Source of the DNA: Bartonella raoultii
Lineage (GTDB): Bacteria; Pseudomonadota; Alphaproteobacteria; Rhizobiales; Rhizobiaceae
Reading direction: 5' to 3'
Assembly (NCBI RefSeq): GCF_019659805.1
Contig: NZ_JAIFRO010000002.1
Span: 186,001-250,000 of the forward strand
Length of the DNA: 64,000 nt
Shown here: one piece after another, positions 1 to 64,000 of the stretch
Layout: every line of letters begins with the position of its first letter
How positions within the stretch are numbered: position 1 is the first letter of the stretch
Position numbers and translations under genes: made by a program
The notes under the pieces: model-generated
What the model saw: the letters and a program-made list of their open reading frames with translations, nothing else
What the model was told of the DNA's origin: nothing
The model's database searches: none

Positions 1-2
1 AG

Positions 3-3000
3 AAGAAGTATGAGACTGTAGCCGATGCATTTAAAGGTGTTGGTACATCCCTTACCAATGTAAAAAATGACATTACGAACAAGATTAATAATGAGATTGC
101 ACAAGTTGAAAATGAAAGTCTTGTTAAGCAAGATGTAGATACACATGTTATTAGTATTGGTGGTAAAAAGACTGGTACGGAAATTACAATCACCAATACT
201 GATGGTGCGTTACGGACTCTTTCTGGTGTTCGTGCAGGCAGTATTTCTAAGCATTCAACAGAAGCAGTTAATGGTGATCAGCTCTATTCATTGAATCAGA
301 CCCTAGCAAGGTACTTTGGTGGTGGTGCAGGTTATGACAATGAAGAATGGACATCCCCTAGTTTCAAGATTATGAGCTTTAATGATAACGGTGGCTCTGA
401 AGAGAAGAAGTATAATACTGTAGCGGATGCTTTTGCAGGTGTTGGTAATTCCCTTACGAATGTCAAGAATGATATTAGCAAGCAGATTGATAATGCAATT
501 ACCAAAGTAGAAGGTGACAACCTTGTCCAACAGGATAATGCTACAAAACGTATAACCATTGGAGCACGTCAAGGTGGCGATGAAATCAATATTGCTAATA
601 ATGATCGTCAGGATAGGGTTCTTTCTGGTGTTAAGGAAGCAACGAAGGCTAATGAAGCAGTCAATAAGGGACAGCTTGATAGTAATATTGAGAGCGTGAA
701 TAATACCCTCACAAATAAATTCAACGAACTTACGCAAAACATCAATAATGTTACGCAACAAGTTCAGGGCGATTCCTTATTATGGAGTGAGAGTGAAAAT
801 GCATTTGTAGCTGATCATGGCAAGAATGATAGAAAGAGCAATAGCAAGCTTACGCATCTTTTAGATGGAGATATTTCGACAACTTCAACAGATGCTGTTA
901 CAGGTAAACAGCTCTATAGTGCACAGGATACGCTTGCGCGTTATTTTGGTGGTGGTGCTGGTTATGATGAAAAAGGTAAGTGGACATCTCCTAGCTTTAT
1001 GGTTCAGCAGTTTGATCAAGATGGTAAGTCTGAAGAGAAGAAGTATGATACTGTAGCGGATGCATTTAAAGGTGTTGGTACGTCTCTCACGAATGTAAAA
1101 AATGACATTAGCAAGCAGATTAACAATGAAATTGCCAAAGTTGAAACAGAAAGTCTTGTTAAGCAAGATGCAACGACACACCTTATCAAGGTTGGATCAG
1201 AAAAAGGCGGTAAAGAGATCAATATTGCCAATAGTGGTGATGCAGCACGTATTCTCTCAGGTGTTCAGGCGGGCAGTGTTTCAAAACGATCTACAGAAGC
1301 GATAAATGGAGAACAGCTCTATTCATTGAATCAGACCCTGGCAAACTATTTTGGTGGTGGTGCGCGTTATGACAATGAAGAATGGACAGCGCCAAACTTT
1401 ACAGTTACTACAGTTTCTTCTGATGGTAATGCTGTTAAGGAGCAAAGCTATAACAATGTAGCAGACGCTTTTGCAGGGGTTGGAACTTCTATCAAGAATA
1501 TCCATAATGAAATTAGCAATGAAATTTCTCAAATGGAAAGTGAAAGCCTTGTTAAGCAAGATGCACAAACCCATGCTATTAGCATTGGGGGTGAGAAGAG
1601 TGGTACGAAAGTTACATTCATAAATACTGATGGTGCATCGCGGATCTTGTCAGGTGTTTCGTCTGGAAGCGTTTCAGAGCAATCAACAGAAGCAGTTAAT
1701 GGTAGTCAGCTGTATTCATTAAATCAGACCCTTGCAACTTACTTTGGTGGTGGAGCCAAGTTTGAAAATGGCAAATGGACAGCACCTAGCTTTATGGTTC
1801 AACAGTTGAATGATGATGGTACGTCTGAAGACAAGAAGTATAATAATGTAGCAGATGCATTTTCTGGCATGAGCCATTCTTTCAAGAAGCTTCGTCATGA
1901 GCTTTCAGATAACCTTGAACAAAATGCGTTGTTATGGAGTGATGAAGAAAAAGCATTTGTAGCGCTTCATGGTCAAGGTGATGCAAAGCATGATAGTAAG
2001 CTAACACATCTTTTAGATGGAGATATCTCACAAGGTTCTACAGAAGCCATTACAGGTAATCAGCTCTATGTATTAAACCAAGCTCTTGCAACATATTTTG
2101 GTGGTGGAGCCAAGTTTGAAAATGGAGTATGGACAGCGCCAAACTTTAAAGTTGCCCAGTTTACAGGTGATGGTAGTTCTTCAGAAGAAAAGAGCTATGA
2201 TAGTGTTGCTGGAGCATTTGAAGGTGTTAATGGTAGCCTTAGCTCTATGAATGATCGTATCAATTCCGTTGAACAGTCCGTTGGACAGAATGTTAATTCG
2301 AATGGCTTAAATTGGAATGATAAAGAAGGTTCTTATGATGCGCGCCATAATGGTGATGAAAGTAAGATAACGCATGTAGCGGATGGTAATATATCCCAAG
2401 GTTCCAAAGATGTTGTTAATGGAGGTCAGCTTTGGGACACCAATGAACGTGTTGGTAAGGTTGAACAGCGTGTAGATGATATTGATAAACATGTCCAAGA
2501 TATTGCTACGGAAGTTGCGGATGGATCTGTTAATTATGATAAGGATGAAACAGGCAAGAAGACGAATAAAGTTACGTTAGTTGGTGGCGATGAAAGTGCT
2601 CCTGTAGTGATAGACAATGTAGCAGATGGCAAGATAGAAAAAGGTTCGAAAGAAGCTGTTAATGGCGGTCAGTTACATGATTACACTGAAGAGCAGATGA
2701 AGATAGTTCTTGATGATGCGAAGAAATACACGGATGATCGTGTTCAGGATATTGTCAATAATGGTGTTGATGAAGCCAAGTCATATACAGATATGAAGTT
2801 TGAAACGTTAAATTATGCCATTGAGGATGTTCGTAAAGAAGCTAGACAGGCAGCGGCTATTGGGCTAGCAGTCTCTAATTTAAGTTATGATGATACACCT
2901 GGAAAATTAAGTGTCTCATTTGGTACGGGGGTATGGCATAGCCAATCTGCATTTGCTTTTGGAGTTGGTTATATGTCTGAAAATGGAAGAATTCGCTCTA

Positions 3001-3068
3001 ATTTTTCTGCAACGAGTGCTGGAGGTCATTGGGGGTTAGGGGCAGGATTTAGAATAACACTGAACTAA
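3..3068 (+). CDS. BadA/Vomp-type trimeric autotransporter adhesin, C-terminal part (5' end outside window)
   Basis: The reading frame is open from base 3, so this is the 3' part of a longer gene; the first ATG at 291 is internal. It encodes about 1,021 residues of repetitive stalk ending in a YadA-type membrane anchor. The stalk carries five YFGGG modules (near 310, 934, 1345, 1738 and 2095), each followed by a W-[ST]-x-P-x-F segment, plus repeated EAVNGxQLY and LSGV neck-like motifs. The last 85 or so residues (from about 2808) hold a short coiled coil (EDVRKEARQAAAIGLA) and four amphipathic strands typical of the trimeric beta-barrel anchor. The family forms homotrimeric surface fibres that bind matrix proteins and host cells. 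The segment 1923-2757 is nearly identical to the end of the downstream giant paralog. Family assignment is certain; whether the whole gene is intact cannot be judged here. Confidence 0.95.
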   Translation, partial: KKYETVADAFKGVGTSLTNVKNDITNKINNEIAQVENESLVKQDVDTHVISIGGKKTGTEITITNTDGALRTLSGVRAGSISKHSTEAVNGDQLYSLNQTLARYFGGGAGYDNEEWTSPSFKIMSFNDNGGSEEKKYNTVADAFAGVGNSLTNVKNDISKQIDNAITKVEGDNLVQQDNATKRITIGARQGGDEINIANNDRQDRVLSGVKEATKANEAVNKGQLDSNIESVNNTLTNKFNELTQNINNVTQQVQGDSLLWSESENAFVADHGKNDRKSNSKLTHLLDGDISTTSTDAVTGKQLYSAQDTLARYFGGGAGYDEKGKWTSPSFMVQQFDQDGKSEEKKYDTVADAFKGVGTSLTNVKNDISKQINNEIAKVETESLVKQDATTHLIKVGSEKGGKEINIANSGDAARILSGVQAGSVSKRSTEAINGEQLYSLNQTLANYFGGGARYDNEEWTAPNFTVTTVSSDGNAVKEQSYNNVADAFAGVGTSIKNIHNEISNEISQMESESLVKQDAQTHAISIGGEKSGTKVTFINTDGASRILSGVSSGSVSEQSTEAVNGSQLYSLNQTLATYFGGGAKFENGKWTAPSFMVQQLNDDGTSEDKKYNNVADAFSGMSHSFKKLRHELSDNLEQNALLWSDEEKAFVALHGQGDAKHDSKLTHLLDGDISQGSTEAITGNQLYVLNQALATYFGGGAKFENGVWTAPNFKVAQFTGDGSSSEEKSYDSVAGAFEGVNGSLSSMNDRINSVEQSVGQNVNSNGLNWNDKEGSYDARHNGDESKITHVADGNISQGSKDVVNGGQLWDTNERVGKVEQRVDDIDKHVQDIATEVADGSVNYDKDETGKKTNKVTLVGGDESAPVVIDNVADGKIEKGSKEAVNGGQLHDYTEEQMKIVLDDAKKYTDDRVQDIVNNGVDEAKSYTDMKFETLNYAIEDVRKEARQAAAIGLAVSNLSYDDTPGKLSVSFGTGVWHSQSAFAFGVGYMSENGRIRSNFSATSAGGHWGLGAGFRITLN

Positions 3069-3094
3069 CAATAAAGTTTGTAAGTAAGATTTTA

Positions 3095-3125
3095 ATTCGC
3101 CTTTGTTAAATAAACAAAGGCGAAT
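3095..3125 (+). terminator. Hairpin after first adhesin, terminator-like
   Basis: A perfect 13-bp stem (ATTCGCCTTTGTT paired with AACAAAGGCGAAT) with a 5-base loop starts 27 bases after the adhesin stop codon. No strong T-run follows, so a classic intrinsic terminator is not proven. A similar stem-loop lies at 21676-21705 behind the second adhesin. Confidence 0.55.
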
Positions 3126-3841
3126 ACTTCTTAAAAAGGCTATTATAGATTTTAACTACGTCATGCTCTTAAGCCTTTGCGGAAAATGCCTAGCTGCTTT
3201 TGTTGAAAAAAGATCACATTAGAATCCAAAATGATATATCTTTTTAAAAAGAAGTTTATTTTTCTCTTGCTATTTCATTTAACATCTTATAGGAATACAA
3301 GAAGTATATTAATAAGACTCATTTTGGCACAAAAGATATTTCAGAAGGGGGGATAGGTAATGTATACAAGAAAAACTGCTACAAAATCGCATCCGCATTA
3401 TTACATTACTCTTAATAAAAGAATATTGTAACCAATAGCTGTGTATCTTCAAAAAGCTAGCATTTCTAAAATGCTATTAAAGGCAAATACTCAAGAAAAA
3501 GCTCATGAGAAAAGTCTTTTACAGCTCAAAAATTTAATAACACAACCAACGTCGCTTAAAAGTGTAATAATCTCTTTTTTAAGCTTATATGACTAAAACC
3601 ACATTCACCTTAGACTCTAAATGTGTTCTTTTTATGTTTAAAAAACATATCTCAAAATTTTCTCATTTAGGTCACATTACAGAAAGCGCACACAAAGCAA
3701 AAATAAAAGACTCAAAACGTTCCTATTCTAAGCAGAAATCCTTACTTCAAATCCTATTTGAACAAAGCAAATACTGTTGAAATATGTCTTTTTTATGTTT
3801 TGGAGGTGTTTTTTAATTTTTTTTTCATTGGAGAGTTCATT
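3126..3841. other. AT-rich spacer and 5' leader of the giant adhesin
   Basis: This 716-base stretch between the two adhesin genes shows no convincing gene. A 23-codon ORF at 3360-3431 is preceded by a G-rich ribosome-site-like run, and a 63-codon ORF at 3589-3780 has no good ribosome site; neither has recognisable content. The promoter of the giant adhesin should lie here. Just before its start are a run of nine T (3817-3825) and a ribosome site GGAGAG (3830-3835), six bases from ATG 3842. Confidence 0.5.
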
Positions 3842-6800
3842 ATGAAAAAATTGTATGCCAAACAAAAAACGAGCAATGCAAAGTCTTCTCGTTTTTCCTT
3901 TGTACATGTTTTTTTATCGGCTACAATAGTTGCATTTCTATCAAATGTTTCATCTGTTTTTGCTTCGAATTTAGCGATAACAGGAGCAAAATCTTTAAGT
4001 GATAATTCTCCTAATTCAGGATACTCTAGAGGGAGTCACGGCAGTATTGTCTTGGCTGGTGATGATGATTATTGTGGTGTTGATAATGTTATTGGTCGTG
4101 GAGACCGTATTATAGCTGATGGTAAAGAACGTAGGGGTAAAGAAATAACAGCAGAAGAGCAATATCAGCGATTTATTGAAAATAAAGCATTTGGTAGATT
4201 ACATCCTTACGGTAGTAACGAGCAAGGACAGGACCGTTGGAGTGGTAATGGTAATACATCATTGAATAATGGTTATATGGGTGGGTCAACTAAAGGTGAT
4301 ACGAGTATATTGCCTTCAGCTTTTGGTATTTATTCTTTTGCAACAGGTTGTGGATCCTCAGCAAGGGGAAATTATTCCGTAGCGTTTGGTGCGAATGCAA
4401 CTGCGAATGCAGGAGGAGCTCAAGCTTTTGGTGTTTCTGCTCTAGCAGAGGGAAAGGTAAGTGTTGCGATAGGTGTGGGGTCAGAAGCGAAAGGAGATTC
4501 TTCGATCGCTTTAGGTGGGCTTGCGCGTACAAGTGATAATAACGCTGTTGCGATAGGTACACAGGCTCAAGCACTTACAGCTGGTGCAGTTGCTTTAGGG
4601 TCTGACTCTGTGGCGAATATTGCTGCTGGTGTTGAAGGTTATAGTTCTCTTGGTTTTAAGGGAGGGGAGGAAGATAGCGGTTTTGTATGGAGAAGTACCC
4701 GAGCTGCATTTAGTGTTGGTGATGTTAGTAAAAAAATAACAAGACAAATTGTAGGGGTTGCTGCTGGTTCTGAAGCTACCGATGCGGTGAATGTTGCACA
4801 ATTAAAAGCTTTAGAAACCTATACCAACACAAATGGTTGGACACTTTCTGTTGGTGGTGAAGATGTTGGAAAAGTTCTTATAAATAGTGAAGTAGATTTT
4901 TCCGCAGGAAGTAGTAACCTTAACATTACAAAAGGCGATAAAGACAATGAGATCAAATTTGATTTATCCAGAGATATCACACTAGATGGTGTGACAGTTG
5001 GGGGGAATGTTTTTAATGGGGCAGGTTTATCGATTAAAGATGGTCCGCAAGTGACTACTTCTGGTATTTCTGCAGGCAATAAGAAGATAACAGGTGTAGC
5101 AGCTGGTGATGCAGATAGCGACGCGGTGAATTTTTCACAACTAGAAAAAGTTAAACAAGAGGTTGCTGCTAATAGTTTTGTTCAACAAGATCCAGAAACA
5201 AACCGTATCACTATTGGAGCAAACAAAGAAGGTAGTGAGATCAACATTGCTAACAATGAAGAGGGAGCACGTACACTTTCTGGTGTAAAAGATGCCGTAA
5301 AGGGAGATGAGGCTGTTAACAAAGGGCAGCTGGATAGGGATATAGCAACTGTTAATAGCACTATTACAGATAAGATAGCGACAGTTAATAACACTATTAC
5401 AAATAAGTTCGATGCCATTACACAAAAAGCACTTTTGTGGAGTGATGAAGATGATGCTTTTGTAGCGGATCATGGTGGGGATGGTGCAAAGACAAACAGT
5501 AAAATTACGCATCTTTTGGATGGTACTATTTCTTCTTATTCAAGCGATGCGATTAATGGTAGTCAACTCTATACATTAAATCAGACCCTTGCGACCTATT
5601 TTGGTGGTGGGGCAAAGTTTGAAGATGGTAGCTGGACAGCACCTAACTTTGCAATTCAACAGTTAAATGATGATGGTAGTTCAGAAGAGAAAAACTATAG
5701 CAATGTAGCAGAAGCCTTAAAAGATGTTGGTGTTTCTTTTAAGAATGTTGAAAATAATATTACCAAGCAGGTTAATGATGCAATCATTAAAGTAGAAGGT
5801 AGTAATCTAGTTCAACAAGATCTAAAGACAAAACGTATAACCATTGGGGCAAGCAAAGAAGGTAGTGAGATTAATATTGCTAACAGTGATGAAGAAGCAC
5901 GTAAGCTTTCTGGTGTAAAGGATGCAACAGAAGTAGATGAAGCTGTTAACAAGGGGCAGCTTGATAGGGGTATAGCAACTGTTAATAACACTATTACAGA
6001 TAAGATAGCGACAGTTAATAACACTATTACAAATAAGTTCGATGCCATTACACAAAAAGCACTTTTGTGGAGTGATGAAGATGATGCTTTTGTAGCGGAT
6101 CATGGTGGGGATGGTGCAAAGACAAACAGTAAAATTACGCATCTTTTGGATGGTACTATTTCTTCTTATTCAAGCGATGCGATTAATGGTAGTCAACTCT
6201 ATACATTAAATCAGACCCTTGCGACCTATTTTGGTGGTGGGGCAAAGTTTGAAGATGGTAGCTGGACAGCACCTAACTTTGCAATTCAACAGTTAAATGA
6301 TGATGGTAGTTCAGAAGAGAAAAACTATAGCAATGTAGCAGAAGCCTTAAAAGATGTTGGTGTTTCTTTTAAGAATGTTGAAAATAATATTACCAAGCAG
6401 GTTAATGATGCAATCATTAAAGTAGAAGGTAACAACCTTGTTCAACAGGATAGTGCGACCAATCGTATAACCATTGGGGCCAGCAAAGAAGGTAGTGAGA
6501 TTAATATTGCTAACAGTAATAAAGAAGCGCGCGTACTTTCTGGTGTAAAAGATGCAGCAAATGCAGATGAAGCTGTTAACAAGGGGCAGCTTGATAGCGG
6601 TATAGCAACTGTTAATAACACTATTACAGATAAGATAGCGACAGTTAATAATACTATTACAAATAAGTTCGATGCCATTACACAAAAAGCACTTTTGTGG
6701 AGCAATGCAGATGATGCTTTTGTAGCGGATCATGGAATAGGTTTTTCAAAGGCGAAGAGTAAGCTTACGCATCTTTTAGATGGTACTATTTCTTCTGATT

Positions 6801-9800
6801 CAAGCGATGCGATTAATGGTAGTCAACTCTATACATTAAATCAGACTCTTGCGACCTATTTTGGTGGTGGGGCAAAGTTTGAAGATGGTAGCTGGACAGC
6901 ACCTAACTTTGCAATTCAACAGTTAAACGATGATGGTAGTTCAGAAGAGAAAAACTATAGCAATGTAGCAGAGGCTTTAAAAGATGTTGGTACTTCTTTT
7001 AAGAATGTTCAAAATAATATTACCAAGCAGGTTAATGATGCGATTACCAAAGTAGAAGGTAACAACCTTGTTCAACAGGATAGTGCGACCAATCGTATAA
7101 CCATTGGGGCCAGCAAAGAAGGTAGTGAGATTAATATTGCTAACAGTAATAAAGAAGCGCGCGTACTTTCTGGTGTAAAAGATGCAGCAAATGCAGATGA
7201 AGCTGTTAACAAGGGGCAGCTTGATAGCGGTATAGCAACTGTTAATAACACTATTACAGATAAGATAGCGACAGTTAATAATACTATTACAAATAAGTTC
7301 GATGCCATTACACAAAAAGCACTTTTGTGGAGCAATGCAGATGATGCTTTTGTAGCGGATCATGGAACAGGTTTTTCAAAGACGAAGAGTAAGCTTACGC
7401 ATCTTTTAGATGGTACTATTTCTTCTGATTCGAGCGATGCGATTAATGGTAGTCAACTCTATACAGTGAATCAGACTCTTGCGACCTATTTTGGTGGTGA
7501 AGCAAAGTTTGAAGATGGCAAATGGACAGCACCAAATTTCATAGTTCAACAGTTGAATGAAGATGGTAAGTCTGAAAAGCAAGAGTATGATAATGTAGCA
7601 GATGCTTTGGCCGGTGTTGGTACTTCCTTTACGAATATTGAAACGAACATTACCAAGCAGATTAATAATGCGATTACTAAAGTAGAAGGTAACAACCTTG
7701 TTCAACAGGATGATGAGACCAATCGTATAACCATTGGGGCAAGCAAAGAAGGTAGTGAGATTAATATTGCTAACAGTGATGAAGAAGCGCGCACACTTTC
7801 TGGTGTAAAGGATGCAGCAAAGGCAGATGAAGCGGTTAATAAAGGGCAGCTTGATAAGAATATAGCGACAGTTAATAACACTATTACAACTAAGTTCGAT
7901 GCCATTACACAAAAAGCACTTTTATGGAGTGATGTAGATGATGCTTTTGTAGCGGATCATGGAACAGGTTTTTCAAAGACGAAGAGTAAGCTTACGCATC
8001 TTTTAGATGGTACTATTTCTTCTGATTCGAGCGATGCGATTAATGGTAGTCAGCTCTATACATTGAATAGAACTCTTGCGACCTATTTTGGTGGTGGTGC
8101 AAAGTTTGAAGATGGCAAATGGACAGCACCAAGCTTCACAGTTCAACAGTTGAATGAAGATGGTGAGTCTGAAAAGCAAGAGTATGATAATGTAGCAGAT
8201 GCTTTGGCAGGTGTTGGTACTTCTTTCAAGAATGTTCAAAATAGTATTACCAAGCAGGTTAATAATGCGATTACTAAGGTGGAAGGTAACAATCTTGTTC
8301 AACAGGATGATGCGAGCAATCGTATAACCATTGGGGCCAGCAAAGAAGGTAGTGAGATTAATATTGCTAACAGTAATAAAGAAGCGCGTAGGCTTTCTGG
8401 TGTAAAGGATGCACAACAGGCAGATGAAGCTGTTAATAAAGGTCAGTTAGATAAGGGTATAGCAACTGTTAATAACACTATTACAACTAAGTTTGATGCC
8501 ATTGCACAAAAAGCACTTTTATGGAGTGATGTAGATGGTGCTTTTGTAGCGGATCATGGAACGGGAGGGACAAAGACGAAAAGTAAGCTCACCCATCTTT
8601 TAGATGGCGCTATTTCTTTTGATTCGAGCGATGCGATTAATGGTAGTCAGCTCTATACGCTGAATAAGACCCTTGCGACCTATTTTGGAGGTGGTTCCAA
8701 GTTTGAAGATGGTAAGTGGACTAGACCAAGTTTCGCAGTTCAACAGTTGAATGACGATGGTGAATTTGAAAAGCAAGAGTATGATAATGTAGCGGATGCT
8801 TTGGCCGGTGTTGGTACTTCCTTTACGAATATACATAATGAGATAAACAATGCGATCACTAAAGTTGAAGGTGATAGCCTTGTTAAGCAAGATGCAACAA
8901 CTCATGAAATTAGTATTGGCGGCAACAAGAGTGGTACAAAAGTTACTCTTACAAATACTGATGGAACTTTACGTAGCTTATCAGGTGTCAAGTCAGGAAA
9001 TATTTCACAAGATTCGAGTGAAGCAGTTAATGGTGGTCAGCTCTATACGTTGAATAAGACCCTTGCGACTTATTTCGGTGGTGGCTCTAAGTTTGAAGAT
9101 GGCAAGTGGACTAGACCAAGCTTCACAGTTCAACAGTTGAATGATGATGGTGAGTTTGAAAAGCAAGAGTATGATAATGTAGCGGATGCTTTGGCCGGTG
9201 TTGGCACTTCCTTTACGAATATACATAATGAGATCAACAATGCGATCACTAAGGTTGAAGGTGATAGCCTTGTTAAGCAAGATGCAACAACTCATGAAAT
9301 TAGTATTGGTGGTGACAAGAGTGGTACAAAAGTTACTCTTACAAATACTGATGGAGCTTTACGTAGCTTGTCTGGTGTCAAGTCAGGAAGTCTTTCAAAA
9401 GACTCAACAGAAGCAGTTAATGGTGGTCAGCTTTATACGTTGAATAAGACCCTTGCGACCTATTTCGGTGGTGGAGCAAAGTTTGAAGATGGCAAGTGGA
9501 CTGGACCAAGCTTCACAGTTCAACAGTTGAATGACGATGGTGAATTTGAAAAGCAAGAGTATGATAATGTAGCGGATGCTTTGGCCGGTGTTGGCACTTC
9601 CTTTACGAATATACATCATGAGATCAACAATGCGATCACTAAGGTTGAAGGTGATAGCCTTGTTAAGCAAGATGCAACAACTCATGAAATTAGTATTGGT
9701 GGCAACAAGAGTGGTACAAAAGTTACTCTTACAAATACTGATGGAACTTTACGCAGCTTGTCTGGTGTTGAGGCCGGAAATCTTTCAGAAGATTCAAGTG

Positions 9801-12800
9801 AAGCAGTTAATGGTGGTCAGCTCTATACGTTGAATAAGACCCTTGCGACCTACTTTGGAGGTGGAGCAAAGTTTGAAGATGGTAAGTGGACAGGACCAAG
9901 CTTCACAGTTCAACAGTTGAATGAAGATGGTAAGTCTGAAGAGAAGAAGTATAATAGTGTAGCGGATGCTTTGGCCGGTGTTGGTACTTCCTTTACGAAT
10001 GTTGAAAATAACATTACCAAGCAGATCAACAATGCGATCACTAAAGTTGAAGGTGATAGCCTTGTTCAACAGGATGATGCGAACAATCGTATAACTATTG
10101 GAGCAAGCAAAGAAGGTAATGAGATCAATATAGCCAACAGTGCCCAAGAAGCACGCAGGCTTTCCGGTGTAAAGGATGCGCAACAGGCAGATGAAGCAGT
10201 TAACAAAGGTCAGTTAGATAAGAATTTGCAAGCCCTTTCAGATACACTTCAATCGGATGGCTCAGCAGTTGTGCATTATGACAAACAGTCAAATGGTACT
10301 ATAGATTATACGAGTGTTACGCTTGGTAAAGCCAAAGGCTCAGCTTCTGTAGGCTTGCATAATGTAGCGAATGGACAGATTAAGGGCGGTTCTCATGATG
10401 CGATCAATGGTGGTCAGATAGAAAGTCTCTCACAAGATATTGCTAGTGCATTGGGCGGTGATGTTAAGTTTAAAGATGGTAAGTTTACCGCCCCTACCTA
10501 TAAATTGTCAGGTATTGATAAAGAGGGTCATGTGGGAGAAACGAACTATCATGATGTAGGTTCAGCCTTTGCTGGTCTTGATAAGAATATCAATAATGTC
10601 AATGAACACTTCACGAACAAGTTTGATGAACTTTCGCAGAGTATAGGGGAATCTGAGCAACAGCTTAAAGATGATGCATTGTTGTGGAGTTCGAGTGAGA
10701 AAGCCTTTGTAGCAGATCATGGAGTTGGTTCTTCAAAGACGAAAAGTAAGCTTACGCATCTTTTGGATGGAGATGTTTCAGAAAACTCCAGTGATGCGGT
10801 TAATGGTGGTCAGCTCTATACGTTGAATAAGACCCTTGCGACCTACTTTGGAGGTGGAGCAAAGTTTGAAGATGGTAAGTGGAGCGGACCAAACTTCACG
10901 GTTCAACAATTGAATGAAGATGGTAAGTCTGAAGAGAAGAAGTATAATAGTGTAGCGGATGCTTTGGCCGGTGTTGGTACTTCCTTTACGAATGTTGAAA
11001 ATAACATTACCAAGCAGATCAACAATGCGATCACTAAAGTTGAAGGTGATAGCCTTGTTCAACAGGATGATGCGAACAATCGTATAACTATTGGAGCAAG
11101 CAAAGAAGGTAATGAGATCAATATAGCCAACAGTGCCCAAGAAGCACGCAGGCTTTCCGGTGTAAAGGATGCGCAACAGGCAGATGAAGCAGTTAACAAA
11201 GGTCAGTTAGATAAGAATTTGCAAGCCCTTTCAGATACACTTCAATCGGATGGCTCAGCAGTTGTGCATTATGACAAACAGTCAAATGGTACTATAGATT
11301 ATACGAGTGTTACGCTTGGTAAAGCCAAAGGCTCAGCTTCTGTAGGCTTGCATAATGTAGCGAATGGACAGATTAAGGGCGGTTCTCATGATGCGATCAA
11401 TGGTGGTCAGATAGAAAGTCTCTCACAAGATATTGCTAGTGCATTGGGCGGTGATGTTAAGTTTAAAGATGGTAAGTTTACCGCCCCTACCTATAAATTG
11501 TCAGGTATTGATAAAGAGGGTCATGTGGGAGAAACGAACTATCATGATGTAGGTTCAGCCTTTGCTGGTCTTGATAAGAATATCAATAATGTCAATGAAC
11601 ACTTCACGAACAAGTTTGATGAACTTTCGCAGAGTATAGGGGAATCTGAGCAACAGCTTAAAGATGATGCATTGTTGTGGAGTTCGAGTGAGAAAGCCTT
11701 TGTAGCAGATCATGGAGTTGGTTCTTCAAAGACGAAAAGTAAGCTTACGCATCTTTTGGATGGAGATGTTTCAGAAAACTCTAGTGATGCGGTTAATGGT
11801 GGTCAGCTCTATACGTTGAATAAGACCCTTGCGACCTACTTTGGAGGTGGAGCAAAGTTTGAAGATGGTAAGTGGAGCGGACCAAACTTCACGGTTCAAC
11901 AATTGAATGAAGATGGTAAGTCTGAAGAGAAGAAGTATAATAGTGTAGCGGATGCTTTGGCCGGTGTTGGTACTTCCTTTACGAATGTTGAAAATAACAT
12001 TACCAAGCAGATCAACAATGCGATCACTAAAGTTGAAGGTGATAGCCTTGTTCAACAGGATGATGCGAACAATCGTATAACTATTGGAGCAAGCAAAGAA
12101 GGTAATGAGATCAATATAGCCAACAGTGCCCAAGAAGCACGCAGGCTTTCCGGTGTAAAGGATGCGCAACAGGCAGATGAAGCAGTTAACAAAGGTCAGT
12201 TAGATAAGAATTTGCAAGCCCTTTCAGATACACTTCAATCGGATGGCTCAGCAGTTGTGCATTATGACAAACAGTCAAATGGTACTATAGATTATACGAG
12301 TGTTACGCTTGGTAAAGCCAAAGGCTCAGCTTCTGTAGGCTTGCATAATGTAGCGAATGGACAGATTAAGGGCGGTTCTCATGATGCGATCAATGGTGGT
12401 CAGATAGAAAGTCTCTCACAAGATATTGCTAGTGCATTGGGCGGTGATGTTAAGTTTAAAGATGGTAAGTTTACCGCCCCTACCTATAAATTGTCAGGTA
12501 TTGATAAAGAGGGTCATGTGGGAGAAACGAACTATCATGATGTAGGTTCAGCCTTTGCTGGTCTTGATAAGAATATCAATAATGTCAATGAACACTTCAC
12601 GAACAAGTTTGATGAACTTTCGCAGAGTATAGGGGAATCTGAGCAACAGCTTAAAGATGATGCATTGTTGTGGAGTTCGAGTGAGAAAGCCTTTGTAGCA
12701 GATCATGGAGTTGGTTCTTCAAAGACGAAAAGTAAGCTTACGCATCTTTTGGATGGAGATGTTTCAGAAAACTCCAGTGATGCGGTTAATGGTGGTCAGC

Positions 12801-15800
12801 TCTATACGTTGAATAAGACCCTTGCGACCTACTTTGGAGGTGGAGCAAAGTTTGAAGATGGTAAGTGGAGCGGACCAAACTTCACGGTTCAACAATTGAA
12901 TGAAGATGGTAAGTCTGAAGAGAAGAAGTATAATAGTGTAGCGGATGCTTTGGCCGGTGTTGGTACTTCCTTTACGAATGTTGAAAATAACATTACCAAG
13001 CAGATCAACAATGCGATCACTAAAGTTGAAGGTGATAGCCTTGTTCAACAGGATGATGCGAACAATCGTATAACTATTGGAGCAAGCAAAGAAGGTAATG
13101 AGATCAATATAGCCAACAGTGCCCAAGAAGCACGCAGGCTTTCCGGTGTAAAGGATGCGCAACAGGCAGATGAAGCAGTTAACAAAGGTCAGTTAGATAA
13201 GAATTTGCAAGCCCTTTCAGATACACTTCAATCGGATGGCTCAGCAGTTGTGCATTATGACAAACAGTCAAATGGTACTATAGATTATACGAGTGTTACG
13301 CTTGGTAAAGCCAAAGGCTCAGCTTCTGTAGGCTTGCATAATGTAGCGAATGGACAGATTAAGGGCGGTTCTCATGATGCGATCAATGGTGGTCAGATAG
13401 AAAGTCTCTCACAAGATATTGCTAGTGCATTGGGCGGTGATGTTAAGTTTAAAGATGGTAAGTTTACCGCCCCTACCTATAAATTGTCAGGTATTGATAA
13501 AGAGGGTCATGTGGGAGAAACGAACTATCATGATGTAGGTTCAGCCTTTGCTGGTCTTGATAAGAATATCAATAATGTCAATGAACACTTCACGAACAAG
13601 TTTGATGAACTTTCGCAGAGTATAGGGGAATCTGAGCAACAGCTTAAAGATGATGCATTGTTGTGGAGTTCGAGTGAGAAAGCCTTTGTAGCAGATCATG
13701 GAGTTGGTTCTTCAAAGACGAAAAGTAAGCTTACGCATCTTTTGGATGGAGATGTTTCAGAAAACTCCAGTGATGCGGTTAATGGTGGTCAGCTCTATAC
13801 GTTGAATAAGACCCTTGCGACCTACTTTGGAGGTGGAGCAAAGTTTGAAGATGGTAAGTGGAGCGGACCAAACTTCACAGTTCAACAGTTGAATGAAGAT
13901 GGTAAGTCTGAAGAGAAGAAGTATAATAGTGTAGCCGATGCTTTGGCCGGTGTTGGTACTTCCTTTACGAATGTTGAAAATAACATTACTAAGCAGATCA
14001 ACAATGCGATCACTAAAGTTGAAGGTGATAGCCTTGTTAAGCAAGATGAAGTAACCCATGAAATTAGTATTGGCGGCAACAAGAGTGGTACAAAAGTTAC
14101 TCTTGCGAACACTGATGGAGCTTTACGTAGCTTGTCTGGTGTTGAGGCCGGAAGTCTTTCAGAAGATTCAAGTGAAGCAGTTAATGGTGGTCAGCTCTAT
14201 ACGTTGAATAAGACCCTTGCGACCTATTTCGGTGGTGGCTCTAAGTTTGAAGATGGCGCATGGATCGCACCAAGCTTCACAGTTCAACAGTTGAATAAAG
14301 CAGGTAAATTTGAAGAGAAGAAGTATAATAATGTAGCGGATGCTTTGGCCGGTGTTGGTACTTCCTTTACGAATATACATAATGAGATCAACAATGCGAT
14401 CACCAAGGTTGAAGGTGATAGCCTTGTTAAGCAAGATGCAACAACTCATGAAATTAGTATTGGTGGTGACAAGAGTGGTACAAAAGTTACTCTTGCGAAC
14501 ACTGATGGAGCTTTACGTAGCTTGTCTGGTGTTGAGGCCGGAAGTCTTTCAAAAGACTCAACAGAAGCAGTTAATGGTGGTCAGCTCTATACGTTGAATA
14601 AGACTCTTGCGACTTATTTCGGTGGTGGCTCTAAGTTTGAAGATGGCAAGTGGACAGGACCAAGCTTCACAGTTCAACAGTTGAATGAAGATGGTGAATT
14701 TGAAAAGCAAGAGTATGATAATGTAGCGGATGCTTTGGCCGGTGTTGGCACTTCCTTTACGAATATACATAATGAGATCAACAATGCGATCACTAAGGTT
14801 GAAGGTGATAGCCTTGTTAAGCAAGATGCAACAACTCATGAAATTAGTATTGGTGGTGACAAGAGTGGTACAAAAGTTACTCTTACAAATACTGATGGAG
14901 CTTTACGTAGCTTGTCTGGTGTCAAGTCAGGAAGTCTTTCAAAAGACTCAACAGAAGCAGTTAATGGTGGTCAGCTTTATACGTTGAATAAGACCCTTGC
15001 GACCTATTTCGGTGGTGGAGCAAAGTTTGAAGATGGCAAGTGGACTGGACCAAGCTTCACAGTTCAACAGTTGAATGACGATGGTGAATTTGAAAAGCAA
15101 GAGTATGATAATGTAGCGGATGCTTTGGCCGGTGTTGGCACTTCCTTTACGAATATACATCATGAGATCAACAATGCGATCACTAAGGTTGAAGGTGATA
15201 GCCTTGTTAAGCAAGATGCAACAACTCATGAAATTAGTATTGGTGGCAACAAGAGTGGTACAAAAGTTACTCTTACAAATACTGATGGAACTTTACGCAG
15301 CTTGTCTGGTGTTGAGGCCGGAAATCTTTCAGAAGATTCAAGTGAAGCAGTTAATGGTGGTCAGCTCTATACGTTGAATAAGACCCTTGCGACCTACTTT
15401 GGAGGTGGAGCAAAGTTTGAAGATGGTAAGTGGACAGGACCAAGCTTCACAGTTCAACAGTTGAATGAAGATGGTAAGTCTGAAGAGAAGAAGTATAATA
15501 GTGTAGCGGATGCTTTGGCCGGTGTTGGTACTTCCTTTACGAATGTTGAAAATAACATTACCAAGCAGATCAACAATGCGATCACTAAAGTTGAAGGTGA
15601 TAGCCTTGTTCAACAGGATGATGCGAACAATCGTATAACTATTGGAGCAAGCAAAGAAGGTAATGAGATCAATATAGCCAACAGTGCCCAAGAAGCACGC
15701 AGGCTTTCCGGTGTAAAGGATGCGCAACAGGCAGATGAAGCAGTTAACAAAGGTCAGTTAGATAAGAATTTGCAAGCCCTTTCAGATACACTTCAATCGG

Positions 15801-18800
15801 ATGGCTCAGCAGTTGTGCATTATGACAAACAGTCAAATGGTACTATAGATTATACGAGTGTTACGCTTGGTAAAGCCAAAGGCTCAGCTTCTGTAGGCTT
15901 GCATAATGTAGCGAATGGACAGATTAAGGGCGGTTCTCATGATGCGATCAATGGTGGTCAGATAGAAAGTCTCTCACAAGATATTGCTAGTGCATTGGGC
16001 GGTGATGTTAAGTTTAAAGATGGTAAGTTTACCGCCCCTACCTATAAATTGTCAGGTATTGATAAAGAGGGTCATGTGGGAGAAACGAACTATCATGATG
16101 TAGGTTCAGCCTTTGCTGGTCTTGATAAGAATATCAATAATGTCAATGAACACTTCACGAACAAGTTTGATGAACTTTCGCAGAGTATAGGGGAATCTGA
16201 GCAACAGCTTAAAGATGATGCATTGTTGTGGAGTTCGAGTGAGAAAGCCTTTGTAGCAGATCATGGAGTTGGTTCTTCAAAGACGAAAAGTAAGCTTACG
16301 CATCTTTTGGATGGAGATGTTTCAGAAAACTCTAGTGATGCGGTTAATGGTGGTCAGCTCTATACGTTGAATAAGACCCTTGCGACCTACTTTGGAGGTG
16401 GAGCAAAGTTTGAAGATGGTAAGTGGAGCGGACCAAACTTCACAGTTCAACAGTTGAATGAAGATGGTAAGTCTGAAGAGAAGAAGTATAATAGTGTAGC
16501 CGATGCTTTGGCCGGTGTTGGTACTTCCTTTACGAATGTTGAAAATAACATTACTAAGCAGATCAACAATGCGATCACTAAAGTTGAAGGTGATAGCCTT
16601 GTTAAGCAAGATGAAGTAACCCATGAAATTAGTATTGGCGGCAACAAGAGTGGTACAAAAGTTACTCTTGCGAACACTGATGGAGCTTTACGTAGCTTGT
16701 CTGGTGTTGAGGCCGGAAGTCTTTCAGAAGATTCAAGTGAAGCAGTTAATGGTGGTCAGCTCTATACGTTGAATAAGACCCTTGCGACCTATTTCGGTGG
16801 TGGCTCTAAGTTTGAAGATGGCGCATGGATCGCACCAAGCTTCACAGTTCAACAGTTGAATAAAGCAGGTAAATTTGAAGAGAAGAAGTATAATAATGTA
16901 GCGGATGCTTTGGCCGGTGTTGGTACTTCCTTTACGAATATACATAATGAGATCAACAATGCGATCACCAAGGTTGAAGGTGATAGCCTTGTTAAGCAAG
17001 ATGCAACAACTCATGAAATTAGTATTGGTGGTGACAAGAGTGGTACAAAAGTTACTCTTGCGAACACTGATGGAGCTTTACGTAGCTTGTCTGGTGTCAA
17101 GTCAGGAAGTCTTTCAAAAGACTCAACAGAAGCAGTTAATGGTGGTCAGCTCTATACGTTGAATAAGACCCTTGCGACTTATTTCGGTGGTGGCTCTAAG
17201 TTTGAAGATGGTAAGTGGATTAGACCAAGCTTCACAGTTCAACAGTTGAATAAAGCAGGTAAATTTGAAGAGAAGAAGTATAATAATGTAGCGGATGCTT
17301 TGGCCGGTGTTGGTACTTCCTTTACGAATATACATAATGAGATCAACAATGCGATCACCAAGGTTGAAGGTGATAGCCTTGTTAAGCAAGATGCAACAAC
17401 TCATGAAATTAGTATTGGTGGTGACAAGAGTGGTACAAAAGTTACTCTTACAAATACTGATGGAGCTTTACGTAGCTTGTCTGGTGTCAAGTCAGGAAGT
17501 CTTTCAAAAGACTCAACAGAAGCAGTTAATGGTGGTCAGCTTTATACGTTGAATAAGACCCTTGCGACCTACTTTGGTGGTGGAGCAAAGTTTGAAGATG
17601 GCAAGTGGACAGGACCAAGCTTCACAGTTCAACAGTTGAATGACGATGGTGAATTTGAAAAGCAAGAGTATGATAATGTAGCGGATGCTTTGGCCGGTGT
17701 TGGCACTTCCTTTACGAATATACATAATGAGATCAACAATGCGATCACCAAGGTTGAAGGTGATAGCCTTGTTAAGCAAGATGCAACAACTCATGAAATT
17801 AGTATTGGTGGTGACAAGAGTGGTACAAAAGTTACTCTTACAAATACTGATGGAGCTTTACGTAGCTTGTCTGGTGTCAAGTCAGGAAGTCTTTCAAAAG
17901 ACTCATCAGAAGCAGTTAATGGTGGTCAGCTCTATACGTTGAATAAGACCCTTGCGACCTACTTTGGAGGTGGAGCAAAGTTTGAAGATGGTAAGTGGAG
18001 CGAACCAAACTTCACAGTTCAACAGTTGAATGAAGATGGTGAATTTGAAAAGCAAGAGTATGATAATGTAGCGGATGCTTTGGCCGGTGTTGGCACTTCC
18101 TTTACGAATATACATAATGAAATCAACAATGCGATCACCAAGGTTGAAGGTGATAGCCTTGTTAAGCAAGATGAAGTAACCCATGAAATTAGTATTGGTG
18201 GTGACAAGAGTGGTACAAAAGTTACTCTTACAAATACTGATGGAGCTTTACGTAGCTTGTCTGGTGTCAAGTCAGGAAGTCTTTCAGAAGATTCAAGTGA
18301 AGCAGTTAATGGTGGTCAGCTCTATACGTTGAATAAGACCCTTGCGACCTACTTTGGAGGTGGAGCAAAGTTTGAGAATGGTGAATGGATAGCGCCTCAC
18401 TTTACGGTTAAGGGCTTTGATTCTGAAGGTAATGCTACAGAAGAAAGCTATGATAACGTTGCCGGTGCTTTTGAAGGTTTCAATAGTTCTCTGACAAATA
18501 TACACGATGAAATGAGTAATGCGCTTAACACTGTTGAAGGTAATAATCTTGTTAAGCAAGATCCTGAGAGTAAGAATATCACGATAGGTGGAGAAAGAGA
18601 GGGTGATGAAGTTAATATTGCCAATAAAGACCATGAAGATCGTAGGCTTTCTGGTATAAAGGCAGGGGAAAAAGCCAATGAAGCCGTTAACAAAGGTCAA
18701 TTGGATCAAGGTTTAAAAGAGTTAACAAATAGCCTTCAGTCTGATGGTTCAGCGGTTGTTCATTATGATCAATCAGAAGATGGTAGCATAGATTATACGA

Positions 18801-21640
18801 GTGTTACGCTTGGTAAAGCCAAAGGCTCAGCTTCTGTAGGCTTGCATAATGTAGCTGATGGGCAAATTAGCGCTGGTTCTCATGATGCGATCAATGGTGG
18901 TCAGCTAGAAGTTCTTTCTCAAGATATTGCCAAGGCATTGGGTGGAGATGCGAAATTTGCAGATGGTAAGTTTAGCGAACCTACCTATACATTGTCTGAT
19001 ATAGATAAAGATGGGGAAGTAGGCTCAACGAGTTACCATGATGCGGGTTCAGCGCTTGCTGGTCTTGATAAGAATATTAACAATGTCAATAATAACTTAA
19101 CGAATAAGTTTGATGAACTGAGCCAAAATGTAGGGCAAGCAACGCAACAGCTTAAAGATGATGCATTGTTGTGGAGTTCGAGTGAGAAAGCCTTTGTAGC
19201 AGATCATGGAGTTGGTTCTTCAAAGACGAAAAGTAAGCTTACGCATCTTTTGGATGGAGATGTTTCAGAAAACTCCAGTGATGCGGTTAATGGTGGTCAG
19301 CTCTATACGTTGAATAAGACCCTTGCAACCTACTTTGGAGGTGGAGCAAAGTTTGAGAATGGTGAATGGATAGCGCCTCACTTTACGGTTAAGGGCTTTG
19401 ATTCTGAAGGTAATGCTACAGAAGAAAGCTATGATAACGTTGCCGGTGCTTTTGAAGGTTTCAATAGTTCTCTGACAAATATACACGATGAAATGAGTAA
19501 TGCGCTTAACACTGTTGAAGGTAATAATCTTGTTAAGCAAGATCCTGAGAGTAAGAATATCACGATAGGTGGAGAAAGAGAGGGTGATGAAGTTAATATT
19601 GCCAATAAAGACCATGAAGATCGTAGGCTTTCTGGTATAAAGGCAGGGGAAAAAGCCAATGAAGCCGTTAACAAAGGTCAATTGGATCAAGGTTTAAAAG
19701 AGTTAACAAATAGCCTTCAGTCTGATGGTTCAGCGGTTGTTCATTATGATCAATCAGAAGATGGTAGCATAGATTATACGAGTGTTACGCTTGGTAAAGC
19801 CAAAGGCTCAGCTTCTGTAGGCTTGCATAATGTAGCTGATGGGCAAATTAGCGCTGGTTCTCATGATGCGATCAATGGTGGTCAGCTAGAAGTTCTTTCT
19901 CAAGATATTGCCAAGGCATTGGGTGGAGATGCGAAATTTGCAGATGGTAAGTTTAGCGAACCTACCTATACATTGTCTGATATAGATAAAGATGGGGAAG
20001 TAGGCTCAACGAGTTACCATGATGCGGGTTCAGCGCTTGCTGGTCTTGATAAGAATATTAACAATGTCAATAATAACTTAACGAATAAGTTTGATGAACT
20101 GAGCCAAAATGTAGGGCAAGCAACGCAACAGCTTAAAGATGATGCATTGTTGTGGAGTTCGAATGAGAAGGCTTTTGTAGCGGATCATGGAGCAGAAGGT
20201 GAAAAGACAGCTAGCAAGATCACACATCTTTTAAATGGAGAGATTACGCAAGCTTCTACGGATGCAATTAATGGTAGCCAGCTTTATTCGTTGAATAAGA
20301 CCCTTGCAACCTACTTTGGTGGTGAAGCGAAGTTTGAAAATGGCAAGTGGACAGCACCAAATTTCACGGTTACGAGCTTGAATGATGATGGTACGTTTGA
20401 AGAAAAGAAGTATAATAATGTTGCAGATGCATTTTCGGAAATGAATAATTCTTTCACGAAACTTCACGATGATATTTTGTATAATTTTGATCCAAATGCG
20501 TTGTTATGGAGTGATGAAGAAAAAGCATTTGTAGCGCTTCATGGTCAAGGTGACGCAAAGCATGATAGTAAGCTAACACATCTTTTAGATGGAGATATCT
20601 CACAAGGTTCTACAGAAGCCATTACAGGTAATCAGCTCTATGTATTAAACCAAGCTCTTGCAACATATTTTGGTGGTGGAGCCAAGTTTGAAAATGGAGT
20701 ATGGACAGCGCCAAACTTTAAAGTTGCCCAGTTTACAGGTGATGGTAGTTCTTCAGAAGAAAAGAGCTATGATAGTGTTGCTGGAGCATTTGAAGGTGTT
20801 AATGGTAGCCTTAGCTCTATGAATGATCGTATCAATTCCGTTGAACAGTCCGTTGGACAGAATGTTAATTCGAATGGCTTAAATTGGAATGATAAAGAAG
20901 GTTCTTATGATGCGCGCCATAATGGTGATGAAAGTAAGATAACGCATGTAGCGGATGGTAATATATCCCAAGGTTCCAAAGATGTTGTTAATGGAGGTCA
21001 GCTTTGGGACACCAATGAACGTGTTGGTAAGGTTGAACAGCGTGTAGATGATATTGATAAACATGTCCAAGATATTGCTACGGAAGTTGCGGATGGATCT
21101 GTTAATTATGATAAGGATGAAACAGGCAAGAAGACGAATAAAGTTACGTTAGTTGGTGGCGATGAAAGTGCTCCTGTAGTGATAGACAATGTAGCAGATG
21201 GCAAGATAGAAAAAGGTTCGAAAGAAGCTGTTAATGGCGGTCAGTTACATGATTACACTGAAGAGCAGATGAAGATAGTTCTTGATGATGCGAAGAAATA
21301 CACGGATGATCGTGTTCAGGATATTGTCAATGATAGTGTTAATGAAGCCAAGTCATATACAGATATGAAGTTTGAAACGTTAAATTATGCCATTGAGGAT
21401 GTTCGTAAAGAAGCTAGACAGGCAGCAGCTATTGGGTTAGCGGTCTCTAACTTACGTTATTATGATATACCTGGATCTGTGAGCCTTTCATTTGGTACGG
21501 GTATATGGCGTAGCCAATCCGCATTCGCTGTAGGTGCTGGTTATACATCTGAAGATGGGAATATTCGTTCTAACGTATCTATTACGAGCGCTGGAGGCCA
21601 CTGGGGGATAGGTGCAGGGATTACGTTAAGGTTGAGATGA
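3842..21640 (+). CDS. badA: Giant BadA/Vomp-type trimeric autotransporter adhesin (about 5,932 aa)
   Basis: This is a complete adhesin, much longer than the roughly 3,000-residue BadA of B. henselae. The start at 3842 is chosen for its ribosome site GGAGAG and the long type-V signal peptide after it (MKKLYAKQK..., hydrophobic core, cleavage near VFA-SN at about residue 41). Residues about 155-280 form a YadA-like beta-roll head with repeats such as GNYSVAFGANA and GDSSIALGG. A neck follows at about 299-322 (TDAVNVAQLK). The stalk runs from there to about 5845, with some 26 YFGG[GE] modules in tandem arrays. Residues 5847-5932 are the coiled coil and trimeric beta-barrel anchor. No frameshift or internal stop is present. 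The protein should be surface exposed and act in host-cell and matrix adhesion and autoaggregation. The symbol denotes the family; one-to-one orthology with B. henselae badA is inferred. Its stop codon overlaps the next gene. Confidence 0.93.
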   Translation: MKKLYAKQKTSNAKSSRFSFVHVFLSATIVAFLSNVSSVFASNLAITGAKSLSDNSPNSGYSRGSHGSIVLAGDDDYCGVDNVIGRGDRIIADGKERRGKEITAEEQYQRFIENKAFGRLHPYGSNEQGQDRWSGNGNTSLNNGYMGGSTKGDTSILPSAFGIYSFATGCGSSARGNYSVAFGANATANAGGAQAFGVSALAEGKVSVAIGVGSEAKGDSSIALGGLARTSDNNAVAIGTQAQALTAGAVALGSDSVANIAAGVEGYSSLGFKGGEEDSGFVWRSTRAAFSVGDVSKKITRQIVGVAAGSEATDAVNVAQLKALETYTNTNGWTLSVGGEDVGKVLINSEVDFSAGSSNLNITKGDKDNEIKFDLSRDITLDGVTVGGNVFNGAGLSIKDGPQVTTSGISAGNKKITGVAAGDADSDAVNFSQLEKVKQEVAANSFVQQDPETNRITIGANKEGSEINIANNEEGARTLSGVKDAVKGDEAVNKGQLDRDIATVNSTITDKIATVNNTITNKFDAITQKALLWSDEDDAFVADHGGDGAKTNSKITHLLDGTISSYSSDAINGSQLYTLNQTLATYFGGGAKFEDGSWTAPNFAIQQLNDDGSSEEKNYSNVAEALKDVGVSFKNVENNITKQVNDAIIKVEGSNLVQQDLKTKRITIGASKEGSEINIANSDEEARKLSGVKDATEVDEAVNKGQLDRGIATVNNTITDKIATVNNTITNKFDAITQKALLWSDEDDAFVADHGGDGAKTNSKITHLLDGTISSYSSDAINGSQLYTLNQTLATYFGGGAKFEDGSWTAPNFAIQQLNDDGSSEEKNYSNVAEALKDVGVSFKNVENNITKQVNDAIIKVEGNNLVQQDSATNRITIGASKEGSEINIANSNKEARVLSGVKDAANADEAVNKGQLDSGIATVNNTITDKIATVNNTITNKFDAITQKALLWSNADDAFVADHGIGFSKAKSKLTHLLDGTISSDSSDAINGSQLYTLNQTLATYFGGGAKFEDGSWTAPNFAIQQLNDDGSSEEKNYSNVAEALKDVGTSFKNVQNNITKQVNDAITKVEGNNLVQQDSATNRITIGASKEGSEINIANSNKEARVLSGVKDAANADEAVNKGQLDSGIATVNNTITDKIATVNNTITNKFDAITQKALLWSNADDAFVADHGTGFSKTKSKLTHLLDGTISSDSSDAINGSQLYTVNQTLATYFGGEAKFEDGKWTAPNFIVQQLNEDGKSEKQEYDNVADALAGVGTSFTNIETNITKQINNAITKVEGNNLVQQDDETNRITIGASKEGSEINIANSDEEARTLSGVKDAAKADEAVNKGQLDKNIATVNNTITTKFDAITQKALLWSDVDDAFVADHGTGFSKTKSKLTHLLDGTISSDSSDAINGSQLYTLNRTLATYFGGGAKFEDGKWTAPSFTVQQLNEDGESEKQEYDNVADALAGVGTSFKNVQNSITKQVNNAITKVEGNNLVQQDDASNRITIGASKEGSEINIANSNKEARRLSGVKDAQQADEAVNKGQLDKGIATVNNTITTKFDAIAQKALLWSDVDGAFVADHGTGGTKTKSKLTHLLDGAISFDSSDAINGSQLYTLNKTLATYFGGGSKFEDGKWTRPSFAVQQLNDDGEFEKQEYDNVADALAGVGTSFTNIHNEINNAITKVEGDSLVKQDATTHEISIGGNKSGTKVTLTNTDGTLRSLSGVKSGNISQDSSEAVNGGQLYTLNKTLATYFGGGSKFEDGKWTRPSFTVQQLNDDGEFEKQEYDNVADALAGVGTSFTNIHNEINNAITKVEGDSLVKQDATTHEISIGGDKSGTKVTLTNTDGALRSLSGVKSGSLSKDSTEAVNGGQLYTLNKTLATYFGGGAKFEDGKWTGPSFTVQQLNDDGEFEKQEYDNVADALAGVGTSFTNIHHEINNAITKVEGDSLVKQDATTHEISIGGNKSGTKVTLTNTDGTLRSLSGVEAGNLSEDSSEAVNGGQLYTLNKTLATYFGGGAKFEDGKWTGPSFTVQQLNEDGKSEEKKYNSVADALAGVGTSFTNVENNITKQINNAITKVEGDSLVQQDDANNRITIGASKEGNEINIANSAQEARRLSGVKDAQQADEAVNKGQLDKNLQALSDTLQSDGSAVVHYDKQSNGTIDYTSVTLGKAKGSASVGLHNVANGQIKGGSHDAINGGQIESLSQDIASALGGDVKFKDGKFTAPTYKLSGIDKEGHVGETNYHDVGSAFAGLDKNINNVNEHFTNKFDELSQSIGESEQQLKDDALLWSSSEKAFVADHGVGSSKTKSKLTHLLDGDVSENSSDAVNGGQLYTLNKTLATYFGGGAKFEDGKWSGPNFTVQQLNEDGKSEEKKYNSVADALAGVGTSFTNVENNITKQINNAITKVEGDSLVQQDDANNRITIGASKEGNEINIANSAQEARRLSGVKDAQQADEAVNKGQLDKNLQALSDTLQSDGSAVVHYDKQSNGTIDYTSVTLGKAKGSASVGLHNVANGQIKGGSHDAINGGQIESLSQDIASALGGDVKFKDGKFTAPTYKLSGIDKEGHVGETNYHDVGSAFAGLDKNINNVNEHFTNKFDELSQSIGESEQQLKDDALLWSSSEKAFVADHGVGSSKTKSKLTHLLDGDVSENSSDAVNGGQLYTLNKTLATYFGGGAKFEDGKWSGPNFTVQQLNEDGKSEEKKYNSVADALAGVGTSFTNVENNITKQINNAITKVEGDSLVQQDDANNRITIGASKEGNEINIANSAQEARRLSGVKDAQQADEAVNKGQLDKNLQALSDTLQSDGSAVVHYDKQSNGTIDYTSVTLGKAKGSASVGLHNVANGQIKGGSHDAINGGQIESLSQDIASALGGDVKFKDGKFTAPTYKLSGIDKEGHVGETNYHDVGSAFAGLDKNINNVNEHFTNKFDELSQSIGESEQQLKDDALLWSSSEKAFVADHGVGSSKTKSKLTHLLDGDVSENSSDAVNGGQLYTLNKTLATYFGGGAKFEDGKWSGPNFTVQQLNEDGKSEEKKYNSVADALAGVGTSFTNVENNITKQINNAITKVEGDSLVQQDDANNRITIGASKEGNEINIANSAQEARRLSGVKDAQQADEAVNKGQLDKNLQALSDTLQSDGSAVVHYDKQSNGTIDYTSVTLGKAKGSASVGLHNVANGQIKGGSHDAINGGQIESLSQDIASALGGDVKFKDGKFTAPTYKLSGIDKEGHVGETNYHDVGSAFAGLDKNINNVNEHFTNKFDELSQSIGESEQQLKDDALLWSSSEKAFVADHGVGSSKTKSKLTHLLDGDVSENSSDAVNGGQLYTLNKTLATYFGGGAKFEDGKWSGPNFTVQQLNEDGKSEEKKYNSVADALAGVGTSFTNVENNITKQINNAITKVEGDSLVKQDEVTHEISIGGNKSGTKVTLANTDGALRSLSGVEAGSLSEDSSEAVNGGQLYTLNKTLATYFGGGSKFEDGAWIAPSFTVQQLNKAGKFEEKKYNNVADALAGVGTSFTNIHNEINNAITKVEGDSLVKQDATTHEISIGGDKSGTKVTLANTDGALRSLSGVEAGSLSKDSTEAVNGGQLYTLNKTLATYFGGGSKFEDGKWTGPSFTVQQLNEDGEFEKQEYDNVADALAGVGTSFTNIHNEINNAITKVEGDSLVKQDATTHEISIGGDKSGTKVTLTNTDGALRSLSGVKSGSLSKDSTEAVNGGQLYTLNKTLATYFGGGAKFEDGKWTGPSFTVQQLNDDGEFEKQEYDNVADALAGVGTSFTNIHHEINNAITKVEGDSLVKQDATTHEISIGGNKSGTKVTLTNTDGTLRSLSGVEAGNLSEDSSEAVNGGQLYTLNKTLATYFGGGAKFEDGKWTGPSFTVQQLNEDGKSEEKKYNSVADALAGVGTSFTNVENNITKQINNAITKVEGDSLVQQDDANNRITIGASKEGNEINIANSAQEARRLSGVKDAQQADEAVNKGQLDKNLQALSDTLQSDGSAVVHYDKQSNGTIDYTSVTLGKAKGSASVGLHNVANGQIKGGSHDAINGGQIESLSQDIASALGGDVKFKDGKFTAPTYKLSGIDKEGHVGETNYHDVGSAFAGLDKNINNVNEHFTNKFDELSQSIGESEQQLKDDALLWSSSEKAFVADHGVGSSKTKSKLTHLLDGDVSENSSDAVNGGQLYTLNKTLATYFGGGAKFEDGKWSGPNFTVQQLNEDGKSEEKKYNSVADALAGVGTSFTNVENNITKQINNAITKVEGDSLVKQDEVTHEISIGGNKSGTKVTLANTDGALRSLSGVEAGSLSEDSSEAVNGGQLYTLNKTLATYFGGGSKFEDGAWIAPSFTVQQLNKAGKFEEKKYNNVADALAGVGTSFTNIHNEINNAITKVEGDSLVKQDATTHEISIGGDKSGTKVTLANTDGALRSLSGVKSGSLSKDSTEAVNGGQLYTLNKTLATYFGGGSKFEDGKWIRPSFTVQQLNKAGKFEEKKYNNVADALAGVGTSFTNIHNEINNAITKVEGDSLVKQDATTHEISIGGDKSGTKVTLTNTDGALRSLSGVKSGSLSKDSTEAVNGGQLYTLNKTLATYFGGGAKFEDGKWTGPSFTVQQLNDDGEFEKQEYDNVADALAGVGTSFTNIHNEINNAITKVEGDSLVKQDATTHEISIGGDKSGTKVTLTNTDGALRSLSGVKSGSLSKDSSEAVNGGQLYTLNKTLATYFGGGAKFEDGKWSEPNFTVQQLNEDGEFEKQEYDNVADALAGVGTSFTNIHNEINNAITKVEGDSLVKQDEVTHEISIGGDKSGTKVTLTNTDGALRSLSGVKSGSLSEDSSEAVNGGQLYTLNKTLATYFGGGAKFENGEWIAPHFTVKGFDSEGNATEESYDNVAGAFEGFNSSLTNIHDEMSNALNTVEGNNLVKQDPESKNITIGGEREGDEVNIANKDHEDRRLSGIKAGEKANEAVNKGQLDQGLKELTNSLQSDGSAVVHYDQSEDGSIDYTSVTLGKAKGSASVGLHNVADGQISAGSHDAINGGQLEVLSQDIAKALGGDAKFADGKFSEPTYTLSDIDKDGEVGSTSYHDAGSALAGLDKNINNVNNNLTNKFDELSQNVGQATQQLKDDALLWSSSEKAFVADHGVGSSKTKSKLTHLLDGDVSENSSDAVNGGQLYTLNKTLATYFGGGAKFENGEWIAPHFTVKGFDSEGNATEESYDNVAGAFEGFNSSLTNIHDEMSNALNTVEGNNLVKQDPESKNITIGGEREGDEVNIANKDHEDRRLSGIKAGEKANEAVNKGQLDQGLKELTNSLQSDGSAVVHYDQSEDGSIDYTSVTLGKAKGSASVGLHNVADGQISAGSHDAINGGQLEVLSQDIAKALGGDAKFADGKFSEPTYTLSDIDKDGEVGSTSYHDAGSALAGLDKNINNVNNNLTNKFDELSQNVGQATQQLKDDALLWSSNEKAFVADHGAEGEKTASKITHLLNGEITQASTDAINGSQLYSLNKTLATYFGGEAKFENGKWTAPNFTVTSLNDDGTFEEKKYNNVADAFSEMNNSFTKLHDDILYNFDPNALLWSDEEKAFVALHGQGDAKHDSKLTHLLDGDISQGSTEAITGNQLYVLNQALATYFGGGAKFENGVWTAPNFKVAQFTGDGSSSEEKSYDSVAGAFEGVNGSLSSMNDRINSVEQSVGQNVNSNGLNWNDKEGSYDARHNGDESKITHVADGNISQGSKDVVNGGQLWDTNERVGKVEQRVDDIDKHVQDIATEVADGSVNYDKDETGKKTNKVTLVGGDESAPVVIDNVADGKIEKGSKEAVNGGQLHDYTEEQMKIVLDDAKKYTDDRVQDIVNDSVNEAKSYTDMKFETLNYAIEDVRKEARQAAAIGLAVSNLRYYDIPGSVSLSFGTGIWRSQSAFAVGAGYTSEDGNIRSNVSITSAGGHWGIGAGITLRLR
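5180..8674 (+). repeat. Stalk array of 630-bp units and 597-bp derivatives
   Basis: Taking the GCG of the ATYFGG motif as reference, units begin at 5591, 6221, 6851 and 7481 (630 bp apart), then 8078 and 8675 (597 bp apart). A partial unit precedes at about 5180. The longer units carry an internal 11-codon duplication (IATVNNTITDK / IATVNNTITNK) that the 597-bp units lack, which accounts for the 33-bp difference. All lengths are multiples of three. Confidence 0.9.
8675..9844 (+). repeat. Stalk array of three 390-bp units
   Basis: Three units of exactly 390 bp (130 residues) begin at 8675, 9065 and 9455. Each encodes a YFGGG module, the segment VQQLN[DE]DGEFEKQEYDN, a VADALAGVGTSFTNIH helix, a HEISIGG strand motif and EAVNGGQLYTLNK. 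They are much more alike at DNA level than most stalk modules, suggesting recent tandem amplification. Confidence 0.9.
9845..13816 (+). repeat. Four tandem 993-bp stalk units, almost identical
   Basis: Units of 993 bp (331 residues) begin at 9845, 10838, 11831 and 12824. They differ by very few bases: the first has TGPSF where later ones have SGPNF, and single-base differences such as CTCC/CTCT appear near the unit ends. Each unit has a YFGGG module, a QQDDANNRITIGASKEG block, a SDGSAVVHYD block, a second ALGGD module and a DALLWSSSEKAFVADHG block. A fifth, separated copy lies at 15389-16381. Confidence 0.93.
14219..15388 (+). repeat. Second array of three 390-bp stalk units
   Basis: Units begin at 14219, 14609 and 14999. 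From about 14700 onward the DNA matches the 9156-10786 region (offset 5,544 bases). This array and the following 993-bp unit therefore appear to be a block copy of the earlier 390/993 junction. Confidence 0.88.
15389..16381 (+). repeat. Fifth, dispersed copy of the 993-bp stalk unit
   Basis: This unit matches the tandem 993-bp units at 9845-13816 but is separated from them by a 390-bp array. It shares the TGPSF variant with the first tandem copy and the CTCT variant near its end with the second, so it looks like a recombinant copy. Confidence 0.88.
16784..18343 (+). repeat. Third array of 390-bp stalk units (four units)
   Basis: Units begin at 16784, 17174, 17564 and 17954. The first part of this array and the preceding 402-bp unit match the region starting at 13769 (offset 2,565 bases) without difference over about 760 bases (13769-14531 versus 16334-17096), before switching to a different variant. 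Confidence 0.88.
18344..20161 (+). repeat. 972-bp stalk unit followed by a near-complete second copy
   Basis: The unit starting at 18344 is repeated at 19316 (offset 972 bases), with one early base difference (GCG/GCA), and the match runs to about 20161, where the copies diverge. It encodes a KFENGEWIAPHF module, a KQDPESKNITIGGE block, the SDGSAVVHYD block and an ALGGDAKFADG module. It is related to, but distinct from, the 993-bp unit. Confidence 0.88.
20495..21329 (+). repeat. C-terminal stalk block shared with upstream adhesin
   Basis: This block is nearly identical to 1923-2757 in the upstream paralog (offset 18,572 bases); one base difference was noted (T at 1980 region versus C at 20552 region). 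Sequence on both sides differs clearly, including the membrane-anchor strands after about 21440. Such a sharply bounded match suggests gene conversion or unequal recombination between the two adhesin genes. Confidence 0.85.
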
Positions 21641-22212
21641 TAGTAAAAAAACGAAATATTTTGATAAAAATTTTATTCGTCCTTGCTTTATTAGGCAAGG
21701 GCGAAGGGTTTGCGGATGATAAGCATAGTGTTTATACTATTCATCCACCGCACTTAACTGTTCCTAAAGGAGCACCTGGTGAAACACGTCGAATTATTAT
21801 GCAGTTTTATTATTGGACTTTGATTTGTGATGAAAAACAAAAGCTTAAGCAAGGCATATGTAACGTAACACAGACTGTTCATGATCAGGAAGATAATACT
21901 ATTTTTAGTTGGTCTCTTGTTTCAACCACGAATGGTAAAGCGATAATGCTCTTTCGAACATTACCAAATGCTGATACAAAAGTTCCTATTCAAATGTTTG
22001 TTGAAGGTGTTAAAAAGCCTGTTCTTATTCATTATACGCAATGTAGTGAAACAGTTTGTCTAGCACAATCACCTATAGGACCAATTTTTAGTAAACAAAT
22101 AGAAAAGAATAAAGAGGTACGTATTTCTTATAAAGTTAAAAAAGGAAAGATATTTTCTTTTATTCTGCCATTTAAAGGATTAAGCGAAGCACTTTATTCT
22201 TTACAACGATAG
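21637..22212 (+). CDS. Secreted IalB-family protein overlapping the adhesin stop
   Basis: This 191-residue protein belongs to the invasion-associated locus B family. It has an N-terminal signal peptide (basic MIVKKRN, hydrophobic ILIKILFVLALLG, cleavage near GFA-DD). Four cysteines are placed as in the family: LIC, GIC, TQC and TVC. The motifs FYYWTLIC near residue 57 and CLAQSPIGP near 143 match the usual W-x-x-x-C and C-x-x-x-P-I segments. The start ATG overlaps the giant adhesin stop (ATGA, 4 bases), so translation is probably coupled and the two may be co-expressed. A role in host interaction or in envelope quality control of the adhesin is inferred, not shown. It is a distant paralog of the classical IalB at 33609-34169. 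Confidence 0.85.
   Translation: MIVKKRNILIKILFVLALLGKGEGFADDKHSVYTIHPPHLTVPKGAPGETRRIIMQFYYWTLICDEKQKLKQGICNVTQTVHDQEDNTIFSWSLVSTTNGKAIMLFRTLPNADTKVPIQMFVEGVKKPVLIHYTQCSETVCLAQSPIGPIFSKQIEKNKEVRISYKVKKGKIFSFILPFKGLSEALYSLQR
21676..21705 (+). promoter_or_regulatory. Stem-loop inside the IalB-like signal-peptide codons
   Basis: An 11-bp stem (TTCGTCCTTGC with GCAAGGGCGAA, one G-U pair, 8-base loop) starts 36 bases after the adhesin stop. It resembles the hairpin 27 bases after the first adhesin in sequence and place. It may attenuate transcription or translation into the IalB-like gene; this is inference. Confidence 0.4.
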
Positions 22213-22921
22213 ACCATACTGTAAGAGCATTTTTACATAAGTTATTTTATTATATTTTCAAATAAGATAACATCTTACATCTGTAAAATCCTTATAAGCT
22301 ATTTATATGTCATGAAAAATTAAAAGAGTATTTTTCATAGGGCTTATTAAGGTAAATTACGTTAGCTACTAACAGCAAGCTATTGAAAATAGATTGTGTG
22401 TAGTAAGAATAGAATTCTTCAGAAAAAGATTTTTTATGAAAGTTTTATACTGATTTTGAACACAATTTTTTTTGAAGAGAAAGAGGCATACAATCGCATA
22501 TTTAGTTAACTTTGATGGTGATTATATAAAAGTGCGGTTATTATACAATTACAATGTTGTTATTTTGTAAATATGAAAAAAGATGATTCATGAAATTGCT
22601 TTAAAGATGTGCATTTATTTTTATAATAGCAATCTCATTCATATAAAGGGTACAAAGAGAAGCATGTAAGACTACAAAAAAGATGAGCATAAGCAATTAA
22701 TTTGTAGTTTTAAATCATAAAAAAATATGATTTTGTAAAAATGATCAAAAGATTTTTTAGAAGTCTTAAGGATATGAGTGTACAATATTTTAATGATAGA
22801 AACGAGATAATGTTCTCTTGATATTTATAATTTGATTCTGCATTGTCACTTTAACTTTAATAATGAGCGCAAGAGTCCTTACGTTTATTTATTTGAAGTA
22901 GAGATTTAAGGGATAAGAGAA
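22213..22921. other. Long AT-rich intergenic region upstream of ppx
   Basis: About 709 bases without a supportable gene, terminator or RNA. It is strongly AT-rich with short direct and inverted repeats only (for example TTACATCTGTAA near 22275). It must hold the promoter for the ppx-rlmE pair, but no clear promoter could be chosen by eye. Confidence 0.4.
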
Positions 22922-24223
22922 ATGTCCTCGTTAGATTATGATTTTAAAGTGTCAAAGCGAGAAAGAGTTTATTGTACTAGAGTAAAGCAATTGTATGGTC
23001 ATCGTGGTTACCTTCAAAAAGATTGTGGTACATTACTACAGAAAGAGGCTTGCTCTCTTTCTACTGATAGAAAACAACTGCAAAAAATATGCTGCAAACA
23101 AAAAAAAGTTCTTATTCAGCCAAATATAGCTTGTGAAGCCAATATTCCTTTAGGTATCAAAAAAATAAAAAGTCAAAAAAGTTCTTTTCTTCCACGGGTA
23201 TCTAGCTTTAAAAGCCCACCTCTTTATGCTGCACTTGATTTGGGAACAAATAATTGTCGTCTGTTGATAGCATCTCCTAGTAAACCGGGGCATTTTCGAG
23301 TTGTGGATGCTTTTTCACGTATTGTACGATTGGGAGAGGGATTAGCAAATAATGGCTTTCTAAAGACACAGGCTATGGATCGAGCGATTGAAGCCTTAAA
23401 GATTTGTCATTTAAAGCTAAAGAAAAGGCCTATTAAGCGTTATCGTTTAATTACAACAGAAGCTTGTCGTTTAGCAAAAAATGGTAAATATTTTATTCAA
23501 CGTGTTTTGGATGAGACTGGCCTTGAATTGGAAATTATTGATCGGGAAACAGAAGCACGTTTTGCTGTTACAGGCTGTGGTACACTCGTTGAGCCAAATA
23601 CTGATGCAATTGTACTTTTTGATATTGGAGGGGGATCATCAGAAATTGTACTTCTTGATTTTTCTCAAAAACGTTCTTTACATTTAGCTGAACAAATTAT
23701 TGCTTGGACTTCTCTTCCTGTGGGTGTTGTCACGCTTGCTGAGCATTTTGGTGGGAGTGATGTGAGTTTAGATGATTTTGAAAAAATGAAAAACTATGTG
23801 CGCGGTTTTTTAAATTGCTTTACAGATCGTCATAAATTAGGGGTTTTAGCACAGAGTTCAAAGTTTCATCTTTTGGGAACTTCTGGAACGATTACGACTT
23901 TAGCAGGAGTACATCTTAATTTAAAACGTTATGATCGGAAAAAAATTGATGGTATTTGGATGAATGATACAGATATTACTCTTATGGTGAAACGTTTATT
24001 ATCATGGAATATGAATAAACGTGTTATAAATCCTTGTATTGGGCGGGGGAGAGCAGATTTGATTTTAGCCGGTTGTGCAATTTTAGATGTTATTCGAGAA
24101 GTTTGGCCCAGTCAGCGCTTAAGAGTTGCTGATCGCGGGGTAAGAGAAGGAATCTTGATAGAGTTGATGTTACGCGATGGTGTATGGTGTCGTTATAAGA
24201 AAAGGAGAGGTTTTAAACGTTAG
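22922..24223 (+). CDS. ppx: Exopolyphosphatase / guanosine pentaphosphatase family protein
   Basis: This 433-residue protein is of the Ppx/GppA family (ASKHA ATPase fold), which cleaves terminal phosphates from inorganic polyphosphate or pppGpp. The core starts near residue 102 with the phosphate-1 motif (YAALDLGTNNCRLLI). A conserved TTEACRLAKN follows near 179, ETEARFAV near 206, the phosphate-2 motif FDIGGGSSEIV near 232, and LGTSGTITTLAG near 318. The first 100 or so residues are a basic, cysteine-containing extension with no recognisable fold; shorter starts lack support, and extensions of this kind occur in related rhizobial proteins. It lies 33 bases upstream of rlmE, the usual alphaproteobacterial pairing. 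Ppx and GppA activities cannot be told apart by sequence here. Confidence 0.88.
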   Translation: MSSLDYDFKVSKRERVYCTRVKQLYGHRGYLQKDCGTLLQKEACSLSTDRKQLQKICCKQKKVLIQPNIACEANIPLGIKKIKSQKSSFLPRVSSFKSPPLYAALDLGTNNCRLLIASPSKPGHFRVVDAFSRIVRLGEGLANNGFLKTQAMDRAIEALKICHLKLKKRPIKRYRLITTEACRLAKNGKYFIQRVLDETGLELEIIDRETEARFAVTGCGTLVEPNTDAIVLFDIGGGSSEIVLLDFSQKRSLHLAEQIIAWTSLPVGVVTLAEHFGGSDVSLDDFEKMKNYVRGFLNCFTDRHKLGVLAQSSKFHLLGTSGTITTLAGVHLNLKRYDRKKIDGIWMNDTDITLMVKRLLSWNMNKRVINPCIGRGRADLILAGCAILDVIREVWPSQRLRVADRGVREGILIELMLRDGVWCRYKKRRGFKR

Positions 24224-24256
24224 GAAGTTATCAAAGTACGGAGATAATGAACAACT

Positions 24257-24985
24257 ATGAAAAAAACAGGAAAAACACCAACAGGTGGATATGGTGGTTC
24301 AGGATCGCATGAATTATATCAGCGTGTAAAGAAAAAAGCAGGAACCATTAAAGCGTCATCGCGTCGATGGTTAGAGAGGCATTTGAATGATCCTTATGTC
24401 CATCAATCAAAAATAGATGGTTATCGTTCGCGTGCAGCTTATAAGCTTATTGAAATGAATGATCGTTACAAGTTTCTTAAAAAAGGGCAAAAAATTATTG
24501 ATTTAGGAGCAGCACCAGGAGGGTGGTGTCAGGTAGCAGGACGTATAGTAGGATCCAGCGATGAAAATCCTAGCGTTGTTGGTATTGATTATTTGCATGT
24601 TGATCCATTGCCTGGGGTTGTCATGCTAGAAATGGATTTTTTGCATGCTAATGCATCGCAGCAATTAATTGATACTTTAGGGGCAAAGCCAGATGTGGTT
24701 CTTTCTGATATGGCAGCACCAACAACAGGCCATCGCCAGACGGATCATTTAAGGACGGTTTACTTATGTGAAGCTGCGACTGATTTTGCGCTTTCGGTTC
24801 TCAAACCTGGAGGACATTTTTTAGCAAAGACTTTTCAAGGTGGGGCAGAAAATACTCTTCTTACCACATTAAAACAGAGTTTTAAAAAAGTTTACCATGT
24901 TAAACCGCCTGCAAGCCGATCAGCATCAGTAGAACTTTATCTTCTTGCGCTTGAATTCAAGAGAAAAACAAAAGTACAACAATAG
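24257..24985 (+). CDS. rlmE: 23S rRNA (uridine-2552-2'-O)-methyltransferase RlmE
   Basis: This 242-residue protein is the FtsJ/RrmJ-type methyltransferase that modifies the A-loop of 23S rRNA late in 50S assembly. The SAM-binding motif is [15 protein letters not shown] (about residues 79-93). The K-D-K-E catalytic set is visible: K in [10 protein letters not shown] in [10 protein letters not shown] in [12 protein letters not shown] and E in [11 protein letters not shown] glycine- and lysine-rich N-terminal tail of about 35 residues is common in alphaproteobacterial members. It follows ppx closely and probably shares its transcript. Confidence 0.95.
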
Positions 24986-25158
24986 TGTCTTCTTTTCAGA
25001 AGGCTGAAAGTTATTTACATATTGAAATGTAAGAATGGTTTTAAACGGTTGCGAGTAATATTATTTGTAGTTTTCTTTATTATAAATGATAAAACATTAT
25101 AAAGCTTTACGTATTAATAAGAAGAGTAAAAGGATTGATTTTTCAGTGAGCTGTTTCC

Positions 25159-26172
25159 ATGAAATTTCTTGATCAAGCTAAAATCTATATTCGTTCTGGT
25201 AGTGGAGGAGCAGGGGCAGTATCATTTCGGCGTGAAAAATTCATAGAGTTTGGAGGTCCTGATGGAGGTAATGGAGGACGTGGAGGTGATGTTTGGGCCA
25301 TTGTGGTTGATGGACTTAATACACTAATAGATTATCGCTATCAGCAGCATTTTAGAGCAAAAACAGGTGGACATGGTAAAGGCCGTAATATGACGGGTGA
25401 AAAGGGCGATGATATTATCCTGAAAGTACCGGTTGGGACGCAAATTTTTGAAGAAGATAATACGACACTAATTTGTGATTTAACGGAAGTAGGACAGCGT
25501 TATCGTCTTGCAAAAGGAGGGAATGGCGGTTTTGGGAATCTCCATTTTACAACATCTACGAATAGAGCACCTCGCCGTGCAAATCCTGGATTAGCAGGAG
25601 AAGAGCGTACATTATGGCTTCGTTTGAAGTTAATTGCGGATGCTGGGCTTATTGGTTTACCAAATGCTGGAAAATCAACTTTTTTAGCATCTGTGACGGC
25701 TGCAAAACCAAAAATTGCAGACTACCCTTTTACGACTTTGTATCCTCATCTTGGTGTTGCACGTATTGATGCCCGTGAATTTGTCTTGGCTGATATTCCT
25801 GGTCTTATTGAAGGGGCGCATGAAGGTGTAGGAATTGGGGACCGTTTTTTAGGACATGTAGAACGTTGTCGTGTTTTACTCCATTTGATTTCTGCTCAAG
25901 AAGAAGATGTAGCAAAAGCATATCGGATTGTTCGTAATGAATTAAAGGCTTATGGAAATAATCTGAGTGATAAAGTTGAAATTGTAGCTTTAAGTCAGAT
26001 AGATACGCTTACTCTTGAGGAACGTAAAGCTAAACAAGAGGCTTTGCAAAAAATAATTGGTCAATCTGTTATGATGTTTTCTGCAGTTAGTCGTGAAGGT
26101 TTAGAAAATGTTTTACGTGCTTGTGCACATATTATTGAAATGGCACGTAAAGAAGATATGGGTCAAGAGTAG
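25159..26172 (+). CDS. obgE: Obg GTPase (ribosome assembly / stringent response)
   Basis: This 337-residue protein is the essential Obg/CgtA GTPase, which acts on the 50S subunit and links ribosome assembly to ppGpp. The N-terminal glycine-rich Obg fold (residues 1-158) begins [10 protein letters not shown] and contains runs such as [13 protein letters not shown]. The GTPase domain has G1 GLPNAGKST (near 166), the switch-I T in [13 protein letters not shown]3 [12 protein letters not shown] (near 212) and a late SAVSREG. The usual NKxD G4 is represented by SQID (near 279). It lacks the extra C-terminal Obg domain of Bacillus, as is usual in proteobacteria. It heads the obgE-proB-proA-nadD run. 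Confidence 0.96.
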
Positions 26173-26186
26173 CAGGGTTGATAAGG

Positions 26187-27326
26187 ATGGCAGTTGAATT
26201 ACAAAAACTTGTACACTATAAGCGCATTGTCATCAAAGTTGGATCTGCTCTTTTAGTTGATCCTCAGACAGGTTTACATGCTGAATGGCTTAAAAGTTTG
26301 ATAAGTGATATTTTTGCATTGCATCAGAAAGGCGTTGAGATTTTATTAGTGTCTTCGGGAGCCATTGCTTTAGGGAGAACATTACTTCATCTCCCTAAGG
26401 GAGCTTTAAAATTAGAAGAGAGTCAGGCTTGTGCTGCTTTAGGGCAAATTGAACTAGCAAAAACATATAGTCATGCATTTGCTCAGTATGGATTAAAAAC
26501 AGGACAGGTTTTACTCACTTTATTTGATACAGAAGAGCGACGGCGTTATCTTAATGCGCGCGCTACAATGAATGTGCTTTTACGTTTTGGAGCAATTCCT
26601 GTTATTAATGAAAATGATACTGTTGCAACAAGTGAAATTCGTTATGGTGATAATGATCGTTTAGCAGCACGTGTGGCGACGATGATGGGGGCAGATCTTT
26701 TGATACTATTATCAGATATTGATGGTCTTTATACGAAGTCTCCTCATCGAGATCCAACAGCTGAATTTGTTCCCTTTATTGCATCAATTACGAGTGATAT
26801 CGAAAAAATGGCAGATATTTCTGCTTCAGAACTTTCTCGGGGAGGAATGAAAACAAAGCTAGATGCTGGAAAAATAGCAAATTCTGCGGGAACGGCTATG
26901 ATTATTACTTCAGGAAAACGTATGCATCCTCTTGCAGCAATTGATAAAGGGGAACGTAAGAGTTTTTTTGCTGCTGGTGAAAAGCCTGTCAACGCTTGGA
27001 AAACATGGATTTCTGGTCATTTAGATCCCTCTGGTATTTTGACAATTGACCAAGGAGCAGTCAAGGCTCTTAAATCAGGTAAATCGTTATTAGCAGCAGG
27101 CGTTATTGCTGTTGAGGGAGGATTTCATCGTGGAGATACCGTTGCTATTATTGATGCAAATGGAATTGAGATTGCGCGTGGACTTGTAAGTTATGGTAAA
27201 GAAGAAGCAATACGCATTATGGGGTGTAAAAGTGAAGAAATTGAAACTATCCTTGGATATGAAGCGCGCTCCGCTATGGTGCATCGTAATGATATGGTTT
27301 TACGATGTTTAACAAATTCTGCTTAA
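26187..27326 (+). CDS. proB: Glutamate 5-kinase ProB
   Basis: This 379-residue enzyme phosphorylates L-glutamate with ATP, the first step of proline synthesis. The amino-acid kinase domain shows [32 protein letters not shown] and the glutamate-binding region [17 protein letters not shown] domain follows from about residue 275 ([22 protein letters not shown]), the usual length and layout. I chose ATG 26187 over TTG 26178 because an AG-rich site (CAGGG) lies about 9 bases before it and the protein then begins MAVELQ. It is 14 bases after obgE and 48 bases before proA. Confidence 0.95.
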
Positions 27327-27374
27327 GATAGTCATTTTTACTTTTTATATTGTTTTAGCGAAGCGGATTATACT

Positions 27375-28631
27375 ATGACTTTAGAAGAACAGATGAAGGA
27401 AATGGGCCAAAAAGCACGCCAAGCGTCAGCAGCGTTAGCTGTTATTTCCTCTGAGCAAAAGAATAAGGCGTTAGAGATGATAGCTTCGAGCTTAGAGGGG
27501 CAAGCAATTGAGATTTTACGGGCTAATCATCAGGATTTAGAAAAGGCTGTTCAAAATAATTTAAAGTCAGCAATGATTGATCGGCTTAAATTAGATGAAG
27601 TACGTTTAGGTGCTATTATAGATAGTGTCCGCCAAGTTGCTTGTTTAGCTGATCCTGTTGGACAAGTGATAAGCGAATGGATACGCCCCAATGGACTACA
27701 TATTAGTCGTGTCCGTACACCTCTGGGTGTAATTGGTATCATTTATGAGAGTCGACCAAATGTTACAATTGATGCGAGTGCTTTGTGTTTAAAATCTGGA
27801 AATGCTGCAATTTTACGTGGTGGTTCGGATAGCTTTCATTCTTCTCATGCTCTTCATTGCGCATTAGTAAGCGGATTGGAAAAAGCTGGTATTCCTAAAG
27901 ATACGATTCAAATGGTTGGAACAAAAAACCGTGATGCTGTTGGAGAAATGCTTAAAGGATTGGATGGAACGATTGATGTCATTATACCTCGTGGAGGAAA
28001 GAGTCTTGTTGCACGTGTTCAATCTGATGCACGTGTTCCAGTTTTTGCACATTTAGAAGGGCTTTGTCATATTTATATTGATCAATCAGCAGATTTAAAA
28101 ATGGCATGTGATATCGTATTGAATGCAAAGTTGCGACGAACGGGTATATGTGGTGCTGTTGAGACAGTTCTGATAGATAGACAAGCATTAGAAAAGTTTC
28201 TGCCTGTTCTAGAGGCTTTACAAGAGAAGGGCTGTGAAATTCGTGCAACAGAAGATATTGTTCGTCTTTTACCAACCGTAAAGTTAGCGTCTGAGGAAGA
28301 TTGGTCATGTGAATATCTTGATGCCATTCTTTCTGTTAAAACGGTTGACGGTGTTAAGGGAGCCATTGCGCATATTAAGCGTTATTCTTCAGGACATACA
28401 GAATCGATTATTGCTGAGGATAGGGAAGTGGTAGAGCGTTTTTTTAATCATTTAGATTCAGCTATTTTACTACATAATGCTTCTACACAGTTTGCTGATG
28501 GAGGTGAATTTGGTTTTGGAATGGAAATTGGTATAGCAACAGGAAAGATGCATGCACGTGGTCCCATAGGTGTTGAGCAGTTGACGTCATTTCAATATCA
28601 TATTAAAGGAAATGGGCAGGTTAGACCTTGA
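27375..28631 (+). CDS. proA: Gamma-glutamyl phosphate reductase ProA
   Basis: This 418-residue NADPH-dependent enzyme reduces gamma-glutamyl phosphate to glutamate semialdehyde, following ProB. It belongs to the aldehyde dehydrogenase superfamily. Visible motifs are [16 protein letters not shown] (near 116), [21 protein letters not shown] (near 205) and the catalytic cysteine in [13 protein letters not shown] (near 258). The C-terminus [16 protein letters not shown] is characteristic. Its TGA stop overlaps the TTG start of nadD, indicating a shared transcript. Confidence 0.96.
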
Positions 28632-29254
28632 AAAATCCATTTTTTCTATGGAAAGATCGCATGCCTCATGTTGAAAAATCTAATATTGTGGGGCTTTTTG
28701 GTGGATCCTTTAATCCACCACATGCGGGACATCTGCTTGTTGCAAAAACGGCTATTCGGCGTTTACATCTTGATCAATTATGGTGGATGGTCACTCCAGG
28801 AAACCCTTTAAAAGATTGTTCACAGTTACGTTCTTTAGAGAAAAGAATGCGCTTAAGTTTTGAATTGATTGATCATCCAAAGATTCGCATTACTGGTTTT
28901 GAGCAGGTTATAGGTAGTAAAATATCAGTAAATACAATTTCGCATATTCTTACGCATTATCGTGGAGTACATTTTGTATGGATTATGGGTGCAGATAGTT
29001 TTGCAACAATGCATTATTGGTATCGATGGCATGATATTGTGTCTATGATTCCTATTGCAATTATTGATCGCCCTTTAGCGCATATGTCAGCATTCTCTTC
29101 TCCTATGGCACATATTTACCGTCGTTTTCGTGTGGATGAAAGAGACAGTATACGATTACCTTTTATGAAACCACCAGCTTGGATTTATTTACATGGACCT
29201 TTATCTTTTCAATCTTCGACAAATCTTCGTTTAAAGGAGAATGATTTTTCTTGA
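28628..29254 (+). CDS. nadD: Nicotinate-nucleotide adenylyltransferase NadD
   Basis: This enzyme makes nicotinate adenine dinucleotide from NaMN and ATP in NAD synthesis. The nucleotidyltransferase motif [11 protein letters not shown] is clear, as are [22 protein letters not shown] and the C-terminal ATP-binding S-S-T-x-x-R ([12 protein letters not shown]). Two starts are possible. TTG 28628 overlaps the proA stop by 4 bases and has GCAGG upstream (208 residues). ATG 28661 has GGAAAG five bases upstream and gives [11 protein letters not shown] (197 residues). The coordinates given are for the longer form. It is followed by rsfS and rlmH, as in many bacteria. Confidence 0.93.
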
Positions 29255-29335
29255 ACATTTTATAAGATTCTGCTTCTCTTTTTTGGAGAGATGCTTCTTT
29301 TTCTATGTTTTAAATAATTAAGAAAGGATATTGGT

Positions 29336-29758
29336 CTGGAACATACTTCACAAAATCGTTCTTATTGTCTTTCATCTTCATCAGAAAAAAAATTATTTTC
29401 TGTTGAGGAGAAGCTTAAAGTTATTCTCAACAGCTTAGAAGATAACAAAGCGGAAGATATACTTGCCATTGATATTCAAGAGAAATCATCCTTAGCTGAT
29501 TATATTGTTATAGCTTCAGCACATTCACAGCGTCATGTAGCTTCTGTTGCTGACCATCTGTTATGTATTTGGAAACAGAATGGCTATGGCATTACAAGTG
29601 TGGAAGGGCTTGCTGAAGGTGATTGGGTATTGATTGATACAGGAGATATTATTGTTCATCTTTTTCGGCCAGAAGTTCGTCTTTTTTATAATTTGGAAAA
29701 AATGTGGCTTGCTCCAGATTTAAATAATACAAAACCACTTCTCGTTGGAGATCATTAA
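29336..29758 (+). CDS. rsfS: Ribosome silencing factor RsfS with a non-standard start (CTG or ATT)
   Basis: The frame encodes a clear RsfS/YbeB protein of about 140 residues, which binds L14 and blocks subunit joining in starvation. The family core reads EDILAIDIQEKSSLADYIVI, then SAHSQRHVASVADHLL, GLAEGDWVLIDTGDIIVHLF and YNLEKMW. The frame is open back to a TAA at 29313-29315 but has no ATG, GTG or TTG before the core. A good ribosome site AGAAAGGA (29321-29328) lies 7 bases before CTG 29336; ATT 29330 is also in frame but too close. I take CTG as the likely start, giving (M)EHTSQNRSY. The alternative is a degraded start or a frameshift from TTG 29331 at the A-run near 29390. The gene ends one base before rlmH. 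Confidence 0.85.
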   Translation: MEHTSQNRSYCLSSSSEKKLFSVEEKLKVILNSLEDNKAEDILAIDIQEKSSLADYIVIASAHSQRHVASVADHLLCIWKQNGYGITSVEGLAEGDWVLIDTGDIIVHLFRPEVRLFYNLEKMWLAPDLNNTKPLLVGDH

Positions 29759-29759
29759 G

Positions 29760-30242
29760 ATGCAAATGTCTATTTTTGCTGTTGGTCGTATGAAAAAGGG
29801 AGCGGAGCAAAAATTGGTTGATCATTATTTGGATCGTTTTTCTAAAAGTTCTGGAGCTGTAGGGGTTCATTTTAAAAGATTACAAGAAATATCAGAAAGT
29901 CGTGCTCAAACAGCATGCCAGCGTATGGAAGAGGAAGGAAGAAAACTTATTGAATTTTTACCTGAAAAATGTCAGTTAATTGTGCTGGATGAGCGTGGAA
30001 AATCGCTTTCATCACCTGCTTTTGCTGAAAAATTGGTTTTTTATCGTGATGCAGGTGTTCGTGATATCATTATTGCTTTGGGAGGACCTGATGGGCATAA
30101 TGAAAAAGTAAGGAGTCGTGCTGATTTTCTTTTATCGTTTGGTTTTATGACGTGGCCGCATCAAATTGCACGTATACTTCTTGCAGAACAACTTTATCGT
30201 GCTGTAACCATTGCAAGTAATCATCCATATCATCGTTTTTAA
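29760..30242 (+). CDS. rlmH: 23S rRNA (pseudouridine-1915-N3)-methyltransferase RlmH
   Basis: This 160-residue SPOUT methyltransferase modifies pseudouridine 1915 in helix 69 of 23S rRNA on the 70S ribosome. Visible are MQMSIFAVGRMKKGAEQ, LIVLDERGKSLSSPAFAEKL, the SAM-pocket motif IALGGPDGHNEKV and the C-terminal trefoil-knot segment TWPHQIARILLAEQLYRA ending in HPYHRF. ATG 29760 lies one base after the rsfS stop (TAAGATG) and fits the family N-terminus better than an upstream TTG at 29745. It is co-transcribed with rsfS by position. Confidence 0.95.
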   Translation: MQMSIFAVGRMKKGAEQKLVDHYLDRFSKSSGAVGVHFKRLQEISESRAQTACQRMEEEGRKLIEFLPEKCQLIVLDERGKSLSSPAFAEKLVFYRDAGVRDIIIALGGPDGHNEKVRSRADFLLSFGFMTWPHQIARILLAEQLYRAVTIASNHPYHRF

Positions 30243-30349
30243 TATTTTTGTATAATTTTTAGCACTATTTATATATTTATTAATATTGTTTTAGCTGACA
30301 CCATTTAAAGCATTTCTTGTATGTGTAATGATGCTGAATGGTAGGATAA

Positions 30350-31624
30350 ATGAAAAAGCTTCTTCATAGAAAGATGCAATGTTTGTATGGGGAATGCGCG
30401 ATATTTGTCGTGTTGTTCTTAACTATAGGATTTTGTTCTGTAGTGTATGCTGAAGATACAATGAGTAGTGGGAGTGTAGAAGCTGCACAAAAAGCGTTGG
30501 TAGGAATTCGCAAAAATATCTCACTTTCGCGTGAGCGTATTGCGTTTCTTAAGAATCAAGTTGAGCATTTAAAAAAAGATCAACGTTCTTTGAGTAACGC
30601 ACTTATAAAAGTAGCTAAAGAAGAACGTACAATAGCTAATGATATTGCTGAAAGAGAAGAAAAACTTAAAAAAATGATAGAAAAGCGGGAACAAGTGCAC
30701 CAAAGTTTGAAAAAACGTCGTACTGAATTTGCGGAAGTTCTAGCTATTTTAGAACGCATGGGAATGAATCCACCTCCTGCTCTTATGGTACATCCTACAG
30801 ATGTGTTAACTTCTATGCGTAGTTCTATTTTACTAGGAACGATCGTATCTCAGATGCAAGAGAAAACAAAAGCTTTAACAGAAAGTCTCAAAGAGTTAAC
30901 CAGTTTAAGCAATGCAATTTCTACGGAATATGCAGCTTTGAAGAGTAAAATGCAAAATCAAGCAGAACAGCGAAAGCATCTAGAGCTTTTATTAGATAAA
31001 AAAGCGCAATTGCAAAAGAGATCAGAACAAGAACTTACAGAGCAGCAGCAGCAAAGCGTTATTCTTGCTCAAAAAGCAAAGTCTTTAGAAGAGTTAATTT
31101 TAGAGCTTGATAATCAATCAAAATTGAGTGCTGATGCATCAATACAAGTACAAAAAAATTTACAATTATTAGAGCAATCCAATTTTGAAAGTCGTAAAGG
31201 CACATTACTTTTTCCTGTTGCGGGAAAAAGGATACAGCACATTAATAAGAGTTCGCAAATTACGCGCTTTGGTGAAATGATTGAAACAGAAACAGGAGCA
31301 GTTGTGATATCACCTGCTGATGCACTTGTTGCTTTTGCTGGACCATTTCGTTCTTACGGACAATTAATTATTCTTAATGTAGGAAGTGGTTATCATATTA
31401 TTCTGACTGGGATGTCGAGAATTAACGTAACTCAGGGGCAATTTGTTCTTTCAGGAGAGCCTCTTGGTACGATGGGAATGCAATTTATTGCGAACAGTGT
31501 TGCATTGGATATAGGCAAAACAGCTCCAATGCTTTACATTGAGTTTAGAAAACAGGGAAAACCTGTGAATCCAACTCCTTGGTGGCAGACTGAAAAAACG
31601 AGAAGGAACCAAAATGATTCGTAA
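30350..31624 (+). CDS. envC: EnvC-like murein hydrolase activator with degenerate LytM domain
   Basis: This 424-residue periplasmic protein has a signal peptide (MKKLLHRK, hydrophobic core, cleavage near VYA-ED at residue 35). A long coiled coil covers about residues 45-270 (heptads rich in K, E, L and Q), and a C-terminal LytM/M23 domain covers about 280-420. In active M23 enzymes zinc is held by H-x(n)-D and H-x-H. Here the regions read GKRIQHINKSSQITRFGE and SGYHIILTG, lacking the H-x-H pair, as in EnvC proteins that activate amidases rather than cut peptidoglycan. It probably promotes septal splitting. ATG 30350 has AGGA six bases upstream. The gene overlaps ctpA by 11 bases, a common pairing in alphaproteobacteria. 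The symbol denotes the family. Confidence 0.87.
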   Translation: MKKLLHRKMQCLYGECAIFVVLFLTIGFCSVVYAEDTMSSGSVEAAQKALVGIRKNISLSRERIAFLKNQVEHLKKDQRSLSNALIKVAKEERTIANDIAEREEKLKKMIEKREQVHQSLKKRRTEFAEVLAILERMGMNPPPALMVHPTDVLTSMRSSILLGTIVSQMQEKTKALTESLKELTSLSNAISTEYAALKSKMQNQAEQRKHLELLLDKKAQLQKRSEQELTEQQQQSVILAQKAKSLEELILELDNQSKLSADASIQVQKNLQLLEQSNFESRKGTLLFPVAGKRIQHINKSSQITRFGEMIETETGAVVISPADALVAFAGPFRSYGQLIILNVGSGYHIILTGMSRINVTQGQFVLSGEPLGTMGMQFIANSVALDIGKTAPMLYIEFRKQGKPVNPTPWWQTEKTRRNQNDS

Positions 31625-32924
31625 AGTTATTCTTTTGGTCGCTGGGGTATTGCTCGGCGCCAGTTCAATGATTGTAGTGCAATCTGGCGCTGCGAGCAGT
31701 GAAGATAATGTATATAAAAAACTCGCGTTATTTGGAGATATCTTTGAACGTGTACGCATGCAATATGTCACAGTTCCTGATGATACAAAACTTATTGAAA
31801 GTGCTATCAATGGTATGCTTTCATCGCTTGATCCTCATTCATCTTATATGAACGCTAAAGAAGCTAAAGAGATGCGGGATTCTACGAAGGGAGAATTCGG
31901 AGGTCTTGGTCTTGAGGTAACTATGGAGAAAAATTTAGTTAAAGTTGTTTCTCCGATGGATGATACACCGGCTTCAAAAGCAGGCATTTTGGCGGGAGAT
32001 CTCATTTCAAAAATCGATGGTGTACAGACAACGGGTCAGACATTAAATGAAGCTGTTAATAAAATGCGGGGCGCCCCTGGAACATCTATTACTTTAACAA
32101 TTATTCGTTCCGGTGTTGATGAACCGCTTGAAATTAAGGTCGTTCGTGATATTATCAAGGTGAAGGCAGTAAAATATCGCGTTGAAGATGATATTGGATA
32201 TTTAAGACTTATCCAGTTTTCTGAACAGACTTTTGGTAATCTTCAAGCTGCAATTAAAGATATTCAGTCTAAAATTCCTCAAGATAAGCTTAAAGGGTAC
32301 GTTCTTGATTTACGGCTTAATCCTGGTGGACTTTTAGATCAGGCGGTAAGTGTTTCGAGTGCCTTTCTCGATAAAGGTGAAATTGTATCAACCCGTGGAC
32401 GTAAAAAGAGTGATGTGATAAGATTTGATGCTAAGCCAGGAGATATCACTCATGGAAAGCCTCTCATTGTACTCATTAATGGTGGTTCGGCAAGTGCTTC
32501 AGAAATTGTTGCAGGTGCATTACAAGATCATCGTCGTGCTACAATCTTAGGAACACAATCTTTTGGTAAAGGATCTGTTCAAACAATTATTCCTTTAGGT
32601 GAAGATGGTGCTTTACGCTTAACAACAGCGCTTTATTACACGCCGTCTGGTACATCAATTCAAGGAACTGGGATTACACCAGATATTGTTGTCGAGCAAC
32701 CACTCCCTGAAAAATATAAAGGCTATAATGTTAAGGTTGGTGAATCTGCATTAAAAGGGCATATTAAAGGCAAACGAGAAAGCAACAAAGGATCTGGTTC
32801 AGCCGCCTTTATTCCGCAAGACCCTAAAGATGATATTCAGTTGCATGAGGCTTATAAGCTATTGCGAGGTCAAATAGTCAATGCAGCATTTCCACCAGAT
32901 CCCAATAAAGATATTTTAAAGTAA
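31614..32924 (+). CDS. ctpA: Carboxyl-terminal processing protease CtpA (S41 family)
   Basis: This 436-residue periplasmic serine protease begins with an uncleaved anchor or signal sequence (MIRKVILLVAGVLLGASSMI). A PDZ domain covers about residues 95-175 (GGLGLEVTMEKN, ASKAGILAGDLI, NKMRGAPGTSITLTI). The S41 catalytic region has LDLRLNPGGLLDQAV (near 228), the nucleophile serine in GGSASASEIVAGAL (near 290) and the general-base lysine in TQSFGKGSVQT (near 315). It overlaps envC by 11 bases. In Bartonella bacilliformis ctpA is known upstream of ialAB, matching the order here, so it may be processed together with invasion functions. Confidence 0.96.
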   Translation: MIRKVILLVAGVLLGASSMIVVQSGAASSEDNVYKKLALFGDIFERVRMQYVTVPDDTKLIESAINGMLSSLDPHSSYMNAKEAKEMRDSTKGEFGGLGLEVTMEKNLVKVVSPMDDTPASKAGILAGDLISKIDGVQTTGQTLNEAVNKMRGAPGTSITLTIIRSGVDEPLEIKVVRDIIKVKAVKYRVEDDIGYLRLIQFSEQTFGNLQAAIKDIQSKIPQDKLKGYVLDLRLNPGGLLDQAVSVSSAFLDKGEIVSTRGRKKSDVIRFDAKPGDITHGKPLIVLINGGSASASEIVAGALQDHRRATILGTQSFGKGSVQTIIPLGEDGALRLTTALYYTPSGTSIQGTGITPDIVVEQPLPEKYKGYNVKVGESALKGHIKGKRESNKGSGSAAFIPQDPKDDIQLHEAYKLLRGQIVNAAFPPDPNKDILK

Positions 32925-32964
32925 GAAGAGGTATATATAGCTAATGCTTTTGAGGGATAATTGA

Positions 32965-33480
32965 ATGGATTCGGGGATTAACTTGAAGACTCTTCCTTAT
33001 AGAAGAGCGGTTGGAATAGTTGTCTTTAATGATGAAGGTAAAGTTTGGGTTGGGCGCCGTTTAATGATAGGCGCTCGTGCAGAGGCTGATATATCCCATC
33101 GTTGGCAACTTCCTCAAGGAGGGATCGATGAAAATGAAGAGCCATTTGATGCAGCATGTCGTGAACTTTATGAAGAAACAGGTATTCGATCTGTGAAATT
33201 AATTAAAGAAGCACGAGATTGGTTTCATTATGATTTTCCACAAGAACTTGTTGGGAACACATTAAATAATAAATATTGTGGACAAATACAAAAATGGTTT
33301 GCTTTTCATTTCACAGGAGAGCTTTCTGAAATCTCGATTAACCCACCACCAGATGGCAATAAGGCGGAATTTGATCAGTGGAAATGGGTTGATTTAGAAA
33401 CCATTCCTTCAATTGTGATTTCTTTTAAAAGGCATGTTTATATGAAAGTTGTGAATGAATTTCGAGGTAGCTTTATATAA
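32965..33480 (+). CDS. rppH: RNA pyrophosphohydrolase RppH (invasion-associated IalA)
   Basis: This 171-residue Nudix hydrolase removes pyrophosphate from 5'-triphosphorylated RNA and cleaves dinucleoside polyphosphates. The Nudix box is complete: GGIDENEEPFDAACRELYEE followed by TGI, with the metal-binding REL-x-EE residues. LPQGG precedes it and WKWVDLETIPSIVISFK follows, as in RppH. In Bartonella this gene is known as ialA, the first gene of the invasion-associated locus; with ctpA before it and ialB after it, the identity is secure. It starts 40 bases after ctpA. Confidence 0.95.
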   Translation: MDSGINLKTLPYRRAVGIVVFNDEGKVWVGRRLMIGARAEADISHRWQLPQGGIDENEEPFDAACRELYEETGIRSVKLIKEARDWFHYDFPQELVGNTLNNKYCGQIQKWFAFHFTGELSEISINPPPDGNKAEFDQWKWVDLETIPSIVISFKRHVYMKVVNEFRGSFI

Positions 33481-33608
33481 TTATAAAGGCTATACAGTTA
33501 TGGAAAACTTTCTTTTTATTAAGATGCTTTTAAAGTAATTTATATTACATATAGTTATTAAAATAATCATAAATGTGTTTTTCTTTATGTAAAGAACTGG
33601 AATATAAA

Positions 33609-34169
33609 ATGAAAAAGTTATTTAATTTACTTATAGTTTGTACTCTCTTGAGTATTTCTTCTATGGCATTTGCATTAGATTCAAAGTCTACGGAAACAAA
33701 AACCACAGAAGCAACATTGCCAAATGGAGCTTCTTCTTTGAGTGAAACTTATGGTTTGTGGAACATTAACTGCGGTATAGCAAATGGAAAAAAGGTTTGC
33801 TTTATACACCGTCAAGAAATAAATGATCAAGGTCAAGTTGTCCTGGTTATGAATGTTACTCTCAATGCTGATGGAGCTGTATCTGGTAATTTAGTGGTTC
33901 CTTTTGGTGTTTTGGTCTCTAAACCTGTTCGTTTGCAAGTTGATGAGGGAAAAGCAGTCATTGAAACCGGTATTCGGACTTGTGTACCAGCAGGATGTAT
34001 TGTTCCAATAGCTTTTGATAAAAATTACGTAGCAGCTTTACGGGCTGGAAAGCATTTAAAATTAGCTATGAAAACTGCTGCTCCAGGTGAGCCACCTTTG
34101 AATGATTTATTTGTTCAATTAAATGGTTTTAGTAATGCACTTAATCGATTGATTGCTTTGCAGAAATAG
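33609..34169 (+). CDS. ialB: Invasion-associated protein IalB
   Basis: This 186-residue secreted protein matches classical Bartonella IalB in length and context (directly after ialA). The signal peptide is MKKLFNLLIVCTLLSISSMA with cleavage near AFA-LD. The mature part has ETYGLWNINCGIANGKKVC, a lysine-ringed VSKPVRLQVDEG, and TCVPAGCIVPIAFDK, giving the four family cysteines. ATG 33609 is chosen because it begins the signal peptide; an upstream in-frame ATG at 33573 would add 12 unsuited residues. IalB is an envelope protein required for efficient erythrocyte invasion in B. bacilliformis and B. birtlesii. A 128-base AT-rich gap separates it from ialA, so it may have its own promoter. Confidence 0.94.
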   Translation: MKKLFNLLIVCTLLSISSMAFALDSKSTETKTTEATLPNGASSLSETYGLWNINCGIANGKKVCFIHRQEINDQGQVVLVMNVTLNADGAVSGNLVVPFGVLVSKPVRLQVDEGKAVIETGIRTCVPAGCIVPIAFDKNYVAALRAGKHLKLAMKTAAPGEPPLNDLFVQLNGFSNALNRLIALQK

Positions 34170-34184
34170 TCTTAAGAATAAACT

Positions 34185-34214
34185 AAAACGGCCTTTTGGG
34201 GCCGTTTTTAGTTT
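34185..34214 (+). terminator. Intrinsic terminator after ialB
   Basis: A GC-rich stem ACGGCC/GGCCGT with A-rich 5' and T-rich 3' flanks (AAAACGGCC, TTTTGG, GGCCGTTTTT) lies about 20 bases after the ialB stop. This is a textbook rho-independent terminator. Confidence 0.92.
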
Positions 34215-34484
34215 AAGTATTGTATAGAAAGTTTAGGTGTAAAAGAGTAGGATGATTGGGTAAGGGATTTTTAGAATTCTTAAATTATTTGTCATTTTTT
34301 ATTTTAATATTTATTTGTTAAGTTTCATATTCCATAATATAGGGGTGAGAAATTAGGATTTTTTTCTTACCTGTTTAGAAAAAAAGCATGCTGAAGTATA
34401 AGATCATTTTTTGCTAAACGGATTTGTTTTTAATGAACGCTCTATATACAATCTCTTATTTTTTGATTGAAAGAGGTATAAAGA
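34215..34484. other. AT-rich spacer before yggT
   Basis: About 270 bases beyond the ialB terminator hold no visible gene. The ribosome site GAAAGAGG near 34468 serves yggT. A promoter is expected but none stands out by eye. Confidence 0.4.
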
Positions 34485-34778
34485 ATGGTTTATGCGTTAC
34501 TTCAGGTGATTGATCTGATTTTTGATATTTATATTGATATTTTAATTGCAAGTGTTATTTTTTCTTGGCTTTATGTCTTTAATATCATAAATGCACGCAA
34601 TCGCTTTGTCGTTTTGATAGGCAACTTTCTCTACAGCCTTACGGATCCAGTTTTAAGTCGTATTCGGAAAATTTTGCCTAATTTTGGAGCAATTGATATT
34701 TCACCTATTGTTGTATTTGTGATAATTTATTTTATTCGTACGTTTATGTGGCGTGCTTATGCAAGCATGTATTTATAG
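34485..34778 (+). CDS. YggT-family membrane protein
   Basis: This 97-residue protein is an integral membrane protein of the YggT family. Two hydrophobic segments are visible (about residues 3-32 and 68-92), flanking the family signature NPLL-like loop (here [25 protein letters not shown], in which [10 protein letters not shown] is the conserved part). Its function is poorly known; related proteins are linked to cell shape, osmotic shock and maturation of membrane proteins. It is followed 17 bases later by a DUF167 gene, a widely conserved pairing. Confidence 0.9.
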
Positions 34779-34795
34779 AAAGATTGTATGGGCGA

Positions 34796-35125
34796 ATGAA
34801 AATGTTTTATCAAGTTGATACAAATGGCTTGATTCTGTTTATATATCTCATTCCTAAAGCATCTATTGACAAAATAATAGGAGTTGAATGCAAAGATAAT
34901 GGAAGGCAATATTTAGTCATACGTCTTCGTGCTATTCCTGAAGATGGAAAAGCAAATAAAGCACTTATTAAATTTTTAGCCAAGCAATGGAAAGTTCCAG
35001 CTTCTTGTATCTCTGTGAAAAATGGTGCAACATCTCGCTATAAACAACTTTACTTTTCAACATATGTGGAAGATTTAAAGAAGATATGGCAATCTTTGGA
35101 AAGTTGCACTTCTGGAAAAGAATAA
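34796..35125 (+). CDS. DUF167 / YggU family protein
   Basis: This 109-residue cytoplasmic protein belongs to the DUF167 (YggU) family. The motif IPKASIDKIIGVE near residue 20, the strand YLVIRLRAIPEDGKANKALIK cut by the conserved A-x-P-x-x-G-x-A-N, and SVKNGATSRYKQL match the family. The biochemical role is unknown. I chose ATG 34796, which gives MKMFYQVD; a GTG at 34748 would overlap yggT and add unsuited residues, and ATG 34802 is a close alternative. It is adjacent to yggT as in many proteobacteria. Confidence 0.88.
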   Translation: MKMFYQVDTNGLILFIYLIPKASIDKIIGVECKDNGRQYLVIRLRAIPEDGKANKALIKFLAKQWKVPASCISVKNGATSRYKQLYFSTYVEDLKKIWQSLESCTSGKE

Positions 35126-35128
35126 GTA

Positions 35129-35158
35129 AAAGCCTATTTTTTAAATAGGCTTTATTTT
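35129..35158. terminator. Bidirectional terminator between DUF167 gene and ppa
   Basis: An 11-bp stem AAAGCCTATTT/AAATAGGCTTT with a TTT loop lies between the convergent DUF167 gene (stop 35125) and ppa (stop 35165). Short T-runs flank it on either strand, so it can end both transcripts. Confidence 0.8.
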
Positions 35159-35164
35159 AAATGG

Positions 35165-35695
35165 TTATATTTCTTTATTGCGTTCAATAGCTTGCTTAAT
35201 CAATTCATGTGCGAAATTTTTATTACGCCAACCTTCAATTTTAGCCCATTTTCCAGGTTCAAGATCTTTATAGTGTTCAAAGAAATGTTCGATTTTTTTG
35301 AGTGTAATTTCGGGAAGATCCGTATAATCATGAATATTGATATAGTGTTGCGTTAATTTTGGGGTAGGAATAGCAATAATTTTTTCATCTTTCCCACCAT
35401 CATCTTCCATGATGAGAGCTCCGATAGGGAGTACGTTGATAACACAACCAGGCATGAGTGGACGAGTGTTACAGATAAGAACATCAATGGGATCACCATC
35501 TTCTGAAAGTGTTTGTGGGACAAAACCATAATTTCCAGGATAGACCATTGATGTATAAAGAAAACGGTCAACAAATAATGCACCTGATTTTTTGTCCATT
35601 TCATATTTTATTGGTTGGCCACCAAGAGAGACTTCTACAATAACATTGATATCTTCTGGTGGATTTTTACCAATAGGTATTTCCTGAATGTTCAT
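35165..35695 (-). CDS. ppa: Inorganic pyrophosphatase
   Basis: This 176-residue family I soluble pyrophosphatase hydrolyses PPi to phosphate, driving biosynthetic reactions. Active-site features are K in [36 protein letters not shown] with the signature D-G-D-P-x-D, and [15 protein letters not shown]. The length is usual for the family. It lies 63 bases downstream of typA on the same strand and may be read from it or from its own promoter. Confidence 0.96.
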
Positions 35696-35758
35696 ATAAA
35701 TATCCTTTCTGGAGTGTAATAAAGGGTAATCAAATATTTAGCCAAAAAAGCTTTAAAG

Positions 35759-37585
35759 TTAGCTTGAAAGTGTTCCGCGTGTTTTTTCAAAACGTTTGCG
35801 TTCATTGGGATCTAAATACAATTTGCGGAGACGGATATTTTTGGGAGTTACTTCTACCAACTCGTCATCTTGTATCCATGATAAAGCACGTTCTAATGTC
35901 ATTTTAAGAGGAGGCGTTAATTTTACAGCTTCATCTTTTCCAGAAGCACGCATGTTGGTTAGTTTTTTTGCTTTTAAAACATTAACCTCTAAGTCATTAT
36001 CTCGTGAGTGAATGCCGATAATCATGCCTTGATAGACTTTAACACCAGCATCAATCAACATAGGTCCACGATCTTCAAGATTAAAAAGAGCATAAGCAAC
36101 AGATTCACCATTATCATTTGAAATCATAACACCATTGACACGACCAGCAATGTCTCCCTTATATGCTTCATAAGCATGGAAAAGACGGTTCATAATGGCT
36201 GTACCACGGGTATCCGTTAAAAGTTCGGATTGGTAGCCTATAAGTCCTCGAGTTGGTGCATAAAAGACAAGACGCACACGATTACCTCCAGAAGGTCGCA
36301 ATTCAATCATCTCAGCTTTACGCTCAGACATTTTTTGAACGACAGTTCCAGAATATTCTTCATCAACATCAATGACTACTTCTTCAATTGGTTCAAGAAT
36401 AGTTCCATTCTCATCTTTTTGCATGACAACGCGTGGGCGTGAAACACTTAGCTCAAAACCTTCTCGACGCATATTTTCAATGAGAACGGCAAGTTGTAAT
36501 TCTCCTCTGCCTGAAACATAGAAAGAATCTTTATCACTGGATTCTTCAATTTTAAGAGCAACATTGCCTTCAGCTTCTTTTAACAAACGGTCGCGGATGA
36601 CACGACTTGTTACTTTATCACCTTCTGTTCCGGCAAGAGGGCTGTCATTGACAAGAAAGCTCATAGTAACAGTGGGTGGATCAATAGGTTGAGCGATGAG
36701 TGGTTCATTGACTGCAGGATCACAAAAAGTATCAGCAACAGTACCTTTTTGCAGCCCAGCAATTGCTACAATATCACCAGCTATACTTTCTTCAATGGAT
36801 TGCCGTTCCAGTCCGCGAAATGCTAAAATTTTCGAAACACGTCCAGTTTCTAAAAGTTTTCCATCTTGTCCAAGAACTTTAACATTTTGATTGGGTTTTA
36901 GAGATCCTGAATGAATGCGGCCTGTAATAATTCGCCCTAAAAATGGATCTGCTTCAAGAATAGTTCCAATCATACGGAATGGCCCTTCCGCTATAGTTGG
37001 AGAAGGAACATGACGAGTTACAAGATCAAATAAAGGACCGAGTCCTTGATCTTTTGGTCCTTCGGGGGTTTCAGCCATCCATCCATCACGACCTGATCCA
37101 TAGAGAATAGGAAAGTCAAGCTGTTCCTCAGTTGCATCAAGAGCAGCAAAAAGATCAAAAACTTCATTGATGACTTCATCGGCACGTGCATCAACTCTAT
37201 CAATTTTATTAATAGCAACAATGGGGCGTAATCCTACTTTCAATGCTTTTCCAACGACAAATTTTGTTTGTGGCATTGGTCCTTCAGCAGCATCAACAAG
37301 CACAATTGCTCCATCTACCATATTCAGAATACGCTCAACTTCTCCACCAAAGTCTGCGTGCCCTGGTGTATCAACAATATTAATCCTGGTATCTTTCCAA
37401 ACAACAGATGTTACTTTTGCTAAGATTGTAATGCCGCGTTCTTTTTCAATATCATTTGAATCCATCATACGCTCACTCGTGCGCTGATTATCACGAAAGT
37501 TTCCTGACTGCTTAAGGAGTCCGTCTACAAGTGTTGTTTTCCCATGATCAACGTGGGCAATGATAGCAATGTTACGCAATTGCAT
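35759..37585 (-). CDS. typA: Ribosome-associated GTPase TypA/BipA
   Basis: This 608-residue translational GTPase binds the 70S ribosome at the EF-G site and aids ribosome assembly and stress adaptation. G1 is [12 protein letters not shown], switch II is [14 protein letters not shown], and G4 is NKID. The RGITI motif ([11 protein letters not shown]) and the BipA-specific C-terminal region with [16 protein letters not shown] are present. I chose the ATG at 37585 ([13 protein letters not shown]), which has AGAAG just upstream and gives the standard family length; upstream in-frame codons to 37618 add a basic tail with no support. Confidence 0.95.
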
Positions 37586-37893
37586 AAATTTTCTTCTTTT
37601 CATTCCATGAAGTTTCATTTGAGGTAAAGTTTTTATTCTTTTACCTGACGATAAAAGATCTTTTACATGTTTTTTTATAATTTTGAAAGAGGAGGCAATA
37701 TTTTTATGATAAGCTGTTTGACAAAAGATTTTTTATATACTTTTAAATTATTGTAATAGGGTTTTTAAAAAACAATTAAATGTTAGTATATTTATATGAG
37801 GTTAGTGCTAAAAAACATATCATGCAATTTTCTCTCTACCATTAAATTATAAAAGATCTTAAGTTGCAGAAAATGATTTTTGTGCTTGCCATA
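37586..37893. other. AT-rich gap between mgtE and typA
   Basis: About 308 bases without a gene. The typA promoter should be here, and the region is too AT-rich to pick boxes reliably. No terminator with a clear stem was seen after mgtE. Confidence 0.35.
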
Positions 37894-39276
37894 TTAGAGT
37901 AGAGTGCCTGATAAAATGAAGGAAGCAACAGAGAAATAGATTACAATGCCCATAACATCCACCAAAGTTGCAACAAGGGGTGCTGAAGCACTTGCTGGAT
38001 CAAATCCAAAACGTTTAAGAACAAAAGGAAGCATGGAGCCAGATAAAGAGCCAAATGTGACAATTCCAACTAAAGCGACACCTACTGTTACGGCAATATA
38101 GATCCAGTGTTCACCATAGTTATAGATGCCGGTTTTTTGCCAAATAACAATACGCATAATTCCTATAGTTCCAAGTAAAAGACCGAGAGATATTCCTGCT
38201 GGAATTTCACGAAGGATAATTTTCCACCAGTCTTTCAGTGTGAGTTCACGTAATGCTAATGCACGGATAATAAGGGATGTTGCTTGTGAACCAGAATTTC
38301 CTCCTGAGCTCATGATAAGAGGAATAAAAAGTGTAAGAGTAATGACTTTTTCAAGCTCTGTTTCAAAATGTTGCATAGCACTTGCCGTTAGCATTTCACC
38401 AAGAAACAGTAATGCAAGCCAACCACCACGTTTTTTCATCATGCCTAGAAAATTGATCTGCATATAGGGCTTATCAAGAGCTTCCATACCCCCAAATTTA
38501 TATGCATCTTCACTCATTTCATCAACCATTGTATCCAGTACGTCATCAACGGTCACAATACCAATGACATGATTACTATCATCAATAACTGGTACAGAAA
38601 GAAGGTCATGACGCTGAAAAAGACGCGCGATATCTTCGTGGTGTGTAAAGGGAGATATTGTAATGGGCGTGTCATGTGTCGAGGTAGAGATATTTAAAAT
38701 TTGATCGTCAGGTGATGCAAGAATAAGGTTACGCAGTGAAACTGCCTTAAGGAGAGTTCCTGTTTTGGGATCAATAACATAGCTTGTATAAACTGTTTCG
38801 CGTGTTCGTTCGACATCACGAATATAATCTAGTGTTTTTTTTACGGTCCAGTTTGCAGGAACAGCTATAAATTCTGTTGTCATCAATGCACCGGCTGTAT
38901 GATCAGGATAACTCGTAAGTTTTTTGATTTCAGCGCGTGTTAAGGGTTTAAGCAATGCATAAAGTCGCCTACGGGTTTCTTTATTCATTTCTTGAAAGAC
39001 GTCTGTAGCGGCATCAGCAGACATACCGTCGAGAACTTCAACAGAGCGATTTACAGGGAGGAGTTCAAGAATAGCTGCTGGTTCTTCAAGTTCTGGTTTA
39101 TCAAAAAGTTCAATAACATAATCGAGAGGTAAAAGGCTAAGAATAGCAACGCGCTCCGTGATATCAAGTTCATTGATGATATCAATTGAGTCAGCAAAGT
39201 GATGATTTTTTAATTCTTTGGCGAGAGCTTCAGGAGAAGAGTTTTTAAAATCGAAGGTCGTTTTAATGTCGGTCAT
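37894..39276 (-). CDS. mgtE: Magnesium transporter MgtE
   Basis: This 460-residue Mg2+ channel/transporter has the standard layout. An N-terminal MgtE_N helical domain (about residues 15-135) carries the EEPAAILELLP and MSADAATDVFQEM repeats. A CBS pair follows (about 140-265; MTTEFIAVPANWTV and VPVIDDSNHVIGIVTVDDVL). Five transmembrane segments fill residues 290-458 (for example LTLFIPLIMSSGGNSGSQA, which carries the conserved pore region). The CBS and N domains gate the pore by sensing cytosolic Mg2+. It is divergent from the M3 peptidase gene. Confidence 0.95.
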   Translation of the reverse strand: MTDIKTTFDFKNSSPEALAKELKNHHFADSIDIINELDITERVAILSLLPLDYVIELFDKPELEEPAAILELLPVNRSVEVLDGMSADAATDVFQEMNKETRRRLYALLKPLTRAEIKKLTSYPDHTAGALMTTEFIAVPANWTVKKTLDYIRDVERTRETVYTSYVIDPKTGTLLKAVSLRNLILASPDDQILNISTSTHDTPITISPFTHHEDIARLFQRHDLLSVPVIDDSNHVIGIVTVDDVLDTMVDEMSEDAYKFGGMEALDKPYMQINFLGMMKKRGGWLALLFLGEMLTASAMQHFETELEKVITLTLFIPLIMSSGGNSGSQATSLIIRALALRELTLKDWWKIILREIPAGISLGLLLGTIGIMRIVIWQKTGIYNYGEHWIYIAVTVGVALVGIVTFGSLSGSMLPFVLKRFGFDPASASAPLVATLVDVMGIVIYFSVASFILSGTLL

Positions 39277-39630
39277 AATAAAGTACCTTCTGAAAGGTTA
39301 GAGAAAATGATAAATTCAGATAATGAAGTAGGATAAAACAAAAGTCGGAAGATTTAAGACAAAAGACTCCCCAATTGCACTCTTCCAATTGTTAATATTT
39401 AAAATAAAGTCAAGGATAAATCAGAAATTATAAACAATTTTCTGGATCAGACAAGTAGGGATTCTTATTTTTGTTTAGTTCTTAATGAGAACAATATTTT
39501 TTATTTATAATTTTAAGATAGAGATCTGAAAGCTTCTTTGAAAGTATAGGAAATAGTTTTAATATGTTCCCAATCTGGGGCGTAAAGGTAATCCTTATAC
39601 CTGAAATTTATAATGGAGATAAAAAGTATT
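39277..39630. other. Divergent promoter region mgtE / M3 peptidase
   Basis: This 354-base AT-rich gap lies between divergent genes and must hold both promoters. An AAGG site precedes mgtE on the minus strand. A GGAGAT (39615-39620) precedes the peptidase ATG 39631. A Mg2+-responsive leader for mgtE is conceivable, but no recognisable riboswitch was seen. Confidence 0.4.
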
Positions 39631-41655
39631 ATGACAAAAGCAGCAGTGTTGGATTGGAAAGGATTTTCAGAGCTTCCTGATTTTTCTTCAATAAGAGATG
39701 AAGACTTTAAACCCGCTTTTGAACAGGCGCTTAAAGAAGCAGAAGAAGAAATAGAGACGATTGCAATAGTACAAGAGCCACCAACACTTGAGAATTTTTT
39801 ACAACCTTTTGAGCTTTTTGGCAAAGCGCTTGATCGTGTATGTTCGATATTTTTCTTGCGCGCAGGGGCGCATAGTAACGCTCTTATCCAGCAGTTGGAA
39901 CAAGAATTTGTTGTAAAGCTTTCTCGTTATTCTTCGAAGATTATGATGGATGAAAGAATATTTTCAAAAATAGATACATTGTATAAACAGTCTCAACAAG
40001 GCATATTTGACAGTGAAACAACGCGTGTACTTGAATTATGGTGGAAGAAATTTGTTTATCATGGTGCAAAGCTTGATGAAAAAAAGAAAAAGCGACTCGT
40101 TGAAATTAATGAAAAACTTGCTTTTTTAAATGCTACTTTTGGTCAGCATGTTTTAAAAGATGAAGCGGAATGGGTGTTATTTTTAGAGCAAACAGATTTG
40201 TTTGGTTTACCAGATGATCTTATTGCTTCTATGAAAGAAATTGCGCGTGAAAGAGGACATGAGGGGGCTTATGCATTAACATTGGCACGCTCAATTGTTG
40301 AACCTTTTTTGAAATTCTCTCATCGTCGTGATTTACGTGAAAGTGTATTTCAAGCTTGGTCTAAACGTGGTGAAAATAAGAATGAGAATGATAATCAGGC
40401 GATTATTTTAGAGATTGTTACACTTCGAGATGAACAGGCTAATTTACTAGGATATAAGTCTTTTGCAGATTTAAAATTAGATAATACTATGGCCAAAAAT
40501 GTTGATGCGGTGATGGGTTTGCTTACTCCTATATGGGAGAGAGCAAAAACTAAGGCTGCCAAAGAACAGGCTGAATTACAAAACTTTGCAAGAAATCAGG
40601 GCAGTAATGAATCTTTATCCGCTTGGGATTGGCGTTATTATGCTGAACAACTTCGCGTGAAAACATTTTCTTTCGACGAATCCGAAATTAAAAATTATTT
40701 CCAACTTGATCGCATGATTGAAGCAGCTTTTGGAGTAGCAGAAAAACTCTTTGGGATTACGTTTGAAGAGAAAAACACTGTCGCACTTTGGCATTCTGAT
40801 GCACGTTTATGGGAAGTAAAAAAATCTAATGGAAGCTTGCTTGGGCATTTTATAGGAGATTATTTTGCACGTTCTTCAAAACGGTCTGGTGCATGGATGA
40901 GTAGATTGCAATCGCAGCATAAATTAGAGGGTGGGCAAAAGCCTATCATTTATAATATTTGTAATTTTGCTAAACCTACGAAAGGGGAGGTTGCGCTTTT
41001 ATCACTTGACGATGCGCGTACACTTTTTCACGAATTCGGACATGCATTGCATGGGTTGCTTTCTGATGTTACATGGCCGTCTGTATCGGGAACATCAGTT
41101 TCGCGTGATTTTGTTGAACTTCCTTCTCAACTTTATGAGCATTGGTTAACTGTACCAGAGATCTTAAAGTCTTATGCTTTACATGTAAAAACAGGGCTTT
41201 CTATGCCACAGGAGTTGATAGATAAGGTTTTGTCAGCACAGACATTTAATGCTGGTTTTTCTGCAGTTGAATTTCTTTCATCAGCTTTGATGGATATGGC
41301 TTTTCATCGAGGAGACAGGATTACTGATCCCATAATGTTTGAGAGCCAAGAATTAGAAAAATTGCAAATGCCTGAGACAATTATTATGCGCCATCGTCCT
41401 CCACATTTTACACATATATTTTCAAGTGATGGTTATGCTGCTGGTTACTATTCTTATATGTGGTCGGAAGTACTTGATGCTGATGCTTTTCAAGCTTTTG
41501 AAGAAACAGGTAACTTTTTTAATTCAGAGCTTGCTGATCGTTTAAAGCATTTTATTTATTCTACTGGAGGAAGTCGTGATCCAGAAGAGCTTTATAAAGC
41601 TTTTCGGGGACGGATGCCTTCACCAGAAGCAATGATTAAAAAACGTGGGCTTTAA
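39631..41655 (+). CDS. M3 family zinc oligopeptidase (oligopeptidase A / Dcp type)
   Basis: This 674-residue thimet-type metallopeptidase degrades short cytoplasmic peptides, including signal-peptide fragments. The zinc site HEFGH (near residue 468, in LFHEFGHALHGLLS) has its third ligand Glu about 25 residues later in DFVELPSQLYEHW. The C-terminal YAAGYYSYMWSEVLDADAF is the conserved substrate-binding tyrosine region. The start ATG 39631 is preferred over 39613 because GGAGAT lies between them. PrlC-like oligopeptidase A and peptidyl-dipeptidase Dcp are hard to separate by reading alone, so no symbol is given. Confidence 0.92.
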   Translation: MTKAAVLDWKGFSELPDFSSIRDEDFKPAFEQALKEAEEEIETIAIVQEPPTLENFLQPFELFGKALDRVCSIFFLRAGAHSNALIQQLEQEFVVKLSRYSSKIMMDERIFSKIDTLYKQSQQGIFDSETTRVLELWWKKFVYHGAKLDEKKKKRLVEINEKLAFLNATFGQHVLKDEAEWVLFLEQTDLFGLPDDLIASMKEIARERGHEGAYALTLARSIVEPFLKFSHRRDLRESVFQAWSKRGENKNENDNQAIILEIVTLRDEQANLLGYKSFADLKLDNTMAKNVDAVMGLLTPIWERAKTKAAKEQAELQNFARNQGSNESLSAWDWRYYAEQLRVKTFSFDESEIKNYFQLDRMIEAAFGVAEKLFGITFEEKNTVALWHSDARLWEVKKSNGSLLGHFIGDYFARSSKRSGAWMSRLQSQHKLEGGQKPIIYNICNFAKPTKGEVALLSLDDARTLFHEFGHALHGLLSDVTWPSVSGTSVSRDFVELPSQLYEHWLTVPEILKSYALHVKTGLSMPQELIDKVLSAQTFNAGFSAVEFLSSALMDMAFHRGDRITDPIMFESQELEKLQMPETIIMRHRPPHFTHIFSSDGYAAGYYSYMWSEVLDADAFQAFEETGNFFNSELADRLKHFIYSTGGSRDPEELYKAFRGRMPSPEAMIKKRGL

Positions 41656-41662
41656 AAAATAG

Positions 41663-41694
41663 AGCAGTATATTTTATACAATATACTGCTTTAT
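41663..41694. terminator. Terminator between M3 peptidase and DUF459 gene
   Basis: A perfect 11-bp stem AGCAGTATATT/AATATACTGCT with a 6-base loop lies 8 bases after the peptidase stop, followed by a short T-run. The gene on the other side converges on it. Confidence 0.75.
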
Positions 41695-41803
41695 AATAAC
41701 TTTTTAAATGTATAGTAAATGCAAAATATTAAGACTGTAAATTTTTTTATGATATCGGTTTTAATTTGTAGAGATGATTAAACTGTAATCTTCTAATAAA
41801 ATA

Positions 41804-42871
41804 TTATGGGAGAAAAAAATTATCAGCGCGGTCTTTTTGATGACCATTTGGGAAGTGCCAAGATTTTTTTATGAATTTTTGCTCTACGCTGTTTAATAAG
41901 TTAGTATTTTGTTGTGCCATGGCATCAAGACTCATGGGAGCTTGGCGCACGATATGTTGTATTTCTTGCAGAGGTTTTGAAATGTCGAAATTGGCAAAGA
42001 ATACACTATCATGAGGGAGTATTTGAGAACCTAAAATATTTTCTAATTTTTTTTCTAAATAAGAGGCAAGTTTTTTCTTTCCTTCAGAGGTAAAATTAAT
42101 ACCATCATTTGTGCGTAATCTAACGATATTTCCATCTTTATTATAACCTGAAAAAGAAAATTGCCCTTTTTCATCAATAAAGCCATTCCAAAGATCAATA
42201 AAATATCCTCCTGTTGCTTCTGTTATATTTTTATAAAGCGTGTTAAAGATTTTTATTTTTTGCGTTAAATCGCTGTTTTGAAAGATAGGTTGCCCTATCC
42301 AAAACCATGGCTTTCCAGAGCTATGAAGGCTTTCAGCAATTTCAGTAATTCTTTGTTTATAGAGAGTCATCCATTCTGGTTGAATCGTGCTGAATATGCC
42401 GTGAGGTGTTGTAATGGGTTGATTATCATTTGCGCCGATCATTATGACGATAACGTGAGGATTGTTTTTATCAATGAGCCTAAAAATATTGTTTTTCCAA
42501 GAATAATAGTCTGTTCTAACTAAGCCAGAATTAGGTATTGTTTTATTAATAATGATAATATCGTTATTATCTGCAAAAAGCGTCTTGAGGGCATCTGCAA
42601 TAGCAGAAGCTACAAAATCTCCAATGATGAGAATGCGTTTTGTATTTTCTTCTTTTCGTTTTTGTTTAAACTTTTGTATGACAGTTTTTTTTATTGGTTT
42701 GTTTCCTTTTTGTTCTATAATTTTTATTTTCTGTTGTTGGTATTCTTGTTGTTTATGGTTTAGTAACCATTTAAAAAAGTTATTAGCTTTGCTTGGAGTC
42801 TGCTGTATAAGCATAAGGGTAAAGATAGAGAAAAGCAAAATAATCAAGTAGAATGGACGGAAGTAAGACAA
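41804..42871 (-). CDS. DUF459-type SGNH hydrolase-fold periplasmic protein
   Basis: This 355-residue protein starts with a hydrophobic signal or anchor (MSYFRPFYLIILLFSIFTLM), followed by a charged, Gln/Lys-rich linker to about residue 75. From there it resembles DUF459, an SGNH/GDSL-like fold: block I is LIIGDFVASAIADAL, block III IVIMIGANDNQPI, and block V LRTNDGINFTSEGKKKLA. In classical SGNH hydrolases the last block carries D-x-x-H; here the His place is Asn (DGIN), so catalysis is uncertain. A role in modifying cell-envelope polysaccharide or peptidoglycan is a guess. It lies 15 bases downstream of the lytic transglycosylase and probably shares its transcript. Confidence 0.82.
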   Translation of the reverse strand: MSYFRPFYLIILLFSIFTLMLIQQTPSKANNFFKWLLNHKQQEYQQQKIKIIEQKGNKPIKKTVIQKFKQKRKEENTKRILIIGDFVASAIADALKTLFADNNDIIIINKTIPNSGLVRTDYYSWKNNIFRLIDKNNPHVIVIMIGANDNQPITTPHGIFSTIQPEWMTLYKQRITEIAESLHSSGKPWFWIGQPIFQNSDLTQKIKIFNTLYKNITEATGGYFIDLWNGFIDEKGQFSFSGYNKDGNIVRLRTNDGINFTSEGKKKLASYLEKKLENILGSQILPHDSVFFANFDISKPLQEIQHIVRQAPMSLDAMAQQNTNLLNSVEQKFIKKSWHFPNGHQKDRADNFFLP

Positions 42872-42886
42872 ACTTTTTACTCCAGA

Positions 42887-44143
42887 TTACTGTTTTCGTA
42901 GAAAAGAGAGAATTGCAGGAGTTGGATATCCATTGGCTTTTAAGTGATGTTGCCGCTGGAAAGCTTGAATCGCTTTTCGAGAGGCGGTCCCAATTTTACC
43001 ATCAATTTCTCCTTTATAATAACCAAGTTTAGCTAAGCGAGATTGGAGTTCTTTACATTCTTGGAAAGTAAGAGATTGAAATGGTCTTTGCCAATCTTGA
43101 ACCAATTTGGGATATCCAGCAATGCGGTTTGCAAGAAGGGCAACAGCGAAAGCATAACGATCTGCATTATTATAACGTTTAAGAACGAAGAAATTTTTTG
43201 TTACTAAGAAGATTGGACCTTTTGTTCCATCCGGATATTTCAAGATTGCTTGTTCTGGTGATGTAGATAAAGGATGTCCATTAGCGCATTTTACACCTAA
43301 TTTTTTCCATTGTTCAAAGGAATGCCACCCTTTAGGCAAATTTTTTCCATGCGGTAATTTAACTTCTATTCCCCAAGAGAGGTGAGATTTCCAACCATTC
43401 ATATGGAGAAGATTTGCAGCAGTGGCTAAAGCATCTGGAACAGAACTCCAAATATCACGCCGTCCATCTCCATCTATATCGATAGCATAGGAAAGATAGC
43501 TGGTTGGAATAAATTGCGTATGTCCTAATGCACCTGCCCAAGAGCCAATAAGTTGAGAGCGCTTAATTTCACCATTTTGAAGAATTTTCATAGCAGCAAT
43601 CAATTGTGTGCGTGCATAGTTTGCACGTTTTTTATCTGCATAGGCTAGTGTTGCAAGGGAGCGAATGGTATCACGCATCACATTTTTATTAGCTAAAATT
43701 TTTCCATAATTGCTTTCCATGGACCAAATAGCGAGAAGAATATTGTGATCAACGCCAAAATGCTTTTCAATTTGAAGAAGCCATTTTTGCCACTTTTTAG
43801 CTTGGCGTCGTCCTTCTACAATAGCAATATTATGAACACGGTTATCAAAATAACGCCATGAAGGAGCAACAAATTCTGGCTGATATGCGGCTCTTTTTAA
43901 AACTTCTGGATCAATTGTATTAACGTTTTTAAAAGCTGTATCAAAGGTAGAGGGTAAAATATCATGAGTGAGTGCTATTTTTTTGAATTCTTTAATCCAG
44001 TGTTTAAAACCGCTATCAGCATATGAAAAAGATGCAAAAAATGTAAAAAAAATAGAACAAAAAATGACTAAATTCGTGATAAGAGCTTTCTGCTTTACCA
44101 ATTTCTCTGAAAAAGAGAAAGATTGAGACTCTATTTTTTGCAT
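42887..44143 (-). CDS. MltB-type lytic murein transglycosylase with peptidoglycan-binding domain
   Basis: This 418-residue protein cleaves peptidoglycan to 1,6-anhydro-muropeptides. It has an N-terminal hydrophobic signal region (ALITNLVIFCSIFFTFFASF; cleavage near SYA-DS). The SLT_2/MltB domain contains the catalytic Glu in LAIWSMESNYGKI, then GSWAGALGHTQFIPTSYL, DIDGDGRRDIW and AANLLHMNGW. A PG_binding_1 domain occupies the last 60 or so residues (LQSRLAKLGYYKGEIDGKIG). ATG 44143 was chosen because AGGAG lies 8 bases upstream; a TTG at 44176 would add 11 residues. Proteins of this layout are widespread in Rhizobiales. Confidence 0.92.
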   Translation of the reverse strand: MQKIESQSFSFSEKLVKQKALITNLVIFCSIFFTFFASFSYADSGFKHWIKEFKKIALTHDILPSTFDTAFKNVNTIDPEVLKRAAYQPEFVAPSWRYFDNRVHNIAIVEGRRQAKKWQKWLLQIEKHFGVDHNILLAIWSMESNYGKILANKNVMRDTIRSLATLAYADKKRANYARTQLIAAMKILQNGEIKRSQLIGSWAGALGHTQFIPTSYLSYAIDIDGDGRRDIWSSVPDALATAANLLHMNGWKSHLSWGIEVKLPHGKNLPKGWHSFEQWKKLGVKCANGHPLSTSPEQAILKYPDGTKGPIFLVTKNFFVLKRYNNADRYAFAVALLANRIAGYPKLVQDWQRPFQSLTFQECKELQSRLAKLGYYKGEIDGKIGTASRKAIQAFQRQHHLKANGYPTPAILSFLRKQ

Positions 44144-44352
44144 TTTAATACTCCTATCAATACTTAAGTCTTTCAATGTATGATGGTTTTGACTTTGTAT
44201 TTAGTTTAATCAACTAAATTATTAAGAGGTAAAACAGATTAAAATGAATTCTTTTTCTGTTCATTATAACGCTCATTAAAATAATAAGATCTTTTTTTTA
44301 CTATTTGGTAAAAACATATGATAGAAAGTTATACTATGGGTTGAGAGGGTAA

Positions 44353-45232
44353 AAGTACGTAAAATCTGGAAAACAGTATCTCCTGTCGCTGGGTTTGGTA
44401 CGCGTTTTCTTCCTGCAACAAAAACAATTCCTGAAGAAATGCTGACAGTTGTTGATAAGTCCGTTATTCAATATGTTGAAGATGAGGCATGTGAGACTGG
44501 TATTGAGCATTTTATTTTTGTTACTGGGCGCAATAAAGCAGTTATTGAAGATTACTTTGATGGACAAGTTAAATTATATGCAACACTTGCTAGACATGGC
44601 AAGAAAGAAGAACTTGAGCATTTACATGATTTACAACCGGCACCAGCGACAGTTTCTTTATACGGCAACAACATCTTTGGGATTAGGGCATGCTCTTTGG
44701 TGTGCACGTGAATGAGTGGGAGAGGAGCTTTTTGCTTTATTATTACCGGATATGCTTATACAAGCTAAAAAGGGGTTTCTTTCTGAAATGATTGCTCTTT
44801 ATGAGAAAACGGGTGGGGGAAATATTAGGAGTGTGATCCTAAAGAAGCGCATAAATATGCTATTGTTGAGAAAGGAAAACAGCTTACAAACGGCTTTGAA
44901 ATTGAACAAATGGTAGAAAAGTCGACAAAAGGAACAGCATCATCAAATTTATATATTAATGGGCGTTATATTTTGTAACCAGAAATTTTAAATATTCTTT
45001 CTAGTTAGAAACGAAGAGCAAAAAATGAACTTCAGTTAATAGATGCGATGATGCGACTTTTAAATGAACAAGATTTTTTGGTTTCCAGTTAGAGGGACTC
45101 ACTTTTGATTGTGGTTTTAAAGCTAGTTTTATTGAAGCAAAAGTTGCATTTTCTCTAGCGCGTGCTGATATGCATAGCCAAGTTTTGGCTTCATTAAAAA
45201 ATTTACTAAAAACTATTAAAGTTGAAAAGTAA
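44353..45232 (+). pseudogene. galU: Decayed galU (UTP-glucose-1-phosphate uridylyltransferase)
   Basis: Almost the full length of GalU can be read, but only by changing frame several times. Segments in order are PVAGFGTRFLPATKTIPEEM, VIQYVEDEACETGIEHF, FVTGRNKAVIEDYFD, LQPAPATVSLY, a shift near 44670, LGLGHALWCARE, an in-frame TGA at 44713-44715, EELFALLLPDML, a shift near 44830, CDPKEAHKYAIVEKGK, NLYINGRYIL, an in-frame TAA at 44976-44978 (in place of Gln), a further shift, then LEGLTFDCGF and FIEAKVAFSLARADMH to the stop. The intact enzyme makes UDP-glucose. With at least two stops and several frameshifts no functional product is possible. It sits directly upstream of kdsD. Confidence 0.93.
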
Positions 45233-45272
45233 TATAGATTTCCCATTTAAGATCGTTTATTGAATTTTCATT

Positions 45273-46268
45273 ATGACAATACAATCTCCTCATATGCCAA
45301 TTTTGCAAAATGCTGTTACGTCAGCGCTTAAAACAATTGCGAGTGAAAAACAGGGGCTTAAAGCTCTAGAAGAAGCTCTTCAAGGAAGTCTCTCTTCTTC
45401 TTTTCAAGCCGCTGTTCAAACTATTAAAAATGCCAATGGTCATGTAGTGATTACCGGTCTTGGAAAAAGTGGCCATATAGGTACAAAAATTGCTGCAACT
45501 TTAGCTTCAACAGGGACGCCTGCTTTTTTTGTACATGCTGCAGAAGCCAATCATGGGGATCTTGGTATGATTGGATCTGATGATGTTCTTCTTGCTTTGT
45601 CTTGGTCTGGTGAAACTCTTGAATTAAGTGGCATTATAAAGTATGCCGCGCGTTTTCGCACGCCACTTATTGCAATAACATCCGGTGAAAACTCCGTATT
45701 AGGTCGACAAGCTGATATTATACTCTTGTTGCCAAAGGTGGAGGAAGCTTGTCCTCATGGACTTGCACCTACAACTTCTACAGTTATGCAGTTAGCAATA
45801 GGTGATGCATTGGCTGTTGCTCTCTTAGAAATGCGTGGTTTTACAGCAACGGATTTTAAAATTTATCATCCTAGTGGTTCTCTTGGTGCAAGTCTTCAAT
45901 ATGTGCGTGATATTATGCATAAAGGGACAAGCCTTCCCTTGGTTGTACAGGGTACATCTATGACGGAAGCGATGAATGTTTTGGTTGAAAAACATTTTGG
46001 TTGTGTTGGTGTTGTAAATAAAAAAGGCGAATTAATTGGAATTGTGACTGATGGTGATCTTGCGCGCAATATGCATCTTAATCTATCAACATTCAGTGTT
46101 GATAAGGTTATGACGAAAGATTCCAAAATTATGGAGCCCGATACACTTGTTGGTGCTGCCATAGCTTTTATTAATAAGCATCACATTGGGGCTTTTTTTG
46201 TGGTTGAAGATAAAAAACCAGTAGGAATTATTCATTTCCACGATCTTTTGCGCATAGGCGCTGCTTAA
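45273..46268 (+). CDS. kdsD: Arabinose-5-phosphate isomerase (KdsD/KpsF)
   Basis: This 331-residue enzyme converts ribulose 5-phosphate to arabinose 5-phosphate, the first step to Kdo for lipopolysaccharide. A SIS domain covers about residues 40-180 (VVITGLGKSGHIGTKIAATL, HAAEANHGDLGMI, SWSGETLEL). The conserved CPHGLAPTTSTVMQLAIGDA segment is split over residues 150-172, and two CBS domains follow (about 205-260 and 272-328). Length and order are those of the family. It follows the decayed galU by 40 bases, so both may once have formed a sugar-nucleotide unit. Confidence 0.95.
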   Translation: MTIQSPHMPILQNAVTSALKTIASEKQGLKALEEALQGSLSSSFQAAVQTIKNANGHVVITGLGKSGHIGTKIAATLASTGTPAFFVHAAEANHGDLGMIGSDDVLLALSWSGETLELSGIIKYAARFRTPLIAITSGENSVLGRQADIILLLPKVEEACPHGLAPTTSTVMQLAIGDALAVALLEMRGFTATDFKIYHPSGSLGASLQYVRDIMHKGTSLPLVVQGTSMTEAMNVLVEKHFGCVGVVNKKGELIGIVTDGDLARNMHLNLSTFSVDKVMTKDSKIMEPDTLVGAAIAFINKHHIGAFFVVEDKKPVGIIHFHDLLRIGAA

Positions 46269-46515
46269 GTTGATATGCTTATTTCAGATTAAATTATGAT
46301 TTAAAGCAAAAGAGTCTTCTTCTCATAAAGTTTTTGCACATTGTAACCTTCTTAATATTTCTTGAAAAGATGGTTGTTTTGTACATTTCCTTTATAGATA
46401 ACTCTCTGTGTGTCTTTATCTGTTTGAGAGAAAAACTGTATTAGGAGGAGAAAGCATCGCCTCCTGTTACGCACATATGTAAATTTTTTTAAGAACAGCT
46501 ATAATTTTATTTGAT

Positions 46516-46875
46516 TTAAAATTTTCGTTTAAGAAAAAACTGTGATCCTGTGTATGATGTACATAGAAGTTGTGTTGCATTATGTGACATCGTACAACTG
46601 ACTTGAGATATTGTTCCACGAAGAATAGAACGTATTTCCATTTCTATATGTTGAGCACTGACATAATTATATGTTCCTTCGGATAATTTTTCTTTTGTAT
46701 CTGCTGCATGCGTTTCAAAAACACCATTTCGGAAAGAAGAAATAATACCGTTTTCATCAACCCACTGACCTTCAATTCCATCTGGTATATCGGGGGTATA
46801 ATATTGTGAGACACCACAGGAAGCTAATATGAAAGCGGTGATTGTAAGACATAAAATATGGTAGATGCTTTTCAT
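46516..46875 (-). CDS. Omp10-like outer-membrane lipoprotein
   Basis: This 119-residue lipoprotein has a signal peptide with lipobox L-A-S-C (Cys 20). The mature part reads PDGIEGQWVDENGIISSFRN, FETHAADTKEKLSEGTYNY and RSILRGTISQVSCTM, closely resembling Brucella Omp10, a surface-exposed minor outer-membrane lipoprotein. Two cysteines near the end (VSCT and LLCT) are as in Omp10. It stands alone, divergent from the regulator gene at 47130. The molecular function is unknown. Confidence 0.88.
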   Translation of the reverse strand: MKSIYHILCLTITAFILASCGVSQYYTPDIPDGIEGQWVDENGIISSFRNGVFETHAADTKEKLSEGTYNYVSAQHIEMEIRSILRGTISQVSCTMSHNATQLLCTSYTGSQFFLKRKF

Positions 46876-47129
46876 GTGTTTTACTCTATTTTTATTACTC
46901 TTCTCTTCAAACTTCTATAATTTTGTTAAATTATTCATGAGTCAATATAAAAAATTTGATAAAAATCAATGAAAAAGCAAAAAAATGGAAAAAAATGCCT
47001 TAATGTTGTATTTTATTAGCGGCTTTATGAAGTTCGTTAGGTGAAACACAAGAGGTAATATATTTCTTATGGTTTACAATAATTATTACATTAAGTCGCT
47101 TAGTCGTTTCAAAGGAAATTATTAAAGTT

Positions 47130-48515
47130 ATGGTTGGTCCCATTCTTGTTGCGAGTGAAGATTATGGGAGGCGTATAGAGCTTTCTGCTATGCTCCGAGG
47201 TTTTGGTTACCGTGTCATTGAAGCAGAAAATGGCCTTCGTACGATTGATCTTTTACATAGACGTAAAAATATTGTTCTTGCACTTCTTGATGTCGTTATG
47301 AGCGATTTGAGTGTAGGTGATTTGATTAAAATGATCAGAGTTGCTGGTGTCTCTATTCCTATTGTTGTGATAGCACAACAAGAAAATCAAGAATTACTCC
47401 AGAAAGCTTTAACAGCTGGTGCTGTTGATTATTGGATTCATCCGGTTACGTTATTGCGGTTAAGAGTTACTTTGGATACGCTTGCTCTTATTTCAGCACT
47501 AGAACGTGAGGTTCGCTATATGCGGAGAAGAAATGAGAATCATTTGCGGTTTTCTGATCTTTGCGTAAAAAGTAGGGTAATGCAGGTTGTTTTAGAAAAA
47601 TCGAAAAAAGCAGCGGCTTCTTTAGATAATCTTTTGATAGAAGGTGAAGTTGGAACTGGTCGTGAAACATTAGCACGCATTATTCATCATGAAGGTTTGT
47701 TATCTGAGGGTGCTTTTGTTCGCTTTCAATGTTCAGCTATCATTGATCCAGAAGAAGAAAATCGTCAGTGGTTTAAAGAGTTTTTACCTTTGGTTTCTTC
47801 TCTTGAAAAGGGAACACTTTGCCTTTGTGATGTTGATCGACTTGAGCCAATACAGCAAAAACGTTTTTCCCAATATCTTAAAGAGAGGGAAAAGACAATC
47901 AAAGATACTCCTCCTGCCTTTCGTATTATAGCTATTTCATCATCGCGTCTTTCAGGTTTGGTTAAAGAAGATTGTTTTTCACACAGTTTATTTGAAGAAC
48001 TTTCTCAATTATCTATCAGTGTTCCTGCTTTGCGAGAATTGAGAGATGATTTTCCAGAACTTACACAGCATTTAATTGACCGCATTATTACAGAAACAGG
48101 GCGTTCACATGTGCATGGTTTAGCCGGATCAGCACTTTCATTGCTTATGCAGTATGATTGGCCAGGTAATCGCGATGAGCTTGAGAATTTTCTATTTCGT
48201 GCGGTTTTACTGAGTGAGGGGCCTCTGTTAACTGTTCGAGATTTTCCTCAATTAATGGGAAATTCATTCGTGAGTGTTCCCAATATTATTGAGAGCAACG
48301 TACAAGAAGATTATGAACAAGAAACTATACAATTTTTGGATGCGGATGGGCATGTTCGTACTTTTGCAGAGATGGAACATGATATTATTGAAAAAGCGGT
48401 TAAACATTATAAGGGACATATGAGTGAGATTGCACGCCGCCTTCGCATAGGACGCTCCACGCTTTATCGTAAAATAGAAGAATTAAGAGCGATAAAAAAC
48501 CGAGAACGAATGTAA
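47130..48515 (+). CDS. Degenerate NtrC-family response regulator (no GAFTGA)
   Basis: This 461-residue protein has the three-domain layout of sigma-54 activators: receiver (1-120), AAA+ (about 145-375) and Fis-type helix-turn-helix (about 425-455; MSEIARRLRIGRSTLYRKIE). The receiver keeps the phospho-acceptor Asp 54 (LALLDVVMSD) and acidic pair E10/D11, but the switch Thr/Ser is Ala 82 and the conserved Lys is His 104. Walker A is GEVGTGRE, with Arg for Lys at 179. The sigma-54 contact loop GAFTGA is absent, and Walker B is altered (GTLCLCDVD). It is therefore unlikely to activate sigma-54 promoters in the normal way and may act as a simple DNA-binding regulator. It stands alone, with no histidine kinase beside it. 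The targets are unknown. Confidence 0.85.
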   Translation: MVGPILVASEDYGRRIELSAMLRGFGYRVIEAENGLRTIDLLHRRKNIVLALLDVVMSDLSVGDLIKMIRVAGVSIPIVVIAQQENQELLQKALTAGAVDYWIHPVTLLRLRVTLDTLALISALEREVRYMRRRNENHLRFSDLCVKSRVMQVVLEKSKKAAASLDNLLIEGEVGTGRETLARIIHHEGLLSEGAFVRFQCSAIIDPEEENRQWFKEFLPLVSSLEKGTLCLCDVDRLEPIQQKRFSQYLKEREKTIKDTPPAFRIIAISSSRLSGLVKEDCFSHSLFEELSQLSISVPALRELRDDFPELTQHLIDRIITETGRSHVHGLAGSALSLLMQYDWPGNRDELENFLFRAVLLSEGPLLTVRDFPQLMGNSFVSVPNIIESNVQEDYEQETIQFLDADGHVRTFAEMEHDIIEKAVKHYKGHMSEIARRLRIGRSTLYRKIEELRAIKNRERM

Positions 48516-48542
48516 AATCCATAATAAGAGATATGATTTTTC

Positions 48543-48560
48543 AAAAAGCTGTAGCTTTTT
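48543..48560 (+). terminator. Probable terminator after the NtrC-like gene
   Basis: The self-complementary stretch AAAAAGCTGTAGCTTTTT, ending in five T, lies 27 bases after the stop codon at 48515. The stem is AAAAAGC/GCTTTTT with a 4-base loop. It is short but placed as expected. Confidence 0.55.
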
Positions 48561-48849
48561 GCTGAAAGTGATGGAGAAGTTTTGATTTTTAAAAAATATT
48601 ATTTATTATTAGAGTCTAAAGATTAAAGATGTATTTTAAAGCTTTATTAAGCAAAAATTTTATTCGATAAAAATATTTTTTCTTTTTTGTACTAAATACA
48701 ATTCTAGAATCATTAAGGCGAGACCTATATTTCCTAAAACAAGGGGTGGAGTTCTGCTTAGTGCGCAATTATAATGAGAATTATTGATTTTTATATCGTC
48801 GTTTGTATTTATGGTGTGCAGTAATTAAAAAATGGAAAGTTGATCCTCT
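48561..48849. other. AT-rich leader region of the phospholipase D gene
   Basis: About 290 bases without a gene. GGAAAG at 48834-48839 lies ten bases before TTG 48850 and supports that start. No other element was recognised. Confidence 0.35.
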
Positions 48850-50421
48850 TTGACTCTGTTACAAATTGTTATCGGTTTTATCATATTTTTTTTGGTTGCG
48901 TCTATGTTAGCTATTTATACATATGGACGTTTTGTTAAAAATGCACGAGGGGAGTGTTCTTATGCATTAGCTATAAAAAATGATGAGACTAAACTTGATC
49001 GTATAGTAAGCCAATTAGCAAAAAAATCAGATGGGTTAGGAGTTGATAAAGATGCTCTTTCTCTGATTATTAGCAATTTGGATGCTTTTTGTGTTCGTGC
49101 GATAGGAGCAGCACAGGCAGGGCGTAGTCTTGACCTCATGTATTATATTTGGGATGATGATTTAACGGGACGTTTATTATTAAGTGAAATCGTAGAGGCT
49201 GCTGATCGTGGTGTTCGAGTACGCCTTCTTTTAGACGATATTAATGCGCAAGCACGTGATCCAGCATATATTGCGCTAGATAAGCATCCTAACATCGAGG
49301 TGAGGATGTTTAATCCAGGACGTTCACGAAAAGGAGGATTGCGTCGTGGTTTAGAAATTTTTTTGCGGGCAATTACTGTAACACGGAGAATGCATAATAA
49401 GGCTTTTATTGTAGATGGCCGAGTCGCTTTTGTAGGGGGACGAAACCTTGCAGATTCTTATTTTGATGCTGGTGAAGAATCACATTTTAGAGATTTGGAT
49501 TTGATGTTAATTGGTCCTTCGGTTAAAAAAGTAGAAACCATTTTTGATGATTTTTGGAATAGTTCTGTCGTTTTACCGATTCATACTTTAGTTGTTCCTA
49601 AAAGTGCAAGTGACCTTGGCTATTGGAAGGATAAATTACGAAATTTTCGTGATTCCAAGGTTGCAAAAGTTTATTTAGATTATATCAAGGAACATATTAA
49701 TTTTGACTGTTTTATTCAAACAGGAAAGCGATTATTTTTAGCAGATAAAGTGGTTGTTCTTTCTGATCCTCCGGAAAAAGCATTACGCAAAAAAGCAGGA
49801 AATTGGCTGATGAAGGTGCTCTCACAGGTGATTGGAAATGCCCAAAAGACGGTTCAGATTACATCACCTTATTTTGTACCTGGTAAAGGAGGAACGCAGA
49901 ATTTTAGCAGTTTGGTTGCAAAAGGTGTGGATGTCAAAATTCTTACAAACTCCTTAGCAGCTACTGATGTAGCACTTGTACATGGCGGTTATGTACCATA
50001 TCGTAAAGCGTTGTTAAAAAGTGGTGTTAAACTTTATGAGTTAAAACCGGGCGGAAACACTTATGGGTTACGACTGTTTCGTTCAAGTAAGGCAAGTTTA
50101 CATGCCAAAGCTTTTTTAGTTGATCGTAAGACTGCTTTTATTGGTTCTTTAAACTTTGATCCAAGATCAGCTGCACTGAATACAGAAATGGGCATTCTTT
50201 TTGAATGTGCACCTATTACAGCGCGTTTAGATTTGCTCTTTTCTGAAGAAACAACAGGTGAAATGAGTTATCATCTCCGTCTTGGTAAAAATAATCGTAT
50301 TTATTGGGATTTTATTGAGAACGAAAAAGAGTATAGCCTTGATTATGAACCAGAAAGCAACTTTTGGCGTCGTGCATTTGCAAAAATAATAAGTTGGTTA
50401 CCTATTGAATCACAATTATAG
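48850..50421 (+). CDS. Phospholipase D family protein (cardiolipin-synthase-like)
   Basis: This 523-residue membrane-anchored protein has an N-terminal transmembrane helix (LLQIVIGFIIFFLVASMLA) and two HKD motifs: MHNKAFIVDGRVAFVGGRN (near 181-199) and LHAKAFLVDRKTAFIGSLNF (near 420-439). These form one phosphatidyl-transfer site. It resembles the cardiolipin synthase ClsC/YmdC-type branch of the superfamily, but phospholipase or endonuclease activity cannot be excluded by sequence. TTG 48850 is used because it starts the hydrophobic anchor; the first in-frame ATG (48904) would cut it. It is a single-gene unit between the regulator and guaB. Confidence 0.85.
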   Translation: MTLLQIVIGFIIFFLVASMLAIYTYGRFVKNARGECSYALAIKNDETKLDRIVSQLAKKSDGLGVDKDALSLIISNLDAFCVRAIGAAQAGRSLDLMYYIWDDDLTGRLLLSEIVEAADRGVRVRLLLDDINAQARDPAYIALDKHPNIEVRMFNPGRSRKGGLRRGLEIFLRAITVTRRMHNKAFIVDGRVAFVGGRNLADSYFDAGEESHFRDLDLMLIGPSVKKVETIFDDFWNSSVVLPIHTLVVPKSASDLGYWKDKLRNFRDSKVAKVYLDYIKEHINFDCFIQTGKRLFLADKVVVLSDPPEKALRKKAGNWLMKVLSQVIGNAQKTVQITSPYFVPGKGGTQNFSSLVAKGVDVKILTNSLAATDVALVHGGYVPYRKALLKSGVKLYELKPGGNTYGLRLFRSSKASLHAKAFLVDRKTAFIGSLNFDPRSAALNTEMGILFECAPITARLDLLFSEETTGEMSYHLRLGKNNRIYWDFIENEKEYSLDYEPESNFWRRAFAKIISWLPIESQL

Positions 50422-50568
50422 ATTTTATAAATATTTTATTAAGGAATTATTTAATTTTTCTTTTCATTTTATTTGTAGCATGGCATAATTCATTGCCAAT
50501 CCACAACGTATGATAACCGCAGTTGTATTTAAGCTCCGTGCGGCGTTTTATTATAAAGGAATTTGGCG

Positions 50569-52068
50569 ATGGCAAAGATTGTTGAAACGGGGACAGGTGC
50601 ATTAGCACTGACTTTTGATGATGTGCTTTTACAACCTGGCTATTCTCTTGTTATGCCAAGCCAGGTAGATTTGAGAACGCGTATTGCTGCTGATATCAAA
50701 CTTAATTTACCATTGCTTTCTGCTGCGATGGATACTGTAACGGAATCACGGTTAGCAATTGCTATGGCCCAAGCTGGTGGACTTGGTGTTATTCATCGTA
50801 ATATGTCTCCTGCAGAGCAAGCTGAAGAAGTCCGCCAGGTAAAGAAATTTGAATCTGGTATGGTTGTTAATCCTGTAACAATTGGGCCAAATGCAACACT
50901 TGAAGAAGCGAAAGCTTTGATGCATTCTCATAGTATTTCAGGAATCCCTGTTGTTGAAAACAGTGAGAGAGGTGAGACTGCGGGACGGCTTGTTGGTATT
51001 TTAACAAATAGGGATGTACGTTTTGCATCAGATCCAAAACAAAAAATTTATGAATTAATGACGCATGAAAATTTAATCACAGTGCGTGAAAATGTTCAAT
51101 TGAATGAAGCAAAGTATCTTTTACATCATCATCGTATTGAAAAGTTATTGGTTATAGATGAACACAATCGCTGTGTTGGTTTGGTAACGGTTAAAGATAT
51201 TGAAAAAGCGCAATTAAATCCAAATGCTGCTAAAGATTCTCAAGGGCGCTTACGTGTTGGAGCGGCTAGTAGTGTGGGAAATGATGGAATTGAGCGGGCG
51301 GAACGACTCATTGATGCTGGTGTTGATGTTTTGGTAATTGATACAGCACATGGGCATTCTCAACGTGTGTTAGAAACCGTTGAGAGGATTAAAAAAATGA
51401 GAGTCTCATCCGTTGTTATTGCAGGTAATGTAGCAACGTCCCAAGCAACAAAAGCATTGATTGATAGTGGTGCAGATGCAATAAAGGTTGGTATTGGTCC
51501 TGGTTCTATTTGTACAACGCGAATTGTTGCCGGCGTTGGTGTTCCTCAACTCGCAGCTATTATGAATGCAGCAGAAGTTGCTGAAAAAGCGGGTATTCCT
51601 GTTATTGCTGATGGTGGGATCAAAGCTTCGGGTGATTTTGCTAAAGCTTTAGCAGGGGGGGCTTGTGCTGCTATGATAGGTTCTCTTTTAGCAGGTACAG
51701 ATGAAAGCCCTGGTGAAGTTTATTTGTATCAAGGACGATCTTTTAAAGCTTATCGCGGTATGGGATCAGTTGCTGCTATGGCAAGGGGGTCAGCAGACCG
51801 TTATTTTCAAGATGAAGTTCGTGATGAGCTTAAGTTAGTACCTGAAGGTGTTGAAGGGCAAGTTGCTTATAAAGGGCCTATAGCGTCGGTTTTACATCAA
51901 CTTGCGGGCGGGTTACGTGCTTCAATGGGGTATGTTGGAGCAAAAGATTTGGCAGAGTTTCGTGAAAAAGCAACCTTTGTTCGTATCACGAATGCTGGGC
52001 TTCAGGAAAGCCATACACATGATGTTTCTATCACACGGGAGAGTCCGAATTATCGGGGTCCTATTTAA
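50569..52068 (+). CDS. guaB: Inosine-5'-monophosphate dehydrogenase GuaB
   Basis: This 499-residue enzyme oxidises IMP to XMP with NAD+, the committed step to GMP. The TIM barrel begins [14 protein letters not shown]; two CBS domains interrupt it (about residues 95-215; [10 protein letters not shown] and [12 protein letters not shown]). The catalytic loop is [20 protein letters not shown] with Cys near 310, and the flap has [13 protein letters not shown] 50569 has AAGGA eight bases upstream; TTG 50563 is less likely. guaA is 2.1 kb downstream, with an RsmB-like gene between, an order also seen in Brucella. Confidence 0.96.
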
Positions 52069-52234
52069 TGGATAAGAGCTTAGATTTTCAGATCAAAAGG
52101 GTGTATTTTTCTTGAGAAAATATAGAGGGATTTTTATATCTTTCTGTGTGATTTGATCCACAAATCTTAAAGGAGGAAAGAATTAGAGGCTGATATTCCA
52201 ATTCTTTCCAGAGGCTTATATAAGATGCAAGGAA

Positions 52235-52384
52235 TTAACTTTTTGTCGTTTTCCGTTCTGTTTTGGACGCACGTTGGCGAGTATTAGCCTGATCACTTTG
52301 GATGGATTTCTTTCCAGGGTTTGAGGGACCTGTATTGTGGCGACTTTTAGATGAAGCCGTTTTTCCATTGTTGTAAGTATTCAT
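52235..52384 (-). CDS. Small basic protein of 49 residues
   Basis: An ORF of 50 codons starts at ATG 52384 (minus strand), with a strong ribosome site AAAAGGAGAAAAT just upstream. The product (MNTYNNGKTASSKSRH...RKTTKS) is hydrophilic and rich in Lys, Arg, Ser, Thr, Asn and Gln. It has no hydrophobic segment or cysteine, and is probably disordered and cationic. I do not recognise a family. The good ribosome site, sensible codon use and position alone in an otherwise empty gap between guaB and the RsmB-like gene support it as real. DNA, RNA or ribosome binding would fit the charge, but is only a guess. A palindrome ACTAGCTAGT lies 27 bases upstream (52411-52420). Confidence 0.7.
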   Translation of the reverse strand: MNTYNNGKTASSKSRHNTGPSNPGKKSIQSDQANTRQRASKTERKTTKS

Positions 52385-52816
52385 TATTTTCTCCTTTTAA
52401 ATTATCTGGCACTAGCTAGTACAGTAAAAACGGTCGTACCAAATAGTGGTTCCAAGCAGTTTTTAAAAAGTTAATATTTTGTTAAGAGTCAAATAGTTTT
52501 GCGGGGATAGAAGCTTTTCTATCTTTTCAACATATACGATATGTGAATGTTGTCTATTGCGTGGATTCAGATTCTTAAATTCTTATTTGACGTAGTACTT
52601 AAGAAGTCTGATAGTTTTTATGTAGTGTATCATGAGAAGAAGTTCTTTATAGAGAGAGTTTAGTTTGCATCCTTAAAGAAGCTTCCATTTCTTTTAGAAG
52701 GACAAAAGTATGAATGAAAAATAGATGAGAGGAAAATCTCAAAATTTAAAAAAGTTAACATAATTAATCATTTATACGTTTTAAAAATATTTATTGAAGT
52801 TCAATAGGAGAAATCT
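52385..52816. other. Intergenic region upstream of small basic gene and RsmB-like gene
   Basis: This 432-base AT-rich gap holds divergent promoters. It contains the perfect 10-bp palindrome ACTAGCTAGT (52411-52420). A small hairpin GATAGAA/TTCTATC with a TTTT tail is at 52506-52527; it could end a short plus-strand transcript, but no gene for it is visible. Confidence 0.4.
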
Positions 52817-54103
52817 ATGCGATTAGGTGGGCGTTTGCAGGCAGCAATAGATATTCTAAAAGAGATAGAAATTCGGCATCGTCCAGTAAGTGAATCTTTA
52901 AAAGATTGGGGGATTTCTCATCGCTTTGCTGGAGTAGGAGATCGTGCAGCAATTGGTACAATTGTTTATGATGTCTTAAGACGACGTTATTCTTTACAGT
53001 GGCGGATGGAAAGTGATGATCTAAAAGACATTGTTTATGGTACTTTATTAGATACTGGAAAAATGACGCTTGAACAAATTGATTGCGCATTAGAGGGGGA
53101 TCGGTTTGCTCCACAGTTATTAGGGATTAAGCAACGTCAATCATGGCAAAAACGACAGTTAGAAGATGCACCAGACTATATTCGTGGTGATATTCCTCAA
53201 TGGTGTCAAGCGCATTTGTATCCTTTATTTTCTGATAATTGGGTTACTGAAGCGATGGCATTAGCAACACGTCCTTCGTTAGATTTACGAGTCAATAGTT
53301 TAAAGACAACACCAGAGAAGGTTCTTAAAGAATTAGAAAAAACCCAAATTCAATCTCTGTCATGGTTTCGGACGGCTTTAAGGATTGCACCGGCAGAAAA
53401 ATTTGAACGTCATCCAAATGTTCAAGTGGAACCAGCTTTTCAAAAGGGATATTTTGAAATACAAGATCTAGGATCTCAAATTGTTGCGTATCTAGTAGAA
53501 GCACAAGCGAGTATGCAGGTGTTGGATTATTGCGCAGGTGCTGGTGGAAAGACATTAGCTTTAGCTGCTAATATGAACAATCGTGGGCAAATTTATGCTT
53601 ATGATATAGATAAAGTGCGTTTTGCGCCTATTTTTGAACGTCTTCGCCGTGCTGGTGTTCGTAATGTACAAACATGGACGCAAAAAGAAGAATTGAAGCC
53701 ATTAGTAGGTCAAATGGATAGAGTTGTGCTAGATGCACCATGTAGCGGTACAGGAACATGGCGTCGTCGTCCTGATGCAAAATGGCGTTTAACGTTAGAA
53801 CAGGTCAAACAACGACAAACAGTACAAAAGGCTATTTTAAATGAGGCTATAGATTATCTTAAACCAAATGGACGCTTAATCTATATTACATGCTCCCTTT
53901 TTGGAGATGAAAACGAGGAGCAAATATCCTATTTTCTTCAACAGCATTCTAATTTTTATCCAATTAATATGCGTACACTTTGGCAAAAACACTTTCATCT
54001 TGCAAATGTACAACCAATCTTTTCAAATTATGGACTGACATTATCACCAGCAACAACAAAAACAGATGGTTTCTTTTTATCTGTATTGCAAAAAAAACAC
54101 TGA
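52817..54103 (+). CDS. RsmB/NOP-family RNA (cytosine-5) methyltransferase
   Basis: This 428-residue SAM-dependent enzyme is of the Fmu/RsmB type, which makes m5C in RNA (16S rRNA C967 for E. coli RsmB). An N-terminal NusB-like helical region (1-140) is followed by the Rossmann domain. The SAM site is LDYCAGAGGKTLALAA (near 237), motif IV VVLDAPCSGTGTWRRRPD carries one cysteine, and motif VI ITCSLFGDENEEQ the catalytic one. It lies between guaB and guaA. Exact RNA target is not provable from sequence, so no symbol is given. Confidence 0.88.
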   Translation: MRLGGRLQAAIDILKEIEIRHRPVSESLKDWGISHRFAGVGDRAAIGTIVYDVLRRRYSLQWRMESDDLKDIVYGTLLDTGKMTLEQIDCALEGDRFAPQLLGIKQRQSWQKRQLEDAPDYIRGDIPQWCQAHLYPLFSDNWVTEAMALATRPSLDLRVNSLKTTPEKVLKELEKTQIQSLSWFRTALRIAPAEKFERHPNVQVEPAFQKGYFEIQDLGSQIVAYLVEAQASMQVLDYCAGAGGKTLALAANMNNRGQIYAYDIDKVRFAPIFERLRRAGVRNVQTWTQKEELKPLVGQMDRVVLDAPCSGTGTWRRRPDAKWRLTLEQVKQRQTVQKAILNEAIDYLKPNGRLIYITCSLFGDENEEQISYFLQQHSNFYPINMRTLWQKHFHLANVQPIFSNYGLTLSPATTKTDGFFLSVLQKKH

Positions 54104-54224
54104 TATGTTTTTTATTTTAAATTTTACAAGAATAAATTTTTACTTTAGCAAATAGGCTTGTGAAAAGAAAAAGATTGAATAACAAATCGCATTGATTATT
54201 TTTACAATTATTGATTGGTTTTTT

Positions 54225-55781
54225 ATGAGCATAGCGCATCCAGATACTGTCCTTATTATTGATTTTGGTTCACAAGTAACACAACTTATTGCGCGTCGGG
54301 TACGCGCAATGGGTGTTTATTCTGAAATTATTCCTTTTCAATTTGCTTTAGAGGGTATGAAGCGGATAAGGCCTAAAGCGATTATTTTATCAGGGAGTCC
54401 TTATTCGGTGACTGATAATGCTTCACCGCGTGCTCCCATGGAAATTTTTGAAGCAGGTATCCCGATTCTTGGGATTTGTTATGGCGAACAAATTATGTGT
54501 GCTCAGCTTGGAGGAAAAGTTGAAGTTGGACATGAACGTGAATTTGGGCGTGCTTTTTTGGAGGTACAAGAAAAGAATGCACTATTTGAGGGCGTGTGGG
54601 AAAAGGGCTCTCGTTATCAAGTATGGATGAGTCACGGTGATTGTGTAACGGCTTTACCAGAGGGATTTTGTGTCATCGGAACTTCAAAAGGTGCTCCCTA
54701 TGCTGCTATTGCTGATGAAAACAGACATTTTTATGCAGTGCAATTTCATCCTGAAGTTGTCCATACACCAGATGGTACAAAACTTTTGCAAAATTTTGTT
54801 CATAAAATTGCTGGTCTGAAAGGTAATTGGTCCATGGCTTCTTATCATGAGCAAGCAATTGCTACAATACGACAAAATGTTGGAAAAAGTCGTGTCATTT
54901 GTGGTCTTTCAGGAGGAGTAGATTCATCTGTTGTCGCTGTTCTTCTCCATGAAGCAATAGGAAATCAGCTGACATGTATTTTGGTAGATCATGGATTAAT
55001 GCGCAAAAATGAGGCTCAAGAAGTTCTTACATTATTTCGAGATCATTATAATATTGATCTTATTCATGTGAATGCTGCTGATATATTTCTTAAGGCGCTA
55101 GAAGGTGAAACAGATCCAGAGAAAAAGCGAAAAACAATAGGCCGTCTTTTTATTGAAGTTTTTGAAGAGGAAACTAAAAAAATAGGAGGTGCGGAATTTT
55201 TAGCGCAAGGAACACTTTATCCAGATGTCATTGAAAGTGTTTCAGCTATTGGTGAAGCGGTCACAATTAAAAGTCATCATAACGTAGGTGGATTGCCAGA
55301 ACAGATGAATATGAAGCTTATAGAACCATTACGGGAACTCTTTAAGGATGAGGTTCGCTCGTTAGGACGAGAGTTAGGATTACCAGAACAGTTTATTGGG
55401 CGCCATCCTTTTCCAGGTCCTGGTCTTGCGATTAGGTGTCCAGGCGCAGTAACACGAGAAAAATTAGAAATTTTACGCGAAGCAGATGCTATTTATCTTG
55501 ATGAAATTCGTAAAGCTGGTCTTTATGATGAAATTTGGCAGGCTTTTGCTGTTCTTCTTCCTGTTCAGACTGTTGGTGTTATGGGGGATGGACGTACTTA
55601 TGAGTTTGTTTGTGCTCTTCGTGCAGTAACATCTATAGACGGGATGACAGCGGATTTTTATTCCTATGATATGGAGTTTTTAAGAAAAACTGCAGCACGT
55701 ATTATTAATGAAGTAAGGGGGATTAATCGTGTTGTTTATGATGTGACATCAAAGCCTCCTGGTACTATTGAGTGGGAATAA
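54225..55781 (+). CDS. guaA: GMP synthase (glutamine-hydrolysing) GuaA
   Basis: This 518-residue enzyme converts XMP to GMP with glutamine and ATP. The class I amidotransferase domain (1-200) has the nucleophile Cys in [15 protein letters not shown] and the His/Glu pair in QFHPEVVHT. The ATP pyrophosphatase domain has the PP-loop [17 protein letters not shown]. The dimerisation domain ends with the family C-terminus [17 protein letters not shown] 54225 ([17 protein letters not shown]) fits the family length; an ORF from 54192 would add 11 hydrophobic residues. Confidence 0.97.
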
Positions 55782-55794
55782 GTAAAATAAAAAA

Positions 55795-55813
55795 AGTCTT
55801 TTAAGAAAAGACT
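55795..55813. terminator. Hairpin after guaA
   Basis: An 8-bp stem AGTCTTTT/AAAAGACT with an AAG loop lies 13 bases after the guaA stop. It is preceded by an A-run and has no T-run after it on the plus strand, so termination is uncertain. Confidence 0.4.
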
Positions 55814-55931
55814 ATGATTAAAAGTTTGATGTTTGGGAAAATAAAAAGAGAAAAAATTGGAAAAAATAATTTTGCAAAATCATTATCTCATCGTGTTTTA
55901 GCTAATATCATTTAAAATTAAGAAATTTCAT

Positions 55932-56654
55932 ATGTCTAAGAAAAAAATTTTGGCCCATCGTGGGGGAGCAGGTCTTTACTCTGAAAATACACTTTCTGCA
56001 TTTCGCAATGCAATTGCTTTAGGTGTTGATGCAATTGAATGTGATGTTCATCTTCTTAAAAGTGGTGAAGTTGTAGTATTTCATGATTTTAATTTAGAGC
56101 AATTGGTTGAAAAAAAAGGATATATTCATGATATTGATAATGAAACACGCAAAAAACTGCGTGTAAAAGGAAGTATGGAAGCGCCTCCTTTATTAGAAGA
56201 GGTGCTTGATCTTTTGAAACCGACAAATGTTGCATTACATCTTGAAATCAAAACATGTGGTAACATTGAGCGTGAAACAATTTTATCTCAAAAAGCACTT
56301 GCGTTAATAAAAAGTCGAAATTTAGCAGAACGCGTTTCTGCAATTAGTTTTGATCCTATAAGCCTTCGTCCCTTTATTGAAGCAGGAATAACATCTGGTC
56401 CATGTATTGATAGCTTTGAAGGTGATATGAGACGTTATTTTCTGGAGTGGAAACAATTAGGATATCGCGATCTGAGTTTAGATGGTTCTGTCGTCTCACA
56501 GGAGTTTATTGAATCTGCGCTTGATACAGGTTTTATTGTAGGCGTGTGGACAATTAACGGAAGAGCACGGTTATCGTATTGGCTTGATGTACCTGTACAT
56601 TATATCACAACAGACCAGCCTGATCTTGCATTACAATTGCGTGCACAAAGATAA
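55932..56654 (+). CDS. ugpQ: Glycerophosphodiester phosphodiesterase UgpQ
   Basis: This 240-residue cytoplasmic GDPD hydrolyses glycerophosphodiesters to glycerol-3-phosphate and an alcohol. The GDPD signature is clear: AHRGGAGLYSENTLSAF, then DAIECDVHLLKSGEVVVFHD, and LHLEIKTCG, with the catalytic His pair, the metal-binding E-x-D and a later E-x-K. No signal peptide is present, consistent with the cytoplasmic UgpQ rather than periplasmic GlpQ. It faces the ugpBAEC operon tail to tail, supporting the name. Confidence 0.92.
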   Translation: MSKKKILAHRGGAGLYSENTLSAFRNAIALGVDAIECDVHLLKSGEVVVFHDFNLEQLVEKKGYIHDIDNETRKKLRVKGSMEAPPLLEEVLDLLKPTNVALHLEIKTCGNIERETILSQKALALIKSRNLAERVSAISFDPISLRPFIEAGITSGPCIDSFEGDMRRYFLEWKQLGYRDLSLDGSVVSQEFIESALDTGFIVGVWTINGRARLSYWLDVPVHYITTDQPDLALQLRAQR

Positions 56655-56761
56655 AAATCTACATCTAAAATACACAAGAAATTTTTTGCTCTTGTAAAAA
56701 TAGGATAAAGAAGAGAAACTGAGAAATAACGGTCTACAGGAGCTAATAAGGTAAAAATTTT

Positions 56762-57808
56762 TTATTTGTTACTTGTGCGTTTACCAGTGGCTTTATTAAA
56801 AGTATGAAAACTTTTATGTGTAACAGTAAAGCTTAATTTTGTACCATAATCATTTGTAAGACGCTCTTTTATTTCAATGGTAAAAAGAGTATCGTTCCAA
56901 CGTGTTAAAACGTGACATCCTCTTCCTACAGGTTTAATAAGCTCAATTTGTGTGTGAAAGACAGGCCCTTGATCTGGGTATTCACCCAATAAAATGACTT
57001 CTGGTCTGAATGCCAAAAGATCAGTTTTTTCACTATAAGGTAATGAACGACCTAACTGTTTTTCTAAGATCTGGCGATCAAGAAAATTCATAGGGGGAGA
57101 GCCGATAAAATCAGCAACAAATGTTGTTGCTGGAGAGTCATAAATTTCCATTGGGGTTCCAATTTGCTCAATATGTCCTTTATTCATAACAACGATTCTA
57201 TCAGCAAGTGTCATGGCTTCTAGTTGATCATGGGTGACATAAAGACTTGTTGTTTTCAAAGAACGCTGAAGCGTTTTTATTTCAATGCACATTTGTGCGC
57301 GCAATTTTGCATCAAGGTTTGAAAGTGGTTCATCAAAAAGAAAAACACGAGGTTGGCGTACAATTACACGCCCCATTGCAACACGCTGCCGTTGTCCTCC
57401 AGATAGTTGTTGTGGTTTTCGATCTAAAAACGGTTCTATTTGTAAGAGTTTTGCAGCATGTGCAATACGCTTTTTAATTTCATCTTTAGGCGTTTTACGA
57501 TTTTTCAGGCCATATTCTAAGTTTCCACGAACTGTCATATGCGGATAGAGAGCGTAATTCTGAAATACCATAGCAATATCACGGTCAGCGGGCTCACGAT
57601 CATTGATACACTCATTGTCAATATAGAGTTCACCTGAAGTGACTTGTTCAAGTCCTGCAATAATACGCAAGAGGGTTGATTTTCCACACCCTGAAGGTCC
57701 TACAAGAACGAGAAGTTCACTGTCCGCAATGGTTAAGTTTAAATCACGAATAACCGAAATATCATTGTCATATTGTTTTTTTATATTTGATAACTGAATT
57801 GTGGCCAC
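56762..57808 (-). CDS. ugpC: Glycerol-3-phosphate ABC transporter ATPase UgpC
   Basis: This 348-residue ATPase of the MalK/UgpC type powers uptake of sn-glycerol-3-phosphate and glycerophosphodiesters. Walker A is [12 protein letters not shown], the Q-loop [12 protein letters not shown], the signature [13 protein letters not shown], Walker [13 protein letters not shown] and the H-loop [11 protein letters not shown]-terminal TOBE-like regulatory domain covers about 235-340. It starts 2 bases after the ugpE stop, the last gene of the operon. Confidence 0.93.
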
Positions 57809-57810
57809 AA

Positions 57811-58662
57811 TTATTTCTCCGTTTCAATGAGGCCTTTGACAAAAAATCGCTGCATAAAAATGACGATTAAAACAGGCGGCACCATGGCAATGATTGATAT
57901 TGCCATAAGAATATTCCACTGAGGATTATCTTCAAGTGATTCAACGATAAGTTGTTTTAGAATAACAAGAATAGTTTGATGGTTTTGATCTGTTGTGACA
58001 ATAAGAGGCCAAAGATATTGTATCCATCCATAAATAAACATGATGATAAATAAAGCAGCAATATTGCTTTTGCTGAGAGGTAAAAGAATATCTTTAAAGA
58101 ACTTAAAAGGTCCTGCCCCATCAATGCGTGCTGCTTCTAGAAGTTCATCAGGAACAGTAAGAAAAAATTGACGAAATAAAAATGTAGCGGTTGCGGATGC
58201 AATAAGTGGAATAATCATTCCACTGTAAGTATTGATCATATTCAGTTCTGCAACTACAGTATATGTTGGGATAATACGAACTTCAACAGGAAGCATCAAT
58301 GTAACAAAAATAAGAGCAAAAGCAGTTTTTCGAAAAGGAAAGCGCATATAGACGATTGCATAAGCAGAGAAGATCGAAATAATAATTTTTCCAATACTAA
58401 TACTCAATGCCATAATGAATGAGTTGATTAAAAGAGGCCCTAGTCGTGGAAGACCAAGTTGCACAAGTTTATCACCAAAGATTGTCGTATAGTTTTCTAG
58501 GGCATATTTTCCTGGAAGAAGAGGGAGTGTGCCTGCACTAAATGAAGCAGAGCTATGGGTTGAAGCAATAAAAGCGACATAAACTGGAAAACAGATAATA
58601 ATAATACCAACAATAAGGATAAGATGAGTCATAAATCTTAAAACAGGACGATTTTCAACCAT
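57811..58662 (-). CDS. ugpE: Glycerol-3-phosphate ABC permease UgpE
   Basis: This 283-residue inner-membrane permease has about six hydrophobic segments, the first at residues 10-32. The binding-protein-dependent transport signature, which contacts UgpC, is [20 protein letters not shown] (near 176-195). The sequence and its place after ugpA (9-base gap) identify it as the second permease of the MalG/UgpE type. It pairs with UgpA to form the channel. Confidence 0.92.
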
Positions 58663-58671
58663 ACTTTTCTC

Positions 58672-59556
58672 CTAATATTGTACACGACGTTCGATCCAAC
58701 GAAATTGGATAAATGTCAAGACAATAACTATGAGCATCAATATTGCTGATTGTGCTGCTGATGCACCAATTATTTGATTTCTAAAGCCATCATCATAGAC
58801 TTTATAAACAAGTGTGTTTGTTGCCCGCGCAGGGCCTCCAGCAGTCATATTATCAATAATACCAAATGTATCAAACATAACATAATTAATATTAACGACG
58901 AGAAGAAAAAAGGTTGTTGGTGAAATTTGAGGAAAAATTACAGTCCAAAATCGTTTAAAGGGACTAGCACCATCAATCGCTGCAGCTTCTATTTGAGAGC
59001 GCGGGATAGATTGAAGACCGGCAAGAAAAAAGAGAAAATTATAGGAAATTTGTTTCCAGCTAGCAGCAATCACAATAAGAATCATCGCTTGAACACCACT
59101 AATGCGATGGTTCCATATAATACCTATTTTTTCAAGGAGAAAAGGAAAAATACCAATAGTTGGATGAAAAATAAATAACCATAATATACCTGCCAAGACA
59201 GGAGCAACAGCATAAGGCCAGAGAAAAAGCATTGTATAAGCTTTTTTGGCATGGATAACACGATCAACGCAGACAGCTAACAGCAGTGATATTGCCATTG
59301 CAACAACAGTGACAGAGATGGAGAATATGACTGTTGTGAGTAGTGATTCTAAATAAACAGGATCAGAAAGAACCGTTAAGTAATTTTCAAAACCAATAAA
59401 TGTTGTAGAAAAGCCAAAGGGATCCGCACGTTCAAAAGATAACTTTATCGTTTGAGCTGCTGGAAGTAAAAAAAACAAAAAAGTCACTATAAGTTGAGGG
59501 AAAAGAAATAAATAGGATAGTCGACAGTTTTTAAAATATGCATGTTTCTCTTGCAT
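58672..59556 (-). CDS. ugpA: Glycerol-3-phosphate ABC permease UgpA
   Basis: This 294-residue permease of the MalF/UgpA type has six or so transmembrane segments. The EAA loop is QIEAAAIDGASPFKRFWTVI (near 187-206). The C-terminal region shows DTFGIIDNMTAGGPARATNT, typical of sugar-phosphate permeases. ATG 59556 (MQEKHAYF) gives the usual length; the frame continues to a TTG at 59586 that lacks a ribosome site. It follows ugpB after a 107-base gap with a hairpin. Confidence 0.92.
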   Translation of the reverse strand: MQEKHAYFKNCRLSYLFLFPQLIVTFLFFLLPAAQTIKLSFERADPFGFSTTFIGFENYLTVLSDPVYLESLLTTVIFSISVTVVAMAISLLLAVCVDRVIHAKKAYTMLFLWPYAVAPVLAGILWLFIFHPTIGIFPFLLEKIGIIWNHRISGVQAMILIVIAASWKQISYNFLFFLAGLQSIPRSQIEAAAIDGASPFKRFWTVIFPQISPTTFFLLVVNINYVMFDTFGIIDNMTAGGPARATNTLVYKVYDDGFRNQIIGASAAQSAILMLIVIVLTFIQFRWIERRVQY

Positions 59557-59606
59557 TTTTATGACTTTTAAATAAGAGGATATCAAGATATTCGGAATAT
59601 AAAAAC

Positions 59607-59636
59607 AAAAAACTCAATTTTTAGGTTGAGTTTTTT
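59607..59636 (-). terminator. Attenuator-like hairpin between ugpB and ugpA
   Basis: An 11-bp stem AAAAAACTCAA/TTGAGTTTTTT with an 8-base loop lies 28 bases after the ugpB stop and is followed by T on the minus strand. It looks like a partial terminator lowering expression of the membrane genes relative to the binding protein, a common arrangement in ABC operons. Confidence 0.75.
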
Positions 59637-59663
59637 GAAACTTTTAAATGAAATCATAAAATC

Positions 59664-60989
59664 CTAATGATGCGTTTTTTCAAATTCACGGAGAAGCTTA
59701 TTACCACGTTCAACTGCTATATCTAGTCCTTCTTGTGGTGTTTCAGAACCATTTAAAACAGCTTCTAATTCTTGATCAAGAAGAGAGCGAATTTGTGGTA
59801 AATTACCAAATCTTATACCTTTTGAGTTCACTGTTGGTGTATTTAGGTTTATCTGTTTAATAGCTATATCTGCACCTGGATTTTTTTCATAAAAATGTTG
59901 TTCTTTACTTAATTCATAAGCAGCTTTTGTGATTGGAAGATAACCTGTTTTTTGGTGCCACTTTGCTTGATTATCAGCCTTGGAAAGGAATTTAAGGAAA
60001 GCAGCAGCTCCAGCATATTCTTCTGGAGTATGACCTTTCAGTGCCCAAATAGAAGCTCCTCCTATAATTGAATTTTGCGGTGCTTCTTTTACATTACTGT
60101 AATAGGGGAGCATACCAACTCCAACATGAAATTTTGCTTCGGAAACGATTCCAGTAAGCGATCCTGAAGATTGTAAGAAAATTGCACAATTTTGTGCCAT
60201 AAACATTGGTGTTGAATCTAGTGCACTAGCAGGACCACCATAGCGGAAAATGCCTTGATCAGACCATTTTTTAAGATCGCTCCACATACGCACTTGTAAA
60301 GGGCCATTAAAGGTAAGCCTTGCATCAAGTCCACCAAAACCATTTTCTTTCGTTCCAAAAGGAATATTATGTAATGCGGAAAAATTTTCTATGCCAATCC
60401 ATTGAGCAGCATAAGCCATTGTAAAACCACAACTTGCAGCTTTAGTTTCGAGAATTTTTTTCGAGAAATTTTCAATATCTTCCCATGTTTTTGGGGGTTG
60501 TTCTGGATCTAGTCCTGCTTTTTTAAAGATATCTTTGTTGTAATAAAGAATTGGTGTTGAAGCATTGAATGGCATAGATAACATTTTCCCCTGAGAATCA
60601 GAGTAATAACCACTAATAGCAGGCAAATAATCTGTAGGATTAAATTCTTGTTTTGTATCAGCCATAAGTTGATAAATAGGATAAACTGCACCTTTTGCAG
60701 CCATCATGGTTTCAGTACCAATTTCATAAATTTGTGCAAGAACTGGTTGTTGTTTTCCGCGAAATGCTGCAATAAGTGAAACCATTCCTTCTTCATATTC
60801 ACCACGAAATGAAGGAACGACTTTATACTCAGATTGACTCGCATTAAAGTCATTAATAAGGCTTTCAGTTTGTTTTCCTAATTCGCCACTCATAGAGTGC
60901 CAAAAGCTAATTTTTGTCTGTGCAAAAGCCGTTGTCGCCGCAGCAATAGAAATTGTGAATGCTGCTATAGAAAGATAAAGACGACTCAT
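59664..60989 (-). CDS. ugpB: Glycerol-3-phosphate periplasmic binding protein UgpB
   Basis: This 441-residue periplasmic solute-binding protein is the first gene of the ugpBAEC operon. Its signal peptide is MSRLYLSIAAFTISIAAATT with cleavage near AFA-QT. The mature part has KISFWHSMSGELGKQTESL, QIYEIGTETMMAAKGAVYPI and NASTPILYYNKDIFKKAGLD, matching UgpB in E. coli and rhizobia. It binds sn-glycerol-3-phosphate and glycerophosphocholine in related bacteria. A possible Pho box lies about 57-74 bases upstream of the start. Confidence 0.93.
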   Translation of the reverse strand: MSRLYLSIAAFTISIAAATTAFAQTKISFWHSMSGELGKQTESLINDFNASQSEYKVVPSFRGEYEEGMVSLIAAFRGKQQPVLAQIYEIGTETMMAAKGAVYPIYQLMADTKQEFNPTDYLPAISGYYSDSQGKMLSMPFNASTPILYYNKDIFKKAGLDPEQPPKTWEDIENFSKKILETKAASCGFTMAYAAQWIGIENFSALHNIPFGTKENGFGGLDARLTFNGPLQVRMWSDLKKWSDQGIFRYGGPASALDSTPMFMAQNCAIFLQSSGSLTGIVSEAKFHVGVGMLPYYSNVKEAPQNSIIGGASIWALKGHTPEEYAGAAAFLKFLSKADNQAKWHQKTGYLPITKAAYELSKEQHFYEKNPGADIAIKQINLNTPTVNSKGIRFGNLPQIRSLLDQELEAVLNGSETPQEGLDIAVERGNKLLREFEKTHH

Positions 60990-61324
60990 GATTTACCCTT
61001 TCTGAAGTAATGGAACACAAGTTCCCCCCTCGATTATATTTATACATGAACATTTCATGACGGTTCTATTTCAGAAATATACCGGCTCATTTAAACAGGA
61101 ACGCTTAAAAGGTCAATCAAATTTGTGTAGGTTTATCAATTTTTCTTTTATTAAGGACACTTTTTTGTTCATAAAATATTGTAGCTATTTGATAAAAATT
61201 GGAAAAATTCAAATAACAAAGAGCAAGGGTAAAAACAATAAACTCTATTCAGTTTTATAGTAGTATATGTATTGTTTAGAGAAAATTTTATATCGTTTAC
61301 CTTATGATTTTTGAATAATATTTT
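60990..61324. other. Intergenic region between znuA end and ugpB start
   Basis: About 335 AT-rich bases. The part next to ugpB holds its promoter and a possible Pho box (61046-61063). A 67-codon plus-strand ORF at 61057-61260 has no ribosome site and unlikely composition, so it is not accepted. No clear terminator after znuA was seen. Confidence 0.4.
61046..61063 (-). promoter_or_regulatory. Possible PhoB box upstream of ugpB
   Basis: Read on the minus strand the site is CCGTCATGAAATGTTCAT. It has two half-sites, CCGTCAT and TGTTCAT, separated by 4 bases so that their TCAT cores are 11 bases apart, as in Pho boxes (CTGTCAT-4-CTGTCAT). The first half matches 6 of 7, the second about 4 of 7. 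The ugp operon is PhoB-controlled in other bacteria. The same bases also form a CATGAA/TTCATG inverted repeat, so another regulator is possible. Confidence 0.4.
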
Positions 61325-62257
61325 TTAGTGTTTTATTATAGCATCAACGATAGTATTCACATTATGGGTCATCATATCGAGGTAGGTTGCCGCAGGACCG
61401 TTTTGGTCCGATAATGCATCAGAATAGAGTGTTCCACCAATTTTTAAGCCTGTTTCTTTTGAAATTTGTTTTATGAGACGGGGATTAGAGATATTTTCAA
61501 CGAACAATGCCGCTGCTTTATTGGTCTTTATTTGTTGAATAAGTTTGGCTACATCGGCTGCAGTTGCTTCAGCTTCGGTTGAAGCACTTTGGGGGGCGAG
61601 AATAGTAAAACCATATTCTTTGGCAAAATAACCAAAGGCATCATGAGAGGTGATAATAATACGCTTATCTTTTGGAATAGTCGCAATCTTTTTTTTCAGC
61701 AGTTCTTGTACTGTTTGTAGTTTTTTTATGTAGCGTGCAGAGTTTTTTCTATAACTTGTACAAGATTGTTGATCTATTTTACAAAAAGCAGCAGCGATAT
61801 TTTTGACATAAATTTCAACATTGGGGATTGTTTGCCAAGCGTGTGGGTCAATATTGCTGTCATGATTGTGTTGTTGGACACCATGTTCTTGATTTTGCAT
61901 TTCTAAGAGAGGAATGTTCGTACTTACTTTAACAAGAAGTGCTTGTGTCGCACTTGCTGTGATGAGGCGATCCATGAAACCTTCTAAATGCAGTCCATTG
62001 ATAAAAATAATATGCGCATTTCTAAGCGTTTGAGCATCACGAGGGGTTGGCTCATACGTGTGAGTGTTGGCGTTAGGACCAACTAAGGTCGTCATAGAAA
62101 TATGGTTTCCTCCCACATTTTTGACTAAATCAGCAAGGATAGAAAAGCTCACAACAACTCTTATTTTATCGTGTTGATACGCAGATGTAGAAAGTGGAAA
62201 AAGGACAAGTAATAGGAGAGTTCCAAATAAAATGAACTGTTTCATGAGTTTAGGCAC
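61325..62257 (-). CDS. znuA: Zinc/manganese ABC transporter binding protein (ZnuA-like)
   Basis: This 310-residue cluster A-I solute-binding protein captures Zn2+ (or Mn2+) in the periplasm. Its signal peptide spans about 26 residues (ILFGTLLLLVLFPLSTSAYQ). Metal ligands expected for the family are visible: H in NTHTYEPTPRD, H in IDPHAWQTIPN, the H of ITSHDAFGYF and D in LYSDALSDQNGP. A short His-rich loop (EHGVQQHNHDSNIDPH, near 123-138) is a feature of zinc binders. GTG 62257 is chosen for AAGGA six bases upstream; ATG 62245 lacks a site. Zinc is favoured over manganese mainly because of the Zur-like operator before the operon. Confidence 0.85.
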   Translation of the reverse strand: MPKLMKQFILFGTLLLLVLFPLSTSAYQHDKIRVVVSFSILADLVKNVGGNHISMTTLVGPNANTHTYEPTPRDAQTLRNAHIIFINGLHLEGFMDRLITASATQALLVKVSTNIPLLEMQNQEHGVQQHNHDSNIDPHAWQTIPNVEIYVKNIAAAFCKIDQQSCTSYRKNSARYIKKLQTVQELLKKKIATIPKDKRIIITSHDAFGYFAKEYGFTILAPQSASTEAEATAADVAKLIQQIKTNKAAALFVENISNPRLIKQISKETGLKIGGTLYSDALSDQNGPAATYLDMMTHNVNTIVDAIIKH

Positions 62258-62258
62258 G

Positions 62259-63140
62259 TTATTTCCTTAAGAGAGGGAGAGACGCATAAGAAAGGCGAGG
62301 AAGCCATTTCGCAATAAAGCCGCGTGGACTGATCAGGCAGGACAGAAGATAGATACATCCTGCGACCATGATAATAGCAGGACCGGAAGGAAGCGAGAGA
62401 TGAAAAGAAAGCAGAAGCCCACATATACTTGCAATGATTCCTAAAAGAGTAGAAAGTATGCAGATAGGGCCTAAATGCGAAAACCAAAAACGGGCTGTAA
62501 TAGCTGGAATCATCATGATACCTACGGAGAGCAATGTTCCAAGTGATTGGAAGCCACTAACAAGATTTAATACGACAAGTCCAAGTAAGGATATATGAAC
62601 ATATTTACTCAATGGAGAAAGTGATTTAAAAAAGAAGGGATCAAAGCTTTCTACTACAAGTGCGCGCCAAAAAATACAAAGACTGCAAACTGTAATGAGC
62701 ATGATAGTGGTAATCAGTAAAAGGGCTTGCGTATCAAGTGCCAGTACTGAGCCAAATAAGAGATGAAGCAGATCGACGGTTGAATTTTTAAGTGAAACAA
62801 TAATAACGCCTGCTGCTAGTGCAATAAGATAAAAGACTGTCATTGATGCATCTTCTTTCTGAAAGCTATTTCGTGAAATAAGAGCGGTTGCCAAAGCAAC
62901 AATAATGCCCGCTAAGATACCACCAAGTGTCATAGATATGAGGGAGAATCCATAAAAAAGAAATGCTGCTGCAACACCGGGAAGAATAGCGTGCGATATA
63001 GCATCTCCTGTTAAACTCATTCCGCGTAACATTAAAAAGACACCAATAGGGCAAGCGCTAACAGATAAAAGAATCGAACCTATGAGAGCGCTTTGCATAA
63101 AATGGAAATCTATAAAGGGGGCAAGAAAGAACGCGTACAC
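62259..63140 (-). CDS. znuB: Zinc/manganese ABC permease (ZnuB-like)
   Basis: This 293-residue permease of the ABC-3 family has about eight or nine hydrophobic segments. The family motif ACPIGVFLMLRGMSLTGDAI and SHAILPGVAAAF is present near residues 29-60, along with LVSGFQSLGTLLSVGIMMIPA near 207. It begins with GTG at 63140, eight bases after a GAGG ribosome site, 10 bases after the ATPase gene, and ends one base before znuA. Confidence 0.87.
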   Translation of the reverse strand: MYAFFLAPFIDFHFMQSALIGSILLSVSACPIGVFLMLRGMSLTGDAISHAILPGVAAAFLFYGFSLISMTLGGILAGIIVALATALISRNSFQKEDASMTVFYLIALAAGVIIVSLKNSTVDLLHLLFGSVLALDTQALLLITTIMLITVCSLCIFWRALVVESFDPFFFKSLSPLSKYVHISLLGLVVLNLVSGFQSLGTLLSVGIMMIPAITARFWFSHLGPICILSTLLGIIASICGLLLSFHLSLPSGPAIIMVAGCIYLLSCLISPRGFIAKWLPRLSYASLPLLRK

Positions 63141-63150
63141 GTATATAACC

Positions 63151-63894
63151 TCATAGATTAGGAGTATTGGTAGGGAGATACTGTTTGAGTGTGTCGATAC
63201 GGATAGGATGAGATATAAGAGAGGGTATTATGTGATGAATATTATCGTGAACAAATTGCATTGTTTCTCCATAAAAGGCGTTTTGTTTATCAACTTGAAT
63301 TATTTGAGGAAAATATTCATGCACAATGAGAGGATCATGAAGTGCTGTGAGAATTGTTCGCCCTTGTTGTTGCCAATGTGTAATTAATGTAAGAAGATCT
63401 TTTTGGGTATGGCGATCTACACCATTGAAAGGTTCATCGAGTAAGATAATATCAGCATCTTGTACAATGATACGTGCAAAAAGAGCACGTTGTAATTGTC
63501 CGCTTGAGAGTGCGTCAAGTGGACGGTTAGCAAGTGCCGTGAGTCCAACCATTTCAAGTGCATTTTGAATTTTATGAGAATAAGGGCGTTGGTTTTTCCA
63601 CAATCCACAAAAAGACCATAATCCTGTTTTTATAAGCGCCTTAACATCGATTGGAAATGTTCGATCGATATCGCATTGCTGAGCAAGGTAAGCAATGCGT
63701 TTTTTGGGGGGGGTGCTGATTTTACCTCTAAGAGGTTTGATCAATCCAGCTGTGGCTTTCAGTAGCGTTGATTTTCCAGCGCCATTGTTGCCCATTATTG
63801 CTACCAATGAGCCGGTCTTTACTATTGCTGAAAAGCTTTTGATTGCTATTCTTTTTCCATAACCTAATGTTGCATTATCAAAATACAGCCCCAT
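63151..63894 (-). CDS. znuC: Zinc/manganese ABC transporter ATPase (ZnuC-like)
   Basis: This 247-residue ATPase is the first gene of the operon. Walker A is GNNGAGKSTLLKATAG, the signature LSSGQLQRALFARI (a variant with SSGQ), Walker B IILLDEPFNGVD and the H-loop TALHDP. It matches ATPases of metal-uptake ABC systems of the Znu/Mnt/Yfe group. The start lies about 37 bases downstream of the large inverted repeat, the probable operator. Confidence 0.88.
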   Translation of the reverse strand: MGLYFDNATLGYGKRIAIKSFSAIVKTGSLVAIMGNNGAGKSTLLKATAGLIKPLRGKISTPPKKRIAYLAQQCDIDRTFPIDVKALIKTGLWSFCGLWKNQRPYSHKIQNALEMVGLTALANRPLDALSSGQLQRALFARIIVQDADIILLDEPFNGVDRHTQKDLLTLITHWQQQGRTILTALHDPLIVHEYFPQIIQVDKQNAFYGETMQFVHDNIHHIIPSLISHPIRIDTLKQYLPTNTPNL

Positions 63895-63930
63895 AATTCA
63901 TACCACTATTATTACAATTATTCTCTTTAG

Positions 63931-63987
63931 AAACATATGTAATAATATAACGTTTGTCAATAAAACGTTATATTATTACATATGTTT
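63931..63987. promoter_or_regulatory. 57-bp inverted repeat, probable double Zur operator
   Basis: Two perfect 25-base inverted arms (63931-63955 and 63963-63987) are separated by 7 bases (GTCAATA). Each arm contains ATGTAATAATATAACGTT, itself a near-palindrome matching the alphaproteobacterial Zur consensus as I know it (ATGTTATAATATAACATT) at 16 of 18 places. The site lies just before znuC on one side. On the other, AGGAG (63989-63993) stands seven bases from the window end, as if a plus-strand gene starts immediately after it. Confidence 0.7.
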
Positions 63988-64000
63988 TAGGAGCTAAAAA

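Follow-up and report, generated by a model that had tools for sequence, protein, structure and literature searches.

A BadA-type adhesin gene of Bartonella raoultii with a nested-repeat stalk and tracts identical to its neighbouring paralogue

Related adhesins and the position of g4

In trimeric autotransporter adhesins, the C-terminal barrel is made up of three chains, and the tip head is carried on a stalk built of neck, FGG and DALL-type elements. The closest described relative of the gene studied here is BadA of B. henselae, which has a head, a neck/FGG/DALL stalk with three connector variants and a YadA anchor (PMC9602544, excerpt), together with an ialB homologue next downstream and a stalk shaped by recombination (PMC8859334, excerpt). 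Recombination of the badA island has been suggested in this species, and a shared badA/ialB operon is proposed in section 17 of the same source. Stalk motif repeats of B. henselae mediate fibronectin binding (PMC9602544, excerpt). Length variation of badA among B. henselae isolates is already published: the genes of eight isolates span 8.7-13.2 kb, the proteins of expressing strains have 2,920-4,407 aa, and BadA of strain Marseille was set at 3,973 aa by long reads, superseding a 9,249-bp gene (PMC8859334, excerpt). The same source describes two headless, stop-disrupted badA-like frames of 7,128 and 6,834 aa. In B. grahamii subsp. shimonis, deletion of badA via conserved C-terminal parts has been proposed (PMC10684924, excerpt). 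The Vomp family of B. quintana comprises four tandem genes with a common conserved 5' region, and deletions in isolates have been reported for it (PMC10936683, excerpt). Finally, in Periscope Proteins the head is raised by a stalk of highly identical tandem domains, whose number differs among isolates; according to section 4 of PMC9704523, this class is single-chain and trimeric autotransporter adhesins are set apart as lacking tandem repeat domains, and the same section states that the latter may function similarly.

The window analysed here is a stretch of 64,000 nt from Bartonella raoultii (contig NZ_JAIFRO010000002.1, C22 below, positions 186,001 to 250,000). It holds g4, the last of four adhesin frames arranged in tandem on this contig (1,906, 1,391, 2,716 and 5,977 codons). 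This gene resembles badA of B. henselae in its head, connector-rich stalk, anchor, downstream ialB homologue and apparently recombination-shaped stalk, but, unlike badA, it has a sister gene, g3, with exactly the same 5' flank and head. Four tandem frames and a shared 5' region recall Vomp, whereas the shared 5' tract, shown only for g3 and g4 among the four genes, and the giant size of the last one do not. With 5,932 aa against 2,920-4,407 aa in expressing B. henselae strains, the protein is about 1.5 times as long as Marseille BadA; the factor of about two given in the first-pass annotation holds only in relation to the 9,249-bp gene that has been superseded, and the length of g4 is less exceptional than stated there. 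In contrast to the disrupted frames of 6,834 and 7,128 aa, g4 has a head. It shares with Periscope Proteins the highly identical tandem domains of a head-lifting stalk and, by analogy, may work like one, but is not filed in that class, as family knowledge points to a trimer. We consider it probable (roughly 0.8) that g4 is a BadA-type adhesin whose stalk was lengthened by repeated in-frame unequal recombination together with exchange with g3.

Gene identity and repeat layers of the stalk

Starting from an ATG at 3842 within a frame that is open from 3707, g4 reads through 5,932 codons to a stop ending at 21640, with no N and no internal stop, so the uninterrupted frame of about 17.8 kb and 5,930 residues reported earlier holds. 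The BadA-type identity and the presence of all parts, likewise claimed at that stage, are borne out by Pfam, structural and motif matches. Indeed, YadA_head (PF05658), YadA_stalk (PF05662) and YadA_anchor (PF03895) all exceed their Pfam cut-offs. Residues 167-331 match 1p9h and correspond to a YadA-like head (PF05658 at residues 202-226), and a BadA-type head part is indicated for residues 328-478 by their match (E 6e-34) to 3d9x, a solved Adhesin A chain. In total, nine PDB sequences match the head region, including 1p9h (listed as Invasin) and 4lgo (VompD), and the 993-nt stalk module matches the trimeric adhesin 3wpa (E 3e-11). Using patterns drawn after section 5 of PMC9602544, we counted 24 DSLV-like, 14 ALLWS and 7 GSAV connectors, i.e. 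all three published DALL-type signatures, as well as 49 neck-like motifs (44 under a stricter pattern). A profile built from 25 of the 26 modules recovers 33 FGG-like units in g4, of which 26 are YFGG[GE] and 7 ALGGD motifs. Judged from these matches, the identity of g4 as a BadA-type trimeric autotransporter adhesin gene is firm. Additional Pfam hits to KicB, DUF6489, bPH_6, PGM_PMM_III, Myb_DNA-bind_3 and DUF7779 were rejected as repeat artefacts, no stretch being significant alone, and an Rfam search across the whole window gave nothing at gathering scores.

Table 1. Features of the g4 locus (positions in the window)
Feature	Position	Strand	Remarks
3' end of g3	3..3068	+	
Tract identical to g3, 2,296 nt	3603..5898	+	2,057 nt of g4 from its start, preceded by 239 nt of flank
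g4, BadA-type trimeric autotransporter adhesin gene, 5,932 aa	3842..21640	+	one frame; Pfam head, stalk, anchor
Head region of g4	4340..5275	+	PF05658, 1p9h and 3d9x matches
M1-M3, period 630	5522..7411	+	91.3-97.8% identical
M4-M5, period 597	7412..8605	+	90.6% identical
M6-M8, period 390	8606..9775	+	
M9-M12, period 993, three-domain unit	9776..13747	+	M10=M12
M13, 402 nt	13748..14149	+	one base from M18
Second higher-order block: 390x3 (M14-M16), 993 (M17), 402 (M18)	14150..16714	+	
M19-M22, period 390	16715..18274	+	
M23-M24, period 981	18275..20236	+	96.8% identical
M25, 354 nt; then 26th YFGG motif	20237..20590	+	
Tract identical to g3, 777 nt	20555..21331	+	same reading phase
YadA-type membrane anchor of g4	21458..21625	+	PF03895, E 2.9e-13
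ialB-like gene	21637..22212	+	PF06776, E 1.6e-16

The YFGG[GE] motifs of g4 follow each other at spacings of 630x3, 597x2, 390x3, 993x4, 402, 390x3, 993, 402, 390x4, 981x2 and 354 nt. Module boundaries were placed in the register of a 300-nt reference repeat (Table 1). These spacings and the module families confirm the nested build described in the first-pass annotation, along with its 26 motifs and its periods of 630, 597, 390/402 and 993 nt; its last period of 972 nt was measured as 981. Divisibility of the periods by three, which had been offered as evidence, was discarded: any tandem repeat within a single open frame has this property of necessity, and it is therefore not independent evidence.

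Above the level of single modules, the stalk contains two consecutive higher-order blocks, one of 5,544 nt (390x3, 993x4, 402) and one of 2,565 nt (390x3, 993, 402), after which come the 390x4 and 981x2 arrays. Three pairs of modules are identical, namely M9 and M17, M10 and M12, and M8 and M16, with a distance of 5,544 nt from M9 to M17 and from M8 to M16; a single base separates M11 from M10, and likewise M13 from M18. The 12 base differences between M9 and M10 are all confined to positions 9779-9916, indicating that the copied 993-nt unit starts inside the FGG region. Elsewhere the units are more diverged, by up to 55 bases among the 390-nt units and by 56 between the two 597-nt units, and these layers are older than the identical modules. 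Of the g4 sequence, 69% falls within exact repeats of 100 nt or longer, with 1,865 nt as the longest exact run, and three arrays reach TRF scores of 2337, 2862 and 3347; the repetition is far beyond chance.

Tracts shared with g3 and unit turnover in the genus

The sister gene g3 (C22:181053-189065) encodes 2,670 aa. Its longer tract of identity with g4 spans the 5' flank, the head and the first module, while the aligned stalk parts of the two genes are only about 72-85% identical and their anchors 78% identical as protein. Such a mosaic, with 100% identity in the 5' part and in the 777-nt tract and about 72-85% in the stalk, needs exchange between the paralogues. Given the similarity of M1 and M2, one more exact run, of 443 nt between the start of g3 and M2 of g4, is to be expected. 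The exact 5' tract is absent from the first gene of the tandem, where the upstream element described below is also missing. The earlier proposal that the stalk has been changed by recombination is thus strengthened, by the identical modules, by the clustering of units by gene and by the exact g3 tracts near both ends. Elsewhere in the same genome, contig C4 (L146, 13,021 bases) carries adhesin pieces, some with several stops, which look like remains of older badA genes.

To place g4 among its relatives, 71 genomes of the genus were used, own included, 61 of which gave an anchor match at E <= 0.001. Among the matches listed, the largest open frames have 5,977 (own genome), 5,645, 5,179, 5,056, 4,807 and 4,595 codons, figures that are lower bounds for the relatives, many of whose genomes are in many contigs. 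Within the same matches g4 is the longest gap-free frame. With 1,746 X residues, the 5,645-aa frame of G070 does not count as a length record, and no start was found for the 5,056-aa frame of G066. At the DNA level, the ialB-like gene finds its best match in the fetched relatives at 85.4%, the Ppx/GppA gene at 86.5%.

Stalk units were compared over 20 stretches of 15 genomes, mainly long frames, from which 21 genes of 14 genomes were used. The nearest FGG unit lies in the same gene for 191 of 390 units and in the same genome for 250 of 390, whereas 500 label shuffles gave 21.1 same-gene neighbours on average and never more than 39. The counts are very uneven, with 30/33 same-gene neighbours in g4, 25/29 in G022_L140 and 20/21 in the G001 gene, and 0/19 in G032, 0/11 in G038 and 1/20 in G025_L130, which indicates that turnover differs among adhesin genes. 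The share taken up by exact repeats (100 nt or more) is 71% in G022_L140 and 63% in the G001 gene, and falls to 0-40% in the remaining 18 genes, two of which are N-rich; G070 has none, but its sequence is full of N. The 1,865-nt exact repeat of g4 is the longest among the 21 genes. The L140 adhesin has 24 YFGG motifs in a near-regular array of 375/393/396 nt and only two neck-pattern matches, so that it probably uses another connector type.

In relatives, too, neighbouring adhesin genes share long identical tracts. The G027 pair shares 2,033 nt exactly plus shorter pieces, the G022 pair 572 nt near the 3' end and the G070 pair, with many N, 64 nt. In G025, the adjacent genes L130 and L131 are identical over 4,916 nt that begin in the stalk and reach almost to the end, a tract larger than any between g3 and g4. 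At the 5' end, the shared run is at most 80 nt in G025 and G027, the only two comparable pairs besides g3/g4; the G022 pair is not comparable there, one of its frames lacking a head start.

These comparisons bear on the most serious alternative, that the stalk is mis-assembled, with 993-nt copies extra or missing or with a block or the g3 head mis-joined, the true length being shorter or longer. Exact runs of up to 1,865 nt in a genome of 30 contigs could favour such errors, and section 20 of PMC8859334 reports that B. henselae badA was mis-sized earlier for the same reason. However, the copies carry differences of their own (a single base in M11, another between M13 and M18, and 12 between M9 and M10), the two tuf copies of 1,191 nt, 99.9% identical, were resolved on two contigs, and the long exact paralogue tracts of G025 and G027 stand in assemblies of two and one contigs, respectively. 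A search for rRNA found neither 16S nor 23S in the own genome; 16S was likewise not found in eight of eight genus genomes, two of them single-contig, so that this absence weighs neither for nor against the assembly. Overall, we regard a mis-assembled stalk as rather unlikely, and recombination within g4 and with g3 as the better reading of the repeats.

Flanking elements, proposed origin and consequences

Upstream of g4, the element ATRTGTCTTTTTTATGTT is present at 3782-3799, with a weaker copy at 3621-3638; it lies 41-60 nt before Bartonella adhesin ATGs. With up to two mismatches it was found upstream of 17 of 19 adhesin genes, compared with an average of 0.005 in shuffled flanks, the pattern having been derived from the tested genes themselves and two of the 21 genes omitted for want of a start. 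Exact matches in the own genome are confined to g3 and g4, and two-mismatch matches are near the control level. Since the element is read in differing frames across genes, it is probably regulatory. Mononucleotide runs were also sought, as a badE-like on/off switch, and positions 3300-21640 contain only three (A/T of at least 8, G/C of at least 6), G6 at 3347, T9 at 3817 and G6 at 5000. The T9 run (3817-3825) lies 17 nt before the ATG, is the same in g3 and g4 and differs in length in relatives; its length could vary and alter g4 expression. At the other end, the ATG of the ialB-like gene overlaps the g4 stop as ATGA (21637-21640). At the corresponding place, ten of 12 relatives' genes read ATGA and the other two GTGA.

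Could g4 chiefly be a reservoir from which the other three genes draw stalk units, or be made seldom or never, so that its length would have no effect on a fibre? Its exact tracts in common with g3 do show exchange, and the long BadA of B. grahamii subsp. shimonis is weakly evidenced, by a single peptide (PMC10684924, excerpt). Nevertheless, g4 keeps an intact frame, a signal-like N terminus, a head and an anchor, and expressed B. henselae fibres scale with gene length (PMC8859334, section 21); a role mainly as a reservoir, or a product seldom or never made, seems improbable. Selection on protein sequence in place of recent copying, which the structural constraint on neck, FGG and DALL-type motifs known from the family would favour, is very improbable and largely refuted as the cause of module likeness, the pairs M9/M17, M10/M12 and M8/M16 being free of synonymous changes too, which points to recent copying.

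Recombinational turnover of g4 is, on the strength of the repeat comparisons, well supported. In the proposed course of events, copying in frame would first have multiplied two units, one of 390 nt with one domain and one of 993 nt with three, and then the higher-order blocks (390x3, 993xn, 402, with n=4 and n=1), and exchange with the adjacent g3 would keep the 5' flank with the head, and the tract near the anchor, identical. The recombination route and any change within populations we infer from sequence, as we do trimerization, expression, adhesion and fibre length; g4 may well change in length among cells. The product would work like BadA, as a trimeric fibre with a tip head and a stalk of many connector domains. 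From six pairs of BadA length and fibre length given in section 21 of PMC8859334, corresponding to 0.046-0.061 nm per residue, fibres of about 308 nm (270-363) are predicted for g4 and of about 139 nm for g3. Since both genes have the same head, one head may be displayed on fibres of two lengths, a long one (g4) and a shorter one (g3), with stalk length free to change.

New here are the 69% exact-repeat coverage, the 30 of 33 units whose nearest neighbour lies in the same gene and the 2,296- and 777-nt tracts identical to g3. A same-head, two-length pair was found in none of the titles and abstract openings listed in searches of open-licence papers, which is weak evidence of absence. It is a tentative and rather doubtful suggestion that the two genes form a fibre-length system, in which exchange between g3 and g4, or of stalk units, resets the distance of the head from the cell; if true, a trimeric family outside the Periscope definition would control length in a Periscope-like manner. 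If the unit number is real, g4 is among the longest complete BadA-type adhesins found in the genus here, and represents a trimeric adhesin whose tandem domains are nearly identical, contrary to the published generalisation. A pair with one head and two stalks would separate fibre length from head identity within one strain.
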